From: Pseudohalioglobus sediminis
GTDB taxonomy: Bacteria > Pseudomonadota > Gammaproteobacteria > Pseudomonadales > Halieaceae
Assembly (NCBI RefSeq): GCF_008370495.1
Contig: NZ_VTUX01000004.1
Coordinates: 1-64,000 of the forward strand
Length of the DNA stretch: 64,000 bases
Direction: 5' to 3'
Shown here: in pieces, positions 1 to 64,000 of the stretch
How the letters are laid out: each line of letters starts with the position of its first letter
Numbering within the stretch: the stretch's first letter is position 1
Notes under the pieces: model-generated
What the model saw: the letters and a program-made list of their open reading frames with translations, nothing else
What the model was told of the DNA's origin: nothing
The model's database searches: none
Program-made: the position numbers and the translations under genes

Positions 1-72
1 TGAGGTGGGTGTGCCGAGGTTGCTGGCGGCGATGAGGTAATACACCCCCTGAGAATCAGGTACCGAAAAGAG

Positions 73-103
73 AAAAGCCCAGCTGAAATCAGCTGGGCTT
101 TTT
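73..103. terminator. Rho-independent terminator, bidirectional
   Basis: A perfect stem of AAAAGCCCAGCTGA pairing across AATC-type loop bases with its complement ends in a T-run. It has A-runs and T-runs on opposite sides, so it can stop transcription on either strand. It probably ends a gene lying to the left of the window. From 104 to 278 I see no gene. The DUF937 gene begins at 279 and its promoter must lie in that stretch. Confidence 0.85.
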
Positions 104-278
104 AGTTCAAGGCCGCTAGAGCGTGTTTTTACACAGTCTCGTTCAGGGGCCTTTTTTCTATCTCTATCATCCATCCCCCGGCCGGGGGCCTGGCCATTCG
201 CATTCGCAGTTGGAAAACCGGGCGCATGCCGGAACTTGAGCTATGCTTTCTCAGCTGGATAACCAATAACGGGATCAG

Positions 279-698
279 ATGATGGATATTTTACAGGCGG
301 GTGCGCGATTGCTCTCGGAAGAGCTGGGATTGCAGGTGGACACTGACGCGGTAAGCAGCGCGCTATCCTCGCTGCTCGGTGACGGGCAGGGCAACATCGA
401 CCTGGGGGCGTTGACGAGCAAGCTGGCGGCCAATGGCAATCTGTCCAGCCTGGTCAACTCCTGGCTGGGCGATGGCGCCAACGCTCCGATATCGGCCGAG
501 AGCCTGAAGAGTCTTTTGGGAGAGGGTGCTGTAGCCGATTTCGCCGCCAACATTGGTGTCAATACTGATACGGCGGCGAGAGGCCTATCCGATGTATTGC
601 CTCAGATGGTCGACAAGGCCAGTAGCGGCGGCAGCCTGCTGGATGCCGCGGGCGGGATCGATGGCCTGCTTGGAGCCGCCAGGTCCTTCCTGAAATAG
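279..698 (+). CDS. DUF937 (YidB-like) family protein
   Basis: This is a 139-residue protein with no signal peptide and no membrane segment. It is rich in Gly, Ala, Ser, Leu and Asp. The repeated pattern of short helices broken by glycine (LLGDGQGNIDLGAL, SLKSLLGEGAVADFAANIGV, GGIDGLLGAARSFLK) is characteristic of the DUF937/YidB family, whose molecular function is not established. The tail GGIDGLLGAARSF is typical of these proteins. Translation starts at the first of two tandem ATG codons, seven bases after GGGATCAG. It stands alone, convergent with the next gene at a gap of 35 bases and without a clear terminator hairpin. The family assignment rests on composition and motif recognition, so it is fairly but not fully secure. 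Confidence 0.7.
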   Translation: MMDILQAGARLLSEELGLQVDTDAVSSALSSLLGDGQGNIDLGALTSKLAANGNLSSLVNSWLGDGANAPISAESLKSLLGEGAVADFAANIGVNTDTAARGLSDVLPQMVDKASSGGSLLDAAGGIDGLLGAARSFLK

Positions 699-733
699 CG
701 GCTCTAACGTGCCCGACGTCGCCCGGTCTGTGC

Positions 734-1864
734 TTACTGGGCGATGGCGGTCATGGCTACCTTTTGCACCACGCCTGCGCTGATCAGGCGCATCAGTTCA
801 GCTTTCTGTATTTTGCGCACGACGATGCCGTTCTGGTTGCCCAGCACGAATTCTTCTGCCTGGGGGTCGTACATACTCAGGCTGGCCAATGTAGGTATGT
901 CCTGGTCGTGAAATGCCAGCCAGGTGCCCATTGGCACTGGTGCGACGGATGACGGTTCAGTCAGGCGGCTGTTCAGAGCCAGCGATTCGGCCGCTGGCGA
1001 TGCGCCACTCTCGGCAGGGTTGACGGGCTTCTCGCTGACAGCGACTTGCGATGGAATATCCATATCTGTGCCTCTTTCGGTTTGTTCGGGCAGGGCGTCC
1101 TGCTCTTCTGGTGTTGATGATTCATTCACGGGTTTCCCTGCTGAATAGGCAAGGGAAAGCGAGAGCGTTTCCAGCGCGCCATTCTGTTCCGGGCTGGTAA
1201 CGGAAGGTTCATCTGCGATCGGCAAAGTTGCCACCGCGAGTTGTTCTGCATCTGCAACGGCGCTGGAGGGGCTCTCCGACGCCTGTTCTTCTTCGCATGC
1301 CTGCTCTTCTGCGCGTGCGTGTTCTACAGCGCCGGGTTCGTTCTCGGCGCCGCCTTCCTGCTTGTCCGACAAGTTGTCGTCCTCCCTGTCATCCTGTTCG
1401 AGGCTCGTCGTCGAGGCCTCTGTCTGCTCTTTTTCCATGGCCTCATCTACAGTGGCGATGGGATGCTCTGCTTCGCAGGTGTCTTCAGTGATCTGTGTGG
1501 AGATACGCCGTTGTGCGTAATTGGCGGCGCTGACACACATGGAGTGAGCGTCGCCGTCATCGCGCAGGGAGTTCAACCAGATACTGAATCCGTTGAGCGC
1601 ATCCTTCACGGGTTCGGGATTGTTGCGCTCCAGGCTGGTTTCGATCGCGGTACAGAGTATGCGCGTGAACCACGTCATTCTTCCCCAGGCATCGGATTCA
1701 TCGCCGTATTGATCGATAACGGCCTGTGCCACCAACCGCCATGGCCCATTGACCAGTCGCTGGTAGCTTTCCGGCAATCCGTAGTCGCACACGATTGCCT
1801 TCATGTGGCCGGCGGCGCAGTGGTCCTTGTCTATACTTTCGTCTGGCAGGTTTTCCGGAGTCAT
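734..1864 (-). CDS. Acidic-linker protein with DUF1631-like C-terminal segment
   Basis: The protein has 376 residues from the ATG at 1864. An upstream in-frame ATG at 1912 would add 16 residues, but their composition (many Thr and Arg) looks non-coding. The first ~115 residues form a helical domain with a tryptophan-containing core (NGPWRLVAQ, WGRMTWFTRIL). About 190 residues of Glu/Ala/Ser/Pro-rich, probably disordered sequence follow. The last ~65 residues begin GTWLAFHDQD and end in KVAMTAIAQ. That terminal block resembles the end of DUF1631 proteins (GxW plus a later FVxxNxxGIxV stretch). No enzymatic motif is visible. It may be a regulatory or scaffold protein related to DUF1631; the family call is tentative and function is unknown. 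Confidence 0.6.
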   Translation of the reverse strand: MTPENLPDESIDKDHCAAGHMKAIVCDYGLPESYQRLVNGPWRLVAQAVIDQYGDESDAWGRMTWFTRILCTAIETSLERNNPEPVKDALNGFSIWLNSLRDDGDAHSMCVSAANYAQRRISTQITEDTCEAEHPIATVDEAMEKEQTEASTTSLEQDDREDDNLSDKQEGGAENEPGAVEHARAEEQACEEEQASESPSSAVADAEQLAVATLPIADEPSVTSPEQNGALETLSLSLAYSAGKPVNESSTPEEQDALPEQTERGTDMDIPSQVAVSEKPVNPAESGASPAAESLALNSRLTEPSSVAPVPMGTWLAFHDQDIPTLASLSMYDPQAEEFVLGNQNGIVVRKIQKAELMRLISAGVVQKVAMTAIAQ

Positions 1865-2091
1865 GGTTTGCCTTGGTTTCGTTGTGCGCCTTGTTGTGCA
1901 GCGCTCTGTCAACGAGTATCAGCAGGGGCCACCTGGCCTTCAATAAAAAAGCGGAGAAAAGTCGCGAAAGTGCTGTCCGGGCCTGCAAATGCAGTGGATT
2001 GTGTGACGCGCGTCACACTAAGGCGTGGTGAAGCTTTGCGCTTAAGTGCTTGCCCCGGGAGCCGCAGGTGCGCCGCTGTCGAGGCCGGGAA

Positions 2092-3870
2092 CTACTGCGA
2101 CTCTTCCGATGCAGGCGCGACTTCTCGCGGCCTGTCGCCCAGGTGATTGGAGAGTTGGCGCAAAAATTCCATAAAGTGCCAGGGCGCCAACATGGCCTCG
2201 AGTTCGCTTGCTGACACCGGTGCGCTGAACAGGTAGCCCTGCATATGGTGCACACCCTGGCGGTTGAGAAACTGGTATTGTTCGATTGTCTCCACGCCCT
2301 CGGCGAGTAGCCCCAGTTCCATGTTGCGTGCGATATCGATAATGGCTGCGACCAGGTTTGCTTCTTTTTCGTTTTCCAGTGATTTCACCAGGTAACTGCG
2401 GTCCAGCTTGATGGAGTCCAGTGGGAAGTTATTCAGGTAGCCCAGTGGTGAATAACCGGTGCCGAAGTCGTCAATACACAGGCTTATGCCCAGCTCCTTC
2501 AGGCCGTTGAGTATGTGGATGCTCTCACCGAGGTCTTTCATCGCCACGCCCTCCTGCAGCTCAAGCTGAAGGTGCGATGGATCAACGCCGGTTTCTGCGA
2601 GTACTTCCCTGACGGTATCGACAAACTCCATCTTGAACTGCAGCGCCGAGACGTTAACGGTCACCTTGGGCAGCTTCAGATTCTTCGCGTGATAGGCTTT
2701 AAGCTGCTGACAGGCCTGCCGTATGGTCCACCTGCCGAGCTCATCGATAATGTTCATTTCTTCCGCAACCGGGATAAACCGCATCGGTGGCACCAGCCCC
2801 AGTTCGGGGTGATTCCAGCGCAGCAGCGCCTCGGCACCGACTACCGTGGCAGTGCGCGTTTCCACCTGCGGTTGGTAGACGAGCTCAATCTCGCCGCGTT
2901 CCAGAGCGCCGCGCAGGTCCGCTTCCATGCGCAGGCGGGCCTGCGCCGGCTCTGTCATGTGTTCCTGGTAGTAGGCGAAGTGATTCTTGCCCTGACCCTT
3001 GGCGTAGTAGAGGGCAATGTCGGAGGCTTTCAGCAGGCCCTGTGCATCCGACGCGTCTCCGGGCGCTATCGCGATGCCAATACTGGGGGTCACAACGAGT
3101 TCCTGCCCCTCTATATTAAAGGGGGAACCAATGGCCTCCACGATGCGTTCAGCCACCACGCCGGCGGCTTCAACTCTCTCCAGCTGCGGCAGTACCACGG
3201 TGAATTCATCGCCGCCGATCCGGGACACGTTGATGGAGGGGCCCGTGTCGACATTGTGGGCGACCAGGTCACTATCGCGGACGCAGCTGAGTATGCGGCT
3301 GGCGACCTCCTGCAGCAGGTTGTCTCCAGCACTGTGACCGACGCTGTCATTGATGCGTTTGAAGTCATCCAGGTCGATGAAAAGAATGGCCAGCTGCTCA
3401 CCGTGCCTCTCTGCCATCCGCAACAGCTGCTCCAGCTGTTCCCTGAACAGTCGACGGTTGGGCAATGAGGTAAGGCTGTCGTGATAGGCCATGTGATAGA
3501 GGTTTTCTCTCGAGGCCTCGATCTCACGCACTGAATCTGCAAGTTGTTGCTTCTGCTGTGCCAGCTCACTGGCATATGCCGCTTCCCGCTCCGCTGCTGC
3601 TGCTTCGCTGTCGGCGATCTGTGTGCTCAAGGATTGCAGCTTTGCGCCAGCCCGCGTCAGCAGCGTGCGCAGGTAACGGCTCTGCTGCGTCTCTGCCTCG
3701 CCATCCTCACTCTGCAGCCACTGCCGGTCGAAGTCCCTGGCCTGCGATGCGAGCTCTTTGTCGATGACGCGGCTGCGCTGCCGCGCCAGCCGCACGAGAG
3801 TCCATGCCAGCAGTCCGGCTATCAGCAGCAGAAGGCCAAGCAAGGCCGTCGTGGGTCCCGTCAATGTCAT
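2092..3870 (-). CDS. Membrane-anchored GGDEF-EAL c-di-GMP enzyme
   Basis: A 592-residue signalling protein made of one N-terminal transmembrane helix (about residues 8-29), a coiled coil (about 75-120), a GGDEF domain and an EAL domain. The GGDEF motif is intact at 219-223. The EAL motif (347-349) is followed by the usual phosphodiesterase residues: VNVSALQF, LELQE, DDFGTG, SIKLDRS and AEGVE. Both cyclase and phosphodiesterase activities are therefore possible. Two oddities stand out. About eight extra residues (around 205-216) sit just before GGDEF, and no RxxD inhibitory site is visible upstream of it. There is no periplasmic sensor domain, so the input is likely through the coiled coil or a partner. 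It is transcribed alone. Confidence 0.93.
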   Translation of the reverse strand: MTLTGPTTALLGLLLLIAGLLAWTLVRLARQRSRVIDKELASQARDFDRQWLQSEDGEAETQQSRYLRTLLTRAGAKLQSLSTQIADSEAAAAEREAAYASELAQQKQQLADSVREIEASRENLYHMAYHDSLTSLPNRRLFREQLEQLLRMAERHGEQLAILFIDLDDFKRINDSVGHSAGDNLLQEVASRILSCVRDSDLVAHNVDTGPSINVSRIGGDEFTVVLPQLERVEAAGVVAERIVEAIGSPFNIEGQELVVTPSIGIAIAPGDASDAQGLLKASDIALYYAKGQGKNHFAYYQEHMTEPAQARLRMEADLRGALERGEIELVYQPQVETRTATVVGAEALLRWNHPELGLVPPMRFIPVAEEMNIIDELGRWTIRQACQQLKAYHAKNLKLPKVTVNVSALQFKMEFVDTVREVLAETGVDPSHLQLELQEGVAMKDLGESIHILNGLKELGISLCIDDFGTGYSPLGYLNNFPLDSIKLDRSYLVKSLENEKEANLVAAIIDIARNMELGLLAEGVETIEQYQFLNRQGVHHMQGYLFSAPVSASELEAMLAPWHFMEFLRQLSNHLGDRPREVAPASEESQ

Positions 3871-4035
3871 TGCAAGTGTGCGCCTGTCATGGGCCTGGTT
3901 GCGTCTTTATTATCAACTGACCCGGGATTATCGCATGGAAATCCATGATGACGACCGCCAATCTGTGTTGCGAACCGCGTTTCAGGCAAAAATTCTGCGT
4001 TAGAGGCCTCGCTGATACGCAACTTCCTGAGGTGA

Positions 4036-5079
4036 TCAACGCGCCTCCTCCATGGTTACCCCGGCTGTGGCATCACTGGCGATGCTGACTTTGGCGGCAT
4101 GGCCCGGTATGTCCCTGACCAGTCGCGGTACCAGATACCCCGGCAGCTGCGCGCTGATTGCCGAGTGCAATGTGCGGGCGCGATCTGTGGATACATCAAA
4201 GTGCGCTGCGCCCTGGACCTTGTCCAGCAGGTGCAGGTAGTAGGGCAGCACGCCGCTCTGGAACAGGCGCTCGCTGAGTTCGACCAGTGTCTGTGCATTG
4301 TCGTTGACGCCAGCAAGCAATACGGCCTGGTTGAGCACTGTAACGCCCGCAGCCCGCAGCCTGTGCATGGCTGCAGCCACGTCGCTGTCCAGCTCGTTGG
4401 CGTGGTTGGCATGGATGACGACCACCGCGTCCAGAGGTGTCGCGCCCAGTGTTTGCAGTAGCGCCGGCGTTACGCGTTCGGGGATGACGACCGGCAAGCG
4501 CGTGTGCACCCGCACCCGTTGCACATGCGGTATTCCTGCCAGGCGTTCCAGCAGCTGCCGGATCTGCCCGTCCGACACCAGTAACGGGTCGCCGCCACTG
4601 AGGATAACCTCGGTGATCGAGCTGTCCGCGGCGATCTGTTCAAGTGCCTGCAACCACTCGGCGTGACTCTGTTGGTGTTGTTGATAGGGGAAGTGCCGCC
4701 GGAAGCAGTAGCGGCAATTGATGGCGCAGCCTCCGGTGAGAATCAGCAACACGCGACCGTGGTACTTCTGAATGATACCCGGCTGCCGGATGGCGTCGCC
4801 GGTTTCTCCAACCGGGTCGTGGCCGAAACCAGGTGCTACCAACAATTCCCTGCCGCTGGCCAGCACCTGGCGCAACAGTGGGTCGGCCGGGTCGCCCTTG
4901 CGCATGCGTTGCGCAAAGGCGCGTGGCACCTTCAGTGGGAAGTCCTGGCTGGCGAGCTGCGAGAAGCCAGTCTGTGCTGCCTGCAACTGCAGGTACTGCA
5001 GCAGCTCCTCACCGGAGCGAATCACGTCGCGCAGTTGTGTTTGCCAGTCCTGTGGGCTGCAGTCTTGTTGAGGAATCAC
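4036..5079 (-). CDS. epmB: EF-P-(R)-beta-lysylation enzyme EpmB (lysine 2,3-aminomutase family)
   Basis: A radical-SAM, PLP-dependent enzyme that makes (R)-beta-lysine for modification of elongation factor P. Family features are clear along its length: the VPRAFAQRMRKGDPADPLL opening, the 4Fe-4S motif CAINCRYCFRRHFPY, the SGGDPL box, HTRLPVVIP, NDNAQTL and the LDKVQGAAHF block near the C-terminus. The open frame extends further upstream into puuB, but the family start fits the GTG at 5079, giving 347 residues against about 342 in E. coli. Its Shine-Dalgarno sequence is weak. It follows puuB on the same strand after 58 bases. It usually lies beside efp, but neither efp nor epmA is present here. 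Confidence 0.93.
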   Translation of the reverse strand: MIPQQDCSPQDWQTQLRDVIRSGEELLQYLQLQAAQTGFSQLASQDFPLKVPRAFAQRMRKGDPADPLLRQVLASGRELLVAPGFGHDPVGETGDAIRQPGIIQKYHGRVLLILTGGCAINCRYCFRRHFPYQQHQQSHAEWLQALEQIAADSSITEVILSGGDPLLVSDGQIRQLLERLAGIPHVQRVRVHTRLPVVIPERVTPALLQTLGATPLDAVVVIHANHANELDSDVAAAMHRLRAAGVTVLNQAVLLAGVNDNAQTLVELSERLFQSGVLPYYLHLLDKVQGAAHFDVSTDRARTLHSAISAQLPGYLVPRLVRDIPGHAAKVSIASDATAGVTMEEAR

Positions 5080-5137
5080 CTTGCGTTGGCCTGTGCATTG
5101 CAAAGTGCAGAGTTTAACAGCAGTGGCGGGTCCTGGT

Positions 5138-6421
5138 TCAGCCCAGTCTATCGCGGAGGCTGTAGAAGAGCATGCCCGCAACCAGCCCGGGGAAGCGCAG
5201 CAGGGTGCCCCCGGGGAAAGTTTTGGAGGGGACCGTGGCCATGACGTCAAAGCGCTCGGCGCTGCCGGAAATGACTTCCGCCAACAGCTTGCCCGCGAGC
5301 GTGGCGATGGGCACACCGTGGCCGGAATAGCCGTGGGCGTAAAAAACCTGCGATGACAGGCGGCCAAAATCGGGCATGCGGTTAAGCGTTATGGCCAGCG
5401 TGCCGCCCCAGCCGTAGTCGATGCGCGTACTTTCCAGCTCCGGATAGATGCGCAGCATGTACTTGCGCACGAAGCTGCCGATGTCTCGCGGAAAACGCCG
5501 GGTGTACGATTCCCCGCCCCCAAACAGCAGTCGATTGTCGGCAGAGAGTTTCCAGTAATCGATAACAAAAAGGCTGTCTGACATCGAGGTGTCGTCGCGA
5601 ATCAGCTGCCTTGCCAGTGACTCTGGCAGTGGCTCGGTGGCCAGCATGTAATTATTGATAGGCATGATTCGACCTGCGGTGCGCGGTTCCAGTTTCTCCA
5701 GGTAACCGTTGCAGGCCAAAACCAGGTAGTCGGCTTTCACGCTGCCGCTATCGGTGTTCACGGTGACGTGCGCGCCTTCTGTATACGACAACACGCGGCT
5801 GCCCTCGTGCAGTGTAGCGCCGAGGTCACTGGCGGCACTGGCCAGTCCGAGGGCGTAGTTGAGGGGGTGCAGGTGACGGGCGCCGCTGTCGAGGGTGCCG
5901 CCATGAAAACCCTGGCCCGAGGTCATCTGCGCCAGCTCGTCCGGCTCCACGTAGCGGATATCCTCATAACCGTAAACGCTGCGCAGGTGGTCTACTTCTT
6001 CGATCAGCCAGGGTTGCTCCTTGGCCTTGGACGCCACATGGAGGTTGCCGTACTTGAGTTCGCAGTCGATCTGGTATTCGTCGATCAGGGAACAGACAGT
6101 CTCAACGCCTTCGAGGCCGAGTTGCCACAGGGCTTTGGCGTGATCCAGGCCGACCAGCTTTTCCAGCGTTTCCTGGTCCGCGCGCTGGCCGGTGCCAACG
6201 TGGCCGCCGTTGCGCCCGGAGGCGCCCCAGCCCACCTTGTTTGCTTCCAGCACGACGACGCTGTAGCCGCGTTTGCGCAGGTGGATGGCTGTCGACAGCC
6301 CGGTGTAGCCACCGCCAATAACACAGACATCGGCCGACACCTCCCCACGCAATGGGGGGAAGTCCAGTTGCTGGTTTGCCGAGGCGGCGTACCAGGATTC
6401 AACATGAGGAGTGTTTTGCAT
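5138..6421 (-). CDS. puuB: Gamma-glutamylputrescine oxidase (FAD), PuuB-like
   Basis: A DAO-family flavoprotein oxidising gamma-glutamylputrescine to the aminobutyraldehyde in the Puu pathway. The Rossmann FAD site is VCVIGGGYTGLSTAIHLRKR, followed by VVVLEANKVGWGASGRNGGH. The C-terminal half carries the WGGTLAITLNRMPDFG and GYSGHGV motifs typical of PuuB and related amino-acid oxidases. Starting at ATG 6421 gives 427 residues, matching the family length of about 426. A longer open frame to 6484 is possible but unlikely. It is divergent from puuA across 124 bases, which supports the assignment. The aldehyde dehydrogenase and hydrolase of the pathway (puuC, puuD) are not adjacent. Confidence 0.88.
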   Translation of the reverse strand: MQNTPHVESWYAASANQQLDFPPLRGEVSADVCVIGGGYTGLSTAIHLRKRGYSVVVLEANKVGWGASGRNGGHVGTGQRADQETLEKLVGLDHAKALWQLGLEGVETVCSLIDEYQIDCELKYGNLHVASKAKEQPWLIEEVDHLRSVYGYEDIRYVEPDELAQMTSGQGFHGGTLDSGARHLHPLNYALGLASAASDLGATLHEGSRVLSYTEGAHVTVNTDSGSVKADYLVLACNGYLEKLEPRTAGRIMPINNYMLATEPLPESLARQLIRDDTSMSDSLFVIDYWKLSADNRLLFGGGESYTRRFPRDIGSFVRKYMLRIYPELESTRIDYGWGGTLAITLNRMPDFGRLSSQVFYAHGYSGHGVPIATLAGKLLAEVISGSAERFDVMATVPSKTFPGGTLLRFPGLVAGMLFYSLRDRLG

Positions 6422-6545
6422 GTTGGGAATATACCGTTTTGCAGCGGCGGATGCGCATACCACCATAGGGTTAGCGCCAAGCAAAACGCTTGAATAGCCC
6501 CGGGTTCATCGCGATACTCGGGGCTTTGGGCAAAACGGACGCGGT
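6422..6545. promoter_or_regulatory. puuB/puuA divergent control region
   Basis: This 124-base divergent spacer contains a 7-bp inverted repeat AGCCCCG (6496-6502) / CGGGGCT (6519-6525). The repeat is enclosed by two direct copies of GCAAAACG (6481-6488 and 6530-6537). The arrangement suits an operator for a shared repressor, but I cannot name the regulator and no puuR-like gene is visible in the window. Confidence 0.4.
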
Positions 6546-7895
6546 ATGAGCACCGACACGCAGGCGATCAAGGACTGGCTCAAGCAACACCAGATTTCAG
6601 AGGTGGAAGTGCTGGTGCCGGATATGACGGGCAATGCCCGGGGCAAGTTTATTCCCGCTCACCAGTTTCTGGACATGGGCGAGCCCCGACTTCCGGAAAG
6701 CATCATGGTGCAGAGCGTCACCGGTGAATACTGCGATGAACACTGGGACCTGGTTGAGCCTACTGACGCAGATATGATCCTCAAGCCCGATCCCGGAACC
6801 ATGCGGGTCGTACCGTGGGCACGCGAGCCGACGGCGCAGATTATTCATGACTGCTACACCATGGACGGTAGCTTGCACCCGCTGTCCACCCGCAATGTGT
6901 TGCGCAAGGTGCTGGACCTGTACCAGGCTGCGGGATTGCGCCCGGTGGTGGCGCCCGAGGTGGAATTCTACCTGGTCAGCCGCAACACCGACCCCGACAA
7001 CGTACTGGCGCCGCCAAAGGGGCGTTCCGGTCGCGCGGAAACATCACGCATGTCCTACAGCATGGACGCGGTTTCGGAGTTCGAGGACTTCGTGGAAGAC
7101 ATGTACGATTTCGCTGAAGCGCAGGAACTGCGGGTTGATACCCTGATCCATGAAAATGGCGCCGCGCAGATGGAAATCAACTTCCTGCACGGCGACCCCA
7201 TGGATCTCGCCGACCAGGTATTCACCTTCAAGCGCACCGTGCGCGAGACAGCGCACAAACATGGCGTATACGCGACATTTATGGCCAAGCCCATGCAGGC
7301 CGAACCGGGTAGCGCCCTGCATATCCACCAGAGTCTTGAATCACTGGAGACGGGTCGCAATATTTTCGTCGATGAGCAGGGCGAGCACACGGAAGCCTTC
7401 CTCAGTTACATCGCCGGACTGCAGCACTACACGCCCGAATTGATAGCGCTCTACGCGCCCAATGTGAACTCCTACCGGCGGCTGGCGCCCGATATTTCTG
7501 CGCCCATCAACCTGAACTGGGGGCTGGACAATCGCACCACCGCGTTTCGGGTGCCCCAGAGCGGCCCGGCGGCCACGCGGGTCGAGAATCGCTTCCCCGG
7601 AGCGGATGCCAATCCCTACCTGGCGATGGCCGCGACGCTGGCCTCGGGTTACCTGGGCATGCAGCGGAAACTCACACCCACGCGGCCACACCAGGGCACC
7701 GCCAATGAAGACGAGGTTGAAGTCGCCCGAACACTCGAGGAAGGCCTGCGTAACCTGGGTGATTCCCCGGAAGTGGAAGAGGTGTTCGGCGCGCTGTTCC
7801 TGAAAGCTTATGCCGCGGTGAAGCTCGATGAATTCGAAGAGTTTAACCGGGTGATTTCTTCCTGGGAGCGGGAGCACCTGCTGCTGCAGGTTTAA
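6546..7895 (+). CDS. puuA: Gamma-glutamylputrescine synthetase PuuA (glutamine synthetase family)
   Basis: A 449-residue type-III-like glutamine synthetase homologue that ligates glutamate to putrescine using ATP. Diagnostic blocks are PDMTGNARGKFIP at the N-terminus, VVAPEVEFYLV, ENGAAQMEINF, the metal and ATP site ATFMAKPMQAEPGSALHIH, and NRTTAFRVPQSGPAATRVEN with the conserved arginines. The ENRFPGADANPYLAMAA block closes the active site. No adenylylation-loop signature of GlnA is evident. It pairs with the divergent puuB, making putrescine catabolism the most likely pathway. A membrane protein of unknown function follows 18 bases downstream. Confidence 0.9.
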   Translation: MSTDTQAIKDWLKQHQISEVEVLVPDMTGNARGKFIPAHQFLDMGEPRLPESIMVQSVTGEYCDEHWDLVEPTDADMILKPDPGTMRVVPWAREPTAQIIHDCYTMDGSLHPLSTRNVLRKVLDLYQAAGLRPVVAPEVEFYLVSRNTDPDNVLAPPKGRSGRAETSRMSYSMDAVSEFEDFVEDMYDFAEAQELRVDTLIHENGAAQMEINFLHGDPMDLADQVFTFKRTVRETAHKHGVYATFMAKPMQAEPGSALHIHQSLESLETGRNIFVDEQGEHTEAFLSYIAGLQHYTPELIALYAPNVNSYRRLAPDISAPINLNWGLDNRTTAFRVPQSGPAATRVENRFPGADANPYLAMAATLASGYLGMQRKLTPTRPHQGTANEDEVEVARTLEEGLRNLGDSPEVEEVFGALFLKAYAAVKLDEFEEFNRVISSWEREHLLLQV

Positions 7896-7913
7896 CCGGG
7901 AGCGGCTTCCCCA

Positions 7914-8768
7914 ATGACCAAGGACAGCGACAACCTGCTTGCCAACAGCGCGGTCAACATGCGCCTGTTCACAGCAATAAAATACATTGTCTACCTGCTG
8001 CTGAGCTTCAATGTCTACCTGTTCCTGCAGGAAGAGCTATTAGCCCTTGAGCACACCTTTGTTGATGGTTTTGAACTGTCGCAGGTTATCCAGGTGTTCT
8101 CCGCAACCATCGATACGGCGGCCTGGGTTATTCTGCTGCTGTTGTTTGAACTCGAGACATCGGTGCTGGATGACCGCAGGATTCAGGGGCCCGTGAAATG
8201 GGGTCTGCACGGTATCCGGCTGCTTTGCTACGTCGCTGTGTTTTACGCCTTTACCGGTTATTACGCGGAACTGGTGACGCTGTACGAGGTTACGCCCATG
8301 GCCGGCTTCGATGCCTGCGCCAGCGTCGGGCAGGGGTGGTCGCTGCTGGTAGACCTGGACGAGTACATACCCTTGCAGGCGCAGAACTGCGCCGCCGTGG
8401 CTGGCGAAATCTATCGCGTCACCGGTTTTGATATTCTGGCGGAAGCCCAGGTTCTGGAGGCAGCACGCAGGCTGGCCTGGGTTGATGTGATCAATTCCGC
8501 GGCCTGGCTGCTGGTCGTCATCGTGCTGGAGATCGAGGTGAGGCTGCAACTGCGCGGTGACCTGTCCGATCGCATCATGAACGTGACCAAGTGGGTGAAG
8601 CTTATACTCTACGGCACGCTATTTTTGGCCGCAGGCTACTGGGGCGTTGCCGGCGATTTCCTGGATTTCTGGGACGCGGCGCTGTGGTTGTTTGCGTTTA
8701 TCTTTATCGAGCTCAATGTGTTTGAATGGCAGGCCGAAACCAATCAGCAAGACCCGGCGACAGCCTGA
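7914..8768 (+). CDS. Unknown multi-pass membrane protein
   Basis: I do not recognise this 284-residue protein. It has about six hydrophobic segments: residues 21-42, 65-85, 95-120, 195-213, 228-250 and 255-272 by eye. The pattern LLLFELETSVLDDR in the first half reappears as VIVLEIEVRLQLRGD in the second, and both are followed by a basic stretch with VKW (GPVKWGL, VTKWVKL). This suggests an internal duplication of a three-helix unit. The region between the halves (about 125-190) contains two cysteines and is probably extracytoplasmic. It sits between puuA and mtnA with spacings of 18 and 9 bases, so it is probably co-transcribed with both. A transport or sensing role is possible but only inferred. 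Confidence 0.8.
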   Translation: MTKDSDNLLANSAVNMRLFTAIKYIVYLLLSFNVYLFLQEELLALEHTFVDGFELSQVIQVFSATIDTAAWVILLLLFELETSVLDDRRIQGPVKWGLHGIRLLCYVAVFYAFTGYYAELVTLYEVTPMAGFDACASVGQGWSLLVDLDEYIPLQAQNCAAVAGEIYRVTGFDILAEAQVLEAARRLAWVDVINSAAWLLVVIVLEIEVRLQLRGDLSDRIMNVTKWVKLILYGTLFLAAGYWGVAGDFLDFWDAALWLFAFIFIELNVFEWQAETNQQDPATA

Positions 8769-8777
8769 GGATCCGCC

Positions 8778-9857
8778 ATGTTCAGCAACGATGACCTGTC
8801 CAGCCTGCGCTGGGATCCGGTAGCCAATACCGTAGAGATCATCGACCAGACCCTGTTGCCGCACACCCTGCGCTGGGTCCACCTGGATTCCCTGGAAGCC
8901 TATTGCCACGCCATCGTGCATATGCAGGTGCGCGGCGCACCCCTGATAGGCGTTACGGCGGCCTTTGGCCTGGCGCATGCGGTGGCCCGTGATCCGTCGG
9001 ACCAGTCCCTGCGCTCAGCCTGCGATGCCCTGCTCGCTACACGGCCCACTGCGGTAAACCTGCGCTGGGCACTGGAGCAGGTATGCGCAGAAATCCAGCC
9101 CCTGCTGCCGTGGGCAAGGGCAGAGGCTGCGCTGAACAAGGCCCTTGATCTGCGCTCTGGCGACATCCACAGCTGTTCACTTATCGGGGACAACGGCCTG
9201 GCGTTGCTACAGGACCTGTATGCCGGTAGGACCCTGAACGTGATGACGCATTGTAACGCCGGCTGGCTGGCGACCATTCAATGGGGCACCGCCCTGGCTC
9301 CGATCTACAAGGCTCACGCGGCGGGTATGCCGGTGCATGTCTGGGTGTCGGAAACGCGGCCCAGGAACCAGGGCGTCAACCTGAGCGCATGGGAGCTGCA
9401 GCAGGCCGGTGTGCAATGTACGGTGGTGGCAGATAACAGCTGTGGCCAGCTGATGCGCTCGGGGCAGGTGGATTGCGTTATTGTCGGCTCGGATCGAACG
9501 GCGGCCAACGGCGACGTGTGCAACAAGGTCGGTACCTATCTCAAGGCGCTGGCGGCACGGGACAACGAGATTCCTTTCTATGTGGCACTGCCGGAGTCGA
9601 CGATCGACTGGCGTTGCCCCGACGGGGATGCAATCCCCATCGAACAACGTGATGCCGCTGAGGTGTTGTCCGTCGCCGGTGTTGATGCCGCGGGGCAGGC
9701 ACTTGAAGTCAATGTGGCCGCCGTCGGCACCCGGGCACTCAACCCGGCCTTCGATGTGACACCAGCCGGGCTGGTGAGTGCACTGGTAACCGAACATGGC
9801 GTGTTTGCAGCCAGTGCGGCTGCACTTGAGACCCTGCGGTTGCAGTTGGACAGGTAA
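8778..9857 (+). CDS. mtnA: S-methyl-5-thioribose-1-phosphate isomerase
   Basis: A 359-residue isomerase of the methionine salvage pathway, converting methylthioribose-1-phosphate to methylthioribulose-1-phosphate. The eIF2B-related fold is shown by RGAPLIGVTAAFGLA, the catalytic cysteine motif MTHCNAGWLATIQWGTALAP, the ETRPRNQG strand and the VGSDRTAANGDVCNKVGTY block with the catalytic aspartate. PFYVALPESTIDW follows and then the conserved NPAFDVTPAGLV near the end. The start follows a GGATCCGCC leader nine bases after the membrane-protein gene. No other mtn genes are visible. Methylthioadenosine arises from spermidine synthesis, so its proximity to puuA is metabolically sensible. Confidence 0.95.
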   Translation: MFSNDDLSSLRWDPVANTVEIIDQTLLPHTLRWVHLDSLEAYCHAIVHMQVRGAPLIGVTAAFGLAHAVARDPSDQSLRSACDALLATRPTAVNLRWALEQVCAEIQPLLPWARAEAALNKALDLRSGDIHSCSLIGDNGLALLQDLYAGRTLNVMTHCNAGWLATIQWGTALAPIYKAHAAGMPVHVWVSETRPRNQGVNLSAWELQQAGVQCTVVADNSCGQLMRSGQVDCVIVGSDRTAANGDVCNKVGTYLKALAARDNEIPFYVALPESTIDWRCPDGDAIPIEQRDAAEVLSVAGVDAAGQALEVNVAAVGTRALNPAFDVTPAGLVSALVTEHGVFAASAAALETLRLQLDR

Positions 9858-9893
9858 TAGCGGCGCGGGCCTGCCGCCAGCCTGGCCTGGCGA

Positions 9894-10100
9894 TCAGATT
9901 TTTTCGTCCAGGCCGATATGATCAATACGCGGATAGCTGCGCCACTGGAAGGATTGTTTGTGGTCGCAGATCAGGCAGCTGTGTTCTATGTCCCCGGTTG
10001 TCGGATCTATTTCGCCTGACTTGGCCATCATGCCCTGCCCACAGGCGTCGCATACATAATTGACCTCAACCGGCCTGACTTCTCGCTTTACTTCCGGCAT
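9894..10100 (-). CDS. Small zinc-ribbon protein
   Basis: A 68-residue protein from the ATG at 10100. An upstream in-frame ATG at 10178 would add a Pro/Cys-rich stretch that looks non-coding. Two cysteine pairs, VCDACGQ and CLICDHKQ, spaced by about 24 residues, form a zinc-ribbon-like module. It begins MPEVKREVRPVEVNYVC and ends DHIGLDEKI. Such small single-ribbon proteins are common in gammaproteobacteria, with no established function known to me. It is convergent with mtnA at a spacing of 36 bases. Confidence 0.75.
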   Translation of the reverse strand: MPEVKREVRPVEVNYVCDACGQGMMAKSGEIDPTTGDIEHSCLICDHKQSFQWRSYPRIDHIGLDEKI

Positions 10101-10264
10101 GCCCCTACAACCTCTCGCGTGCTGTGTGCTGATGACTATCCGGCCGGGCAGCCCTGGCGGGCAGCACGCCTCGTGCATTTAGAGGGTAACAAAGACAATG
10201 CCGACCTGATAGCGACGGCAAACAAATCCGGGACCGGGCCTGGCGATATCAGGGCGCGGAGGCG

Positions 10265-10486
10265 CTAGAAATCATCCAGTTCCAGATCGTAGTAGCCCAG
10301 TTCATCCCTCAGGCGTTTCTCTTCCAGCCGCTGTTCAGCGCGGCGGCGTTTCTCCGCCAATCGCTGCTTGCCGCTGATTGCGGGTGCGAGCTCATCGAAC
10401 TCCTCATCAGACAGATCCCCGAGCATGGGCTCGAAGACATCGTCGAAAGAGTCAGACGTCGCCGGCTCCTGGTTGCGCTCTGCCAT
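10265..10486 (-). CDS. Small acidic/basic helical protein, PA3496-like
   Basis: A 73-residue cytoplasmic protein with an acidic N-terminal half (FDDVFEPMLGDLSDEEFDEL) and a strongly charged helix rich in Arg and Glu (residues about 40-62). The end is YYDLELDDF. The run RRRAEQRLEEKRLRDELG resembles the PA3496 family of small proteins annotated as putative envelope-integrity factors. The start is well supported by GGGAGGTGG a few bases before the ATG. A promoter-like element lies upstream at 10575-10603. Function is unknown and the family link is by resemblance only. Confidence 0.7.
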   Translation of the reverse strand: MAERNQEPATSDSFDDVFEPMLGDLSDEEFDELAPAISGKQRLAEKRRRAEQRLEEKRLRDELGYYDLELDDF

Positions 10487-10574
10487 AAACCACCTCCCGA
10501 TGATTTATAAAACGTCACAGACAGAAACCTCTCTGTCTTCTCGCGGAGTAAATCAAAAAACCATTTGCATGGGA

Positions 10575-10603
10575 ATAATTTTTTTGCCTGACATTTTTAA
10601 CAA
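10575..10603 (-). promoter_or_regulatory. Candidate sigma-70 promoter for the small protein at 10265-10486
   Basis: On the minus strand TTGTTA (10603-10598) and AATTAT (10580-10575) are separated by exactly 17 bases within an AT-rich island that contrasts with the GC-rich surroundings. The transcript would have a leader of about 80 bases containing a 7-bp hairpin AGACAGA/TCTGTCT (10519-10538). Confidence 0.4.
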
Positions 10604-10607
10604 AATC

Positions 10608-10696
10608 GGGTGGCCCGCTGCCGTCCCTGGCTCTCCCTGCCCTCGCTGTGACATCCTTGTCGCGCCGTCCCTGGCATGCGGGTCGGCGGGCCACCC
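10608..10696. repeat. Intergenic inverted and direct repeat element
   Basis: The 332-base gap 10487-10818 holds no convincing gene. Within it, GGGTGGCCCGC (10608-10618) is perfectly inverted as GCGGGCCACCC (10686-10696). Inside that pair, GCCGTCCCTGGC is repeated directly at 10620-10631 and 10664-10675. The remainder is the AT-rich promoter region described separately and ~120 bases without recognisable content. Confidence 0.6.
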
Positions 10697-10818
10697 ACTG
10701 ATGGAACTGCAAGGGTCGTGCCAGCACATTCTGCCGGCCTGATGGGCTCGAATGCGGCGAAACAGCGATAATGGGCTGCGCGTGGACATGTCCGGTCGTG
10801 TCCGGCACCGTGTCGACT

Positions 10819-11337
10819 TCAGTCAGTCGCGGGATTTTCCAGGGCATCGCGGATGGCGGTGGCGACAGCCTCGGGGCCACCCTGGGTGGCATCTACCGTA
10901 TGGTCGGCATATTGCGCATACAGCGGGGTGCGTTCTGCGTACACCTGGGCGAAGCTCTGCTTGCTGTCGCTGGCGATGCCGCGCAGGGGCGCGGCCGCGA
11001 CACGCTGCTGCAGGGTCTGCAGGTCCGCCTGCAGGTAGATAACCGGTCCCGCCTGCTGCAGTCGCTGCATGCTGGCTGCGCTGTACACCACGCTGCCACC
11101 GGTGGAGATCAGTGCACCGCCGAGGTCAATATCCAGTAGCACCTCCTCCTCTACCCGGCGCAGGTAGCGGTAGTCGTGTTGCTCAATGATGGTCTGCAGG
11201 GTGGCTCCTTCCCTGACCTGGATGTCGAGGTCAGTGTCCACGAAGCGCAAACCGGTCTGTTTGGCCAGTATCACGCCGACGGTGCTCTTGCCCACGCCGG
11301 GCATACCGATGAGGCTGAGCGTATTAAAGCGATGCAT
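10819..11337 (-). CDS. Shikimate kinase-like P-loop kinase
   Basis: A 172-residue protein from ATG 11337 (180 if the ATG at 11361 is used). It has the shikimate-kinase layout: Walker A GMPGVGKST, substrate aspartates DTDLDIQ, a YRYLRRVEEEVL segment equivalent to FRxxE, and a substrate loop ISTGGSVVYS. A lid-type arginine region (RGIASDSKQSF) and the ERTPLYAQYADHTVD end follow. The third glycine of the usual GGG triplet is serine here. The gene stands apart from aroB, with which aroK is usually linked. It may therefore be a second shikimate kinase, or a relative acting on another small alcohol. The family call is strong and the exact substrate is not. Confidence 0.8.
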   Translation of the reverse strand: MHRFNTLSLIGMPGVGKSTVGVILAKQTGLRFVDTDLDIQVREGATLQTIIEQHDYRYLRRVEEEVLLDIDLGGALISTGGSVVYSAASMQRLQQAGPVIYLQADLQTLQQRVAAAPLRGIASDSKQSFAQVYAERTPLYAQYADHTVDATQGGPEAVATAIRDALENPATD

Positions 11338-11455
11338 GCTGTCGTCCCGGGAAAAGGGCAATTATCGGTGACGCGGCGCCGCGCCGGCAAGTCGCCTTGC
11401 AGCGCCTGCTCATGCTGGGTAGAGTTGCGCTTCCCCCACTTTTTCGGAACCGCCA

Positions 11456-12565
11456 ATGAGCCTGTTGACCACCCCACTGGATACACTGCACCGAGAGTTG
11501 GGTGCAAAAATGGTGCCTTTTGCCGGCTATGACATGCCGGTTCAGTATCCGGACGGCATCATCAAGGAGCACCTGCATACGCGTGCCGCGGCCGGCCTGT
11601 TCGATGTCTCGCACATGGGGCAGGTGGTCATTGAAGGCCCGGGGGCGGCCGCCATGCTGGAGGGTCTGGTACCGGTTGATATCGAGGCACTGGAAAACAA
11701 CAGGCAGACCTATGCCCTGTTCACCAACACGCGGGGTGGTGTACTGGATGATCTCATTATCACGCGTTGGGCGCAGGACCGCTTTTTCCTGGTGGTGAAC
11801 GCCGCGTGCAAAGCACAGGACATCGAACATCTGCGCGCGCATCTCAGCGGCCAGTCCCTGCAGGTGCTGGAGCAGCAGGCATTGCTGGCACTGCAGGGCC
11901 CACGCGCACGCGAGGTGATGAGCGAGCTTTGCCCTGAGGCGGCGAAGCTGGTGTTTATGCAGGGTTGCCATACCGCTATTGACGGGGTGGATGTGTATAT
12001 CACCTGCTCCGGATATACCGGGGAGGACGGTTTTGAGATATCAGTGCCCGCGGCGGAAGCCGAGGCTCTGGCACGCAAACTCCTGGCCTGGGAGCAGGTG
12101 GCACCAGTAGGCTTGGGTGCCCGTGATTCTCTCCGCCTGGAGGCGGGGCTGTGCCTTTACGGCAATGAACTGACCGAGGACATTGACCCGGTGCAGGCCG
12201 GGTTACTGTGGTCGATCAGCAAGTCGCGCAGGGAAGACGGCGAGCGTGCCGGCGGCTTTCCCGGCGCGGATGTCGTGTTCGAGCGAATTCGCAATCGCCC
12301 TGCCTTGCGTCGCGTGGGGCTGAAAGTAGAGGGCAAGCGCCCGGTGCGCGCTGGCCAGGCCGTCACGGACGCTGACGGTAACAAGGTGGGCGAGGTGTGT
12401 TCGGCCGGTTATGGTGCCAGTGTCGGTGGCCCCGTCGCCATGGCCTATGTGCAGCGGACTGTCGGTGAGCCGGGCACGGCGCTGGCCGTTGATGTACGCG
12501 GCAAGCCGGTATCGGTTACTGTGGCGCGGATGCCCTTCACTCCGCAGCGCTATTATCGGGGTTGA
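11456..12565 (+). CDS. gcvT: Aminomethyltransferase GcvT (glycine cleavage T-protein)
   Basis: A 369-residue tetrahydrofolate-dependent aminomethyltransferase that releases ammonia and forms methylene-THF from the H-protein-bound intermediate. Conserved features are the GAKMVPFAGYDMPVQY opening, the AAAGLFDVSHMGQV strand, TRGGVLDDLI, CSGYTGEDGFEISVP, GARDSLRLEAGLCLYGNEL and the C-terminal GEVCSAGYGAS. The length is typical. The gcvH and gcvP genes, commonly linked, are absent from the window. The gene is divergent from the shikimate-kinase-like gene, and its 3-prime end overlaps the convergent batD by 29 bases. Confidence 0.94.
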   Translation: MSLLTTPLDTLHRELGAKMVPFAGYDMPVQYPDGIIKEHLHTRAAAGLFDVSHMGQVVIEGPGAAAMLEGLVPVDIEALENNRQTYALFTNTRGGVLDDLIITRWAQDRFFLVVNAACKAQDIEHLRAHLSGQSLQVLEQQALLALQGPRAREVMSELCPEAAKLVFMQGCHTAIDGVDVYITCSGYTGEDGFEISVPAAEAEALARKLLAWEQVAPVGLGARDSLRLEAGLCLYGNELTEDIDPVQAGLLWSISKSRREDGERAGGFPGADVVFERIRNRPALRRVGLKVEGKRPVRAGQAVTDADGNKVGEVCSAGYGASVGGPVAMAYVQRTVGEPGTALAVDVRGKPVSVTVARMPFTPQRYYRG

Positions 12566-13604
12566 GCCGCTCCGGTAGTGCCGGCCTGCGCAGGTCCTGC
12601 ACCTGCCGCCACAGCCGCAGCGCAGGGGCACGGTAACGCCCGAGCAGGCGCCAGGGGCGAAAACGCAACAGCAGCCAGCCGAGTAGCGCGACCAGTGCGA
12701 CGCTGGCCCCAAGCACAATAAGATTTTGTCGCTGTAACAGCACCGGTGGGTCAGCGCTGGCACCAACGGCGCCGCCTGCGACCTCAACCTGCAACGCTGG
12801 CAGTGACAGCAGTTCCAGTTCGCCGGTAGTCGTATTCCACCAGAAGAAATCCTGCTGTGGCAGCAGGTAGCTGCCGGGTTTTTCGGCGACGTAACTGATC
12901 TCCTGTACGCGGCTGGCAGTGATTTGGCCGCGATTGGTGCTGTTTTCCAGCTCTGGCGGTGCCGGGTAGGCAGCGAGCCCGGAGACCGGATCCTCCGCAA
13001 ACGCCGGCAGCATCATGGCCTGCACATCTCTGGCCGTGAATTCGATGCGCCTGGTGAAGGCGTCGCCGGCCTGCAGCGCGTCGATGCTGCGATCGACGCT
13101 CTGGCTAACGCTGAATTCGGGTGCGGCCACCCAGAAAGGAGCCTGCTCCAACTCTGCCGGCAATGACACTGTGAAGCTGACCGCCGGCGCCTCCAGCTCG
13201 CCGCTCAGGTTGCCGGCGTCGCCGCCATTTACCTGCACCGTCATGGCGATAGCAGGAATCGTGAATTCCCCGGCGCGCTGTGGGTATACATCCAGCGCCC
13301 AGCGCTGGATGACCCAGGTCTGCCCGCCGCGGGTCTCGCTGGCGTTGGCCGCAAACTGTTGTGTTTGCAATATCACCAGCCCGGGTATTTCGGGGATGCG
13401 AATGCGGGTGCCGCCGGTAAACCAGTTTTGCGTGGCCACCTCAACCACCAGTTCTGCCCGCTGTCCCGGTACCAGCAGTCCACTGTCCATGCTGCTGTTG
13501 ACGCTGAGTTCGCCAGCGCGCACCAGTGCCTGCAAATCATCGTCGCCGAGTGCGGGGAACACCGCGGCGAGGGCGAGAATGCAGAACAGCAGCTGGCGCA
13601 TCAT
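12537..13604 (-). CDS. BatD-family membrane protein
   Basis: The ATG at 13604 overlaps the stop codon of the preceding gene (ATGA) and gives 355 residues starting MMRQLLFCILALAAVFPALG, a clear signal peptide. A longer open frame exists but lacks that logic. The body is beta-rich (VPGQRAELVVEV, IPEIPGL, RWALDVYPQRAGEFTIP), as in BatD/oxygen-tolerance proteins. One transmembrane helix near residues 285-305 (LIVLGASVALVALLGWLL) is followed by a basic cytoplasmic tail. It is the last gene of the MoxR/Bat operon. It probably acts as a periplasmic scaffold for the VWA proteins, though the biochemical role of Bat proteins is not settled. Confidence 0.88.
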   Translation of the reverse strand: MMRQLLFCILALAAVFPALGDDDLQALVRAGELSVNSSMDSGLLVPGQRAELVVEVATQNWFTGGTRIRIPEIPGLVILQTQQFAANASETRGGQTWVIQRWALDVYPQRAGEFTIPAIAMTVQVNGGDAGNLSGELEAPAVSFTVSLPAELEQAPFWVAAPEFSVSQSVDRSIDALQAGDAFTRRIEFTARDVQAMMLPAFAEDPVSGLAAYPAPPELENSTNRGQITASRVQEISYVAEKPGSYLLPQQDFFWWNTTTGELELLSLPALQVEVAGGAVGASADPPVLLQRQNLIVLGASVALVALLGWLLLRFRPWRLLGRYRAPALRLWRQVQDLRRPALPERLNPDNSAAE

Positions 13605-15241
13605 GGCTGCTCCCGGCGCTGCAACTGCATGCTGAACTTGGTGGCGAGGAAGTTGGCCGGATCCTGCTGCACACCGCGCAGCCACATATCACGAGTGGCC
13701 TGGCTTTCCAGGATTTCCTCGGCGGTGTACTGTTTCAGTTCGATCTGGTCGAAGCTGATCTTCTCCGCACCCTCGGCGGGGATGGCATCGTCGCCACCCA
13801 TTTGTTTTTCCTCGCTGCTGCCCTCTTCACCCTGCTGTGACTCGCTCATGCGGTTGATCTCGTCGATGACGGCCTGCACCGTGTCGCGGTTTTCGCGGGC
13901 GCCCGGGTAGTCGGGGTTGCGCGCCAGCAACTGGTCATAGCGTTTTACCGCCCGCAGGAAATCCCTGGCATGGGCGCGTGCGTTGGCTTCATTGAACAGG
14001 GCGTCATCACTGTCAGTACGGGAGAAATACTCCGCGGCCTCCATGAAATCCTCGTTGTAATAGAAAGCGATGCCTTTCCACATCGGGTCCTGGAAATGCC
14101 GGGCAGCGGCGCGGTAATCGCCGCGCTGCAAAAGCCACCGGCCCTGCTGGTCAGGCGTCATCCACAGGTCTGCAAACCACTGGCCAAACGAGAATCCAGC
14201 ATCTGTGGTTGCGGCAGGCTGGTTGGGATCCTCTGCGGCCATACTGTGATCGGGCGTGCCCCATAACAGTACCGGCACCAGCAGCCAGGTCCAGGTCAGG
14301 GTCCAGCCCTTACGGAACCACATCAGGAATAGCGCCAGACACAGGAAAACCAGCGGGTAGCCACCGTCCAGCCATGGCAGCGCATCGTCGTCGATGATCA
14401 CGTAATGGCTTTCCACGCGGCGCTCCAGCGCACGCACGTCCTTGTCGTCCACGGTGAGGCTGAAATAGTGGCCGCCGCTTGCCCTGGCCAGTTGCTCGAG
14501 GTTGCGACGTTCGAGCGGGATCAGCCCATCCTCGTCGCGCTCCGAGCCTACCCCGAGCACCAGCAACTGGTGCTGCCGGGCGTCAAAATAGCCAGCAAAC
14601 GCGGCCAGGCTGTCGGCGCCCAGCCCGTCCGTGAGTAACACCACCGATGCAGGCGCGGTGGTATCGCGCAGGATTTCATCCACCAGTGGCAGGGCGTATT
14701 CGGGGAACTTGCCGGGCCTGGGCATCATCTGAGGGGTAATTGCGGCAAGGTACTGGTCGAGAATCTCGCGATCCGCTGTCAGGGTGAGCACCGTATGTGC
14801 GCTGCCCGCGTAGACCACCACGGCCGACTGCTTGTCCGGGCGCAGTGCCAGCAGGTCGGAGGCCTTTTGCTTGGCCCGCTGCAGTCGCGAGGGCTGGATG
14901 TCTGTCTGCTCCATGGAAGACGATACATCCACCAGCACGACCATCGCCGCCTCATCCTGGCTCAGCGGTGATGGTTGCTGTCGCCAGCTGGGCCCGGCGA
15001 CGATGAGGGTCATCGCTATGGTCAGCGCCACGGTAAAGGTGGTCGGACTCAGCCAGCGGGATTCTGTGCGATCCAGCCGCAGGTGCTCCAGCAGGTGGGG
15101 GGCGATGATGCCGCCAAACATGTCTTTCTGCTGCTGCCGTTTGAGCAGCATGACGACCAGCCAGAGACCGGGAACCAGCAACAGCAACGCCCAGGGCCTG
15201 AGCAGGTGAAAGTGCTCCAGCGCAGCGAGGTCAGGCAGCAT
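13601..15241 (-). CDS. BatB/BatC fusion: VWA domain with C-terminal TPR region
   Basis: A 546-residue inner-membrane protein. Two helices at the N-terminus (about 16-33 and 65-85) precede a von Willebrand A domain with the MIDAS motif DVSSSME, a threonine strand and VVLLTDGLGADS. Two further helices lie near 302-345. The C-terminal ~170 residues contain TPR-like helices (GDYRAAARHFQDPMWKG, FFNEANAR-type pairs, LARNPDYPGARENRD). An acidic Gln/Glu-rich tail follows. This combines what are separate BatB and BatC genes in other bacteria. It overlaps batA upstream by 11 bases and batD downstream by 4, indicating translational coupling. Confidence 0.9.
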   Translation of the reverse strand: MLPDLAALEHFHLLRPWALLLLVPGLWLVVMLLKRQQQKDMFGGIIAPHLLEHLRLDRTESRWLSPTTFTVALTIAMTLIVAGPSWRQQPSPLSQDEAAMVVLVDVSSSMEQTDIQPSRLQRAKQKASDLLALRPDKQSAVVVYAGSAHTVLTLTADREILDQYLAAITPQMMPRPGKFPEYALPLVDEILRDTTAPASVVLLTDGLGADSLAAFAGYFDARQHQLLVLGVGSERDEDGLIPLERRNLEQLARASGGHYFSLTVDDKDVRALERRVESHYVIIDDDALPWLDGGYPLVFLCLALFLMWFRKGWTLTWTWLLVPVLLWGTPDHSMAAEDPNQPAATTDAGFSFGQWFADLWMTPDQQGRWLLQRGDYRAAARHFQDPMWKGIAFYYNEDFMEAAEYFSRTDSDDALFNEANARAHARDFLRAVKRYDQLLARNPDYPGARENRDTVQAVIDEINRMSESQQGEEGSSEEKQMGGDDAIPAEGAEKISFDQIELKQYTAEEILESQATRDMWLRGVQQDPANFLATKFSMQLQRREQP

Positions 15242-16223
15242 CAGCAGCCCTCCTGGCGCGCGCCGTGATCAGCGCCATGGTGACGTGGTAGAGCAGGTAT
15301 AGCACCATGGCCAGCGCTACAGGCAGCCAGTGCAGGCTTTGCCTGGGGCGGAAACTGATGCTCTCATAGAGCTCCGGTTCCAACTCGCCGATCGTCAGGT
15401 AGGCGTCACGCATCTGCTGCTGGTCCAGGGCTTCGAAGGAGCGCCCTCCGGTCAGTTCGCTGACCCGCCGGATCGTCGCCATGTCCAGTGCGTCCTCGCC
15501 TACGGTGGTGGGGTCACCGATGGCGATGGTATAGATGCGTACGTCATAACTGGCCGCCACCTTGGCCGCGTCTACCGGTGGCACGGTGCTGCCGGTGTCG
15601 TTGCCGTCCGTCAACATGATCAGCACGCGATTGTCAGAATCGCTCTGGGTGAACTGGCGGATGGCCAGGCCGATGGCATCGCCGAAAACCGTGCTTGGCC
15701 CTGCCATGCCAATTTCAGTCTCGTCCAGCAACTGCTGCCAGACCTGGTGGTCGTCTGTAAAGGGTGTCTGCAAATAGGCAGCGGCGCCAAATACAATCAG
15801 GCCGAGACGGTCCGAGGCGCGCCGATTGGCGAGATCGGCCAGCACGCGCTTCACTGCCTGCAGACGATTCACGCTGCTGCCATCGGGCAGGGTGAAGTCC
15901 TGTGCTTCCATGGAGCCGGACAGGTCTACCGCGATCATCAGGTCGCGACCGGATTTCTGTTGTTCAATCGGTGGGCCGATCCACTGTGGCTTTGCCGCGG
16001 CCAGCACCAGGCACAGCCAGGTCAGGTTGACCAGCAGCCGCTGCAAGCGATCACGGCGCAATACGCGCGCTCCCTGCTCCGGGCGCTGCTCACTCAGTTC
16101 TACCAGCTTCCTGAAGAAGGGCACACGCACCGAATCGCGGCTCTCCTTATATGCCGGCAGCAAGCGCATCAGTAGCGGCAGTGCCAACAGCAGTAACGCG
16201 AACGGGTAGGTCAGCTCAATCAT
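15231..16223 (-). CDS. BatA-like VWA domain membrane protein
   Basis: A 330-residue protein with an N-terminal hydrophobic helix (FALLLLALPLLMRLLP), a second at about 65-80, a VWA domain and a C-terminal helix near 305-322. The MIDAS signature DLSGSME is intact, and VLIMLTDGNDTGSTVP supplies the distal aspartate and threonine residues. A basic motif KESRDSVRVPFF follows the first helix, as in other BatA proteins. The start codon lies inside the end of the DUF4381 gene (8-base overlap). It is expected to form a metal-dependent VWA assembly with BatB and to be handled by the MoxR ATPase encoded at the head of the operon. Confidence 0.9.
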   Translation of the reverse strand: MIELTYPFALLLLALPLLMRLLPAYKESRDSVRVPFFRKLVELSEQRPEQGARVLRRDRLQRLLVNLTWLCLVLAAAKPQWIGPPIEQQKSGRDLMIAVDLSGSMEAQDFTLPDGSSVNRLQAVKRVLADLANRRASDRLGLIVFGAAAYLQTPFTDDHQVWQQLLDETEIGMAGPSTVFGDAIGLAIRQFTQSDSDNRVLIMLTDGNDTGSTVPPVDAAKVAASYDVRIYTIAIGDPTTVGEDALDMATIRRVSELTGGRSFEALDQQQMRDAYLTIGELEPELYESISFRPRQSLHWLPVALAMVLYLLYHVTMALITARARRAADAA

Positions 16224-16713
16224 CGAAGCGATTCTTGTGTTGTGTCACCCAGTCCAGGCTCGCGCGCAGCAACCGCGAGCGCGCATCCGCCTCCACGCTG
16301 GCAGTCCGGTAGACAGTGTCCTCCAGCAGCTTGCACTCGTGCTCATCGAAGGGCGGCGAGTCGCACTGGCTGTTCAGGAAGCCGGTCCAGGCGGTACCGG
16401 AAAGGCTGGCCACCTGCTCCCTGGAAAAGGCTTCCATCGCGGCAAGCTTCAGCAGCCGGTTGATTTCTACCACGGCGTTTTCCGCATTTTCCGCCGCGCG
16501 CAATCGACGCAGCGCCTCGCTTCGATAGCGGTTGTGATACCAGTGCCGGGCCCGGCGCGCCAGCCGGCGCCCGAGTATGACCAGCAGTGCCGCCGCGACC
16601 AGGTACCAGCCGGGTGTTTGCGGCAGCCAGTCGATGGCCGGTGGCGAGACCACTTCATTGAAATCGCCCAGTACATAGTTGCCGAAGATGTCTGGCAGTG
16701 CCGGCAGGCTCAT
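16216..16713 (-). CDS. DUF4381 membrane protein of the Bat operon
   Basis: A 165-residue protein with one central transmembrane helix (about residues 36-54, WYLVAAALLVILG) followed by a very basic stretch and a helical cytoplasmic region (RYRSEALRRLRAA, VEINRLLKLAAMEAFSRE). The C-terminal half carries SGTAWTGFLNSQC. This is the layout of DUF4381 proteins, which are found almost only between DUF58 and VWA genes in MoxR operons. It overlaps the DUF58 gene by 4 bases (ATGA) and batA by 8. Its precise role is unknown. A scaffold or regulator of VWA insertion is an inference from context. Confidence 0.85.
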   Translation of the reverse strand: MSLPALPDIFGNYVLGDFNEVVSPPAIDWLPQTPGWYLVAAALLVILGRRLARRARHWYHNRYRSEALRRLRAAENAENAVVEINRLLKLAAMEAFSREQVASLSGTAWTGFLNSQCDSPPFDEHECKLLEDTVYRTASVEADARSRLLRASLDWVTQHKNRFDD

Positions 16714-17648
16714 CGCACTACCCGTTGGCCGCCCAGCTTTTCACGCAGCTGCTTTTCCGCCGGACGGGCGGTGTGTACCGGGACCACGGGGATGTCATGG
16801 CGCAGCAACTCGCTGCGCACGTGCGCCAGTGAGCTTTTGAAGCTGGCTTCGAAGCGCCCGCCAAGATCCTGGTGGGTCGGGTCAATTTCCAGCTGGTAGA
16901 AGCCGTCGCTGACCACCAGTTTGTCGGCGCGCGATATGTCCCGTTCCAGCGGGTCGTAAACCAGGCAGCTGATCACGTCATTGTGTTGCGAAATGCGGCG
17001 AATACTCTGCAGTGTCCTGTCATTCCAGCCATGGAAATCGGATACCAGTACCACGAGGTAATCATGGCTTACCATGCGCTGTGTTGCCCGCAGTGCCTCC
17101 TCCAGTGCCTCCGGCCGGCTGTCGATGCCGGAGTTGACTGACAGTGCGTTATTCATATCAGCGAGGTCGCCGAGCCACCCCATCACCTTCTTTTCACTGC
17201 GTGCCGGGCGAGCCTCTGCCAGCCGCTCATCATTGAACACAATAGCGCCTATACGATCGCCCACACCCAGGACTCGCCATGCTGTAATCGCCGCCACCTC
17301 GGCGGCAATAACCGACTTCATCTTGTATTCGCTGCCGAAAAACATGGGCAGGCGCTGGTCCACCACCACGATGACCGGGCGGTCGCGCTCTTCGGTATAC
17401 ACGCGAACGTGGGGCTTGCCCGTGCGGTTGGTTACGCGCCAGTCCATGGTGCGGATATCATCACCCGGGCGATAGTGTCGCAGTTCATCGAAGTCCAGCC
17501 CGCGGCCGCGCAGCTTGGAGCGTTTGCGCCCCGCCAGCAGTGATCGCACTGGCTGCTGCGGCAAATAGCTGAAACCGCCCGCGGTATAGCGCAGCCTGAC
17601 CAGCGCGTGCAGGTTGGTATAGATCTGTTCGCTATCCGGGGTGCTCAC
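16710..17648 (-). CDS. DUF58 domain protein
   Basis: The 312-residue protein starts at a GTG and lies three bases after the moxR stop codon. Its core motif, GRGLDFDELRHYRPGDDIRT followed by MDWRVTNRTGKPHVRVYTEE, is the DUF58 signature. A degenerate VWA-like fold follows (VVVDQRLPMFFGSEYK, LVVLVSDFHGWND). The C-terminus includes HDIPVVPVHTARPAE. No membrane helix is seen, unlike longer DUF58 proteins, so it is probably cytoplasmic. It sits between moxR and DUF4381 in an uninterrupted operon. DUF58 proteins are partners of MoxR AAA ATPases, with no demonstrated catalytic activity. Confidence 0.9.
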   Translation of the reverse strand: MSTPDSEQIYTNLHALVRLRYTAGGFSYLPQQPVRSLLAGRKRSKLRGRGLDFDELRHYRPGDDIRTMDWRVTNRTGKPHVRVYTEERDRPVIVVVDQRLPMFFGSEYKMKSVIAAEVAAITAWRVLGVGDRIGAIVFNDERLAEARPARSEKKVMGWLGDLADMNNALSVNSGIDSRPEALEEALRATQRMVSHDYLVVLVSDFHGWNDRTLQSIRRISQHNDVISCLVYDPLERDISRADKLVVSDGFYQLEIDPTHQDLGGRFEASFKSSLAHVRSELLRHDIPVVPVHTARPAEKQLREKLGGQRVVR

Positions 17649-17651
17649 GGT

Positions 17652-18635
<984 letters not shown>

Positions 18636-18718
18636 TTGGCTTGAAGTGCGTGCCGGGTGCGCGCAGCACAAATTATAGTGGGTCTGGCGAGATAACCAGA
18701 ACAGTTAACGCCAGTGTT

Positions 18719-19270
18719 TCAGTGGGCCCAGTCGCGCTGGGCCCTGAACTGCTGGGACAGGTAGTCCATCTGGTCAGCGAGGATGCGCTCCTTGGCCAGG
18801 AAATGCCACTCGTGGGAGTTGGGGCGAAACGGCACCGCCAACAGGGGCATGCCGGCTTCCTCCGGGGTCAGGTTGTCTTTCTGCCAGTTGCAGCGACGGC
18901 AGGCTGCCACCACGTTCTCCCAGCGGTCGCGACCGCCCCGGGATGTCGGTAGCACATGGTCACGAGTCAGTTCCGAGCGACTGAACTGGTTGCCGCAGTA
19001 CAGGCAGCGATGATCATCGCGACGGAACAGGGTGCGGTTGCACAGGGGTGGGGTAAAGCCGCTGACGACCTTGCCGGAGATGGCGATAATGGGTTGCATG
19101 TCGATGCGGGAGCGCACGCCGGTGACGCGCTGGATGCCGCCAAATACAGGGGGTAGGGTATCCCCGATGCCCCAGATAACATCGCCTTTGGCGTAGGCAG
19201 AGATTGCCTCGTTGACCGTGATCCAACCCCGGGGCTGCCCGGCCATATCCAATCGCAGGATCGCTTGCAT
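18719..19270 (-). CDS. HNH endonuclease family protein
   Basis: A 183-residue protein with an HNH nuclease core at about residues 88-135. The first zinc pair is CLYCGNQF, the catalytic stretch is ELTRDHVLPTSRGGRDRWEN and the second pair is ACRRCNWQK. The N-terminal ~85 residues (VNEAISAYAKGDVIWGIG) form a conserved extension found in a widespread chromosomal HNH family. That family is usually not linked to restriction or mobile elements, and no such element is visible here. The DNA target and physiological role are unknown. It is transcribed in the same direction as moxR with an 83-base gap. Confidence 0.9.
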   Translation of the reverse strand: MQAILRLDMAGQPRGWITVNEAISAYAKGDVIWGIGDTLPPVFGGIQRVTGVRSRIDMQPIIAISGKVVSGFTPPLCNRTLFRRDDHRCLYCGNQFSRSELTRDHVLPTSRGGRDRWENVVAACRRCNWQKDNLTPEEAGMPLLAVPFRPNSHEWHFLAKERILADQMDYLSQQFRAQRDWAH

Positions 19271-19356
19271 TGGCTCCCACTCACGAACTCAGTGGTTACG
19301 CTACTGCAAAACCGCGACAACTACAATCGCCCCGCCCGCTATCCGGTGCGCCGGGG

Positions 19357-20592
19357 TCAGTTGATCGGGTGGCTGTATACCTCTTTCCTGGCTCCGTGCG
19401 TGGGCCGCTGGATGCCGTAGCTGGCCTCGAAGGTGTCCACTTCCAGTGGCCTATCGAAGAAAAAGCCCTGCAGGATGTCGCAGCCCAGTTCCTTGAGTCG
19501 CTCGGCGATGGCGCCGTCTTCTACACCTTCAGCCACGACGCGCATGGAAAAGTTGTGTGCCAGGTCAATTACAGCCTTGACGATGGCGTGGTCCTTGCCG
19601 CATTCGAGCATGTTCTGGACGAAGCACCTATCGATCTTGATCTCGTCCACGGGCAGATCGCGAAAGTAGGACAGTGAGGAGAAGCCGGTACCAAAATCGT
19701 CCAGGGAAATCTTGACCCCGGTATTCCGCAGTCGTGCCAGTTGTTCCAGCATCATGTCCTGCTCATCCACCATAACCCGCTCGGTAACCTCCAGCACCAG
19801 TCGCCCCGGCATGACTTCGTAAATATCCAGTGCGTCTGCGACCACGGTCAGGATCTGGTCATCCAGCAACAACTGCGGTGCAATATTCACCGCGATACTC
19901 AGTTCCTCGGGCCAGCGTGCCAGTCGTGCCACCGCATTCTTGATGGCCCAGAAGGTCATCGGGCGGATGACTTCGTTGGATTCGGCCACTTCAATAAATT
20001 CGCCGGGAGGAATAATGCGGTTATCGCGGGTATGCCAGCGCATCAGTGCTTCTGCACCCGCCAGGGTGTGGTACATGGTGTGAATCTTGGGCTGGTAATA
20101 GAGCCGCAGTTCGCCGGCGCCAACGGCGTTCTCCAGGTGTTTCAGCAACTCCCGCTCGGCGTCTGCCCGGGTGACTTCCTCCGGTGTGTACACGTCGAAC
20201 AGGCGCGAGGTCTTGCGCGCCTTGCGCAGGGCCTTCTTGGCCTGGCGCAGTGCCAGTTCCATGTCCTTTTCGGGATCGTCCACCTGGGTGAAGCCGGCCT
20301 TTATGTTCAGTTCAACCGGGTTGCCGAACTGGTAGTGCGGTTCGGCGAACAGGCGCTCCAGTTTGGCGGCGGCGAGTTCCAGTTCACTGCGCGTGGTAAT
20401 ACCCCGGAGCACCACGCAGTAGCTGTTTTCTTCCACCTTTTCCCAGCGGTCCCGGCTCCGCACCCAGTCTTTCAGGCGCTGCTGGAAGGCGCGCTGCAGG
20501 TCACCGAAACCCAGTTTGCCGTAGCGATCCATAAGGTCTTCGGCGTCGGCCAGCTCAACCAGCCCCACGACATTGTGATAGGCCGTTCTCAT
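19357..20592 (-). CDS. EAL phosphodiesterase with degenerate GGDEF domain
   Basis: A 411-residue cytoplasmic protein. The first ~150 residues keep the GGDEF fold, but the active-site motif is replaced by EENSYCV, so cyclase activity is not expected. The EAL domain is complete: GAEALMRWH, VNIAPQ, LEVTE, DDFGTGFSS, IKIDR and VAEGVE. It should therefore hydrolyse c-di-GMP, with the degenerate GGDEF possibly sensing GTP. It overlaps the HD-GYP-like gene upstream by four bases (ATGA), so the two proteins are made from one message. No membrane or sensory domain is present. Confidence 0.92.
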   Translation of the reverse strand: MRTAYHNVVGLVELADAEDLMDRYGKLGFGDLQRAFQQRLKDWVRSRDRWEKVEENSYCVVLRGITTRSELELAAAKLERLFAEPHYQFGNPVELNIKAGFTQVDDPEKDMELALRQAKKALRKARKTSRLFDVYTPEEVTRADAERELLKHLENAVGAGELRLYYQPKIHTMYHTLAGAEALMRWHTRDNRIIPPGEFIEVAESNEVIRPMTFWAIKNAVARLARWPEELSIAVNIAPQLLLDDQILTVVADALDIYEVMPGRLVLEVTERVMVDEQDMMLEQLARLRNTGVKISLDDFGTGFSSLSYFRDLPVDEIKIDRCFVQNMLECGKDHAIVKAVIDLAHNFSMRVVAEGVEDGAIAERLKELGCDILQGFFFDRPLEVDTFEASYGIQRPTHGARKEVYSHPIN

Positions 20593-21776
20593 ATAAAATA
20601 CTCTTCACTGTTCACGTCGTAGCTGCCGGGGAGGAGTTCGCGGATGATCCAGCGCTCCATTGGCGATTCCCGGTCCTGGTTGGCGAGGTCGACGATTTCC
20701 AGCGGATCCTTGCGCACCTTCTCGCTGTCCAGCACGACCACGATCTCCGGTTTCAGGCGCCGGGTATCGTTCTGGCGGGAAACGATGGCCACTTCATGAG
20801 TATTCAGCTCCACCAGTGTGCCAGTGGGGAACAAACCGATGGCCTGGATGAATTGCTCCACCAGGGAGTCCTGGAACTGGGTGCCCTTGCCATCCAGCAA
20901 TTCCAGCACTGCCTCGTGCGATGTGCGTGCGGGCGCCCAGGGGCGAGGTTTGATCATGGCGTCATAGGTATCGACCAGGCCGGCGATGCGCGCCAGCAGG
21001 GGAATGGCGCCGCCGCGCACGCCGCGCGGGTACCCGGAGCCGTCCATGCGTTCATGGTGGTTCTCGATGATCGCCAGAACTTCAAAGCTGATGCGGGTGG
21101 ACTCCGAAACCAGTTCCGAGCCGACGATAGGGTGGGCGCGAATGATGCGTTTCTGGTCGCTCGAGAGTGCGCCTTCCTGCATCAGCAGATCTGCCGGCAA
21201 GCGGGTCATGCCGATGTCACACATGGCGCAGCCCAGGGCCAGGGTTTCCAGCTCATCCTTGTGCAGGCCGATCTGGCGGCCCAGTATGGAAGCCCAGGCC
21301 GCCATGGAAATGCCGTGCTCGAAGCGGTAATCGCCGCTCTCCTTCAGGCGTAGCAGTGCGCCAACGGCTTCCTGGTTGCGGAACACCGATTCGATAAGCG
21401 GGTTGATCGAGTCCTGCACCACTTCGATGTCGGTGCCGCGCCCGGCACGCAGTGAAGCGAAGACCCTGTCCAGCGCCTGTCCGGCATTGTCGAAGCAGAC
21501 TCGCGCTTCCGCCATGTCGGCCTTGAGTTCCAGCCGGTCGCGCTTGGCCTCGTTCTCGAAGGTAGGGGCTGTATCCAGTGACGTGAACCTGCGTTGGGCC
21601 TTGTACTCGGCATCGACATAGACGTGTTCGACATACCGCGACACATAATGCGCGTCGGCCGGGTCGCGCACCACGAAGCCCTGCAGCGCAAACGGCGTCT
21701 CCAGCCAAGGCCGGTCCAGCTCGACAACGAACATGCCGGGCTCCAGACTGGCTGCAGGTATCTTGACCAGACGCAT
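20589..21776 (-). CDS. DUF3391/HD-GYP-type protein lacking the catalytic histidine
   Basis: A 395-residue protein. The N-terminal DUF3391 domain (about 1-135) begins MRLVKIPAASLEPGMFVVEL, and an HD-GYP domain (about 140-310) follows. HH (240-241) and DGSGYP (245-250) are present and VDTYDAM supplies the distal aspartate. The HD pair of the usual HDIGK motif reads CDIGM (186-190), which removes a metal-ligand histidine and the lysine. The phosphodiesterase may be inactive or use altered metals. A C-terminal ~85-residue extension follows. Translation starts after GAGGGAAAAAAACC. It is the first gene of a two-gene operon with an EAL enzyme. Confidence 0.9.
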   Translation of the reverse strand: MRLVKIPAASLEPGMFVVELDRPWLETPFALQGFVVRDPADAHYVSRYVEHVYVDAEYKAQRRFTSLDTAPTFENEAKRDRLELKADMAEARVCFDNAGQALDRVFASLRAGRGTDIEVVQDSINPLIESVFRNQEAVGALLRLKESGDYRFEHGISMAAWASILGRQIGLHKDELETLALGCAMCDIGMTRLPADLLMQEGALSSDQKRIIRAHPIVGSELVSESTRISFEVLAIIENHHERMDGSGYPRGVRGGAIPLLARIAGLVDTYDAMIKPRPWAPARTSHEAVLELLDGKGTQFQDSLVEQFIQAIGLFPTGTLVELNTHEVAIVSRQNDTRRLKPEIVVVLDSEKVRKDPLEIVDLANQDRESPMERWIIRELLPGSYDVNSEEYFI

Positions 21777-21852
21777 GGTTTTTTTCCCTCAGGGCGCAAT
21801 AACTGACCCTGAAAGGCTATGTCCAATGCTCGTGCGAGTCGACCTAAGACAA

Positions 21853-21891
21853 TGAAAATGTAAAGATTTTCACCTCGCGGTGGATGAAAAT
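21853..21891. promoter_or_regulatory. Three copies of a TGAAAAT/ATTTTCA motif upstream of the HD-GYP operon
   Basis: TGAAAAT (21853-21859) is inverted as ATTTTCA (21866-21872) with six bases between, and a third copy TGAAAAT lies at 21885-21891. The cluster is about 80 bases upstream of the HD-GYP start and about 30 bases past the end of the FAH gene. It could bind a dimeric regulator; no known regulator is assigned. Confidence 0.35.
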
Positions 21892-21916
21892 GTGATGCGG
21901 TTCGCGTTTGCCGTGC

Positions 21917-22531
21917 TTATTCGGCCTGCCAGGTGCCGGAGGTGATGACCTGGTCACCACACAGCACCTCGCCAGCGAAGCGGTCCTGCGCATTCACCTC
22001 ACCGACCCCGGCCGGTGTGCCGGTCATGATGATGTCGCCATCTTCCAGTGTCGTGAAGCGTGCCAGCTCTCCCAGGATGATGTCCGGCGGATAGAGCATC
22101 AGCTCAACGCCACCCTGCTGGCGCAACTCGCCATTGATATGCAGGCGCAGGGACAGCTTGTCGGTCCCGTTCTCCAGCCGGGTGAATGGCGAGAACAGGG
22201 CGGCGCCGTCAAATGCCTTGGCCCGCTCCCACGGCAGCCCTTTTGCCTTCAGTCTGGCCTGCAGCTGGCGCCGGGTGAGGTCCAGCCCGAAGCCGGCGGC
22301 TACAGCGCGGCCCTGTTGCACCAGCAGGGCGATTTCACCCTCGTAGTGCAGCGTTTCCCCGCCTGATCCGGCGTGCAGGGTCTCCCCGATCGCGGAGTTG
22401 GGTTTGTTGAACACCACCATCTCTTCCGGGACCTCGTTGCCGAGTTCCTCAATATGCGCCACATAGTTGCGACCGATACAGACAATTTTTGAAGGTGTGA
22501 CAGCCTTGCCATCAACGAGCACAGTATTCAT
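21917..22531 (-). CDS. Fumarylacetoacetate hydrolase (FAH) family protein
   Basis: A 204-residue FAH-fold enzyme starting at ATG 22531 (MNTVLVDGKAVTPSKIVCIG). The family signature CIGRNYVAHIEELGNEVP is followed by FNKPNSAI, the metal site YEGEIALLV, the aspartate in KAFDGAALFSPF and the closing GDIIMTGTPAGVG. The short length resembles YcgM-type FAH proteins rather than true fumarylacetoacetase. These enzymes hydrolyse C-C bonds of acylpyruvates or decarboxylate oxaloacetate, and the substrate here cannot be told. It is divergent from the DUF1761 gene. Confidence 0.9.
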   Translation of the reverse strand: MNTVLVDGKAVTPSKIVCIGRNYVAHIEELGNEVPEEMVVFNKPNSAIGETLHAGSGGETLHYEGEIALLVQQGRAVAAGFGLDLTRRQLQARLKAKGLPWERAKAFDGAALFSPFTRLENGTDKLSLRLHINGELRQQGGVELMLYPPDIILGELARFTTLEDGDIIMTGTPAGVGEVNAQDRFAGEVLCGDQVITSGTWQAE

Positions 22532-22642
22532 GCGTGGGCGTTTCCTCGGGTCCGGGCGGCCAGTATACCCGCGCACGCTGGAGCGTCGAGATTCCTGTGC
22601 TAGGCTGCTTCAACAAGGCTAAAAAGAACAGGAGGGTGCAAG

Positions 22643-23047
22643 ATGAGTCTGGCAGACGTCAATTGGATCGCGGTACTGGTATCCGCTGTGGCCGCTTTCG
22701 TGTTGGGAGGGCTCTGGTACGGGCCGCTGTTCGGCAAGACCTGGCAAGGATTTGTGGGCCTGTCGGATGAGGATCTCGCCAGCAAGGGCCACCCCGCAGT
22801 GATCATGGGCAGCGCATTCTTGCTGACCGTGGTGCAGGCTGCTGTGCTGGGTGCGACCCTGCCGGCCGGCGCAGGCGTGGCGGGCGCTGTCGGTCATGCG
22901 CTGGTTATCGCTATTGGTTTCGTGGCCACCGCTTTTGCCGTGAACTACCTGTTCTCCCGACATCCGCGGGCGCTGTACGGCATCGATGCGGGTTACAACG
23001 TGCTCCAGTTCGCGATAATGGGGGCAATACTCGGCGTTATGGCCTGA
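22643..23047 (+). CDS. DUF1761 membrane protein
   Basis: A 134-residue integral membrane protein with four hydrophobic segments. The signature is LGGLWYGPLFGKTWQGFVGL in the first helix-loop, as in DUF1761 proteins, followed by AVIMGSAFLLTVVQAAVLG and a C-terminal YGIDAGYNVLQFAIMGAILG. The start is well placed after CAGGAGGGTGCAAG. Nothing is known of its function. It is a single gene, convergent with the thioesterase gene that ends nine bases downstream. Confidence 0.88.
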   Translation: MSLADVNWIAVLVSAVAAFVLGGLWYGPLFGKTWQGFVGLSDEDLASKGHPAVIMGSAFLLTVVQAAVLGATLPAGAGVAGAVGHALVIAIGFVATAFAVNYLFSRHPRALYGIDAGYNVLQFAIMGAILGVMA

Positions 23048-23055
23048 CCGGGAGT

Positions 23056-23763
23056 TCAGCCCCGGTCACTGGCGGGCGGTGAAAACACCTCTTCAGGCCG
23101 GGCCTGTGCTTCCAGTGAGTAGATACCCTGCCGGGGCTCGACGAAAAGCGCGTTGCAGCTGGCGGTAAGTGCATCGCCGGCATACATTTTGCCCTCCATG
23201 AAGGTCTTGCGACCTTCTGCGGAGGTAATGCGGGCTTCCAGCTGAAGGTCGGTGGTCAATGGCGTGCGCTGGTGATAGTCAACGTGAAGATAGCCGGTCA
23301 TACCCGGCCGTTTGCCGAGTTTCTGTGCAAAACCCATGAACTGGTCGAAAATGGCCGCTACATAGCCACCGTGGACGCTGCCGGGGGGGCCCTCATAGGC
23401 CCAGCCGCAGAAACAGTGGCCGTAGGCCACGTCTCCCTCAATGCGCGTGGTCACGGGCGGCGCCAGTGGGTTGCTGTATCCGGCCAGTGGGTTCAGCTCA
23501 TGGCTGACCTGCCCATAGGAGCCGTGCTCGCCTGACCTGATCCAATCCAGCCGGCCGTAAACCCGCGGCGAGGCGGCGAAATCAGCGGCCGTGGTCTCCA
23601 GCTGTTCGGCGATGTCATGCATCTTGGAGGTGTCCGGCGAACTGGTGACCAACACTTCAGTGAGCAGGCGCACTGCCGCTGCTACGCGGCGCTTGGCCTG
23701 CCATTCGTCATTGAACGCAGGGGTGATTTCTTCGCTGGCAAAGGGGTTTTTCAGTTCATTCAT
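23056..23763 (-). CDS. Hotdog-fold thioesterase, PaaI-like
   Basis: A 235-residue protein from ATG 23763 (MNELKNPFASEE). The C-terminal half is a hotdog thioesterase: AYEGPPGSVHGGYVAAIFDQ carries the PaaI-type HGG motif, and HVDYHQRTPLTTDLQLEARI is the central strand region. The N-terminal ~75 residues are helical and not part of the fold. It should hydrolyse an acyl-CoA, probably aromatic or medium chain, but the substrate is inferred only. It is the distal member of a minus-strand group with an HCCA-isomerase-like gene and an SDR. Confidence 0.83.
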   Translation of the reverse strand: MNELKNPFASEEITPAFNDEWQAKRRVAAAVRLLTEVLVTSSPDTSKMHDIAEQLETTAADFAASPRVYGRLDWIRSGEHGSYGQVSHELNPLAGYSNPLAPPVTTRIEGDVAYGHCFCGWAYEGPPGSVHGGYVAAIFDQFMGFAQKLGKRPGMTGYLHVDYHQRTPLTTDLQLEARITSAEGRKTFMEGKMYAGDALTASCNALFVEPRQGIYSLEAQARPEEVFSPPASDRG

Positions 23764-23874
23764 GCGCAGTTGTCCGCTGTTGACGCGCGCCAGTGTACTG
23801 CAAAGCAGGGTCAAGCGTGGTTTAGTTAGTCAGGCTTGCCGCGCTGGCGCTGGCAGACTGCGACAGAGCGCAAC

Positions 23875-24465
23875 TCAGGTCTGCAGCGCTTCCTCGATAA
23901 AATCCAGGCGGTCCTGGCCAAAAAACATGTCATCGTCGAGGAAAAAGGTTGGCGCGCCGAAACAGCCGCGTGCAACAGCCGCTTCGGTCGCCTCAACCAG
24001 CTTCGCCTTGATCTCGGGGGCCTGGCTGAGCTCAAGCAGTTGCGCGCTGTCGAGGCCCGCTGCCTCGAGGGTGGCGGTGACCACCTGCGGGTCGCCCATG
24101 TCTTTCCCGTCCACCCAGATGGCCTTGAACACTGTGTCCAGGTAGGGCGCGAGGCAACCGAGTTGTTCAGCCGCGATGCAGCCTCGCATCAGGTTAAGCG
24201 TATTGATGGGGAAGTGCGGGTTGATGTTCAGGGGCACATCGTAGCGGCGGCTGAAACGCGGCAGGTCGTGTTGCAGCATGTAGGCGCCCTTGGCGGGTAT
24301 TGCCACTGGCGAGGTGTTCGCAGTGGCCTTGAATACTCCGCCCAGCAGCATTGGCCGGTAGTGCACGCTAAGCGGGTAGCGCTGACAGAGCTGCCCCAGG
24401 CGACAGTAGGCCAGGTAGGCGGTGGGGCTGCCCACATCAAAATAGAAGTCCAGCTGTTTATTCAT
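23875..24465 (-). CDS. 2-hydroxychromene-2-carboxylate isomerase-like protein (DsbA/GST-kappa fold)
   Basis: A 196-residue thioredoxin-fold protein with the opening LDFYFDVGSPTAYLAYCRL. The serine in GSPTAY is the glutathione-binding residue of HCCA isomerases, and YRPMLLGGVFKATANTSP matches their substrate loop. The C-terminus AVARGCFGAPTFFLDDDMFF completes the fold, and FFGQDRLDFIEEAL is the typical end. No CxxC redox motif is present, so disulfide activity is unlikely. HCCA isomerase acts in naphthalene breakdown, but most homologues handle other glutathione conjugates. It is ten bases downstream of the SDR gene. Confidence 0.9.
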   Translation of the reverse strand: MNKQLDFYFDVGSPTAYLAYCRLGQLCQRYPLSVHYRPMLLGGVFKATANTSPVAIPAKGAYMLQHDLPRFSRRYDVPLNINPHFPINTLNLMRGCIAAEQLGCLAPYLDTVFKAIWVDGKDMGDPQVVTATLEAAGLDSAQLLELSQAPEIKAKLVEATEAAVARGCFGAPTFFLDDDMFFGQDRLDFIEEALQT

Positions 24466-24474
24466 GTTGTTCTC

Positions 24475-25200
24475 CTACCAGCGCTCCATCCAGGGGCGCA
24501 GGTCCAGTTCGAATGTCCAGGCGTTGCGCGGTTGCTCGTGCAACATTACATAATTTGCGGCGAGATCGTCCGGGTTAACGATGCCGTCTTTTTCTTTCAG
24601 TGCAGCGGCGTCGGCAAAGTTCTCGGCGATCCAGGCAGTGTCTACCGCCGCATCGATGACGATATGGGCCACGTGGATGTTCTGCGGCCCGAGTTCCCGC
24701 GCCATGCTCTGCGCCAGTGCCCTGAGGCCGTGCTTGGCGCTGGCAAAGGCCGCGAAGCCGGCAGCACCGCGCACGCTGGCCGTGGCGCCGGTAAACAGTA
24801 TGCTGCCCCGACCTCGCTGACACATGTAGCGCGCCGCTTCGCGGCCGGTCAGGAAGCCGGCAAAGCAGGCCATCTCCCAGATCTTGGTAAATTTGCGGCT
24901 GTCTGTTTCGAGAATTCCCATGGGCACGTTGGCGCCGACGTTGAATACCACCACATCAAGGGCCCCGATTTGCTCCTCTATGCGGGCGAACAGGCCGGTG
25001 ATAGCGTCCTCGTCGCGCGCATCGCAGCTGAAGGCGTGCGCGGAGTGCCCCGCAGCAGCCAGCGACTTAACCAGAGGTTGCAGTTTGTCGCCGTTGCGCC
25101 GGGCACCGCAAACCACAAAGCCATGTTCGGCAAACTTGCGCATGATCGCAGAGCCGATAGCATCACCCGCGCCCACTACCAGGGCCACACGGTCAGTCAT
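24475..25200 (-). CDS. Short-chain dehydrogenase/reductase with Tyr replaced by Phe
   Basis: A 241-residue SDR from ATG 25200. The N-terminal nucleotide site is VALVVGAGDAIGSAI and the NVGANV segment corresponds to NNAG. The catalytic serine region is SILFTGATASVRG, but the YxxxK motif reads FASAKHG, with phenylalanine at the tyrosine position. The same substitution occurs in a recurrent proteobacterial SDR subgroup, so it may be real divergence. The start is preceded by an upstream in-frame ATG at 25215. It leads a probable operon with the HCCA-isomerase-like gene and possibly the thioesterase. Confidence 0.88.
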   Translation of the reverse strand: MTDRVALVVGAGDAIGSAIMRKFAEHGFVVCGARRNGDKLQPLVKSLAAAGHSAHAFSCDARDEDAITGLFARIEEQIGALDVVVFNVGANVPMGILETDSRKFTKIWEMACFAGFLTGREAARYMCQRGRGSILFTGATASVRGAAGFAAFASAKHGLRALAQSMARELGPQNIHVAHIVIDAAVDTAWIAENFADAAALKEKDGIVNPDDLAANYVMLHEQPRNAWTFELDLRPWMERW

Positions 25201-25270
25201 GCTGGCTACTCCCACTCCAATTCCAATTTAGAACTAAATATAGCGGGCGTCGCTGCCAGCGCAAGTGAGG

Positions 25271-26437
25271 CTAGCGTATTGGCCCGCGACTGTGGGTGGT
25301 GCGCTGGCGGTGGACGCCAGGGGGATCACCCTCAGGGCCCAGCAATTTGCGCTCCAGAAACTCATAGATATCGCGGCTGAGAACATTCCGTCCTACCGGT
25401 GTCATGGACAGGAACGGCTGCCAGTGATTGTAAGGGTAGAGTATCCGCTCCGGCTTGCCGGTGGCCTCGTACAGGGCTGCGCGGGACGCGGCGGGAATAC
25501 AGTCATCCTTGCTACTCTCAATGATCAGCGTGTTTTCTGCCCGATAGCGGCCGCGCCAGCGCCAGGGATCACCGTCACGCAACTTGTCGCGGAAAAACGC
25601 CCGGTACTCGTCCTGGGTCCAGCCGAGGCTGTCGCTCACCTGCTTGCGCATGTATTCCACAACCAGGTTGCACTCCGCCATCATGTCCCCCGGCCGCGCG
25701 CCGCCCAGCACATACACGGCGGTGTGTATGCGCGGATCGTTACCGGCCACGTTGGCGCCCACCAGTGCGCTCATGGAAAAACCGATAATGCCGATGCGAC
25801 TGCTGTCTATTTCCGGGCGTGTTTCGGCCCAGTCAATCAGCCGGCGCGTGTCGATAGCGACGGCGCGGAAGCGATCTGCAGAGGTTTCCACCGCCTGGTT
25901 GAAGGCGGTTTCGTCGTCGATGTCGGCCAGTTCGAACCAGTCGAACAACGGGCCATCGCCCTGCATCCACAGGATGTTGGCGCCACCTTTTGAATGGCTC
26001 GCGAAGCCGTTGGCGATAACCGTGGACGGGAAAGTGTGGGTGGCCCAGATCGGTAACACGATAAGCAGTGGCTTTTTGCCGCTGGTGCTACTGCGGAAGT
26101 AGCGGGCATCAACCTGGTTCCCGGGCTGTCCGTTTTTTTCACTGGAGTCGAAACGCAGCCCCTCTACCCGGTATCCGGGAATCTGCTGGAAGGGGAGGGC
26201 ATAGAATTCGGGTTCCGGTGTGGGCGCGCTGTAGTGGTAATAGCCGGTGTCGAGGCTGGCATGGACAGTGTGGGCAACCGGGGAGCCGTCGTAGGCCTGG
26301 TGCTGGTGCGCCGTACAGGCACTGAGCAGGAGTAGCAGCACCAGTCCGAGGCCGACGTGACCCGCGCAGTGTGATCTGCGCGGCGTTGCGCGGATGCACC
26401 GGCGATTGGCGGGCCTGCTGTTGCTGTGGAATATCAA
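25271..26437 (-). CDS. Lipoprotein with alpha/beta-hydrolase (dienelactone-hydrolase-like) domain
   Basis: A 388-residue protein opening at a TTG codon (the only in-frame candidate leaving a full signal sequence). The hydrophobic stretch ends LLLLLSAC, a lipobox for outer-membrane anchoring. The nucleophile elbow is GFSMSA, preceded by RIGII. The catalytic aspartate could lie in ESSKDDCIPA and the histidine in YPYNHWQPF. The domain follows the dienelactone hydrolase/dipeptidyl-peptidase pattern. The substrate is unknown. A tail of ~20 residues rich in Arg and His follows. The start is uncertain because TTG is weak and no Shine-Dalgarno is clear. Confidence 0.78.
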   Translation of the reverse strand: MIFHSNSRPANRRCIRATPRRSHCAGHVGLGLVLLLLLSACTAHQHQAYDGSPVAHTVHASLDTGYYHYSAPTPEPEFYALPFQQIPGYRVEGLRFDSSEKNGQPGNQVDARYFRSSTSGKKPLLIVLPIWATHTFPSTVIANGFASHSKGGANILWMQGDGPLFDWFELADIDDETAFNQAVETSADRFRAVAIDTRRLIDWAETRPEIDSSRIGIIGFSMSALVGANVAGNDPRIHTAVYVLGGARPGDMMAECNLVVEYMRKQVSDSLGWTQDEYRAFFRDKLRDGDPWRWRGRYRAENTLIIESSKDDCIPAASRAALYEATGKPERILYPYNHWQPFLSMTPVGRNVLSRDIYEFLERKLLGPEGDPPGVHRQRTTHSRGPIR

Positions 26438-26596
26438 TGCGTGTGAGACCCGACTGGCCGGGGCTTCCCCTGTTGACTGTGCGTGGACATTATAGACGCG
26501 GTGGCAAAGGGGTGCGAAGGCACGGCCCTGTCGGCTTTTCGCCGGGCAATGCCATCAGTTACACTGGGTGCGATAAAAATACCTTAAGGGGACAGC

Positions 26597-27826
26597 ATGT
26601 ACGATATCGCCCGCACGGTTTCCAGGGTGGCCAATGAGACCTACAGCCATAGCCGCCGGATTATGCCGCCACAGCCCTGGTGGGAGCACCTGGAAAGCAG
26701 TTTTCACAAGTTCCCCGACGATTTCGAACTGGATCTGCGTACCGAACTGACCGTGGATGCGACCGCCGTGGGCGACCTGCTGCTGCGCACTACCGGCGCG
26801 GGCATGCTCAATGCACTGGCGCTGCCGAGCAGCCTGCAGCCGATGCAGTTGCAGCGCGATGCCCAAATGCGCCCCTATTACCAGCGCAAGGCCAACAAGG
26901 CCGACGCCGATGCTTTTTTCAAACGTCCCAACTCATCGCGGGTTGAGGTGAAGGAGTCCAGCGCGGGGCTGTTCCGCTTCAGGCCGAAAGACGGCACCTG
27001 TCGGCTGCTGAGTTTCGACAGTCCGTTTAAACCGGTGAACCCGAAGATGCGCGACAAGTATCCACGGCAGAAGCGCAATATGCGGGCGGTGGCGCAGCAC
27101 TGGCGACATAATGATGGCCCGCGCCCGACCATCGCGGTGATACACGGGTTTATGGCGGACCCATACTGGCTGAATCGCATGTTTTTTGCGCTGCCATGGT
27201 TTTATCAGCAGGGCTACGACATTCTGCTGTATACGCTACCTCATCACGGCAGGCGGCAGTCGCGCCTGTCCCCGTTCAGTGGCCACGGTTTCTTCGCCAA
27301 TGGTACCGCGCACATCAATGAGTCCTTCGCCCACGCCGTGCATGACTTCCGCATATTCCTGGACTACCTCGAGTCCGAGGGGGTGAGCAAGGTCGGGGTA
27401 ACGGGTATCAGCCTCGGTGGTTACACGTCGGCCCTGTTGGCTTCAGTGGAGGAGCGCCTGGAATTCGCCATTCCCAATGTGCCGGTGGTGAGCCTTGCTG
27501 ACCTGGTGCTGGAGTGGTTTCCCCTGAACCTGTCGATCAAGGCGATGCTGAAAGCAACCGGCACCAGCGTGCGCGATATCAGGCACGAACTGGCCGTGCA
27601 TTCGGCGCTGACCTATCAACCCAAACTGCCGCGTGAGCGCCTGATGGTGATCGCCGGGGCGGGCGACCGGCTCGCGCCGCCCAAGCATGCCAGGTTACTC
27701 TGGGACCACTGGGAGCGGCCGCGCATTCACTGGTTTCCGGGTAACCACCTGGTCCACCTGGACAAGGGCAAATACCTCAGGGAAATGGCTGCCTTCATGC
27801 GTGAGATCGGCTTCAACCGGATGTAA
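26597..27826 (+). CDS. Alpha/beta hydrolase family protein
   Basis: A 409-residue cytoplasmic protein with a long N-terminal region (about 1-170) and a C-terminal alpha/beta hydrolase domain. The oxyanion region is IAVIHGFMADPYW, the nucleophile elbow is VTGISLGGYTSAL, and the acid and histidine are likely in IAGAGDRLAPP and WFPGNHLVHL. The N-terminal part contains VKESSAGLFRFRPKDG and a region resembling the lid of larger esterases. AAGGGGACAGC precedes the ATG, giving a strong Shine-Dalgarno. It is followed by a block of repeats. The substrate is unknown. Confidence 0.85.
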   Translation: MYDIARTVSRVANETYSHSRRIMPPQPWWEHLESSFHKFPDDFELDLRTELTVDATAVGDLLLRTTGAGMLNALALPSSLQPMQLQRDAQMRPYYQRKANKADADAFFKRPNSSRVEVKESSAGLFRFRPKDGTCRLLSFDSPFKPVNPKMRDKYPRQKRNMRAVAQHWRHNDGPRPTIAVIHGFMADPYWLNRMFFALPWFYQQGYDILLYTLPHHGRRQSRLSPFSGHGFFANGTAHINESFAHAVHDFRIFLDYLESEGVSKVGVTGISLGGYTSALLASVEERLEFAIPNVPVVSLADLVLEWFPLNLSIKAMLKATGTSVRDIRHELAVHSALTYQPKLPRERLMVIAGAGDRLAPPKHARLLWDHWERPRIHWFPGNHLVHLDKGKYLREMAAFMREIGFNRM

Positions 27827-27844
27827 ATGGTGTGCAGCCGTGTT

Positions 27845-28006
27845 GTCATTCCCGCGCAGGCGGTGGGTCGCTATCACGGAATCCAGAGGATTCAGCCATT
27901 TAACTGGATCCCCGCCTGCGCGGGGATGACCTGGAGAGCCCGAAGCGACTAGTTCGGCTCTCGACTGAATCCCGCGGAGGCGGACCACCACCCATGCGGG
28001 AATGAC
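27845..28006. repeat. Cluster of GTCATTCCCGC-type dyad repeats
   Basis: GTCATTCCCGCGCAGGCGG (27845-27863) is inverted with one mismatch at 27912-27930 (CCGCCTGCGCGGGGATGAC). A second pair follows: ATCCCGCGGAGGCGG starting near 27968, and TGCGGGAATGAC near 27995-28006. These match the common family of short proteobacterial intergenic repeats ending in TCATTCCCGC. No gene is found within 27827-28038. It separates two convergent genes and could stop transcription or bind nucleoid proteins. Confidence 0.8.
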
Positions 28007-28038
28007 GGTTGCGGTGCAGTACTCCGGTTTGCGGACGG

Positions 28039-28839
28039 TTACTGTTTGGACCTTGGGCGCGGAGTGAGCGCTAACTGACGAGACAGGGCAACCAGGCGCC
28101 CACTGCTGTCCCAGATTTCGCCGTCTTCCTCCAGTACGCCGCCGGTGACGAAGCGTGTGCTGAATTTGCAGCGCAACCAGCCCGGCTCGGGTACGCCGCG
28201 CACCTGCGTGGTCATCTCCAGTGTCGGCACCCAGGTCATCGGCAGTTTGGCGTTGAACACGGTAGGTGGGAAGGCGTCGGCTATCAGCATGAGGGCAAAA
28301 GCGTCTGCCGGTTCGTCTTCCAGGAGTCGAATCCAGCCGCGTACCACCGGTTGCCCGCTGGGTTGGCCACTGGAGAAGCCGGCGTCTTCCGGGTGCAGCC
28401 GCATATCCACCTGGCCCATCATCGGCGGCGGGAAGCCGCGCTCGTGAGGCACAACGCGTACACATTCATCCGGGGGCGGCAGTGTCGGTGGTTCTGCGTC
28501 AACCAGTACCTCACCGTCCACATTTTCGACATCCCCGAAGCTGCCCAGCAGTTCGATAATCTGCTTGTCCGGCCCGTGCATCGACGCGCGCACCGTAGTG
28601 AACGTGCGACCCTGCTTGATCACGTGGGGCGTTACGGAGATGTCGCCGACCTTGCCCGGTGACAGGAAGTGCGCGGTGACAGACACGGGATGTGGGCGGC
28701 TCGCGTCCGCCATGGCGCGCGCGCCAATCGCCATCAGGTAGCCGCCGTTGGCGTTACCGCGGATATCCCAGCCGGGCCGGATTTCGCCCACGTAGTGGTC
28801 GCCCGCCAGGCGCACCGCTGAATCCTTGCTGAACTTCAT
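28039..28839 (-). CDS. Double-hotdog acyl-CoA thioesterase (TesB-like)
   Basis: A 266-residue protein from ATG 28839, chosen because AAGGACCAATGTG lies just before it. The open frame to 28998 adds a Cys/Pro-rich stretch that looks non-coding. The first hotdog domain has IRPGWDIRGNANGGYLMAIG and HPVSVTAHFLSPGKVGDI. The second has AFPPTVFNAKLPMTWVPTLE and the TTQVRG strand. Tandem domains of about 130 residues match the TesB/acyl-CoA thioesterase II group. It probably hydrolyses acyl-CoA, with chain preference unknown. It lies next to a DMT exporter gene on the same strand. Confidence 0.88.
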   Translation of the reverse strand: MKFSKDSAVRLAGDHYVGEIRPGWDIRGNANGGYLMAIGARAMADASRPHPVSVTAHFLSPGKVGDISVTPHVIKQGRTFTTVRASMHGPDKQIIELLGSFGDVENVDGEVLVDAEPPTLPPPDECVRVVPHERGFPPPMMGQVDMRLHPEDAGFSSGQPSGQPVVRGWIRLLEDEPADAFALMLIADAFPPTVFNAKLPMTWVPTLEMTTQVRGVPEPGWLRCKFSTRFVTGGVLEEDGEIWDSSGRLVALSRQLALTPRPRSKQ

Positions 28840-28894
28840 CACATTGGTCCTTGTCGCGTGCAGGGTTCTACTTTGAAACCATATTTCCGGCAGG

Positions 28895-29758
28895 TCAAAT
28901 AGCCGCCCTGGCGCGCCGGTAGCGGTAAATCGACAGGCCACTACTTGCACCCAGCACGATGGCGCAGCCAATGAGCTTGTTGGGGGTGACTTCCTCACCC
29001 AGGAAAATCACGCTGCCCACCAGGGCGCCCGGGAGGTACAGGTAGTAGATCATGCTTGAATAAATTGCAGGCAGTTCCGTGCTCGCCTTTACCCACAACC
29101 CGTGGGACACCACCGTACACAGCAGTCCCAGTACCAGTAGCTGGTAAATGTCGGTGCGCGACAGATCCCAGTTTGCCTCGCCCCAGAACGGCAGGAACAC
29201 CACCAGCGCAAAAAAGAACTGTGCCCAGGTGCGCTCGAGTGTGCCGACCGCCCGCGCTCGCTGGTGCAACAGGGGCATGGCCGCATAAAGCAAGGCGCTG
29301 AACAGTCCCACCGCGATACCCAGCGCAGTGTGGTTACCAAGGGAGAATTCCGGTGCCACGATGATGCAGCCGACAAAACAGGCCAGGATGGCCAGCCACT
29401 CTACCGGGGTAACGCGCTCACCATTGAAAATATAGGCCAGCACCAGGTACTGGCCGCTGTAGGTGATGATGGTAAGGGCGGCGATAGCGGCGGTGGCCAG
29501 TTTGATACTCATGAAATACGTCAACCAGTGCAGCCCGAAAACAGCGCCGATAACAAGCAACTGTAACCACTGGGTCGCTGACAGGCGCCGCAGGCGGTGG
29601 CGCAGCAGGATTACCGGCGTAAACGCCAGCACGGCAATACCGAGCCGGGCGATGCCCACGGCGTACTCGTTGGCCGCGGTAGACTTCACCAGCACAGGCA
29701 CCGCGGACATGGTCAATACGGCGATGACACCGGTGAGTATGAGTTTTGCCTGTGGCAT
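28895..29758 (-). CDS. EamA family drug/metabolite transporter
   Basis: A 287-residue membrane protein from ATG 29758 with ten hydrophobic helices arranged as two EamA repeats. Diagnostic stretches are EYAVGIARLGIAVLAFTPV in the first repeat, ITYSGQYLVLAYIF at the joint, and YSSMIYYLYLPGALVGSVIF near the end of the second. The 36 residues upstream of this ATG (an open frame to 29866) are Arg/Cys-rich and are unlikely to be translated. Substrate cannot be inferred. It is convergent in layout with the TesB-like gene and divergent from the dioxygenase gene. Confidence 0.88.
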   Translation of the reverse strand: MPQAKLILTGVIAVLTMSAVPVLVKSTAANEYAVGIARLGIAVLAFTPVILLRHRLRRLSATQWLQLLVIGAVFGLHWLTYFMSIKLATAAIAALTIITYSGQYLVLAYIFNGERVTPVEWLAILACFVGCIIVAPEFSLGNHTALGIAVGLFSALLYAAMPLLHQRARAVGTLERTWAQFFFALVVFLPFWGEANWDLSRTDIYQLLVLGLLCTVVSHGLWVKASTELPAIYSSMIYYLYLPGALVGSVIFLGEEVTPNKLIGCAIVLGASSGLSIYRYRRARAAI

Positions 29759-29919
29759 GGTGAGTCGGCGTCGCCGTTGCGCTGGGGGGTCGATGATAGC
29801 GCGCCCGCACAGCGGGGCAAGGGGAATGTCCTGACTACATGCCAGTGAATGGTTTACTACTGCCACGGCGGCCCTATACTCGGGTGCGAAGCAAGCTAAC
29901 GAAAGACCTGGAGACTGCC

Positions 29920-30762
29920 ATGACCCTGACCATTACGCCCAGCGGGCAGGCCTGTGGTGCGGAGGTGCGGGGAGTCGACCTGTCGCAGCCACTGAGTGCG
30001 CAGCAGGTGTCGGCCATCCGCGAGGCCTGGTTGCAGCACCTGGTGCTCGCCTTCCCGGAGCAGCAGCTCAGTGATGACGATCTCGAACGCTTCACCCTGT
30101 ATTTCGGCCCATTCGGTGACGACCCGTTTATCGCGCCGGTGCCCGGTCGCGAGCACATCATTGCCGTGCAGCGCCGGGCGGATGAAACCACCTCCATTTT
30201 CGCCGAGCAATGGCATACCGACTGGAGTTTCCAGGCGCAGCCGCCACAGGGCACCTGTCTCTACGGCATTACCATTCCGCCAGAGGGCGGAGATACCCTG
30301 TTTGCCAACCAGGTCAGCGCACTGGCGCAGATGCCCGCCGCCATGCGCGCAAAGCTCGCCGATAAACAGGCCGTGCACTCTGCCGTGCTGGGCTACTCCC
30401 CGGACGGTGTGTTCGGCGAGCAGGACCGTGACTCCGGACGCAGCATGGACATTCGCCCGTCCGCCGAGGCCGCGGAGACGCACCTGCACCCCCTGATCCG
30501 CACCCACCCGGAGACGGGACAGCGAGCTATTTATGGCACCATCGGCTACATCATCGGTCTTGATGGCGTAGAGGGGGACGAGGAAATGGCGCTGCTGACG
30601 GAACTGCACGACTGGCAGACCCGAGAACAATTCCAGTATCGGCACCGCTGGCAGCCCGGCACGCTGCTGATGTGGGACAACCGTAGCGTGTTGCATCGCG
30701 CCACCGGCGGCTACGAAGGCCATGATCGATTGTTGCACCGCACCACCATCGGGGCTGCCTGA
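29920..30762 (+). CDS. TauD/TfdA family Fe(II)/2-oxoglutarate dioxygenase
   Basis: A 280-residue dioxygenase from ATG 29920, preceded by GGAGACTGCC. The iron-binding HxD is in EQWHTDWSFQ, the distal histidine in SVLHRATGGYEGHDR, and the 2-oxoglutarate arginine in LLHRTTIG. The middle section GTLLMWDNRSVLHRATGG is the characteristic TauD/TfdA block. It would couple 2-oxoglutarate decarboxylation to hydroxylation of a substrate such as a sulfonate, alpha-keto acid or aryloxyacid; none can be chosen from the sequence. No taurine transport genes are adjacent. Confidence 0.9.
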   Translation: MTLTITPSGQACGAEVRGVDLSQPLSAQQVSAIREAWLQHLVLAFPEQQLSDDDLERFTLYFGPFGDDPFIAPVPGREHIIAVQRRADETTSIFAEQWHTDWSFQAQPPQGTCLYGITIPPEGGDTLFANQVSALAQMPAAMRAKLADKQAVHSAVLGYSPDGVFGEQDRDSGRSMDIRPSAEAAETHLHPLIRTHPETGQRAIYGTIGYIIGLDGVEGDEEMALLTELHDWQTREQFQYRHRWQPGTLLMWDNRSVLHRATGGYEGHDRLLHRTTIGAA

Positions 30763-30806
30763 GCTTATCAGTGCAGCGCGATCTTTACAGGGGAACAGCA
30801 GAGCTG

Positions 30807-31247
30807 ATGGCAGAGCAACAGGCAACAGGGATGGATGCATTCACCCGGCGTTATATCGCGATACTGGCAGGGGCCGTTCTGGTCGGCCTGCTGTGGTGGC
30901 TGCTAAGTGGCGATTCCCGCGTCAGTGAACTCAACGCCGGCCTGGCTGACGACGCTACCATCTCAGCGTATCCCTACCCGTTCCGGGTGTTGTCACTGGA
31001 GAACGGTGTCGCCAGAGTGAGCAGCCCGCGCTCCGCGCAGATGTCAGCGATCCAGGGCCTGCGCATCCTGTTCCCGGAACTGGTCAATGCCAGCGCTATC
31101 TCACCCGAGATGATGGCAGCGCAGGAGCAACTGGCTGCGGTGCAGTCCCGCGTCGGCACGGTCGTTGGCGAGCACCCCGACGTGGCCCGTGTACAGTGGG
31201 TCCTCGATGAGACCTGGCTGGCGCGTCACGGCGTGTATGTGCAGTAG
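30807..31247 (+). CDS. Unknown membrane-anchored protein upstream of mobB
   Basis: I do not recognise this 146-residue protein. It has an N-terminal cytoplasmic tail of about 10 residues, one transmembrane helix (YIAILAGAVLVGLLWWLL) and a soluble region of ~110 residues. That region contains FRVLSLENGVARVSSPRSAQ, LRILFPELVNASAIS and a C-terminal EHPDVARVQWVLDETWLARHGVYV. Starting at ATG 30807 suits the helix topology, while the ATG at 30771 would add 12 residues. It ends 12 bases before mobB and may share its transcript. Whether it relates to molybdenum cofactor biology is not shown. Confidence 0.75.
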   Translation: MAEQQATGMDAFTRRYIAILAGAVLVGLLWWLLSGDSRVSELNAGLADDATISAYPYPFRVLSLENGVARVSSPRSAQMSAIQGLRILFPELVNASAISPEMMAAQEQLAAVQSRVGTVVGEHPDVARVQWVLDETWLARHGVYVQ

Positions 31248-31259
31248 CGAGGAAGCGGG

Positions 31260-31778
31260 ATGAAGGTATTTGGTATCACCGGGTGGAAAAATAGCGGCAA
31301 GACAACGCTGGTGGCAAGCCTGGTTGAGCACCTCAACGGGAGAGGCCTGCGCGTCTCTACCATAAAGCACGCCCATTGTGACTTTGATATCGATAAGCGG
31401 GGCAGCGACAGCTACCTCCACCGCGCCGCAGGTGCGCAGCAGGTTCTGCTGGCGTCCAACCGAAGGTGGGCGCTGATGAGCGAACTGCGCGATGATGCGG
31501 AACCGGAGTTGCCGGACCTGTTGGCGCAGATGCAAGCGGTTGACCTGGTCATTGTTGAGGGCTTCAAAATGGGCGACCAGCCAAAAATCCAGGTGGTCAG
31601 GCCACAGAACAACACAGAGGTGCTGCCGATGGATGCGCAGCCAATCGTCGCTATCGCCAGCGATGAAACCGTTGATCCGGCCACGTACAACTGTACCGGG
31701 CCGCTGCTGCCGTTGAATGATGTGCCTGCCATCGCCGATTTCATCCTCGCCTATTGTGATATTGAAGTAGGTCAGTAA
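31260..31778 (+). CDS. mobB: Molybdopterin-guanine dinucleotide biosynthesis protein MobB
   Basis: A 172-residue P-loop protein. The Walker A motif is GITGWKNSGKTTLV, and the family blocks TIKHAHCDFDIDKRGSDSY, SNRRWALM and VIVEGFKMGDQPKIQVVR are all present. MobB is a GTP-binding helper of MobA in forming the Mo-bisMGD cofactor. The nearby nitrate reductase NarG requires that cofactor, which gives context, although mobA and the moa genes are not in the window. The Shine-Dalgarno GAGGAAGCGGG is adjacent to the ATG. The hemerythrin gene follows after about 60 bases. Confidence 0.94.
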   Translation: MKVFGITGWKNSGKTTLVASLVEHLNGRGLRVSTIKHAHCDFDIDKRGSDSYLHRAAGAQQVLLASNRRWALMSELRDDAEPELPDLLAQMQAVDLVIVEGFKMGDQPKIQVVRPQNNTEVLPMDAQPIVAIASDETVDPATYNCTGPLLPLNDVPAIADFILAYCDIEVGQ

Positions 31779-31803
31779 TCGGCATTTCGGCTGACCTGTG
31801 TCA

Positions 31804-31819
31804 TTGCCCTTAAGGGTGA
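31804..31819. promoter_or_regulatory. Degenerate NarL-like 7-2-7 palindrome before the hemerythrin gene
   Basis: TTGCCCTTAAGGGTGA is palindromic in its core (CCCTTAAGGG) and spaced like a NarL/NarP site. Both outer TAC/GTA elements are altered, so it may only be a remnant or a chance palindrome. It lies 21 bases before the hemerythrin start codon. Confidence 0.25.
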
Positions 31820-31839
31820 CTTTTGGCAGTGTTTGAAGA

Positions 31840-32205
31840 ATGCGTAAGACTAGCGAACTCATATGGCAGGATACCCAACATCAGGAGTTGTTCGCGATAC
31901 TGGATGACCTGGGCCGGGCTGGCTCTGGCGCGGATGTCATTAAGCGTTTGCAACTGTATACGGAAACGCATTTCACCCTGGAAGAGCGCTACATGGAGAT
32001 GCTGAACTACCCGGGAATCGCAGTACACCGAAAAGCGCACGATGATTTCCGTGAAGAAATCTCGTTGTTGGCACGCGAGGGTGATGCGTTTGACGACGAC
32101 TTCCGCAAGCTTGTTTCCACCTACCTAAGCGAATGGCTCAAACTGCACGTATTTGGAATTGACAAGAAGCTTGAGGAATTCATTCTTCAGTCAGCGTGCA
32201 AGTAA
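31840..32205 (+). CDS. Bacteriohemerythrin
   Basis: A 121-residue single-domain hemerythrin. The diiron ligands are seen in order: the first His in QDTQHQELFAIL, His and Glu in YTETHFTLEERYM, the pair in HRKAHDDFREE, and HVFGIDKKLEEF supplying the last His and Asp. Its length and spacing match single-domain bacterial hemerythrins. It can bind O2 and sometimes NO or iron, and such genes often accompany NO or microaerobic systems. The position between mobB and an FNR-controlled cytochrome suits a role during low-oxygen nitrate metabolism, which is an inference. Confidence 0.93.
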   Translation: MRKTSELIWQDTQHQELFAILDDLGRAGSGADVIKRLQLYTETHFTLEERYMEMLNYPGIAVHRKAHDDFREEISLLAREGDAFDDDFRKLVSTYLSEWLKLHVFGIDKKLEEFILQSACK

Positions 32206-32276
32206 ACGCCTCAAGCTGGCTCGGTTTCTCCTTTCTTTATCCAGTCCTGAAGCGTTTTTCACCGTTATTTCTACAC

Positions 32277-32290
32277 TTGATCCGCATCAA
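32277..32290 (+). promoter_or_regulatory. FNR box of the lipoprotein cytochrome c gene
   Basis: TTGATCCGCATCAA is a perfect FNR half-site pair (TTGAT-N4-ATCAA). A TAGGGT -10-like hexamer lies at 32313-32318, placing a transcription start near 32325 and the box centre near -41.5. This is the standard class II activator position. The leader would be ~75 bases to the ATG at 32400. Confidence 0.85.
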
Positions 32291-32399
32291 TGGTCGCGGC
32301 CTGTTCACATGCTAGGGTGCAGTGGCGAGTTGAAATACCCGACAGCGTTTATAGGGTAATTGGCCGGCAGCCAATCACTGCGGGCCCAGGGAGTTTGAT

Positions 32400-32873
32400 A
32401 TGAATATGTTGCTCAAAGCGGTTGTTCTGGGTTTGGCTATCGCCGCTCTTGCTGCCTGTGGCAAGGACCCAAAAAGTGCGGCCGGATTCACATTACCGGA
32501 AGGGGATGCCGAGCAGGGCAAGGCGAATTACATCGCGTTTGGCTGCAATGCCTGTCACCAGCATAGCGAGGTGCCGCAACTGCAGTCGCCCCTCGCTGAC
32601 CAGGTATCCATCAAACTGGGCGGAGAAACCGCGCGAGTGCGGACCTATGGCGAATTGGTCACGTCGGTGATCAACCCATCTCATCGCATCGCCAAACACA
32701 AGCCAGGGGCTGTTGACGCTTCCGGTGAGTCGACGATGGTGACCTTCAACGACGTCATGACGGTTACCCAGATGATCGACCTGGTTGCCTTCCTGCAGCA
32801 GAGCTACGAGTTAAGCCCCTATCGCCACACGGTCTACCCGGTTTACTGGCAGCCTGAGGTCAAGGGCAAATAA
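32400..32873 (+). CDS. Lipoprotein monoheme cytochrome c
   Basis: A 157-residue protein with the signal and lipobox ALAACG. The mature region has one haem c motif, FGCNACHQHS, and a likely axial methionine in STMVTFNDVMTVTQMIDLV. The N-terminal region begins KDPKSAAGFTLPEGDAEQGKANY, and the end is WQPEVKGK. A Shine-Dalgarno AGGGAG is close to the start. It lies under a perfect FNR box and next to the nitrate island. It could pass electrons to a periplasmic acceptor or donor during anaerobic growth; its redox partner is unknown. Confidence 0.9.
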   Translation: MNMLLKAVVLGLAIAALAACGKDPKSAAGFTLPEGDAEQGKANYIAFGCNACHQHSEVPQLQSPLADQVSIKLGGETARVRTYGELVTSVINPSHRIAKHKPGAVDASGESTMVTFNDVMTVTQMIDLVAFLQQSYELSPYRHTVYPVYWQPEVKGK

Positions 32874-32913
32874 ACCCGCCCGCGCCGGACTGAGCTGAGG
32901 TCGGCGGATCGCG

Positions 32914-34656
32914 CTAGTTGGCCCACCACAGTACCAGTACGGCGATCAGCAGCGACAACCAGAAAAACGACAACGCCTTCCAGAAGAACACCGTATCGGC
33001 AGCGCCCTCGGGGGTTCGTCCCGCTTTGATGAATTCCGGGTTGGGATGCTGCAGGTCATAGATGAACGCGTCCAGGGTGTCGTAGCGCAAGTCGGGGTCG
33101 TTACAACAACCCTTCTGTAACGCCTGGTCGAACCAGACGGGGATGATATCGCGGTGTTCGAAGCTGGGCGTGTACTCCAGTTCATAAAATTCCTGCAGCG
33201 TCTTGCAGCGCTCCATTTTGTTGCCGTAGGGCAGCTGTCCCCCGGTAAACATCTCGTAGGCAATTACGGCCAGCGAGTAGATATCACCCTTGACATAGGT
33301 ATTGATGCCGAAGCGGTAGGAAGGGTCTGCATAGTCCAGCGTGCCCAGAGCAATTTCCCGCTCGAAGGGGTTGAAAATCTCCTGCAGGCCGGGGGCATAC
33401 ACAGCGCCAAAATCGACAATCTTGATTTTTCCATCCGGCAGGATCATGACGTTTCCGGGCTTCAGGTCCTGATGCACGATCTGTTGTTCGTGCATGGCCG
33501 AAAGTCCGGCGGCGATATCGAGAATAATTCTGGCAACAGCGCTGGGTCGCGGTTCAGGATTTTCAGCAATCCATTGTTGCAGAGTGATGCCCGGTACCTT
33601 TTCCATCAGGTAATAGAGAAAGGTTTTGCGCCCGTTGCGCGGCGTAATAATACGCACCACCCGCGGGTCGCTGATGCGGCTGCCTATCCACTCTTCGGCT
33701 ATAAACCGCTCGATGTAAGCGGGGTCGTCGACGTAGGAAGCAGAGGGCGTCTTCATCACCAGCTCTTTGCCGGTGGTTTCGTCACGGACGACGTACAACT
33801 GGGAGCGTTCGCTGGCCCACAGCTCTTCGAGTACCTCGTAGCCATCCAACTTGAGACCGGGATACAGCTCCGGAGGAAAAGGCAGCCTGGTAAGGCGTTC
33901 GCTGAAGTCAGCCTTTTCCTCAACGCCCAGATTGTCGACCCGCAACACGCAGGCACTGAGATTGTCGTCGCTGCCGGCTTCCAGTGCCTGTTCAATCAGC
34001 AGGCGACAGGCCTCATCCGGATTATCCCGGTGTTGGTCAACTATGGATTTGATTGTCTCGTCGTCGACAAAATCGTGTATACCGTCGGAGTCGATGTAGA
34101 AAATATCGCCCTGCTGCACCTCCACCGTACTGCAGTCGATGTTCAGTGTGGTGTCCATGCCCATGGCGCGGATCAGATACTGCTTTTCGTCGGAAATGCT
34201 GGCAACGTGGTCCCGCGTCAATTGCTCGAAACGGCCGTCCGCGGAGAGCCGATAGATACGACTGTCGCCAGCGTGAAACAGGTAGGCGAGGTGCGACTTG
34301 ATGACGACGAGGCTGAGGGTACAGATATAACCCCTGGATTCATCGGGCATGTGGCGCCCGAGGTCGTAAAGCTCACGATTGAGCGCGGCGAGGGTTTTCT
34401 GTACCGCGTGTTTGACACTCCAGAGCTCAGGCGTCTGGAAGTAATCCTTCAGTACGACTGCTACTGACCTTTGCGCCGCTTCACGGCCCGCCTCTGCGGA
34501 GCTGACGCCGTCGGCAACAACGGCAACCGCGCCTTTACTGGCGAGGAGCGCATCTTCGGGAATCAGAAAGCCCACTGCGTCTTCGTTGAGCTGTTTCTTG
34601 CTGCCCTTGTCCGTCCGGGCGGCGAAGCTTGCGCTGAACTTGTGAGCACTTTCCAA
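32914..34656 (-). CDS. Membrane-anchored PP2C phosphatase / Ser-Thr kinase fusion
   Basis: A 580-residue bifunctional protein starting at TTG 34656. A PP2C phosphatase (about 1-245) keeps its metal-binding motifs: LNEDAVG, VADGVSSAEAG, AGDSRIYRL, DSDGIHD and DDNLSACVL. A protein kinase (about 270-535) follows: invariant lysine in LVMKTPS, HQDLKPGN for the catalytic loop (Arg of HRD is Gln) and VDFGAVYAPG. The glycine-rich loop is degenerate (ELWASERSQL). A C-terminal transmembrane helix (FFWLSLLIAVLVLWW) anchors it. It follows the NarK/NasA-type gene after 54 bases on the same strand. Similar phosphatase-kinase proteins accompany nasA in pseudomonads. Confidence 0.92.
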   Translation of the reverse strand: MESAHKFSASFAARTDKGSKKQLNEDAVGFLIPEDALLASKGAVAVVADGVSSAEAGREAAQRSVAVVLKDYFQTPELWSVKHAVQKTLAALNRELYDLGRHMPDESRGYICTLSLVVIKSHLAYLFHAGDSRIYRLSADGRFEQLTRDHVASISDEKQYLIRAMGMDTTLNIDCSTVEVQQGDIFYIDSDGIHDFVDDETIKSIVDQHRDNPDEACRLLIEQALEAGSDDNLSACVLRVDNLGVEEKADFSERLTRLPFPPELYPGLKLDGYEVLEELWASERSQLYVVRDETTGKELVMKTPSASYVDDPAYIERFIAEEWIGSRISDPRVVRIITPRNGRKTFLYYLMEKVPGITLQQWIAENPEPRPSAVARIILDIAAGLSAMHEQQIVHQDLKPGNVMILPDGKIKIVDFGAVYAPGLQEIFNPFEREIALGTLDYADPSYRFGINTYVKGDIYSLAVIAYEMFTGGQLPYGNKMERCKTLQEFYELEYTPSFEHRDIIPVWFDQALQKGCCNDPDLRYDTLDAFIYDLQHPNPEFIKAGRTPEGAADTVFFWKALSFFWLSLLIAVLVLWWAN

Positions 34657-34674
34657 GGCATCAGCCCCCGATCT

Positions 34675-34699
34675 GGCCGGCCCGCGCGAAGTGGGCCGG
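34675..34699 (-). other. Intercistronic hairpin between nitrate transporter and kinase/phosphatase genes
   Basis: CCGGCCC (34677-34683) pairs with GGGCCGG (34693-34699). Two further inner pairs, including a G-U wobble, extend the stem to nine bases with a five-base loop. It lies 11 bases past the transporter stop and 20 bases before the kinase start, with no T-run. It is more likely to adjust message stability or downstream expression than to terminate. Confidence 0.6.
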
Positions 34700-34710
34700 T
34701 ATGGGTCTAC

Positions 34711-36186
34711 TCAGGTCACATCAATCAGTTGCACGGTACCATCGGGCAGCACCTCGGTCATCTTGCCCCTGGGTTCGTCGAGGAACATCACCAGTGCGAA
34801 CACTACACCTGCGGAGGCGGCAATGACGAGGAAGAAGGTGCTGTAGTCCACGAAGGAAAGCACGGTGAGGTAAGTCACCGCACCGACGTTACCGTAAGCG
34901 CCCACCATGCCGGCGATCTGCCCGGTCATGCGCCTTTGCACCAGGGGCACCATGGCAAACACGGCACCCTCACCGGCCTGCACGAAGAACGAGCAGCTCA
35001 TCGTGGCCATCACCGCCAGTGGTATCCACCAGCCGCCATCTATCTGACTGAGCAGGAAGTAGCCCGCAGCCAGTCCGCAAATCAGCACGATCATGGTCTT
35101 GCGACGGCCGAAGTGGTCGCTCATCCAGCCGCCCGTAGGCCTGGCAACAAGGTTCATGAAGGCAAAGCCGGAAGCAAGCAGGCCGGCTTTTACCGGGTCA
35201 AGCCCCTCAAAGGTTTCGAGGAAGAACAGCGGCAGCATTGACACCACCGCCAGTTCAGAGCCGAAGGTCGCAAAGTAGGACCAGTCCAGGATCGCCACCT
35301 GCTTGAACTTGTAGCGCTGCATTTCCGGCACGCCTTCCTTCAGGTGTTCGTAGTTCACTTTCCATATCTGACTGGTCTGGAACAGGTAGAGCGCGAACAG
35401 GCCGGCGTAGATGCCATAGCAGGCATTGTCGGTCAGCAGCCCCAGGTTAGACGGCGAGAGTTTCCAGGTAAGCACGGCGAGGGCAACGTACATCGGGATA
35501 TTCATTGCCAGCAGGAACCAGAAATCACCCCAGTTGCTTACCTCGAGCCCACCAGATTTCTTTGGCTTGAAGTAGGTCGACCCCTTGGGAGTGTCACGTA
35601 CATTGATGTAATAGATCACGCCGTAGATGGCAGCGATGACGCCGGTGAGGCCAATGGCGTAGCGCCAGCCATCTTCCCCGCCGAACAAAAGCGCGATAGT
35701 CGGTAGGGTCATGGCGCCGGCGGCTGATCCGAAATTACCCCAGCCGCCATAAATGCCTTCGGCGAGGCCCACCTGTTTGGCGGGGAACCACTCGCCCACC
35801 ATGCGGATGCCAATCACGAAACCGGCACCGACAAAGCCCAGCAGGAAGCGGAATATCGCCAGCTGTTCGTAGCTGTTGGCGGTGGCAAACAGTACGCACA
35901 TAAACCCGGACAGTATCAGCAGTCCACTGTACACATGACGGGGCCCAAACTTGTCTACCAGTATGCCGATTACGATGCGTGCAGGAATGGTCATGGCGAC
36001 GTTGAGAATCATCAGGGCCTTGATCTGTTGCCCGCTGAGGTCGAACGCCTCTTTGATAAAGGCCAGCATCGGCGCGTGACTGAACCAGACCACGAAAGTG
36101 AGGAAAAATGCGAACCAGGTGAAGTGCAGCGTCCTGATACTCGGATTCTTCAGATCCGTTAGCGGTATACGATGCTCGGACATCAT
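34711..36186 (-). CDS. NarK/NasA family nitrate/nitrite MFS transporter
   Basis: A 491-residue protein with twelve hydrophobic segments. The nitrate-porter signatures are present in both halves: [13 protein letters not shown] and [15 protein letters not shown]. The TM1 region [19 protein letters not shown] and the VEWFP-like GEWFPAKQ are typical of NasA-type nitrate/nitrite importers. Its ATG is 24 bases after a predicted FNR-dependent start, and a NarL site lies further upstream. The kinase/phosphatase gene follows. Distinguishing assimilatory uptake from respiratory exchange is not possible from sequence; its FNR/NarL promoter suggests the respiratory use. Confidence 0.9.
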
Positions 36187-36244
36187 TTATGCTCCCAATG
36201 GAAAAAATCTGGCTGCAATATATTTTTTCAGCGGGACAGGGATG

Positions 36245-36258
36245 TTGATGTAGATCAT
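36245..36258 (-). promoter_or_regulatory. FNR box of the NarK/NasA-type transporter gene
   Basis: On the minus strand this reads ATGATCTACATCAA, a near-perfect FNR box (TTGAT-N4-ATCAA with one mismatch). The matching -10 is TATATT (36222-36217), placing the start near 36210 and the box centre at -41.5. The leader to the ATG at 36186 is ~24 bases. Confidence 0.85.
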
Positions 36259-36295
36259 GTGGCGTTTGCAGCCGGCAATGCGAGCACCGCGCAGC

Positions 36296-36311
36296 TACCA
36301 CTAAAGGAGTA
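36296..36311. promoter_or_regulatory. NarL/NarP 7-2-7 binding site
   Basis: TACCACTAAAGGAGTA matches the NarL palindrome TACYYMT-N2-AKRRGTA at 13 of 14 defined positions (one pyrimidine position is A). It is centred 52 bases upstream of the FNR box, at about -93 relative to the predicted start, resembling FNR-NarL dual promoters of enterobacterial nitrate genes. Confidence 0.75.
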
Positions 36312-36370
36312 GTGTTGTACTTGCGGAAAAACGTATTGCTGACAGCGTGTTAGCGTTCGGATGCCAAAGA

Positions 36371-36402
36371 AAAAACAGCGATGAGCGCAGGCCGCTGTTT
36401 TT
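36371..36402. terminator. Rho-independent terminator downstream of narL
   Basis: A perfect 10-bp stem, AAAAACAGCG (36371-36380) with CGCTGTTTTT (36393-36402), and a 12-base loop. It lies 24 bases past the narL stop on the minus strand and ends in a run of T on that strand. It separates narXL from the transporter promoter. Confidence 0.85.
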
Positions 36403-36425
36403 GGTGGTAGTGGCCCGACGGCGGG

Positions 36426-37064
36426 CTATTTCTGTTGGTCGACCATCCACACCGCGGCTTCCACGCGAGAGCGGAAGCCGAGCTTCTTCAGCAGGTGCTT
36501 GACGTGTACCTTGACCGTGGATTCGGCGATGTCCAGGCGCCGGCCAATCAGTTTGTTGCTGAGCCCCTCGGCAATGTATTTGAGTATCTGCAGTTCGCGA
36601 CGGGTCAGTTGGTTGAGGTCCTGTTGTTGCTTGTCCTGGCGAAAGGAGGAGGCCAGAATCTCGGTCAGCTGTTCGCTCAACACCATCTTGCCGGAGCAGG
36701 CCTGGTGAATGCTGTCTACCAGCAGCTCGGGTTCAGAGTCCTTGAGCAGATAACCGTCGGCGCCGGACTTCAGTGCGGCTATGACGTCGGCGCGATCGTC
36801 GGACACCGTGAATACAACGATGTGCGCGGCGATGCCGGCGTCGCGCAGGGTGGAAAGGGTTTCGATACCGTCCATACCGCGCATGCTCAGATCCAGCAGT
36901 ATCAGGTCCGGGTCCAGTGCCTGGGCCATCTTCACCGCGTCGTTGCCATTAGCCGCCTCGCCGATCACTTCGAGTCCATCTTCCAGTTCCAGCAACTGGC
37001 TGACGCCCTTGCGCAGCAGAGGATGATCATCCACCAGGAGGATAGTGTTTACCGCTTCAACCAT
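36426..37064 (-). CDS. narL: Nitrate/nitrite response regulator NarL
   Basis: A 212-residue response regulator from ATG 37064. The receiver domain has the phosphoacceptor in LDPDLILLDLSMRGMDG, the acidic pair in LLVDDHPLLRKG, and KSGADGYLLKD near its end. The LuxR-type HTH (about 145-205) has LTRRELQILKYIAEGLSNKL and AESTVKVHVKHLLKKLGFRS. The start at 37154 seen in the longer frame would add an Arg-rich, non-coding-like stretch. It follows narX by about 29 bases in one operon. It should bind the TACYYMT-type site at 36296. Confidence 0.95.
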   Translation of the reverse strand: MVEAVNTILLVDDHPLLRKGVSQLLELEDGLEVIGEAANGNDAVKMAQALDPDLILLDLSMRGMDGIETLSTLRDAGIAAHIVVFTVSDDRADVIAALKSGADGYLLKDSEPELLVDSIHQACSGKMVLSEQLTEILASSFRQDKQQQDLNQLTRRELQILKYIAEGLSNKLIGRRLDIAESTVKVHVKHLLKKLGFRSRVEAAVWMVDQQK

Positions 37065-37093
37065 CGCTTTGTCTCTACCGGTCCTCGTTGTGC

Positions 37094-38950
37094 TCAGTGA
37101 TAGGCGACGCCCGTCGCCGCGGGCACACGCAATTGTACACGGGTGCCGCCGCAATCGCGCACGCTATATTCAAGACTGCCCTCCAGCCGTTGGGCGCGCT
37201 CACGCATCGTATATAGCCCGTAATGGTGCTCCTTCTCCGGCTGCTCGGGTATGCCCACACCGTTGTCATCAATAGTGAAAACAAGGTCACCAGTGCTACC
37301 TTGCTCACAGCGCAGGGCAATTGTGCTGGCGCCGGCGTGCTTCACCGCGTTGTTGAGAGCCTCCCGTACCATGTGCAGTACATGGATATCACCGTTGGGT
37401 CCCAGGCTGGCACTCTCGATGTTGTACTCCAGCGTTACCCGGGCGGGGCTCTGCTCGTCGAATTCCTGCACCGCGTGCTGTAGCGCCGTGCGCAGGTCTG
37501 GGGCGTCCAGCTTGACCCTGAAGGTGACGAGCAATTCCCGGAGATGCTTGTAGGCGGCGTTGATGCCCTCCTGCAGATCGGCGATGGCTTCGTCGACCCG
37601 CTCCTTCTGAAAGTCTCCATCGACGAGTTTTTTAAGGCGGGCGGTCTCCATCTTCATGTACGACAGTGACTGCGCCAGTGAGTCGTGCAATTCCCGCGCT
37701 ATGGTACTGCGCTCTTCCAGCAGCATAACCCGGTGTTCCTGTCCCAGGTTGCGATGGAAGGCAAAGGATGTTGACAGGGTTTCGGCGACCGTGTTGAGGA
37801 GCTGGTTCTGCCAGGGTAACAGTTTCTCGCCCTCGTGCGGCTTGATGTACAGGAATCCGTAGTTGTCATTACGACTGCCGATCGGCAGTGAGATACCCGG
37901 CGTGTGGGATTTTTCCAGATGCGCAGGGGATAGCGCACAGACGGCGCAGTCGCCGTTGCAGTGGTTCTCCTCCTCGGCACTGGTACCGAGGTGGTTGTAA
38001 TTGAGGTAGTTGGGCTCGGCATTCACGCAGAGGTTGATGGTTTCTACGTTGGCAACCTTCTGCAGTTCCGAGAGGAATACCCGCAGCAGTCTCTCATCAT
38101 AGGGGCTGGAGGAGATTTCCCGCGAAGTCTTGTAGAGAAAATACAGTGCCTGGTTGGAGCGATGCAATTCCCGGGTACGCTCCTCAACCTGAACTTCAAG
38201 GGTTCGATACTGCGCCTGCAAGCTGGCGGTCATGGTATTGAATGAGGCAGCGAGTACACCCAACTCGTTTTCCGGGTAGTGGCTTACGCGGTGACTGAGG
38301 TTACCGCGCTCCACGTCCTCGGCCGCTTTGACCAGCCTGCGCAATGGAATCACGAAATTGTTGTCTGCGCGCATGATCAGGTAAAGCACGATAAACACGA
38401 TAAGGAAAATACTAATCGCCTCGGTCATGCCCAGCAGTTCGATCTTGCCTTCGTTCTCGCGCTGCAGGTGGGTCACCATGGTGTCGATGTCCGCCACCCA
38501 GCGGTCCAGTTCACTGTTGTAGCGGGTGTAGCTGTCCTGCCAGGAAAGCCCGCCCTGCAGTGTCGCCTGTAGCAGGGGTGACATACTGAGTTGCCAGTTG
38601 TCGCGAACTTGTTGGTAGCTCTTGCTCAGTGGCACGTTGTTGGCGTCGTGGACGACCAGGGGAATGATTGACGTGCCGAGTTTTTGCGCAAATTCGTCCA
38701 TTTCCGCGGTGAGTTGCTGCAGTGTCTCTTTTTCGCGGCCCAGGGCGGCCAGCGCCAGATGATTGCTGATGCGATAGGACTGCATGCGCAATGAGCCGGC
38801 GAGGTTTATCGCCTCCGCATCGTTCTGGGTATTGACGGTCACGTAGACCGACAGGCTCATGCTGGCCAGGGCCATACCGGCGATCACCGCCATGGCCAGA
38901 AATACCTGAAAAATTACTGAGCGGTAGATCCGCTTCCCTGTAAGGGGCAT
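37094..38950 (-). CDS. narX: Nitrate/nitrite sensor histidine kinase NarX
   Basis: A 618-residue membrane sensor kinase. Two transmembrane helices (about 12-35 and 175-195) bracket a periplasmic domain with the P-box AEAINLAGSLRMQSYRI, the nitrate-binding element of NarX/NarQ. A HAMP region follows (VIPLRRLVKAAEDVERGNLS). A central cysteine cluster NHCNGDCAVCALSP is typical of NarX. The kinase core has TIARELHDSLAQSLSYMK with the phosphoacceptor histidine, an N-box VREALNNAVKHA and a G1/G2 region TIDDNGVGIPE. It is divergent from narK1 and forms an operon with narL. Confidence 0.95.
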   Translation of the reverse strand: MPLTGKRIYRSVIFQVFLAMAVIAGMALASMSLSVYVTVNTQNDAEAINLAGSLRMQSYRISNHLALAALGREKETLQQLTAEMDEFAQKLGTSIIPLVVHDANNVPLSKSYQQVRDNWQLSMSPLLQATLQGGLSWQDSYTRYNSELDRWVADIDTMVTHLQRENEGKIELLGMTEAISIFLIVFIVLYLIMRADNNFVIPLRRLVKAAEDVERGNLSHRVSHYPENELGVLAASFNTMTASLQAQYRTLEVQVEERTRELHRSNQALYFLYKTSREISSSPYDERLLRVFLSELQKVANVETINLCVNAEPNYLNYNHLGTSAEEENHCNGDCAVCALSPAHLEKSHTPGISLPIGSRNDNYGFLYIKPHEGEKLLPWQNQLLNTVAETLSTSFAFHRNLGQEHRVMLLEERSTIARELHDSLAQSLSYMKMETARLKKLVDGDFQKERVDEAIADLQEGINAAYKHLRELLVTFRVKLDAPDLRTALQHAVQEFDEQSPARVTLEYNIESASLGPNGDIHVLHMVREALNNAVKHAGASTIALRCEQGSTGDLVFTIDDNGVGIPEQPEKEHHYGLYTMRERAQRLEGSLEYSVRDCGGTRVQLRVPAATGVAYH

Positions 38951-39123
38951 TTATCCATCCTCGCTGGCCGTCTACCACCAATAACTCGAACTCCCCTCGG
39001 AGCTGGACAGGTATAGGGCTGGCAATCCGTATCTGACTGTTATTTAAGAATAAAAACAAAAACAGGCAACTACTACCTTGGGGGTAATTTGCGCCGTTGC
39101 CGTGTGTCACTGGCGTTGGGCGC

Positions 39124-39137
39124 TTGATCCAGATCAA
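39124..39137 (+). promoter_or_regulatory. FNR box of the narK1K2GHJI operon
   Basis: TTGATCCAGATCAA is a perfect FNR box. Its centre is at 39130.5; a class II start would fall near 39172, with the AT-rich TAGTTTAT (39159-39166) in the -10 region and an 18-base leader to the narK1 ATG. Upstream, ACAGGTA (39007-39013) and GGGGGTA (39080-39086) are weak NarL-like heptamers only. Confidence 0.85.
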
Positions 39138-39189
39138 CCCTCGGCATGGGGAAGATATTAGTTTATGCGTCGACAGATTGAAATTGACT

Positions 39190-40461
39190 ATGACGACCAG
39201 ACGCCAACAACAGCAAGTTTCCCTTACCGCCAGCACCGTGGCTTTTGCCGCGTCGTTTGCTGCATGGACCCTGTTTTCGATTCTCGGCCTGGAAATTCGC
39301 GAGCAGTTGCAGCTCAACTATACCCAGTTTGCGCTGTTGCTCGTGGCCCCGATCCTCAGTGGCGCGTTGGCGCGCCTGCCCTCCGGCATACTGGCGGACA
39401 TCTATGGCGGCCGCCGGGTGATGTTCCTGGAAATGGCCATCGTCGGCGTGGCGTTGCTGTTCTATCCGCTGGCTAGTGTTTACTGGCACTACCTGTTGTT
39501 CGGCGTGGTCATCGGCCTGGCTGGCGCGACATTTTCCGCCGGCATCGCATTTGTTTCGTCCTGGTATGACAAGCGGCGGCAGGGAACAGCGATGGGCATA
39601 TTTGGCGCCGGCGATGCAGGCGCCGCCATTACCAATCTGGTCGCGCCGCTGGCTGTTATCCAGTTTGGCAGTGACTACGTGCCGGTGGCATACGGCGCGG
39701 TACTGTTGTTCACTGCCGTGACGTTCCTGTTTCTCAGCAGCGAAGATCCGATTCACCAGGCGCAGGCCAAAGTGTCGCGCCCTCTCGCCGAGGAGTTGGC
39801 CCCGCTCGGCAAGCTGCGGGTCTGGCGTTTCGGCCTCTATTACTTTTTCGTTTTCGGGGCATTCCTTGCCCTCACCCTCTGGCTGCCGCAATTCTATGTG
39901 GAGCAGTATGGCCTGGACCTGAAAGCCGCATCCTTCGCCACCCTCCTGTTTACCGTGCCCGCGGCGTTGGTGCGCGCGCTGGGGGGTTGGTTCGCGGATT
40001 ATTTTGGTGCTCGCACTATCAACTGGATGGTGTTCTGGATCTGCCTGGTCTGCCTGTTCTTTCTGTCTTATCCGCCGACCACCATGACCATCCATGGTAT
40101 CGAAGGCGACCTGTCACTGAATATTGCAACGCCGATGTGGTTATTCACCGCGCTGGTGTTCGTGATGGGCGTGGCTATGGGCTTTGGCAAGGCCAGCATC
40201 TACAGAATCATTTACGACTACTTCCCGGGGCATATGGGTGCCGTGGGAGGGGCGGTAGGCATGATCGGCGCACTGGGCGGTTTCGCGCTGCTGCTCCTGT
40301 TTGGCGCGGCCAACGACATCACCGGTATTCGCACCTCATGCTTCATGCTGCTTTATGGCGGCCTGGCGGGCTGCATGATCCTGATGCATTTCGCCATTAA
40401 GCGCGACGAGTTTCGCCAGCGCTATGCGCAGGCCCAGGCCGACGAATTTTTATCCCTTTAG
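39190..40461 (+). CDS. narK1: NarK1-type nitrate/proton symporter
   Basis: A 423-residue MFS transporter with twelve hydrophobic helices from ATG 39190. N-terminal features are LFSILGLEIREQLQLNYTQF and LARLPSGILADIYGGRR, and the second-half signature is GAVGGAVGMIGALGGF. The first nitrate-signature loop reads GIFGAGDAGAAIT, with aspartate where asparagine is common. NarK1 proteins import nitrate with protons, so nitrate can start respiration before nitrite exchange. It is followed at 27 bases by narK2 and heads the nar operon. The open frame extends upstream to 39097, but across the FNR box. Confidence 0.9.
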   Translation: MTTRRQQQQVSLTASTVAFAASFAAWTLFSILGLEIREQLQLNYTQFALLLVAPILSGALARLPSGILADIYGGRRVMFLEMAIVGVALLFYPLASVYWHYLLFGVVIGLAGATFSAGIAFVSSWYDKRRQGTAMGIFGAGDAGAAITNLVAPLAVIQFGSDYVPVAYGAVLLFTAVTFLFLSSEDPIHQAQAKVSRPLAEELAPLGKLRVWRFGLYYFFVFGAFLALTLWLPQFYVEQYGLDLKAASFATLLFTVPAALVRALGGWFADYFGARTINWMVFWICLVCLFFLSYPPTTMTIHGIEGDLSLNIATPMWLFTALVFVMGVAMGFGKASIYRIIYDYFPGHMGAVGGAVGMIGALGGFALLLLFGAANDITGIRTSCFMLLYGGLAGCMILMHFAIKRDEFRQRYAQAQADEFLSL

Positions 40462-40488
40462 TGCATAAAGGAAAACAGAGGAAAGACT

Positions 40489-42102
40489 ATGTCTGATATC
40501 AAAGAGTGGAACGTCGAGGACGACCAGTTCTGGGAGTCGACCGGCAAGAAGGTTGCCAATCGAAACCTGTGGATTTCCATACCCAGCCTGTTATGTGGTT
40601 TTGCGGTGTGGCTGTACTGGGGCGTGATCACTGTACAGATGCTGAACATCGGGTTTCCGTTCGCCAAGTCGGAACTGTTCACCCTCATGGCAATAGCGGG
40701 CCTCACCGGCGCAACCCTGCGCATTCCCAGCAGTTTTTTCATCCGCCTGTTTGGTGGTCGTAACGCCATCGTCTTCACCACTGCGCTACTGATGTTGCCA
40801 GCCCTGGGTGCGGGTATCGCACTGCAGGACAAGAACACGCCGCTCTGGGTATTCCAGCTGCTGGCGCTGCTCTCGGGCTTTGGCGGCGGTAACTTTGCCT
40901 CCTCCATGTCCAACATCAACTTCTTCTTCCCCAAGCGCCAGCAGGGCCTGGCGCTGGGCCTGAACGCTGGTCTGGGCAACTTCGGTGTGACCACCATGCA
41001 GATTCTGGTGCCGCTGGTCATGACCTTCGGGCTGTTCGGTGCGCTCGGTGGCGATTCCATGACCCTGCAACAGACCTCGGGCACCCTCATCGGCAAAATC
41101 CCCGAGGGCACTGAAACCTATATCCAGAACGCCGGTTTCGTCTGGTTGTTGTTCCTCGTACCCCTCGCCTTTATCGGCTGGTTTGGCATGAACAACATCC
41201 GTACCGAGGAAGTCTCTCCCGATATTCCTTCGGCTCCTGTCGGGTTCGCACTGATGTCCGGCATGCTGCTGATCGGCTTTGTCATGGCCGCCATTGGTCT
41301 CTGGCTGATGCTGCCGGAGGCGGCCAACGGGTCCGGATTCGGCGTGCCCAAGGAGGTCGTACTGGTGCTGGTTATTGCCGGTACGGTACTTGCACTGAAG
41401 ATGCTGCCCGGCCAGATCAAGGGCAATTTGCAGCGTCAGTACAAGATCTTCAACAACAAACACACCTGGGTGATGAGCATCATCTATACCATGACCTTTG
41501 GCTCGTTCATTGGCTTCAGCGCTGCCTTTCCGCTGGCGATCAAGGTGATATTCGGCTACCAGCACATCATGGTGGAAGGGGTGATGACGCATGACACCGT
41601 CAATGTTAACGGCCCCAGCGCCCTGATGTTTGCCTGGATGGGGGCGTTTATCGGGGCCCTGATTCGACCTGTGGGTGGCTGGATTTCGGACAAGGTCGGT
41701 GGTGCGCTGGTTACCCAGATCTGCTCCGCGGTGATGGTCGGCAGTGCCCTCGGCGTAGCCTACTACATGAAGGCCGCATATAACTCCGCGACACCGGAAG
41801 AGTTCTTTGTGCCCTTCCTGGTTCTGTTCCTGCTGCTGTTTGCCGCGACCGGCATCGGCAACGGTTCCACGTTCCGTACCATCGCCATGGTGTTCCCGAA
41901 AGAACAGGCCGGTCCCGTGCTGGGATGGACATCGGCAGTAGCCGCCTATGGCGCCTTCTACATTCCCAAAGTTATCGGTGAGCAGATCAAGGCCACCACA
42001 CCGGAAGTCGCCCTGGTTGGATTCGCAATTTTCTATGCAATTTGCCTGGTTATTAACTGGTGGTTCTACCTGCGCAAGAGCGGCGAATTCTACAACCCGT
42101 AG
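40489..42102 (+). CDS. narK2: NarK2-type nitrate/nitrite antiporter
   Basis: A 537-residue MFS transporter with twelve helices plus a long central loop (about 185-215). The signature is GLNAGLGNFGVTTMQILVPL in the first half and QAGPVLGWTSAVAAYGAF in the second. It is longer than NarK1 and matches NarK2-type nitrate/nitrite exchangers. The start follows GAGGAAAGACT. Nitrate enters and nitrite leaves during respiration; a neighbouring NarK1 symporter covers the initial import. It is the second gene of the narK1K2GHJI operon, 63 bases before narG. Confidence 0.93.
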   Translation: MSDIKEWNVEDDQFWESTGKKVANRNLWISIPSLLCGFAVWLYWGVITVQMLNIGFPFAKSELFTLMAIAGLTGATLRIPSSFFIRLFGGRNAIVFTTALLMLPALGAGIALQDKNTPLWVFQLLALLSGFGGGNFASSMSNINFFFPKRQQGLALGLNAGLGNFGVTTMQILVPLVMTFGLFGALGGDSMTLQQTSGTLIGKIPEGTETYIQNAGFVWLLFLVPLAFIGWFGMNNIRTEEVSPDIPSAPVGFALMSGMLLIGFVMAAIGLWLMLPEAANGSGFGVPKEVVLVLVIAGTVLALKMLPGQIKGNLQRQYKIFNNKHTWVMSIIYTMTFGSFIGFSAAFPLAIKVIFGYQHIMVEGVMTHDTVNVNGPSALMFAWMGAFIGALIRPVGGWISDKVGGALVTQICSAVMVGSALGVAYYMKAAYNSATPEEFFVPFLVLFLLLFAATGIGNGSTFRTIAMVFPKEQAGPVLGWTSAVAAYGAFYIPKVIGEQIKATTPEVALVGFAIFYAICLVINWWFYLRKSGEFYNP

Positions 42103-42165
42103 TACGAAGCAAGATTAACGCCGGGGCTTGCGAGCGTCGGCCAAAACACGAGAGAGAGTAAAGCC

Positions 42166-45100
42166 ATGAGTCATTTTCTTGATCGACTGCAGTTTTTCAA
42201 GAAGACCCGGACCGGAGAGTTTGCCGACGGGCACGGTGAGACACGCAACGAGAACCGCGAGTGGGAGAACAGCTACAGACAACGCTGGCAGCACGACAAG
42301 ATCGTGCGATCCACCCACGGCGTAAACTGTACCGGCTCCTGCAGCTGGAAGATCTACGTCAAGAACGGGCTGATCACCTGGGAAACACAGCAGACGGACT
42401 ACCCGCGTACGCGCCCCGACCTGCCCAATCACGAGCCACGGGGCTGTCCTCGCGGCGCGAGTTACTCCTGGTACATCTACAGCGCGAATCGGGTCAAGTA
42501 TCCGAAGGTACGTAAACCCTTGCTCAAGTTGTGGCGCGATGCGCGGGCAAAGTACAGCAACCCGGTAGAGGCCTGGGGTTCTATAGTCGAGGATGAAGAG
42601 AAAGCCCGCTCCTATAAGAGTGCGCGCGGGCTGGGCGGATTTGTGCGCTCATCCTGGGATGAGGTAAACGAGATTATTGCCTCGGCCAATGTCTACACCG
42701 CCAAACAGTATGGCCCGGACCGGGTGATCGGCTTCTCGCCGATTCCGGCCATGTCCATGGTGTCCTACGCCGCCGGTTCGCGCTACCTCTCGCTGATGGG
42801 CGGTGTGTGCATGAGTTTCTATGACTGGTACTGCGATCTGCCGCCGGCGTCGCCCATGACCTGGGGTGAACAAACCGATGTGCCGGAGTCGGCAGACTGG
42901 TACAACTCCAACTACATCATAGCCTGGGGTTCCAATGTACCCCAGACCCGCACCCCCGATGCTCACTTCTTCACCGAGGTGCGCTACAAGGGCGCCAAAA
43001 CCGTTGCCATTACCCCGGACTATTCCGAGGTCGCCAAGCTGACGGACATGTGGCTCAACCCGAAGCAGGGTACCGACGCTGCCCTGGGCATGGCCTTCGG
43101 CCATGTGATTCTGAAGGAGTTCCACTTGCAGAAGCCCAGTGAGTACTTCACTGACTACGTGCGACGTTATACCGACAGTCCCATGCTGGTGCTGCTGGAA
43201 GACTTCGACAAGGGCGTCAAAGCCACCCGTTTCCTGCGCGCCTCCGATCTCGGTGGCGAGCCCGGCGGTAACAACAACCCGGAATGGAAAACCATTGCCC
43301 GGGACGAGATCAGCGGTGAACTGGTATCGCCAACCGGGGCCATTGGCTATCGCTGGGGCGAGCAGGGCAAGTGGAATATCGAGCAGAAGAACGGTTCCAC
43401 GGGAGCCGAGATCAAGCTGCAACTCTCGCAGATCGAGTCCACCGATTGCGTCGCCTCGGTGGCCTTCCCTCACTTCGCGGCTGACGACTCCAATGAATTC
43501 TGGAACGCCTGTGATCAGGAAAAAATCCTTTATCGCAATGTGCCGGCCTCGGAGATCACATTGGCCGACGGTTCCTCCGCACGTGTCGCCACGGTCTATG
43601 ACCTGATGATGGCGAACTACGGCATTGATCGCGGGCTGGGGGGTGAAGATGTCGCCAGTGATTACAACCAGGACATCGCCTATACCCCGGCATGGCAGGA
43701 AAAAATCACCGGTGTCTCCCGGGAAAAAGTCATCCAGGTCGCTCGCGAGTTTGCCGACAACGCAGATCGCACGCGCGGCCGTTCCATGGTTATCGTCGGC
43801 GCGGCGATGAACCACTGGTACCACATGGACATGAACTACCGTGGCCTGATCAACATGTTGATGATGTGTGGCTGTGTCGGCCAGACCGGCGGTGGCTGGG
43901 CGCACTATGTGGGCCAGGAAAAGCTGCGGCCTCAGACCGGCTGGTTGCCACTGGCCTTCGGCCTGGACTGGAGCCGCCCGCCGCGGCAGATGAATTCCAC
44001 CTCCTTCTTCTACAACCATTCCTCCCAGTGGCGTCACGAGAAAGTGAGTGTGCATGATGTGCTTTCGCCGTTGGCTGACAAGGGCGAGATGCCGGAGCAC
44101 ATGCTGGACTACAACATCCGTGCTGAACGCATGGGTTGGTTGCCCAGCGCACCGCAGCTGAACTGTAATCCGCTACAGGTAACCCGTGATGCAGAAGCCG
44201 CAAGTATGGATCCCAGGGATTACCTGGTAGAGAAGTTGAAGGACGGCGGTATCCGCTTTGCCGCGGAACAACCGGACAACCCGGACAACTTCCCGCGCAA
44301 CCTGTTCATCTGGCGCTCGAACCTGTTGGGCTCCTCCGGCAAGGGGCACGAGTACATGCTCAAGTATCTGCTGGGTACCAAGAACGGGGTAATGAACGAC
44401 GATAACGGCATGACCGGCGGTCTCATCCCCGAGGAGATCGACTTCGAGTCACGGGGGCATGAGGGCAAGCTTGACCTGGTGACCACGCTCGATTTCCGCA
44501 TGTCTTCCACCTGCGTGTATTCGGATATCGTGTTGCCGACGGCGACCTGGTACGAGAAAGACGATCTCAACACCTCCGACATGCACCCCTTCATCCACCC
44601 GCTGTCGAAAGCCACCGACCCGGCCTGGGAGGCCCGGTCTGACTGGGATATCTATAAAGGCCTGGCGAAAAAATTCTCCGAGATCGCGGCCATCGAGGGC
44701 AATCTGGGCGTGGAAAAGGATATCGTCACGGTCCCCACACTGCATGACACGCCTGGAGAACTCGCCCAGCCATTCGAAGTACAGGACTGGAAGCGTGGCG
44801 AATGCGATCTCATACCAGGCAAAACTGCTCCCAATATGGTGGTGGTTGAACGCGACTACCCGAATCTCTACAAGAAGTTCACCTCGGTCGGCCCTTTGCT
44901 GGAGAAGCTGGGGAACGGTGGCAAGGGCATCAGCTGGAACACCGATGAAGAGGTGGAACTGCTGCGCCAACTGAACTACACGGTCGAGGAAGAGGGTGTC
45001 AGCAAGGGACAGCCGGCTATTAACACCGCGATCGATGCGGCAGAGGTCGTGCTGACGCTGGCCCCGGAAACCAACGGCAACGTGTCAGTTAAAGCCTGGG

Positions 45101-45936
45101 ACGCGCTGGGTCAGTTCACCGGCCGTGACCACAAGCACCTGGCCGAACCCAAGCACGATGAGAAGATCCGTTTCCGCGATATCCAGGCGCAGCCGCGCAA
45201 GATCATCTCCTCACCAACCTGGTCCGGCCTGGAGGACGAGCATGTCAGCTACAACGCCGGCTATACGAATGTGCATGAGTTTATTCCCTGGCGCACCATC
45301 ACTGGCCGCCAGCAGTTTTACCAGGACCATACCTGGATGCAGGCTTTTGGCGAGCAATTTGTTTCCTATCGCCCGCCCATCAACACCAACACCATTCACC
45401 AGGTGAAGGAAAAACGCGCCAACGGTGAAAAGGAGATTGTGCTGAACTGGATTACACCGCACCAGAAGTGGGGCATCCACAGTACCTACTCCGACAACCT
45501 GTTGATGCTGACGCTGTCACGGGGTGGCCCCATTATCTGGCTCAGCGAGATCGATGCCGGGGAGGCCAACATAGAGGATAACGACTGGGTAGAGGTGTTT
45601 AACGCCAACGGCGCAATCACCTGCCGTGCGGTGGTCAGCCAACGCGTGAAGCAGGGCATGGTGATGATGTATCACGCCCAGGAGCGCATCGTTAACGTGC
45701 CGGGTTCCGAGACCACCGGCACACGCGGCGGGCATCACAACTCGGTGACCCGTACGGTGATGAAGCCAACACACATGATTGGCGGTTACGCACAACAAAG
45801 CTACGGCTTTAACTACTACGGCACCGTTGGCTGCAATCGCGACGAATTTGTGGTGGTCCGCAAGATGAGCAAGGTGGACTGGTTGGACGGTTCCGATACC
45901 GACGACCTGCCCCAGCCTTTACCCCAGGATATTTAA
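42166..45936 (+). CDS. narG: Respiratory nitrate reductase alpha subunit NarG
   Basis: A 1256-residue Mo-bisMGD subunit, close to the E. coli length of 1247. The N-terminal FS0 cluster motif STHGVNCTGSCSWKIYVKN is intact, and RPDLPNHEPRGCPRG follows. The molybdenum-ligand region is DWYCDLPPASPMTWGEQTDV. Other conserved blocks are GMAFGHVILKEF, MNYRGLINMLMMCGCVGQTG and RGGHHNSVTRTVMKPTHMIG near the end. It reduces nitrate on the cytoplasmic face using quinol electrons through NarH and NarI. The start follows GAGAGAGTAAAGCC. The mobB gene upstream provides part of its cofactor pathway. Confidence 0.98.
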   Translation: MSHFLDRLQFFKKTRTGEFADGHGETRNENREWENSYRQRWQHDKIVRSTHGVNCTGSCSWKIYVKNGLITWETQQTDYPRTRPDLPNHEPRGCPRGASYSWYIYSANRVKYPKVRKPLLKLWRDARAKYSNPVEAWGSIVEDEEKARSYKSARGLGGFVRSSWDEVNEIIASANVYTAKQYGPDRVIGFSPIPAMSMVSYAAGSRYLSLMGGVCMSFYDWYCDLPPASPMTWGEQTDVPESADWYNSNYIIAWGSNVPQTRTPDAHFFTEVRYKGAKTVAITPDYSEVAKLTDMWLNPKQGTDAALGMAFGHVILKEFHLQKPSEYFTDYVRRYTDSPMLVLLEDFDKGVKATRFLRASDLGGEPGGNNNPEWKTIARDEISGELVSPTGAIGYRWGEQGKWNIEQKNGSTGAEIKLQLSQIESTDCVASVAFPHFAADDSNEFWNACDQEKILYRNVPASEITLADGSSARVATVYDLMMANYGIDRGLGGEDVASDYNQDIAYTPAWQEKITGVSREKVIQVAREFADNADRTRGRSMVIVGAAMNHWYHMDMNYRGLINMLMMCGCVGQTGGGWAHYVGQEKLRPQTGWLPLAFGLDWSRPPRQMNSTSFFYNHSSQWRHEKVSVHDVLSPLADKGEMPEHMLDYNIRAERMGWLPSAPQLNCNPLQVTRDAEAASMDPRDYLVEKLKDGGIRFAAEQPDNPDNFPRNLFIWRSNLLGSSGKGHEYMLKYLLGTKNGVMNDDNGMTGGLIPEEIDFESRGHEGKLDLVTTLDFRMSSTCVYSDIVLPTATWYEKDDLNTSDMHPFIHPLSKATDPAWEARSDWDIYKGLAKKFSEIAAIEGNLGVEKDIVTVPTLHDTPGELAQPFEVQDWKRGECDLIPGKTAPNMVVVERDYPNLYKKFTSVGPLLEKLGNGGKGISWNTDEEVELLRQLNYTVEEEGVSKGQPAINTAIDAAEVVLTLAPETNGNVSVKAWDALGQFTGRDHKHLAEPKHDEKIRFRDIQAQPRKIISSPTWSGLEDEHVSYNAGYTNVHEFIPWRTITGRQQFYQDHTWMQAFGEQFVSYRPPINTNTIHQVKEKRANGEKEIVLNWITPHQKWGIHSTYSDNLLMLTLSRGGPIIWLSEIDAGEANIEDNDWVEVFNANGAITCRAVVSQRVKQGMVMMYHAQERIVNVPGSETTGTRGGHHNSVTRTVMKPTHMIGGYAQQSYGFNYYGTVGCNRDEFVVVRKMSKVDWLDGSDTDDLPQPLPQDI

Positions 45937-45948
45937 GGAGTTGCCGCA

Positions 45949-47496
45949 ATGAAAATTCGTTCACAAGTCGGCATGGTGTTGAACCTCGACAAATGTATTG
46001 GCTGTCACACCTGTTCGATCACCTGCAAAAACGTCTGGACTTCCCGCGAAGGCGTGGAATACGCCTGGTTCAACAACGTTGAGACCAAGCCTGGAGTGGG
46101 TTTCCCCAACGAGTGGGAAAACCAGGAAAAATGGAACGGCGGCTGGGTGCGCAAGGGCAATGGCAAGATCGAGCCGCGCATAGGGGGTAAGTGGAAGGTA
46201 CTGTCAAAGATTTTCAACAACCCGGATATGCCGAAGATCGAGGACTATTACGAGCCCTTTGATTTCGACTACCAGCATCTACACACAGCGCCGCAGGGAA
46301 AGCACCAGCCAACAGCGCGGCCGCGCTCGCTGGTGAGTGGCGAGCGTATGGAGAAGATCGAGTCCGGGCCCAACTGGGAGGAGATCCTCGGTTCGGAGTT
46401 TTCCAAGCGCTCCCGCGATGCCAATTTCGAGAAAGTGCAGAAGGACATCTATGGAGAGTATGAGAATACCTTCATGATGTATCTGCCGCGCCTGTGCGAG
46501 CACTGCCTCAACCCGACCTGCGCGGCCAGCTGTCCGTCCGGCGCGATCTACAAGCGGGAGGAGGACGGTATAGTCCTGATCGACCAGGACAAGTGCCGCG
46601 GTTGGCGCATGTGTGTGTCCGGTTGCCCCTACAAGAAGATTTACTACAACTGGAAATCCGGAAAATCGGAAAAGTGTATTTTCTGTTATCCGCGAATCGA
46701 GTCGGGGCAGCCCACCGTGTGCTCCGAGACCTGTGTTGGACGCATCCGCTACCTCGGTGTGTTGCTCTACGACGCGGACAAGATACAGGAAGTTGCTGCA
46801 ACCGAATCGGAACAGGACCTTTACAAGAAGCAGCTGGAAATCTTCCTTGATCCCAATGATCCGGAGGTCATTGCCCAGGCACGTCGGGATGGTATCGACG
46901 ATTCCGTGATCGAGGCTGCGCAGCAGTCGCCGGTGTATAAGCTGGCAGTGGACTGGCAGCTTGCACTGCCACTGCACCCCGAGTACCGCACATTGCCCAT
47001 GGTCTGGTATGTGCCCTCGCTCTCGCCCATTCAGCAGGCGGCCGACGCGGGCCATATCGGGAACGACGGCGTTATTCCCGACGTTGACAGCCTGCGTATT
47101 CCGCTCAAGTACCTCGCCAATCTGCTCACCGCCGGCGATGAAGAGCCGGTAAAACTGGCCCTGAAACGATTGCTGGCCATGCGCGCCTACAAACGCGCAG
47201 AAACCGTGGATGGGGTCACTGACTTGCAGGTGCTGGAGAACGTCGGTCTCAGCGAGGCCCAGGTAAAGGAGATGTATCGCTACCTGGCCATCGCCAACTA
47301 TGAGGATCGCTATGTTATCCCCAGCGCTCATCGTGAAGAAGCCATGTCGGATGCCTTCGCGGAGCGCGGCGGTTGCGGCTTCAGTTTCGGTAACGGCTGC
47401 TCCTCTGGCAACAACGAGGTAAATATGTTCGGCGCCAAGCGCACCAACCGTCGCGACATCATTGACACGGTCCAGGTAGAGGAGTGGAAACCATGA
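45949..47496 (+). CDS. narH: Respiratory nitrate reductase beta subunit NarH
   Basis: A 515-residue iron-sulfur subunit. Its cysteine clusters are LDKCIGCHTCSITCKNVW, LCEHCLNPTCAASCPSGAIY, DKCRGWRMCVSGCPYKK (the tryptophan marks the [3Fe-4S] cluster) and KCIFCYPRIESGQPTVCSET. The C-terminal ~200 residues contain MVWYVPSLSPIQQAADAG. It carries electrons from NarI haem to NarG. AAGGAGTTGCCGCA precedes the start. Its stop overlaps the narJ start (ATGA), so the two are translationally coupled. Confidence 0.97.
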   Translation: MKIRSQVGMVLNLDKCIGCHTCSITCKNVWTSREGVEYAWFNNVETKPGVGFPNEWENQEKWNGGWVRKGNGKIEPRIGGKWKVLSKIFNNPDMPKIEDYYEPFDFDYQHLHTAPQGKHQPTARPRSLVSGERMEKIESGPNWEEILGSEFSKRSRDANFEKVQKDIYGEYENTFMMYLPRLCEHCLNPTCAASCPSGAIYKREEDGIVLIDQDKCRGWRMCVSGCPYKKIYYNWKSGKSEKCIFCYPRIESGQPTVCSETCVGRIRYLGVLLYDADKIQEVAATESEQDLYKKQLEIFLDPNDPEVIAQARRDGIDDSVIEAAQQSPVYKLAVDWQLALPLHPEYRTLPMVWYVPSLSPIQQAADAGHIGNDGVIPDVDSLRIPLKYLANLLTAGDEEPVKLALKRLLAMRAYKRAETVDGVTDLQVLENVGLSEAQVKEMYRYLAIANYEDRYVIPSAHREEAMSDAFAERGGCGFSFGNGCSSGNNEVNMFGAKRTNRRDIIDTVQVEEWKP

Positions 47497-48221
47497 TTGA
47501 ACTTAAAGTAATTGCCCGGCTGCTCGACTACCCGTCGGTGGAAGTACATGATCACGTGGACGAGTTGAAGGCAATTCTGTTGGACAACAGAATTCTCGGT
47601 TTCAAACTCAAGGCCAAGCTCTGCGCCTGGCTTACCGCGTTCTCGGGCAAAGACCTGATGGAGTTGCAGGAAACCTACGGCGGATTGTTTGACCGCGGTC
47701 GTGCCACATCACTGCTCCTGTTTGAACACGTACACGGAGAGTCCCGCGACCGCGGACAGGCCATGGTTGACCTGATGGAGCTCTACGGCAGCCATGGCTT
47801 TGAACTCAATGCCCGGGAACTGCCGGATTACATTCCGATGTACCTCGAGTACCTTTCCTGCCGGCCGCGGGAGGAAGCGGAAAACGGCCTACTGGATGTC
47901 GCCCATATTCTCGCCCTGGTCGGTGCAAGACTGGAAGACCGTGGTAGCGAATACGGGCTGTTGTTTCGTGCTTTGCTGGAAATTTGCCAGGCCGACATCA
48001 CTGTCGACGAGTTCCTGAAACAGGCCTCCAGTGAGGAACGGGATGACAGTCTCGAGGCCCTGGACAAAATCTGGGAAGAAGAAGCCATCACCTTTGGCCT
48101 GGACGATGACGCGGAGCCTTGTCCGTCTGCGCACCCCAGTGCCGAGGTGAACGAAAATCAACATACCACGCCGGTGCACTTTGTCGATGCCAGTTCACCG
48201 CCTGTCAGCGCCAACCCTTGA
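47493..48221 (+). CDS. narJ: Nitrate reductase assembly chaperone NarJ
   Basis: A 242-residue chaperone from the ATG at 47493, which overlaps the narH stop. The TorD/NarJ-type helical fold is seen in VIARLLDYPSVEVHDHVDEL, QETYGGLFDRGRATSLLLFE and ARELPDYIPMYLEYLSCRP. The C-terminal third is acidic (FGLDDDAEPCPSAHP) and probably disordered. It inserts the molybdenum cofactor and holds NarGH until membrane docking. An upstream in-frame ATG (47484) would add three residues but lies within narH. Confidence 0.95.
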   Translation: MIELKVIARLLDYPSVEVHDHVDELKAILLDNRILGFKLKAKLCAWLTAFSGKDLMELQETYGGLFDRGRATSLLLFEHVHGESRDRGQAMVDLMELYGSHGFELNARELPDYIPMYLEYLSCRPREEAENGLLDVAHILALVGARLEDRGSEYGLLFRALLEICQADITVDEFLKQASSEERDDSLEALDKIWEEEAITFGLDDDAEPCPSAHPSAEVNENQHTTPVHFVDASSPPVSANP

Positions 48222-48231
48222 GGACCTCGCC

Positions 48232-48918
48232 ATGAACACAATGAACTTTCTGCTTTTTGGCATCTATCCTTACATAGCTGTGACCACCATGATCGTGGGC
48301 TCCTGGGCCCGCTACGATCGGGAGCAGTACACGTGGAAAACCGGATCCAGCCAGATTCTGAACGACAAAGGCATGCGATGGGGAAGCAATCTGTTTCACA
48401 TCGGCGTACTGTTTATTATATTCGGCCATTTTGTTGGCCTGCTTACGCCGGAGTCAATTTATCACTACGTGATATCCACACCTCAAAAGCAGGTACTGGC
48501 GATGGCGTCCGGCGGGTTCTTCGGCGCGCTGGCCTTTATCGGCCTGACTATATTGATCAAGCGACGTTTCACCGATGTGCGTATCCGCAAGAGCAGCAAC
48601 CCGTCTGACCTGCTCGTGCTGCTTCTGCTGTATGCCCAGCTGATACTTGGCCTGCTTTCGATCGGCGTTTCTGCCGGACATATGGACGGGTCGGTGATGG
48701 TGCTGTTAGCCAACTGGGCACAGGGCATCGTCACTTTCCGTCCGGAGTGGGCCTCGGCGAACATTGCCAATGTCCACATCATCTACAAGCTGCACGTGTT
48801 CCTGGGCATGACCCTGTTCGTGGTCTTTCCTTTCACTCGCCTGGTGCATATCGCCAGCGGCTTCGCGGCGCCGGTGAAATACCTGACACGGAATTACCAG
48901 ATCGTTCGCAGCAAGTAG
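48232..48918 (+). CDS. narI: Respiratory nitrate reductase gamma subunit NarI
   Basis: A 228-residue membrane diheme cytochrome b from ATG 48232 with GAGGACCTCGCC before it. Five hydrophobic helices are present. The haem ligands are two histidines in LFHIGVLFIIFGHFVG and two in YKLHVFLGMTLFVVF plus TRLVHIASG. It takes electrons from quinol and passes them to NarH. The open frame starting at 48181 overlaps narJ and lacks a good ribosome site. It ends the core narGHJI set. Confidence 0.97.
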   Translation: MNTMNFLLFGIYPYIAVTTMIVGSWARYDREQYTWKTGSSQILNDKGMRWGSNLFHIGVLFIIFGHFVGLLTPESIYHYVISTPQKQVLAMASGGFFGALAFIGLTILIKRRFTDVRIRKSSNPSDLLVLLLLYAQLILGLLSIGVSAGHMDGSVMVLLANWAQGIVTFRPEWASANIANVHIIYKLHVFLGMTLFVVFPFTRLVHIASGFAAPVKYLTRNYQIVRSK

Positions 48919-48962
48919 TGCAGACAACGCGGCGGTCCACTGTGACCGCGGCGATCTTTATA

Positions 48963-49021
48963 AAATAATAATGACAAGCCAGGCAACGGGGAGGAGTGGT
49001 ACTCCCCGCCCATTATTATTT
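48963..49021. other. Composite stem-loop between narI and porin genes
   Basis: An outer stem AAATAATAATG (48963-48973) pairs perfectly with CATTATTATTT (49011-49021). An inner stem CGGGGAG (48987-48993) pairs with CTCCCCG (49002-49008) around an eight-base loop. The outer stem ends two bases before the porin Shine-Dalgarno CAGGAGTG (49023-49030). The inner hairpin could terminate or attenuate the nar operon message. Confidence 0.75.
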
Positions 49022-49039
49022 ACAGGAGTGACTCACACT

Positions 49040-50278
49040 ATGACAAACGGAACAGGGTACAAGGTGATCATCGGCGGCGTTCTGGCTGCTGGTCTGGCTG
49101 CAGGCGCGCAGGCGCAAGATGGTTTTACCGAGCAATTTTCCAAAGCGGTAAGCGAGGGCAACATCAAGCTTGACCTGCGCTATCGGTTTGAAAACGTGGA
49201 CGACGACGCCTTTGACAAGGATGCCAATGCATCGACCCTGCGCACCCGGGTGACCGTGCAATCAGGCATGGTAGGCGCGTTCAGCGCGTTGGCGGAATTC
49301 GACAATGTCAGTGAAATCGGCAGCGACGATTACAATTCCACCGCTAATGGCAATACCGATCGTCCGGTTGTAGCCGACCCGAAAGGCACAGACATTAACC
49401 AGGCCTGGCTGCGTTATGGTCAGCAAGATGCGTATGGCGCTTACGGGCGGCAACGCATACTGCATGGCAGCGAGCGCTTTATCGGCGGAGTCGGCTGGCG
49501 CCAGAATGAACAGACCTATGACGGCTTCCGCCTGTTTTACAAGGGTGGCAGCGGCCTAACCCTGGACTATGCCTACGTTTATAACGTCAACCGCATCTTC
49601 GGTCCCGATGACAGTGCGGCGCAGCCGGCAGATCTGCATGGCGAGAACCATTTTGCCCGGGCTGACTACCGCTTTGCCGAGAACCACACACTCAGCGGCT
49701 TCATCTATGCCCTGGATATTGATGACAACGGCGACTACGCGCCGGGCAAGTCGGTTGGCAATTCCTCGGATACCTACGGCGTTAAGTACGACGGCAAATT
49801 CGGCCCCGTCGGATTGAAGGCCGCCTATGCGAAGCAATCGGATGCCGGCGATAATCCGCAGGACTATGACGCTGATTACTACATGGTGGAGGCGGCACTG
49901 GGATTTTCCGGTCTCAATGCCAGCGTCGGCTACGAGGTGCTGGGTTCTGACAATGATGTGGGTTTCAAAACGCCTTACGCGACTCTGCACAAGTTCCAGG
50001 GTTGGGCTGACAAGTTCCTGGTAACACCCGGAGACGGGATCGAGGACATGTACCTCGGTGTAACCGGCAAGCTGGGTCCCGTTAAGCTGGGCGCGTTCTA
50101 CCATGATTTCGCGGCTGATGACACCAGCGAGGACTACGGCAGCGAATGGGATCTGGTCGGCACCTGGCCGATCAACAAGCAGTTCAGCACGCAGCTTAAG
50201 TACGCCAACTTCTCCGCCGACAGTGATCGTTTCAGCGATACACAGAAGATCTGGGTAACGCTGCAACTCAAGCTCTAG
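49040..50278 (+). CDS. Outer-membrane beta-barrel porin
   Basis: A 412-residue protein from ATG 49040. The signal peptide (GYKVIIGGVLAAGLAAGAQA) is followed by QDGFTEQFSKAVSEGNIKLD. The rest has the alternating pattern of beta-barrel strands with acidic loops, for example DYAYVYNVNRIFG and HTLSGFIYALDIDDNG. It ends in IWVTLQLKL, an aromatic/hydrophobic outer-membrane terminus. It fits the alginate-export/OprD-like group loosely. Its place after narI suggests nitrate or nitrite passage across the outer membrane, but that is an inference. Confidence 0.85.
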   Translation: MTNGTGYKVIIGGVLAAGLAAGAQAQDGFTEQFSKAVSEGNIKLDLRYRFENVDDDAFDKDANASTLRTRVTVQSGMVGAFSALAEFDNVSEIGSDDYNSTANGNTDRPVVADPKGTDINQAWLRYGQQDAYGAYGRQRILHGSERFIGGVGWRQNEQTYDGFRLFYKGGSGLTLDYAYVYNVNRIFGPDDSAAQPADLHGENHFARADYRFAENHTLSGFIYALDIDDNGDYAPGKSVGNSSDTYGVKYDGKFGPVGLKAAYAKQSDAGDNPQDYDADYYMVEAALGFSGLNASVGYEVLGSDNDVGFKTPYATLHKFQGWADKFLVTPGDGIEDMYLGVTGKLGPVKLGAFYHDFAADDTSEDYGSEWDLVGTWPINKQFSTQLKYANFSADSDRFSDTQKIWVTLQLKL

Positions 50279-50294
50279 CGGGTGACAGGCCGGG

Positions 50295-50318
50295 CCACTC
50301 GCGCTCCGGCGCGGGTGG
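50295..50318 (+). terminator. Probable terminator of the porin gene
   Basis: CCACTCGCGC (50295-50304) pairs with GCGCGGGTGG (50309-50318), with one G-U wobble, around a four-base loop. TTCTATCTTTCT follows directly. It lies 17 bases past the porin stop and 44 bases before nnrS. Confidence 0.65.
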
Positions 50319-50361
50319 TTCTATCTTTCTATACAGGCGTTTTCAGCCAGGTGGCCAGAAC

Positions 50362-51576
50362 ATGAGTAAATTGTTGAGTAACGGGCAAATCGTGGACCGC
50401 GAGGTGCCCCAGGGCCTGCCGTTTTTCCGTTTGGCGTTTCGGCCCTTTTTTCTTCTCGGTTCACTGTTCAGCGTTGTCAGCCTGATGCTGTGGGCAGCGG
50501 TAATGGCCGGCACGGCGGAACCGGCGCTCTATGGTGGCGCGCTATGGTGGCATGTGCACGAGATGCTGTTCGGCTTCGTCGCGGCCATAGTGGTTGGCTT
50601 TCTGCTGACAGCGGTGCAGACCTGGACCGGGGTGCCGGGATTGCACGGGCCCGGGCTGGCTGCTCTGGTGGCATTGTGGTTGTCGGCAAGGCTCGGCTTC
50701 GCCTTCAGCGATGTCGTGCCGCACCCGGTGCCCGTTGTGCTCGATCTTCTGTTCCTTCCGGTCGCAGCCGCCGTTCTGGCGCGCTCTGTGGTCAAGGTAC
50801 GCCAGTGGCGCAACATCGTTTTCGTACCGGTGTTGCTGTTGATGACTCTTGCAAATGGCGTGATGCACTGGTCCGCAGCCGCGGAAAACGGCGAATTGCT
50901 GGCCGTAGCAGGGCGGGCGATGGTGTTGCTGGTGACGTTGTTGATGACAATTATTGCTGGTCGCGTGGTGCCAATGTTTACCGCCAACGGTACTGGCACT
51001 GAACGGGTAGAGAGTCTCCCTTGGCTGGAAAAAGCCAGCATGATATCGATATTGCTGGCGGTGCCGGTTGGCCTGGCCGTGGCGAAGCTGCCCTCCACTC
51101 TGGTAACGGTAGTATTGCTGGTTACCGCCGCGATACACGGTCTGCGTGTTTTTCGCTGGCGTTTTCGGGTGACGCTGCGCACGCCGCTGGTCTGGTCGCT
51201 GCACTTGAGTTACTGGTGCATACCCCTGGGGCTGCTGCTTTACGGCCTTAGCGGCGTGCCCGGCGCTGTGATCACCCAGACCCAGGCGATCCATACATTA
51301 ACCGTCGGTGGCATGGGCATGATGATATTGGCGATGATTTCACGTGTGTCCCTTGGTCACACGGGGCGACCGATCAGGGTGGGGGCGATAATGGCGTTGG
51401 CGTTTGTGGCTGTCTACGCGGCGTTTATCGTGCGGGTATTCGGCATCGTGATTACCGGCGATTATCTCAGCACGATTATCACGGCGGTGGTGTTGTGGGC
51501 GATCGGCTATGGCTGTTTCGTAGCTTGTTACCTGCCTATTCTGGTGCGCGGGAGAATCGATGGCCGTCCGGGTTAG
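50362..51576 (+). CDS. nnrS: NnrS family membrane protein
   Basis: A 404-residue protein with about twelve hydrophobic segments. The NnrS signature FRLAFRPFFLLGSLFS is near the N-terminus, and WWHVHEMLFGFVAAIVVGFL, LLTAVQTWTGVPG and GGMGMMILAMISRVSLGHTG are all typical. NnrS proteins contain haem and copper in characterised species and protect against NO-related stress. It lies directly downstream of the nitrate reductase operon, where NO handling is expected. Whether it shares the nar transcript or has its own promoter is uncertain, since a hairpin precedes it. Confidence 0.95.
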   Translation: MSKLLSNGQIVDREVPQGLPFFRLAFRPFFLLGSLFSVVSLMLWAAVMAGTAEPALYGGALWWHVHEMLFGFVAAIVVGFLLTAVQTWTGVPGLHGPGLAALVALWLSARLGFAFSDVVPHPVPVVLDLLFLPVAAAVLARSVVKVRQWRNIVFVPVLLLMTLANGVMHWSAAAENGELLAVAGRAMVLLVTLLMTIIAGRVVPMFTANGTGTERVESLPWLEKASMISILLAVPVGLAVAKLPSTLVTVVLLVTAAIHGLRVFRWRFRVTLRTPLVWSLHLSYWCIPLGLLLYGLSGVPGAVITQTQAIHTLTVGGMGMMILAMISRVSLGHTGRPIRVGAIMALAFVAVYAAFIVRVFGIVITGDYLSTIITAVVLWAIGYGCFVACYLPILVRGRIDGRPG

Positions 51577-51614
51577 GTCGCCAGTATAAGCCAGGCCAAT
51601 TGAGCAGTAGCGCG

Positions 51615-52229
51615 CTATCGGGGCTGGCTATCACAGTCTTTTTTTGCCGCAATGCGTAGATACGGTTTGCGCACTCGCAGCGTTCCCTCTGCCTGGTGCA
51701 GGAAGCCTGCGCGCACGAAGTCTGTACCCCGCGGTATCTTCAGGGTGATGCTGACCGGCGTCCAGTCGGTTTGGCCCAGGCGCGGTTCATGCTCCAGGCT
51801 GGAATTTATCACCACATTGCTGCCACGCCTGGCGAGGAAGGTGAGGCCGCCGCCGGGGGTGAAGGTGTGATCCTGCGGCAGGCTGAGGTCCAGTTTTACC
51901 TCGGCGCCAAAGGTCACCCGCTTGCCGGCAACGGTACCCGGGTCAACGCTCTGGGTGAGGATGAACCAGGGTTCTCCGCCTGTCTTCACAATCTCCAGTT
52001 CCCCGTTCTGTGCCTGGTACTCAAAGGTCTGGCCGGCTGCATGCTCGGATGATGACCATTTGCGCTGGGCACGCGGGGCCGTGATGGACAGAAAGGAGGG
52101 GTCCTGCAGCAGGTTCTTGCCGCGCGGTGCGCAGGCATCAGCGCTGTCTTTGGCTGGCTGGTTATCGGCAGTGCATCCGGTAACCAGCAGTGCGGTCACG
52201 GCAACAACGGCAAGTCTTGGTATGGTCAT
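51615..52229 (-). CDS. Lipoprotein with carbohydrate-binding-like beta-sandwich
   Basis: A 204-residue lipoprotein from ATG 52229 (MTIPRLAVVAVTALLVTGCT). After the lipobox cysteine comes a ~30-residue linker and then a beta-rich domain: NLLQDPSFLSI, WSSSEHAAGQTFEYQAQNGELEIV, WFILTQSVDPGTVAGKRVTFGAEVK and VRAGFLHQAEGTLRVRKPYLRI. The layout resembles CBM4/9-type or galactose-binding-like sandwiches. Ligand unknown. It is convergent with nnrS (38-base gap) and divergent from the aldehyde dehydrogenase gene. Confidence 0.8.
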   Translation of the reverse strand: MTIPRLAVVAVTALLVTGCTADNQPAKDSADACAPRGKNLLQDPSFLSITAPRAQRKWSSSEHAAGQTFEYQAQNGELEIVKTGGEPWFILTQSVDPGTVAGKRVTFGAEVKLDLSLPQDHTFTPGGGLTFLARRGSNVVINSSLEHEPRLGQTDWTPVSITLKIPRGTDFVRAGFLHQAEGTLRVRKPYLRIAAKKDCDSQPR

Positions 52230-52350
52230 ATAAGTTGGTCCGGTTTTGTCGGGCGCTGCCGGCGACTCTAACATAAATGTTGTCGCTGCATGCTCCCGGA
52301 ACATAGGCTATATTCCTGATGCCAATCGTCACAACCAGAGGACAATAACA

Positions 52351-53871
52351 ATGTTGTACGCAATGCCCGGCAGCGAGAATGCGCTGTTCCAATTCAAGGA
52401 CCGCTACGCCAATTTTATCGGGGGCGAGTGGCTCGCTCCGCTGGAAGGTAAATACTTCGACAACACCACGCCGGTGACCGGTGAGGCCTTTTGCGAGGTG
52501 CCCCGGTCCACGCCGGCTGACCTCAACAAGGCGCTGGATGCAGCGCACGCGGCCGCAGAGAGCTGGGGTAAAACCTCGGTGCAGGAGCGCTCCAACCTGT
52601 TGTTGAAAATAGCCGATCGCATGGAGTCCAACCTGGAGACGCTGGCCTATGTGGAGACCTGGGAAAACGGCAAGAGTATTCGCGAGACCCTGAACGCGGA
52701 TATTCCGCTGGCTGTAGACCACTTTCGCTACTTCGCCGGCTGCATCCGTGCGCAGGAGGGTTCTGCCGCGGAAATCGATGCCACCACTGTCGCCTACCAT
52801 TTCCATGAGCCCCTGGGTGTGGTGGGGCAGATCATCCCCTGGAACTTCCCGCTGTTGATGGCGGCCTGGAAGCTGGCACCGGCACTCGCCGCGGGGAACT
52901 GCGTGATACTCAAGCCCGCGGAGCAGACGCCGATTTCCATTCTGGTGTGGATGGAGATGGTACAGGACCTGCTGCCGGCTGGCGTGGTCAACATCCTCAA
53001 CGGTTTTGGCGGCGAAATCGGGCAGGCGCTGGCTTCCTCTGACCGTATTGCCAAGATCGCATTCACGGGCTCCACCGCGGTGGGGCACCAGATCCTCGCC
53101 AATGCGGCCAAAACGCTGATTCCCTCCACCGTAGAGCTGGGTGGCAAGTCTCCCAGTATCTATTTCGAAGACGTGATGCAGCAGGAAGAGGAGTTTGTCA
53201 GCAAGTGCATCGAGGGCGTGCTACTGGGCTTCTTCAACCAGGGTGAGGTGTGTACCTGCCCGTCGCGGGCGCTGGTGCAGGAGAGCATCTACGATGACTT
53301 CATCGAGCGCGTGCTGGAGCGGGCCGGGCAGATCAAGCAGGGCAATCCCTTTGACACCGAGACCATGATCGGCGCGCAGGCGTCCAAGGAACAGTTCGAC
53401 AAGATCATGAGCTATATGGACATTGCCAGGCAGGACGGCGCCCAGTTCCTGCTCGGCGGCAACAAGGCCACCGTGGGTAGCGATATCGCCGGTGGCTACT
53501 ACGTGGAGCCCACCCTGCTCAAGGGCAGTAACGACATGCGCGTGTTCCAGGAGGAGATCTTTGGCCCGACCCTGGGCATCACCACCTTCAAGGACGAGGC
53601 CGAGGCACTGCAGATTGCCAATGCCACCGAGTACGGCCTCGGTGCCGGCGTGTGGACGCGCGACACCAACCGCGCCTTCCGCGTGGCCAGGGCCATCCAG
53701 GCCGGCCGTGTATGGATGAACTGCTACCATGCTTACCCCGCGCATGCGGCCTTCGGTGGCTACAAGAAATCCGGCATAGGGCGTGAAACCCACAAGATGG
53801 CGCTGGACCACTACCAGCAGACGAAAAACATGCTGGTCAGCCACGACATCAATCCACTGGGCTTTTTCTGA
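52351..53871 (+). CDS. NAD-dependent aldehyde dehydrogenase, ExaC/AldB-like
   Basis: A 506-residue ALDH from ATG 52351, after AGAGGACAATAAC. The cofactor site has [20 protein letters not shown], the general base glutamate is in [13 protein letters not shown], and the catalytic cysteine is in [21 protein letters not shown] is the form found in AldB and ExaC enzymes that oxidise acetaldehyde and related aldehydes. The N-terminal [20 protein letters not shown] also matches that group. The preferred aldehyde is not certain. A DMT exporter gene begins 32 bases downstream. Confidence 0.93.
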
Positions 53872-53903
53872 GTCACAACAATACAGGCCTGGCCGTCGCC
53901 TGG

Positions 53904-54776
53904 ATGGCGGCGGCGTTATTCGGCTTCTGCCTGCTGGCGATCGCCAGTCGCGAGCTGACCCGGCACATGGCCACCCTGGACATCCTGTTCTGGCGCAGCC
54001 TGCTGGGGTTTGGTGTGGTCAGCCTGGTGCTGATGCGGGCGGGCGTGCTGAACCCGGCTGGCCTGCGGCCGCAATTGATAGGTTGGCACCTGCTGCGCAA
54101 CAGCACGCACTTCTGTGGCCAGTGCGCCTGGTTGATTGCCATTGCGGCGCTGCCGCTCGCTGAAGTGTTCGCGCTGGAGTTCACCACGCCACTGTGGGCC
54201 GCGCTGCTGGCTGCGCTGTTCATGGGCGAACCGATGAACCGTGGACGCTGGCTGGCCCTGCTGCTGGGCCTGTTGGGTATCCTGGTGATCCTGCGCCCCG
54301 GTGCCGCAGCGATTAATCCGGCCAGCCTGGTGATGCTGGCGGGAGCCGCCAGTTTCGCGGTCAGCGTGATCGTCACCCGCAAGCTGACGCAGCTGTTGCA
54401 CGGCCACCCACAGACTTTTTTCCTGGTCCTGTTTTACATGACGCTGATGCAGGGCCTGTTCGCTTTCCTGCCGATAGCCACGGAACTGCAGGTTCCGCCC
54501 GCTGAGGTCTGGCACTGGCTGCTGGTGGCAGCGCTCACCGCGCTGGCGGCGCACTATTGCCTGAGCCGCGCCCTGTCCTATGCCGATGCCGCCGTGGTCA
54601 TGCCCATCGATTACCTGCGCCTGCCGTTGATCATGGTGGCGGCCTGGTGGCTTTACGGTGAGGCCGTCAGTCTGTGGCTGCTGCTGGGCGCCGCGCTGAT
54701 TATTGCCGGTAATGCGCTGGGCCTGTACCTGGAAACGCGGAAGCTGCGCCGGGCCCTGCAGTCAGCTCAGGCGTAG
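53904..54776 (+). CDS. EamA family drug/metabolite transporter
   Basis: A 290-residue protein with ten hydrophobic helices. Diagnostic stretches are SRELTRHMATLDILFWRSLL, CAWLIAIAALPLAEVFALEF, TTPLWAALLAALFMGEPMNR and a second-half YLRLPLIMVAAWWLYGE. The ATG at 53904 leaves the first helix short (MAAALFGFCLLAIAS). Upstream in-frame residues (GLAVAW) look helix-like, so a non-ATG start nearer the aldehyde dehydrogenase stop is possible. The substrate is unknown. Its end overlaps the convergent SDR gene by ten bases. Confidence 0.85.
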   Translation: MAAALFGFCLLAIASRELTRHMATLDILFWRSLLGFGVVSLVLMRAGVLNPAGLRPQLIGWHLLRNSTHFCGQCAWLIAIAALPLAEVFALEFTTPLWAALLAALFMGEPMNRGRWLALLLGLLGILVILRPGAAAINPASLVMLAGAASFAVSVIVTRKLTQLLHGHPQTFFLVLFYMTLMQGLFAFLPIATELQVPPAEVWHWLLVAALTALAAHYCLSRALSYADAAVVMPIDYLRLPLIMVAAWWLYGEAVSLWLLLGAALIIAGNALGLYLETRKLRRALQSAQA

Positions 54777-55762
54777 CCGTTGGCGCGAAACCACTCTATG
54801 GAGTCGCGCACCGCCGTCTCCACGGGTGTTTGCGGCAGCCCCAGTTCACGTACCGCCTTGCTGGAGTCCACGTAGAAGTGCTCCATGGTGTAGGTACTGT
54901 TTTTCACCGTGGTGATGGGCGCTTTGCCGGTCAGCTTGGAAAACAGCTCGGCCAGTCGCGCCACCCGCAGCATGGTGTTGCGGGAGATCTCCTTGACGCC
55001 GACGTTGTCGATGCCGGCGACGCGACCAACCAGTTGCAGGAACTCCTGGTTGCTCATGTTGTTGTCGGTGTTGCCGAGGATGTAGGACTCGCCGACGCGC
55101 CCCTTGTCCATGGCCAGCACATGACCGGCTGCGACATCGCGCACATCCACGGGGCAGACACCGCCGTCCCAGTAGTTTTTCATCTTGCCCTGCAGGGCGC
55201 CGATAATCATGGTGCCCGTCGGCGTGGGTGCCCTGTCGCCGGGGCCGAAGGGAAGCCCTGGCATTACCATGGTGACCGGCAGGCCATCCTTGACCATCCC
55301 CTTCACTTCCAGGTGGCTGATGTACTTGGACAGGATATAGGGGCTGGCAAAGTGCCAGCTGGCAAAGGGAGTCTCTTCTGTTGAGGGCGTTCCCTTGCCG
55401 TCTGTGCCGATGGCAGCAATGCTGCTGGTGTAGACGATTTTCTCCAGCCCCGCTGCCAGCGCCGCGCGCATCAGGTGGCGGGTGCCTTCCACGTTGATCT
55501 TGTAGTGCAGGTCGGGGTCTTTCGTCCATACCGCAAACAGGGCGGCCAGGTGATACAGTTTGTCTACACCCTGCACCGCTTGGGCGAGGGACTGCGGGTC
55601 CAGCAGGTTGCCCTCGACAAATTCCACCTCCATGCCGGCGAGTGGCGAACGGTCTTCGCCCGGCATTACCATGGCCCGGACTTCATCGCCCTGGTCCAGG
55701 CAGAGACGCGCGACGTGGTTACCAATAAAGCCGGTGGCACCGGTAATCAGGACTTTGCTCAT
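54767..55762 (-). CDS. NAD-dependent epimerase/dehydratase (extended SDR)
   Basis: A 331-residue extended SDR. The nucleotide site is VLITGATGFIGNHVARLCL and the catalytic set is TSSIAAIG and SPYILSKY (YxxxK). DPDLHYKINVEGTRHLMRAA is the typical NVxGT block and GLPFGPGDRAPTPTG the substrate loop. The sequence has the look of HpnA-like hopanoid-associated epimerases or dihydroflavonol-reductase-like proteins. No hopanoid genes are near, so specificity is open. It overlaps the GST gene upstream by four bases (ATGA). Confidence 0.88.
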   Translation of the reverse strand: MSKVLITGATGFIGNHVARLCLDQGDEVRAMVMPGEDRSPLAGMEVEFVEGNLLDPQSLAQAVQGVDKLYHLAALFAVWTKDPDLHYKINVEGTRHLMRAALAAGLEKIVYTSSIAAIGTDGKGTPSTEETPFASWHFASPYILSKYISHLEVKGMVKDGLPVTMVMPGLPFGPGDRAPTPTGTMIIGALQGKMKNYWDGGVCPVDVRDVAAGHVLAMDKGRVGESYILGNTDNNMSNQEFLQLVGRVAGIDNVGVKEISRNTMLRVARLAELFSKLTGKAPITTVKNSTYTMEHFYVDSSKAVRELGLPQTPVETAVRDSIEWFRANGYA

Positions 55763-56487
55763 GAATCATCCTCTTTGCTGGTGGCGTTTGCTGGCGAGGC
55801 TCGCTCGCTGGTGGTTTGTTCTACTCGCTCCATCCACGCTACCACCGCGCTGTATCGGGCGATTTGCGCTGCAGCCATGTCGGCGTCGCGCAATGCATCG
55901 AACATGCCGTACACGGCGAGATCGGCAAGGCTGATCCGGTTGCCGACCAGCCACTGCGCCTCCGACAGCAGGTCATTTACCGCCTCGATATGCCGGGTCA
56001 CGTCGATCATCAATTGTTCCGGGCTCTTGCGGCCAATACCCTGGCTGGCAGTGATTTTGGCGATGCCGCCAGGCACAACTTTGGGCAGCAACCAGCGCAG
56101 GAAGGCGCTCTCGTGCTCGACCATGCGCGGAATATTGCGTTCCCTGTTGCCTGGCGTGGTAAAGCGCAGGTGCATTTCGTAGAAATAGAGGCTCTCGTCC
56201 GCCCAGTCTTCCAGCACGTGCACCTGGCCCCGCAGGGCGGGATCGGCCGGAATCAGTGGCGGCTCGGGAAACGCCTGCTCCAGGTAATGCGCGACGTCGG
56301 TGGAATCACATATCACCCGGCCGTCGTGTTCCAGGGCGGGCAGTTTGCCAATGGGGTTCAGCGCGGCCACTTGCTTGCGTTCACCCAGCTGCCAGTACTG
56401 CTCGGTAAACGCGATGCCCTTGAAGTTGAGCATGCGCTGCAACTTCTCGTTGTACGGAGATAAATGGTACTGGTGCAATACGAGCAT
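55759..56487 (-). CDS. Glutathione S-transferase family protein
   Basis: A 242-residue GST. The N-terminal thioredoxin fold has LHQYHLSPYNEKLQRMLNFK and the conserved cis-proline motif in NPIGKLPALE. ICDSTDVAHYLEQAFPEP corresponds to the SNAIL/TRAIL-like glutathione site. The helical C-terminal domain contains LVGNRISLADLAVYGMF, the usual N-capping/hydrophobic-staple motif. A serine, not tyrosine, appears in the active-site position (LSPYNEK). The substrate is unknown. It is translationally coupled to the extended SDR. Confidence 0.92.
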   Translation of the reverse strand: MLVLHQYHLSPYNEKLQRMLNFKGIAFTEQYWQLGERKQVAALNPIGKLPALEHDGRVICDSTDVAHYLEQAFPEPPLIPADPALRGQVHVLEDWADESLYFYEMHLRFTTPGNRERNIPRMVEHESAFLRWLLPKVVPGGIAKITASQGIGRKSPEQLMIDVTRHIEAVNDLLSEAQWLVGNRISLADLAVYGMFDALRDADMAAAQIARYSAVVAWMERVEQTTSERASPANATSKEDDS

Positions 56488-56533
56488 TGATTTGTATTCC
56501 GGGAACGGGGGTCAGGACAGGTGTCCGGCGTGC

Positions 56534-56986
56534 TCAGCCATGGTGGTTTTCAAACAACTCCACCAGCAGCGGATCGCCCTCTCTTTCGAGATAGGCTACG
56601 GCCAGTCCTTCCCCATAGCGCTTGTGCCAGATGGCTGTGAAACCCAACTCCTGAGCCGCGGCCACGGTCTGTTCCAGCGAGTCCACGGTAAAGCGCAGGT
56701 GGTGCATGCCCTCGCGACCGGCATCGAGAAATTCCTTGTGCGGGCAGCCACCGCTCAGCCACTGGATGAGTTCGATTTCCAGGTCGCCACTGCGCGCAAA
56801 GGCCAGTTTCATGTCGCAGGTTTCCTCACCACCGCGGTAGTGATAGGACATCGGGCCCGGGTCCATGGTCTGGAAAGGGCCAAACAGGGGCTCGTAGCGG
56901 GCCATGGCCGCGGACAGGTCGCTGACCACGAAACCGACCTGGTCGCAGGGCGGTAACTTCAGCTGTGTTCTCAGGTCCTCTGGCAT
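56534..56986 (-). CDS. VOC (glyoxalase/dioxygenase superfamily) protein
   Basis: A 150-residue VOC protein with two beta-alpha-beta-beta-beta units. The first begins CDQVGFVVSDLSAAMARYEP and the second GMHHLRFTVDSLEQTVAAAQ. Putative metal ligands could be His in MSYHYRGG, Glu in LEIELIQW, His in GMHHLRF and Glu in LLVELFENH. It resembles methylmalonyl-CoA epimerase or glyoxalase relatives, but I cannot choose a reaction. It is upstream of the GST gene on the same strand, with a 46-base gap. Confidence 0.88.
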   Translation of the reverse strand: MPEDLRTQLKLPPCDQVGFVVSDLSAAMARYEPLFGPFQTMDPGPMSYHYRGGEETCDMKLAFARSGDLEIELIQWLSGGCPHKEFLDAGREGMHHLRFTVDSLEQTVAAAQELGFTAIWHKRYGEGLAVAYLEREGDPLLVELFENHHG

Positions 56987-57091
56987 CGGCTCTGGGTCTC
57001 TGCTGGTTATCGTTCCCGCATGCTAACAGGCCGGCGCGCAGTTTCACTGGCTGGTCAGGCCATATTTGCTGGCGCAACTGGCACGCCTGGC

Positions 57092-58486
57092 CTAGTCGCT
57101 GCAGCTGCGTTCCGCCGCCGGTGTATTCAGCAGTTGTTCCAGCAGTATTGGCCGGTCTGTCATGATCGCGTCGACGCCGAGCTCCATCATGCGCAGCATT
57201 TCCTCGCAGGTATTGATAGTCCATACCTGCACGGCCAGGTTGGCGTTGTGCGCGTCGGTGACGAAGTCCTCGGTGACTACTTCGAGGAAAAAGCCCGGCG
57301 GCAGCTGCGCCGGGTTGATCTGGCTGGTGTCCGGGGGAACCTGGAAAGCCACGTGTTCTGGCACCGGCGGGATGACGCCGTCACCCAGGGCGCCCAGTAC
57401 CAGCAGCGAACCCTGGTCCAGTGGTATGGATGTGTGCACACAGGGCGCCACGGCCTTGAAGTTGTTGGCCGCCTCATCGACAAAGGAGGCGGCGATGATG
57501 TCATCGCGACGACCATAGCGTTGCAGCAGCGCCGCCATCTGCTGTTCATAGTCACCCCTGCCATCCAGGTCCGGTTTCAGCTCCACATTGATCAGTTCGT
57601 GGGGAAACCGCTGCAGTGCTTCCTCAAGGGTGGGAATCTGGAAGTCACTGGCGCTGTAGCCGGGCGGTGGCGGTCTGTCGCCGGTGGCAATGCCGCGATA
57701 GACGTAGTCTGCCTCGGGCCTGTCGTGCGGCGTGCCTGCACCGGGCACGAACCAGTACGCCGCGTCCAGCGCTTTCAGCTCGGCCAGGGTAAGGTCGACC
57801 ACGTTGCCGGTGCCATTGGTGGTGCGATCTACATCCAGGTCGTGGAGGATCACCAGCTCGTTGTCGCGGGTCTGGTAGACGTCCATCTCCAGTACATCGG
57901 CGCCGGCCAGGGCGACCTCGGCATAGGCGAACAGGGTGTTCTCCGGGAAGTCGATTACGCCGCCGCGGTGGGCGTAGTTCAGTGGGTCGGCGCCGTTGAC
58001 CCGCCAGGGATTGGCGTCCACTTCAAACGCTGCATCGCAGGCGCTGTCGTCGTTGGCGATGGTGCCGGTGACGGTGTCCGCGGTGGCCGTGACATTACCC
58101 GTGGCGGAAAAAGCGAGTGCCAGGGTCTCCGCCGGTTCCTCCTCGGCGTCGCCCAGCACGTCGACCTCGATGAAGGTCTCCAGCGAGCCCGCGGCGATGG
58201 TCACGTCGCCGACGGTATCCAGGTAGTCCTCGCCCGCGGTGGCGGTCACTGCCGATGTCTCGAAACTGATGCTGACATCGCGGGGTTGCGGCACGTCGAG
58301 TATGGCGCGAAAACGCAGCGTGGGCATTTCCCCCGGTGCCCCCTCGGGTACGGCCAGCGGAATCACACTGAGAGTGGATGGCGGTACCGGCGGCCGGTCG
58401 CTGCTGTCGGAGCAGCCTGCGAGCAGGGTCGAGGTGGCGATCAGGGCAACAATGGTTGAGCGTGTGGACAAGGGCGTGGTTCCCAT
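57092..58486 (-). CDS. Lipoprotein glycerophosphodiester phosphodiesterase with Calx-beta-like domain
   Basis: A 464-residue protein from ATG 58486. The signal ends STLLAGCSD, a lipobox. Residues ~35-150 form a beta domain with EGAPGEMPTLRFRA, TAGEDYLDT and TGTIANDD, as in Calx-beta calcium-binding folds. The GDPD domain (about 165-450) has NYAHRGGVIDFPENTLFAYA, LEMDVYQTRDNELVILHD, INVELKP and the VQVWTINTCEEM/MTDRP end. It would release glycerol-3-phosphate from lipid-derived diesters in the periplasm or at the cell surface. The fused Calx-beta domain is uncommon. Confidence 0.9.
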   Translation of the reverse strand: MGTTPLSTRSTIVALIATSTLLAGCSDSSDRPPVPPSTLSVIPLAVPEGAPGEMPTLRFRAILDVPQPRDVSISFETSAVTATAGEDYLDTVGDVTIAAGSLETFIEVDVLGDAEEEPAETLALAFSATGNVTATADTVTGTIANDDSACDAAFEVDANPWRVNGADPLNYAHRGGVIDFPENTLFAYAEVALAGADVLEMDVYQTRDNELVILHDLDVDRTTNGTGNVVDLTLAELKALDAAYWFVPGAGTPHDRPEADYVYRGIATGDRPPPPGYSASDFQIPTLEEALQRFPHELINVELKPDLDGRGDYEQQMAALLQRYGRRDDIIAASFVDEAANNFKAVAPCVHTSIPLDQGSLLVLGALGDGVIPPVPEHVAFQVPPDTSQINPAQLPPGFFLEVVTEDFVTDAHNANLAVQVWTINTCEEMLRMMELGVDAIMTDRPILLEQLLNTPAAERSCSD

Positions 58487-58556
58487 CGGGCAGGTAACAG
58501 GAGCCACAGCCTAGCACTGCAGGCGCGGTGGGGCGAGTGTGCGTTGGGCGCGCCGG

Positions 58557-58985
58557 TCAGTCGCTGAAGTCAGCGGCGCTTTTCTTCGCCATCTCTTCCA
58601 GGAACCACCCCGGGAACTGGCTGACGAATTTGTTCATGTCCCAGTAGTCGTGCCAGCGATACACCAGGCCGTCCTTCATTTCGTGCATGGTGGCAAAGGT
58701 GTGTTCACAGGTCTCACCCGTGTTGAAGGTCCACTTCTCCGTGTGGTCCAGGAACACCACGTCACCTTCCGCAGCCATGTGATGGGTGGTCTGCTCCTGT
58801 TTTTCCAGGTGGTCCCATGCGATCGACAGCCGCTTGACGACATTCTCGGGTCCGTGCGCCCCGGGGTCGTCGCTGGGCATGTCGCGGTAGTGAATCTCCG
58901 GGTGCAGGCAGGCTTTCAGTGTCTCCCAGTCCCCTTCCGACAGCGCCTGCCAGAGTTTTGCCACGGTTACTTTATGGTTGCTCAC
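58557..58985 (-). CDS. SnoaL/NTF2-like polyketide-cyclase-fold protein
   Basis: A 142-residue protein. GTG 58985 is the best start because AAGGAACAGGCT sits right before it; the open frame to 59153 adds Thr/Pro/Cys-rich residues. The NTF2-like fold is seen in KLWQALSEGDWETLKACLHP, RDMPSDDPGAHGPENVVKRL and TFATMHEMKDGLVYRWHDYW. The cavity aspartates and histidines that catalyse in limonene epoxide hydrolase or SnoaL are partly present (HPEIHYRDMP). Reaction unknown. It is a single gene. Confidence 0.82.
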   Translation of the reverse strand: MSNHKVTVAKLWQALSEGDWETLKACLHPEIHYRDMPSDDPGAHGPENVVKRLSIAWDHLEKQEQTTHHMAAEGDVVFLDHTEKWTFNTGETCEHTFATMHEMKDGLVYRWHDYWDMNKFVSQFPGWFLEEMAKKSAADFSD

Positions 58986-59058
58986 AGCCTGTTCCTTGTA
59001 AATGCGATGCGGTAGCAGTGTCGCAGAATTGCAGTCGCTTTCACAACTACTCGCCGCG

Positions 59059-60771
59059 TCAGCGCGAGCTGCCAAATACCTGGGTCCAGTAGGTCCCGTA
59101 GGTGCTGCCGCTGTCAACGAAGCGGGCGGCGCCGAGATTGCTGAAGTTGGCATTCATCATGTTGGCGCAGTGCCCGTCGCTGTCAATCCAGCCCTGCATG
59201 ACCGTACTCACGGAAGGATAGCCTGCGGCGATATTTTCGCCCCAGGTCCACCAGCTGTACCCGGCGCGGGTGGCGCGGTCGCCCGCCGACGAGCCATCTG
59301 AACCGGTATGGCTGAAGAAATTGTTGTTGGCCATATCGCGGGAATGGTTGAAGGCGGCAGTCTCCAGTTGGCAGTTCCAGGACAGGGCCCCGACTGCCGG
59401 GAAGGTGCCGCGCGCGCCGCAGGTGCGGGATTGCGAGCGGAAAGCGTTGACTGCGTCCAGCATGGCCTGGGCATCCGGCGAGGACATGCAGGCGGGAGGT
59501 GGGCTGGGGGTGTTGTCGACCGGGTCACAGGCGTCGCCCAGACCGTCGTTGTCGCCGTCTTCCTGGCCCTGGTTGGCGGCGCTGGGGCAGTTATCCGAGC
59601 TGTCCTCGATACCGTCTTCATCGCTGTCAGTAAATCCGTCGCAGGCGTCACCCAGGCCATCGCCGTCGGCATCGGACTGGGTCGGGTTATAGCCGCTGGG
59701 GCAGTTGTCGCCACTGCGTGTGGCATAGCCCTGGGGCTGGACGACGTCGAATACGCTGTCACTGGCATCCCCGTAGCCGTCATTGTCCGTATCACGGAAG
59801 TACTCCCGCTCGGTAAAGCCCTCGTCAACACTGCCATCGCAGTCGTTGTCCACACTGTCGAAGGTTTCCTCAGCGTCGGGATTGATGGCCGCGTTATTGT
59901 CGTCACAGTCACCATCGGTAGCGGCATAACCGTCCGGCGCCTGCAATGAGCGTGTGCTATCGGTGGTTAAGCCGAAGCCATCGCCATCCACGTCGCGATA
60001 CCAGGTCGAACCGCCTTCGTCGACGTCACCGTCACAGTCGTTGTCGCGACCATCGGCGAGTTCATTGGCGTCGGGAAAGTCCCTGGCGCTGCCGTCGTTG
60101 CAATCGAGCTGGTTGGTCACGTAGCCCTTGGGTTTGCGTTTCTCCAGCCTGCTGGAGTCAGGGTCGCCAAAGCCGTCGCCATCGCGGTCGGCGAAGAAGC
60201 GTATATCGACGAAACCCTCGTCGATCATGCCGTTGCAATTGTTGTCCTTGCCGTCTTCACGCTCTTTCGCAAAGGGGCGAATATCCGCGTCGTAGTCGTC
60301 GCAGTCCTGTTTGTTGATCACGAAGCCTCGCGGCTGGTCGGCAGAAGTGCGCCTCTGGTTGGCCGCGCCGTAGTTGTCGCCGTCGCGATCCCGGTACCAG
60401 GTGCGCACCGTGGATACAGGTTCGAAAACGGCGGACAGGCCGATGTCGCCATCGTGGTGGCTGAGCTGCTCAGGCAGGGGGAACATGCGCGCCTCGCAGA
60501 CTGCGGTGGGCGCAAGCATGCACAGGCCTTCCCAGCGAACGAAGCGAAAGCTGTCAGCGGGCACGGCGGTAAAGGTCTCGCTGACTTCCTCATCAATGGA
60601 ATACGCGCAGCTTGCTTGTGCGCAGTCATACTGGCCGGAGGCGGATTCGATATGGCCGGTGCTGTCGGTGGTAACCACCAACCGGCAGCTGGCCAGCAAG
60701 GTAAACGACAGGCAGCCTAAAGCTGCCCGCGTAAAGGTCCATCGGTGGGAAGAAGATTTGTTCCAGCTCAT
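59059..60771 (-). CDS. Surface lipoprotein: MopE-like and thrombospondin-3-like calcium repeats plus CAP domain
   Basis: A 570-residue protein. The signal ends FTLLASCRL, a lipobox. A small InlB-repeat-like domain (about 38-120) contains FTAVPADSFRFVRWEG. Three MopE-type metal modules follow, each with the form DCxD(x)n DNxCxGxxDEG, alternating with DRDGDNYG-type segments. Two thrombospondin type-3-like repeats (DADGDGLGDACD, DGDNDGLGDACD) come next. The C-terminal CAP/SCP domain (about 450-570) has NAFRSQSR, FFSHTGSDG, WTWGENIAAGYP and DSDGHCANMMN, keeping the His-Glu-Glu-His type ligands. It is expected to be calcium-stabilised at the cell surface; its activity is unknown. Confidence 0.9.
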   Translation of the reverse strand: MSWNKSSSHRWTFTRAALGCLSFTLLASCRLVVTTDSTGHIESASGQYDCAQASCAYSIDEEVSETFTAVPADSFRFVRWEGLCMLAPTAVCEARMFPLPEQLSHHDGDIGLSAVFEPVSTVRTWYRDRDGDNYGAANQRRTSADQPRGFVINKQDCDDYDADIRPFAKEREDGKDNNCNGMIDEGFVDIRFFADRDGDGFGDPDSSRLEKRKPKGYVTNQLDCNDGSARDFPDANELADGRDNDCDGDVDEGGSTWYRDVDGDGFGLTTDSTRSLQAPDGYAATDGDCDDNNAAINPDAEETFDSVDNDCDGSVDEGFTEREYFRDTDNDGYGDASDSVFDVVQPQGYATRSGDNCPSGYNPTQSDADGDGLGDACDGFTDSDEDGIEDSSDNCPSAANQGQEDGDNDGLGDACDPVDNTPSPPPACMSSPDAQAMLDAVNAFRSQSRTCGARGTFPAVGALSWNCQLETAAFNHSRDMANNNFFSHTGSDGSSAGDRATRAGYSWWTWGENIAAGYPSVSTVMQGWIDSDGHCANMMNANFSNLGAARFVDSGSTYGTYWTQVFGSSR

Positions 60772-61139
60772 AACGCGCTCTCGTGCTTTTTACTGCTCGT
60801 ATCAGCTGTATTGAAGGGCAGGCCCGGGACTGCCTCCATAAAAAACTGGTGAATTCTCCAGAAAATCCAGGAGCAGGGCGGCGGCCTGCAGGAAAAGTCT
60901 AAAAAGCCCGGAAAAAACTTGCGGCCCGGGTCCCGATAGACCTAGTTTTGAAAAAAAGCGTGGTTTCTCGCGGTGTGGTTCGCATAGCCCTGCATGGCTG
61001 CCTATAAGTTTTTGATCTATAAAATAATTGATATAGCTGCAATTGTTCTAATAGTGATGGCAGCCGCAGCCTAGGCTTTAACTGGAGCCGATTCCAGGAT
61101 CGGCCTCCAACAACCAGATAAGGAATAGACTCGACCAAT
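60772..61139. promoter_or_regulatory. 368-base divergent intergenic region
   Basis: No gene was found here. The left 180 bases contain short dyads such as GGCAG/CTGCC (60817-60834). The right part is AT-rich (61000-61060), with TTGATA (61028-61033) and TAATAG (61049-61054) as a weak promoter pair. A GCCGAT/ATCGGC hairpin (61087-61104) lies in the expected leader of the downstream ATPase gene. These controls are tentative. Confidence 0.35.
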
Positions 61140-62876
61140 ATGTCCGATCGGCAGCAACAAGGTGGCCCTGAACCCGTGGCCAGCGAACAGCAGGTTGATA
61201 TGGCTGCAGCCACTTGTGACCGGGGCCAGGCCAGGGAGAACCTGGAGGCCTTTATCAATGGTTATCGAGAGGCGTTCCTGCTAACCGGTCCCGCGGGGGT
61301 CGGTAAAACCAGTCTGCTGGCTGAGATGCTGGCCGGGTTGGGTTCCGATGTCCCCCTGGTAATGCTTGACGGCGAGACGCTCCCAGAAGATGGCCTGGTT
61401 AGCGAGGTGTGCCGTCAACTGGGTGTCGAAAGTGAATCCGACGACTGGGATATCATCCTTGGTGCATTGAGCAATCGCCTGCAGGGGCATGATCATGCTT
61501 TCCTGGTAATCGACAATGCGCATGCACTGCCCGCAAGCGCGCTGGAAGAGCTGCACCTGCTGTCCTACCTGCGTTGTGGTCGCGGCCCGGAGCTACAGTT
61601 TGTGCTTGCTGGTCGACACAGCCTGCTGCAGGCGGTAGCCGATAGCCCTCTGCAGCGCTTACGGTTACTGAACTTCCAGCGCTGCGCGCTAATCGATGCA
61701 GAGCGCAAACTCTACGTGGTAGAGAACCAGGAAGGCGCAAGCCCGCCAGCGGACTCACCCCAGGCCGGTGAGGTATCGCTGGCAGAAAAGGTCCGCGCGC
61801 TGAAGCAGAGCCAGCCACAGCCTGAAGGCGACTCCAGCACACAGTCGGCGTCGAACGGCAAGTCTGACAAGAAGCAGGAATCGACTCTCTCGAGTGCGGG
61901 CGACGAGGCAGCAGTTGCTGTTGGCGCAGTTACCGTGGCGAGCCTTGATAGTGAAGGAACGTCTTCCGGCCCCACGCGCCGCGTGGCCTGGCTTGCATTG
62001 CCGGTAGTACTGCTGCTGGCCTGGTGGCTGGCAAGGGAACCGGTTGGTGAGCCAGCTGAAGCCGATTTGTCTGGGGAGGCCGATATCGAAGTCATGGCCG
62101 GGAACACTCCCGGTGCTGTACAGGAGACCCTGGCAAACGCAGTGCCGAAGACTGTAACTGCGGACGACCCGGTCGCTGTGGAGGCCCCTGAATCCATCGA
62201 TACCGCGCAGGAAACCGGCTCCGCAGCCGATGAGTTGGCCGATACCGGTTCCGGAGATGTGGCGACCACAGCCCCCGTAGCTGTTGTAAGCGCAGTCGAA
62301 GACCCTGCAACCGCGGCGATCTTGCAACAGCCGGTTGATGCAACTGGCGTCGAGGTAGGTGAACCGGCCCTGGTGTTACCAGTGCAGCAAAACGAAATGC
62401 CAGTGAACCCGGTGGAGGCCCAACTCAACGCAGCGGCCGAGGCACTGCGCAAGGACTTCCTGTCGACGCCCCGGGAGCAGAGTGCATGGCAATACTACAA
62501 CGCAGTATTGAGCCTGGACCCGGGCAATGCAGAGGCACTTGACGGGATACAGCAGATTGCCAATCGCTATGTCGCCCTCACTCACCTGGCCATTGATCGT
62601 GGCAGGTATTCGTCGGCGCAGACCTATATCGATCGTGGTTTGACAGTTGTACCCGGGCATCCGGGCTTATCCATGCTGCAGGGGGAGCTCGACACGGCGG
62701 TGCAGCGCCGCGCACAGGCCGAGCGAGCCCGGGAGCTTCAGCAGGCGTCTGCCCCTGCGGCTCTGGTCGAGGAGCCTGTGCCGGCCGAAGAGTCCGCCGA
62801 AGAGCCCGCTGGTGTGATCGGGTTTCTGCGCAAGGTGTTTTCGGGCGACAACGCAGGCAGCGAGGAAGAGCCTTGA
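61140..62876 (+). CDS. ExeA/GspA-like AAA ATPase with membrane segment and C-terminal helical repeat
   Basis: A 578-residue protein. The AAA domain (about 30-200) has Walker A LTGPAGVGKTSLLAEML and Walker B FLVIDNAHALP, with a following LSYLRCGRGPELQFVLAGR (sensor-like). A ~85-residue charged linker leads to a transmembrane helix (VAWLALPVVLLLAWWLA, about 287-304). An acidic, Ala/Glu/Val-rich region (about 305-435) and TPR-like helices (LSLDPGNAEALDGIQQIANR, YIDRGLTVVPGHPGLSMLQ) follow. This layout resembles ATPases paired with secretion or cell-envelope machinery (ExeA, MshM, DamX-like). No gsp or msh gene is adjacent. It is followed by a secreted His-rich protein gene. Confidence 0.83.
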   Translation: MSDRQQQGGPEPVASEQQVDMAAATCDRGQARENLEAFINGYREAFLLTGPAGVGKTSLLAEMLAGLGSDVPLVMLDGETLPEDGLVSEVCRQLGVESESDDWDIILGALSNRLQGHDHAFLVIDNAHALPASALEELHLLSYLRCGRGPELQFVLAGRHSLLQAVADSPLQRLRLLNFQRCALIDAERKLYVVENQEGASPPADSPQAGEVSLAEKVRALKQSQPQPEGDSSTQSASNGKSDKKQESTLSSAGDEAAVAVGAVTVASLDSEGTSSGPTRRVAWLALPVVLLLAWWLAREPVGEPAEADLSGEADIEVMAGNTPGAVQETLANAVPKTVTADDPVAVEAPESIDTAQETGSAADELADTGSGDVATTAPVAVVSAVEDPATAAILQQPVDATGVEVGEPALVLPVQQNEMPVNPVEAQLNAAAEALRKDFLSTPREQSAWQYYNAVLSLDPGNAEALDGIQQIANRYVALTHLAIDRGRYSSAQTYIDRGLTVVPGHPGLSMLQGELDTAVQRRAQAERARELQQASAPAALVEEPVPAEESAEEPAGVIGFLRKVFSGDNAGSEEEP

Positions 62877-63049
62877 TCGAAAGGCTTTGAGCTGCGAGGC
62901 CTGCGGGGGTGCTGTGCTGGCGAGCCACCGGATAATCACTATACTGCAGCTTGGCAGCGCCGCGGAATCCAACGCCGCGCGATGGTGCTGTTCCATGCCG
63001 GTGTGGCTGAATTTTTGCTGCATCGCTCAATAAGGAGACAACAAGCAGT

Positions 63050-63646
63050 ATGAGAAATCTATGCTATCGAATGGCCGGGATCACTGTCCTGGCGGCAGTC
63101 ACCGCCAGCGCGCCGGCATTGGCTGATACCACCAGTGCGACCTGCGAGTTCTATCACAAGGGTGACAAGAAAAGTGAGGCCAGTGGCCCTTGCCAGTTTT
63201 CCCAGCGCCAGGGCTATGTCGATATCAGGCTGCGCAACGGCAGCCAATACAATCTCTCTCCGCACGGGGAGGCAAACCATTTCCGCGACCAGAAAGGCCA
63301 CAAGGTCAAGCGCCGCAACGATGGCGACACCCAGGTGTATAAATGGGAAGAACGGGCGATTCACGTGCATTTCCACGGCGGTTCACATTCGGGACATGAT
63401 TACCACTCGGGCCATCACAGCAACGGCAATACCCCGCAGGACCTGAAGGACCTGGTAGGTGCCAGGGGTGGCATGGCAGAAGACCAGCTTCGCAATCGCG
63501 GCTATGTGCTGGCGAACAGTTCGAAGTCCGGCAAGGACGTTTACAGCAACTGGCGCCACAGGCATGGCGGCCAGTGCGTGAGCATTCATACCGTTGACGG
63601 ACACTACCGTTCCATTGTGTATGCACCGCAGTTTGACTGCGAGTAA
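63050..63646 (+). CDS. Secreted protein with histidine-rich linker
   Basis: A 198-residue protein with a signal peptide ending at ASAPALADT. An N-terminal beta-rich module (ATCEFYHKGDKKSEASGPCQ, YVDIRLRNGSQYNL) contains two cysteines likely forming a disulfide. The middle is a ~20-residue histidine/glycine/serine run (HVHFHGGSHSGHDYHSGHHS). A C-terminal ~65-residue module (GMAEDQLRNRGYVLANSSKS, QCVSIHTVDGHYRSIVYAP) follows, ending DCE, with two more cysteines. The His run could bind Zn, Ni or Cu. The start follows AAGGAGACAACAAGCAGT. No close family is recognised with certainty. Confidence 0.82.
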   Translation: MRNLCYRMAGITVLAAVTASAPALADTTSATCEFYHKGDKKSEASGPCQFSQRQGYVDIRLRNGSQYNLSPHGEANHFRDQKGHKVKRRNDGDTQVYKWEERAIHVHFHGGSHSGHDYHSGHHSNGNTPQDLKDLVGARGGMAEDQLRNRGYVLANSSKSGKDVYSNWRHRHGGQCVSIHTVDGHYRSIVYAPQFDCE

Positions 63647-63665
63647 GTCCGGTTGATGAGACCGG

Positions 63666-63689
63666 GGCCCGGTGCCGAATCACCGGGCC
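63666..63689. terminator. Hairpin between convergent genes
   Basis: GGCCCGGTG (63666-63674) pairs perfectly with CACCGGGCC (63681-63689) around six bases. There is no T-run, so termination efficiency is uncertain. It lies 20 bases past the His-rich gene and before the convergent purK end. Confidence 0.5.
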
Positions 63690-63695
63690 ATGCCA

Positions 63696-64000
63696 TCAGC
63701 CGTAGAGCCTGTCATGGTGACGCGCGAGTTCGGTGAGCACCGCGTCACGATCCTGCGATGACACGTTGATATGCCCGCGCTTGCGCCTGGGCGCGGGGCT
63801 TTTGTTGTAGTCGTGCAGGTGTGCGTCAGCGGATAACGCGGTCAGCAGTTCAGGGTGATCGTAATCCCCCAACAGGTTGATCATACCGTAGTGCTGATTG
63901 CCGCTGGTTGCGCCAAGGGGCAGGCCCAGGATAGCGCGCAGGTGGTTCTCAAACTGGCTGGTCACATCGCCATTCATGGTCCAGTGCCCGCTGTTGTGCA
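63696..64000 (-). CDS. purK: N5-carboxyaminoimidazole ribonucleotide synthetase PurK (C-terminal part)
   Basis: Only the C-terminal ~100 residues are within the window; the gene continues beyond position 64000. The end matches PurK: HNSGHWTMNGDVTSQFE, HLRAILGLPLGATSGNQH, MINLLGDYDHPELL, AHLHDYNKSPAPRRKRGHIN. PurK uses ATP and bicarbonate to carboxylate aminoimidazole ribonucleotide in de novo purine synthesis. An internal ATG at 63977 is not the start, because conserved residues precede it. Confidence 0.93.
   Translation of the reverse strand, partial: HNSGHWTMNGDVTSQFENHLRAILGLPLGATSGNQHYGMINLLGDYDHPELLTALSADAHLHDYNKSPAPRRKRGHINVSSQDRDAVLTELARHHDRLYG

Follow-up and report, generated by a model that had tools for sequence, protein, structure and literature searches.

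What does a protein that joins a phosphatase to a kinase do beside a nitrate transporter? The question is raised by a 64,000-nucleotide stretch of the Pseudohalioglobus sediminis genome, analysed here at its full length (hereafter the window), in which the gene for such a fusion directly follows a NarK/NasA-type transporter gene. How bacteria control the entry of nitrate is mostly accounted for at the level of transcription. A sequence-only reading of the window had proposed that reversible Ser/Thr phosphorylation may also control nitrate uptake, and we examined this proposal by comparison with relatives of the fusion.

The gene pair and its respiratory setting

The transporter gene (34,711-36,186, minus strand; hereafter NasA) encodes a 491-aa protein that matches Pfam MFS_1 and scores 332 bits against the NCBIfam model TIGR00886, "NarK family nitrate/nitrite MFS transporter" (cut-off 311.7). 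This curated model places it in the NarK/NNP family, transport of nitrate or nitrite itself being predicted. The fusion gene (32,914-34,656, minus strand; 580 aa, TTG start), recognised by Pfam and NCBIfam matches, lies downstream, with 54 bp between the NasA stop and its start, and the two genes are presumably co-transcribed. The intergenic gap gave no signal for a hairpin (z -0.64), and an attenuator at this place was rejected.

Within a single chain, the PP2C domain (residues 15-238; 33,943-34,614, minus strand) is N-terminal to the Ser/Thr kinase domain (residues 273-537; 33,046-33,840, minus strand), the Pfam matches being PP2C_2 at residues 21-208 and Pkinase at residues 283-526. Together with the alignment, these matches indicate that the metal-site residues D26, D49, D191 and D231 are kept in the former, and K302, E321, HQD397, N402 and D415 in the latter. 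A C-terminal anchor is predicted from hydropathy at about residues 560-578 (32,923-32,979, minus strand; Kyte-Doolittle 2.26 over 18 residues), and the Pfam scan found no sensor domain. The layout, domains and hydrophobic C-terminal segment of the tail-anchored fusion, as first described, were thus confirmed. The kinase loop had also been called degenerate, and both of the motifs in question are present, the glycine loop being replaced by SERSQLY and HRD by HQD. However, they are family-wide. We aligned 246 fusions, which remained from 251 rows after removing identical sequences and rows shorter than 450 aa: the kinase catalytic residues were kept in 245, the PP2C residues in 244 and the anchor in 245, and those of both domains together were present in the window member and in 244 of the 246 aligned proteins. 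Since members of the family share these motifs and conserve the catalytic residues almost without exception, decay of the kinase is not indicated and we rejected it; by comparison of sequences, the altered glycine loop and HQD read as family signatures. The fusion is probably capable of phosphorylation as well as dephosphorylation.

Upstream of the pair lie narL (36,426-37,154, minus strand; 320 bits against NF007935, cut-off 250) and a NarX/NarQ-like sensor kinase (37,094-38,950, minus strand), followed on the plus strand by two further NarK-type transporters (39,097-40,461 and 40,489-42,102) and by narG, narH and narJ of respiratory nitrate reductase (42,166-48,221; Pfam matches), narI probably coming after narJ. 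A search of the complete genome gave no NirB above the cut-off; its top match (174 bits) is a NorW-like reductase that is below the NorW cut-off too. The four molybdopterin oxidoreductase matches in the genome comprise one NarG, one formate dehydrogenase (907.8 bits) and two proteins far below the NasC cut-off, so that neither the nirBD nor the nasC of an assimilatory nas operon is indicated. The location of the pair beside narXL-narGHJI and the lack of nirBD, as previously proposed, thus held for narL, narGHJ and NirB; the sensor kinase, with 438 and 387 bits, is below both curated cut-offs and can only be called NarX/NarQ-like.

For the promoter, we searched with the FNR, NarL 7-2-7 and sigma-54 consensus sequences, and with shuffles that preserved base composition only. 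The inverted heptamers TACCACT and AGGAGTA, separated by AA (36,296-36,311), are the single perfect match to the NarL consensus in the whole 64-kb window, vs 0.01 expected. An FNR site with one mismatch, TTGATgtagATCAt (36,245-36,258), lies on the gene side of it, the starts of the two sites being 53 bp apart; as four such sites occur in the window vs 1.1 expected, it is weak on its own. The pair is nevertheless convincing because the same 53-bp spacing recurs in 15 loci, the window included. The FNR box and strong NarL site announced upstream of the transporter were therefore recovered at a conserved distance; binding and induction in vivo are predicted from them. The best sigma-54 promoter match in the window had 3 mismatches, vs at most 1 in 54 of 83 nirB-type loci; by this weak test, an assimilatory-type promoter was not detected.

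Partnership with transporters across relatives

The survey sets overlap in places, and the main counts are thus carried by a class sample of 101 of the 111 matches from the class of the window (274 genomes). The ten left out are the window, G056 (present in another set), G147, G329, G319 and five fragments. Another set consists of 40 stretches from other classes, hand-picked from a larger match list, and a further 80 named loci are the best 80 of 565 confirmed relatives and so lean towards the query. The type of the upstream partner was called by BLAST.

The neighbourhood is not random, which answers the survey suggested with the initial proposal. In the class sample, 82 of 101 fusions have a transporter upstream on the same strand within 300 bp, 67 of them NasA and 15 a formate/nitrite transporter (FNT); within 1.5 kb the numbers are 69 and 18, four more have a partner within 3 kb and ten have none. 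In other classes of the phylum, a partner was present within 300 bp for 31 of 41 fusions and within 1.5 kb for 37, with two more near and two without. The median gap between fusion and transporter is 45-61 bp. No nearby partner was found for 29 of 251 fusion genes; 9 of these have fewer than 600 bases upstream on their contig, leaving about 20 real orphans. Fusion and NasA also co-occur among the 274 class genomes (fusion in 94, about a third, NasA in 78, both in 75; Fisher 5e-45). One genome (G268) has NasA and no fusion: none lay in the 13-kb stretch around it, and none reached the search threshold. Of the 29 two-fusion genomes examined, 21 have one fusion with FNT and one with NasA, two (L058 and L066) have two divergent NasA-fusion pairs each, still with one fusion per transporter, and six have a copy lacking a found partner. 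In L236, the order on one strand is NasA, a 424-aa gene, fusion, FNT and fusion.

On the tree of the 246 proteins, the partner type changes between NasA and FNT only once, vs a minimum of 36 and a mean of 43 in 300 label shuffles, and partner labels redone by BLAST again gave a single change. This sorting shows co-inheritance, not direct contact. The distances between fusions have a partial correlation of 0.60 with those between NasA and of 0.45 with those between NirB (54 loci), and the NirB-controlled value gives no more than moderate support for the fusion-NasA pairing.

The window fusion belongs to a clade of 29 in which FNR and NarL sites occur in 19 of 24 readable promoters, vs 2 of 126 outside, and in which no sigma-54 promoter was found, vs 76 of 126 outside. 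Within 5 kb, or as far as the contig extends, none of its 29 loci showed NirB, NirD or NasC. The surveyed genera with this respiratory type include Rheinheimera, Marinobacterium and Neptunomonas. The comparison of sequences thus supports a respiratory-type setting for this clade. The partnership itself is not specific to nitrate respiration, since one clade is associated with FNT, often adjoining cyanase, and the most frequent clade with NasA loci, chiefly of the sigma-54/nirB type.

Proposed transporter phosphorylation and its alternatives

We propose, with a probability of about 0.6, that the co-transcribed kinase-phosphatase reversibly phosphorylates its own transporter. The operon would encode both a nitrate/nitrite transporter and a membrane-tethered enzyme dedicated to modifying it; the kinase half would phosphorylate at least one Ser/Thr on the partner's cytoplasmic side, the PP2C half would take the phosphate off, and flux could be turned down or up fast, without new transcription. 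Being under FNR/NarL sites, the switch of the window is probably produced during nitrate respiration. The best candidate sites would be S203/T204 and S217 in the KGSTYF loop that joins TM6 to TM7 (residues 199-218; 35,533-35,592, minus strand), which is predicted to be cytoplasmic by the MFS topology rule, and T484 in the PDGTV tail, predicted to be cytoplasmic (residues 471-490; 34,717-34,776, minus strand). The motif GS[TVS]Y[FL] is present in 125 of 143 fusion-linked NasA vs 4 of 41 unlinked NarK/NasA, and DG[TS]V in 122 of 143 vs 4 of 41, a contrast that may be phylogenetic in origin and not due to the kinase, because the comparison mixes transporter subfamilies. The two further NarK-type transporters of the window and the NarK1/NarK2-type paralogues examined have neither the loop nor the tail motif. 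Two NasA copies without their own fusion gave a mixed picture: L284 kept the GST and lost the tail Thr; L288 kept the tail Thr and lost the GST. We infer that the transporter is the substrate, and likewise which residues are modified and in which sense flux responds.

It could be argued that the fusion acts on another protein of the nitrate/nitrite pathway (a reductase, NarL, NirB or a PII-like regulator) and shares only its expression with the transporter. Phosphorylation of regulators is known for bacterial Ser/Thr kinases, 93 of 169 non-respiratory NasA-clade loci encode NirB within 5 kb, and the correlation of 0.45 with NirB points the same way. However, the constant neighbour is the transporter and not a reductase, NirB being present in just 8 of 48 FNT-clade loci and, like NirD and NasC, not seen in the respiratory clade; with two-fusion genomes mostly having one fusion per transporter, we find this explanation unlikely. 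The same tendency, together with the partner-sorted tree, would fit a physical coupling in either direction, and the fusion has no sensor domain of its own in the Pfam scan. The transporter might thus be the sensor, its conformation or flux controlling the anchored enzyme, which would signal to a different cytoplasmic target; among the families counted, however, no further gene that could be such a target recurs in all three clades, and we consider such signalling quite improbable. That the kinase half is a pseudokinase, leaving a scaffold or a phosphatase only, would account for the missing glycine loop and for HQD. This seems very improbable, as K302, N402 and D415 are invariant and E321 and D397 each have a single exception among the 246 proteins, which span two deep clades; HQD belongs to the non-RD forms, and 37 of 198 NasA-clade fusions do carry HRD.

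The central idea of the original proposal, control of nitrate uptake by reversible Ser/Thr phosphorylation, thus has strong comparative support, from the neighbourhood, the partner-sorted tree, the co-occurrence and the two conserved catalytic sites. If true, transporter phosphorylation would provide a fast post-translational gate on nitrate/nitrite flux, with a bearing on denitrification, on the toxicity of nitrite and on the use of nitrogen, and a likely, directly testable job for the fusion family.

Relation to known systems

PP2C-STYK fusions of Pseudomonas, with the same N-terminal PP2C and C-terminal Ser/Thr kinase as the window fusion, were described as an uncharacterised class by Krupa and Srinivasan (2005; PMC1262709), who list the fusion in P. 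putida; the accessible part of that article gives no transporter link, and the window member is of the FNR/NarL type. The architecture is therefore known, and we found no description of the fusion-transporter pairing or of the respiratory-type clade in the open-licence literature searched. Most of the best 25 plasmid relatives among the matches listed bear the RefSeq name "bifunctional protein-serine/threonine kinase/phosphatase". In the assimilatory nas cluster of P. aeruginosa, PA1783 (nasA) and PA1781 (nirB) are numbered on either side of PA1782, which is listed as a Ser/Thr kinase, and nasA and nirB transcripts are reported to drop strongly in ntrB/ntrC mutants. The window cluster differs by its FNR/NarL sites, its narL, NarX/NarQ-like and narGHJ neighbours, and a genome with no NirB or NasC over the cut-off. 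PA1782 is presumably the same PP2C-kinase fusion.

We take the plant nitrate transporter NRT2.1 to be an NNP-family relative of NarK and NasA, and its Ser501 to be a C-tail site. In Arabidopsis, the PP2C CEPH is reported to dephosphorylate Ser501 of NRT2.1, activating uptake (PMC10944928). CEPH and NRT2.1 are encoded by separate genes and the kinase is unfused, so that the parallel is one of working only. With slightly better than even confidence, we suggest that Pseudomonadota and some Verrucomicrobiota possess a dedicated phospho-switch for small-anion transporters, with both opposing activities in one enzyme, typically one per transporter, with an early NasA/FNT split and with part of the NasA line brought under FNR/NarL; in bacteria, the switch would correspond to the plant PP2C control of NRT2.1, within the same transporter family.

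Among solved structures, the NarK-type proteins 4jr9 and 4u4t (PDB) belong to the same superfamily as the window NasA (weak match, E 5e-7). The best match to the window kinase is StkP (9ruj, E 1e-25), a Hanks kinase like PknB, from which the fusion differs by having no PASTA in the Pfam scan, a fused PP2C and an altered glycine loop.

The transporter-fusion locus in the window

The NarK/NasA-type transporter gene (34711-36186, minus strand; 491 aa, TIGR00886 above cut-off) is followed after 54 bp by the fusion gene (32914-34656, same strand), whose 580-aa product has a PP2C phosphatase at its N-terminus, then a Ser/Thr kinase, and a hydrophobic anchor at its C-terminus. Upstream of the transporter gene are narL and a gene for a NarX/NarQ-like sensor, beyond which lie two divergent NarK genes and then narGHJ. 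A perfect NarL 7-2-7 site occurs once in the window (0.01 expected), and an FNR site with one mismatch is located 53 bp closer to the gene, start to start. Domain and motif scans thus confirmed the layout described in the sequence-only reading, a transporter and then a PP2C-kinase fusion, with FNR and NarL sites. No NirB above cut-off was detected in the whole genome (100% complete by its record), and none of its molybdopterin oxidoreductase matches reached a NasC-level score.

Two perfect FNR consensus sequences were observed in the window. One (32277-32290) precedes a small gene (32400-32873) that encodes a CxxCH motif, matches no Pfam family and adjoins a hemerythrin gene (31840-32205). The other (39124-39137) falls inside the start of the listed narK1 ORF (39097), so narK1 probably starts downstream of the listed position.

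Association of the fusion with two transporter families

We searched for the fusion (E<=1e-80) in two overlapping draws and recovered it in 94 of 274 genomes of the window's class, presumably Gammaproteobacteria judging by the named relatives, and in 99 of 299 genomes of the phylum. The class sample of 100 stretches comprised 101 of the 111 hits of the class draw, and partner transporters were assigned by BLAST. A transporter was present within 300 bp upstream on the same strand for 82 of these 101 fusion genes (NasA 67, formate/nitrite transporter, FNT, 15) and within 1.5 kb for 87 (NasA 69, FNT 18); four more had one within 3 kb and ten had none. For the 41 fusion genes of other classes (40 stretches from the phylum draw), the corresponding numbers were 31 within 300 bp and 37 within 1.5 kb (NasA 22, FNT 15), with two near and two without partner. 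The 83 fusions on the best 80 of 565 confirmed relatives (named contigs) gave NasA 66, FNT 5, near 2 and none 10; 20 close relatives gave 10, 2, 2 and 6, and six window or plasmid copies NasA 1, FNT 4 and none 1. Altogether, 212 of the 251 fusions have a partner upstream, 10 have one near and 29 have none, nine of the latter with less than 600 bases of contig upstream. NasA-fusion loci were also seen in records titled Verrucomicrobiales, Puniceicoccaceae and Rubritalea (L076, L084, L098), which extends the module beyond Pseudomonadota.

NasA (E<=1e-60) was found in 78 class-draw genomes, 75 of which have the fusion (Fisher 5e-45). Among the three exceptions, a 150-bit fusion-profile match begins directly after NasA and runs into the contig end in G180, the transporter has 47% identity in G127, and G268 has NasA without a fusion within the 13 kb read. 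Nineteen genomes have a fusion but no NasA at this threshold. Eighteen were read: nine have an FNT-linked fusion (with an additional orphan copy in G211), five a more distant NasA-type transporter upstream or near, three no partner found, and G095 one FNT-linked and one orphan copy. NasA at E<=1e-40 was present in one of 43 fusion-negative genomes, some of them from the class draw. The neighbourhood, which the sequence-only reading had referred to a survey, is thus non-random in both gene order and genome content.

In the FastTree phylogeny of 246 fusions, the FNT-linked fusions formed a single clade of 48 with a support of 100 (FNT upstream 44, near 3, none 1), and all NasA-linked fusions branched outside it, together with 28 orphans. 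One partner change accounts for the rows that carry a label (207 or 216 of the 246, depending on labelling), against at least 36 in 300 shuffles. When 29 two-fusion genomes were examined, 21 had one FNT-linked and one NasA-linked copy (among them G436, G487, G565, G477, G501, G441 and the named contig L103), two carried a pair of adjacent, divergent NasA-fusion units in one locus (L058, L066), and six had one copy for which no partner was found (G211, G217, G145, G295, G095, G370). On contig G562:C42 (L236, 3708-11109), NasA, a 424-aa gene (no NCBIfam match, porin-like by eye), a fusion, FNT and a second fusion follow each other on one strand, each transporter having its own kinase-phosphatase. 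The partner-sorted tree, the two-fusion genomes and this locus thus indicate that as a rule each fusion sits behind a transporter of its own, a layout that would be unneeded if the target were a shared enzyme. A gene resembling by eye a second Ser/Thr kinase (L231, G078, 427-1815) lies upstream of an orphan fusion within a nirB-nirD-nasC cluster.

Since a cyanase gene is often nearby (within 5 kb of the fusion in 20 of the 48 FNT-clade loci), the transporter of this clade may carry cyanate or nitrite. FNT, fusion and cynS are clustered in L034, L035, L093, L103, L112, L130 and L132, the first two on plasmids typed as mobilizable.

Promoter classes and the respiratory-type branch

Promoters were scanned at the 150 NasA-fusion loci whose upstream DNA was readable. 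In the five of these that have narX and narL as neighbours, FNR (at most one mismatch) and NarL (at most two) sites were present without exception. At that stringency, the 83 nirB-type loci showed a sigma-54 match (at most one mismatch) in 54 cases, FNR in 7 and NarL in 2; shuffled nirB-type promoters gave 0.7%, 1.7% and 0.5%, respectively. A distance of exactly 53 bp between FNR (at most two mismatches) and NarL (at most three) recurs in 15 loci, from the window genus, Marinobacterium, Amphritea, Neptunomonas, Pseudoalteromonas, Rheinheimera, Arsukibacterium and others; no other distance recurs more than six times.

The FNR/NarL loci fall within one clade of 29 tips (support 100), and a single change on the tree separates 16 FNR/NarL loci from 75 sigma-54 loci. 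Of its 24 readable promoters, 19 combine FNR (at most one mismatch) and NarL (at most two), the joint criterion being missed by L052, L054, L046, L048 and L050, and none has a sigma-54 match; the spacing deviates in L042, L045, L055, L065 and L073. Outside this clade (n = 126), both sites were found in two loci and a sigma-54 match in 76. NirB, NirD and NasC were not seen within 5 kb of any of the 29 loci, and narX was near 5, narL near 8 and narG near 3, some contigs being short. A respiratory role for the clade as a whole is therefore putative. The window genus includes FNR/NarL-type (G000, G005), nirB-type (G002, G003) and FNT-cyanase-type (G004) modules, and G001, G006 and G007 have neither a full-length fusion nor NasA.

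By locus number, PA1782, which appears as a Ser/Thr kinase in one study (PMC8560001), lies between nasA and nirB. A table in another study (PMC7214821) gives a 650-fold decrease of nasA and a 137-fold decrease of nirB transcripts in an ntrC mutant, which agrees with the sigma-54 class.

In the window, the nar genes are followed by genes for an Alginate_exp-type porin and NnrS (48971-51576), and NnrS is also near 8 of the 29 respiratory-type loci.

Catalytic residues and candidate phosphorylation regions

The kinase had been called degenerate for its HQD motif and altered glycine loop, a description that the comparison does not uphold. Most sequences have HQD (156 of 198 in the NasA clade and 42 of 48 in the FNT clade), and the R-S-Q/H stretch replacing the glycine loop is likewise conserved. 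K302, N402 and D415 are invariant in all 246, D397 and E321 are each retained in 245, and all PP2C aspartates in 244, the exceptions being L228, altered in both domains, and L215, in one PP2C residue (D to E). Since the catalytic residues of both domains are kept, this conservation points to selection on both kinase and phosphatase activity. In a distant relative (L022, G046, 874-2403), both sets of motifs are eroded (no HxD, PP2C aspartates lost).

The PP2C-kinase fusion was first reported in 2005 from Pseudomonas, as uncharacterised according to the part of the source consulted (PMC1262709), and its relatives are named bifunctional kinase/phosphatase in RefSeq. The transporter pairing, the FNT clade and the FNR/NarL branch did not turn up in our search of the open-access literature. 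The proposal that reversible phosphorylation controls nitrate uptake is partly supported, and was considerably strengthened by the pairing, tree, co-occurrence and conserved catalytic sites. The mechanism by which the fusion would act on the transporter is one that we infer from sequence comparison. The plant transporter NRT2.1 belongs to the same NNP family as the window transporter. PP2C control of a nitrate transporter demonstrably exists there, as CEPH, a plant PP2C, dephosphorylates Ser501 of NRT2.1 and thereby activates uptake, according to an excerpt of the report (PMC10944928).

Two stretches that should face the cytoplasm are common to linked NasA proteins: the loop [12 protein letters not shown]...EVTS and the tail EPkG.[12 protein letters not shown]. 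The loop motif is present in 125 of 143 linked vs 4 of 41 unlinked NarK/NasA sequences and the tail motif in 122 vs 4, a contrast that may reflect phylogeny because the unlinked set consists mostly of other NarK subfamilies. All four unlinked tail carriers come from stretches in which a fusion is present too; L085 and L199 among them are apparently from the same genome. The picture is mixed for two NasA that lack a fusion of their own: L284 has the tail Thr changed to Ala with GST retained, and L288 has lost GST with the tail Thr retained.
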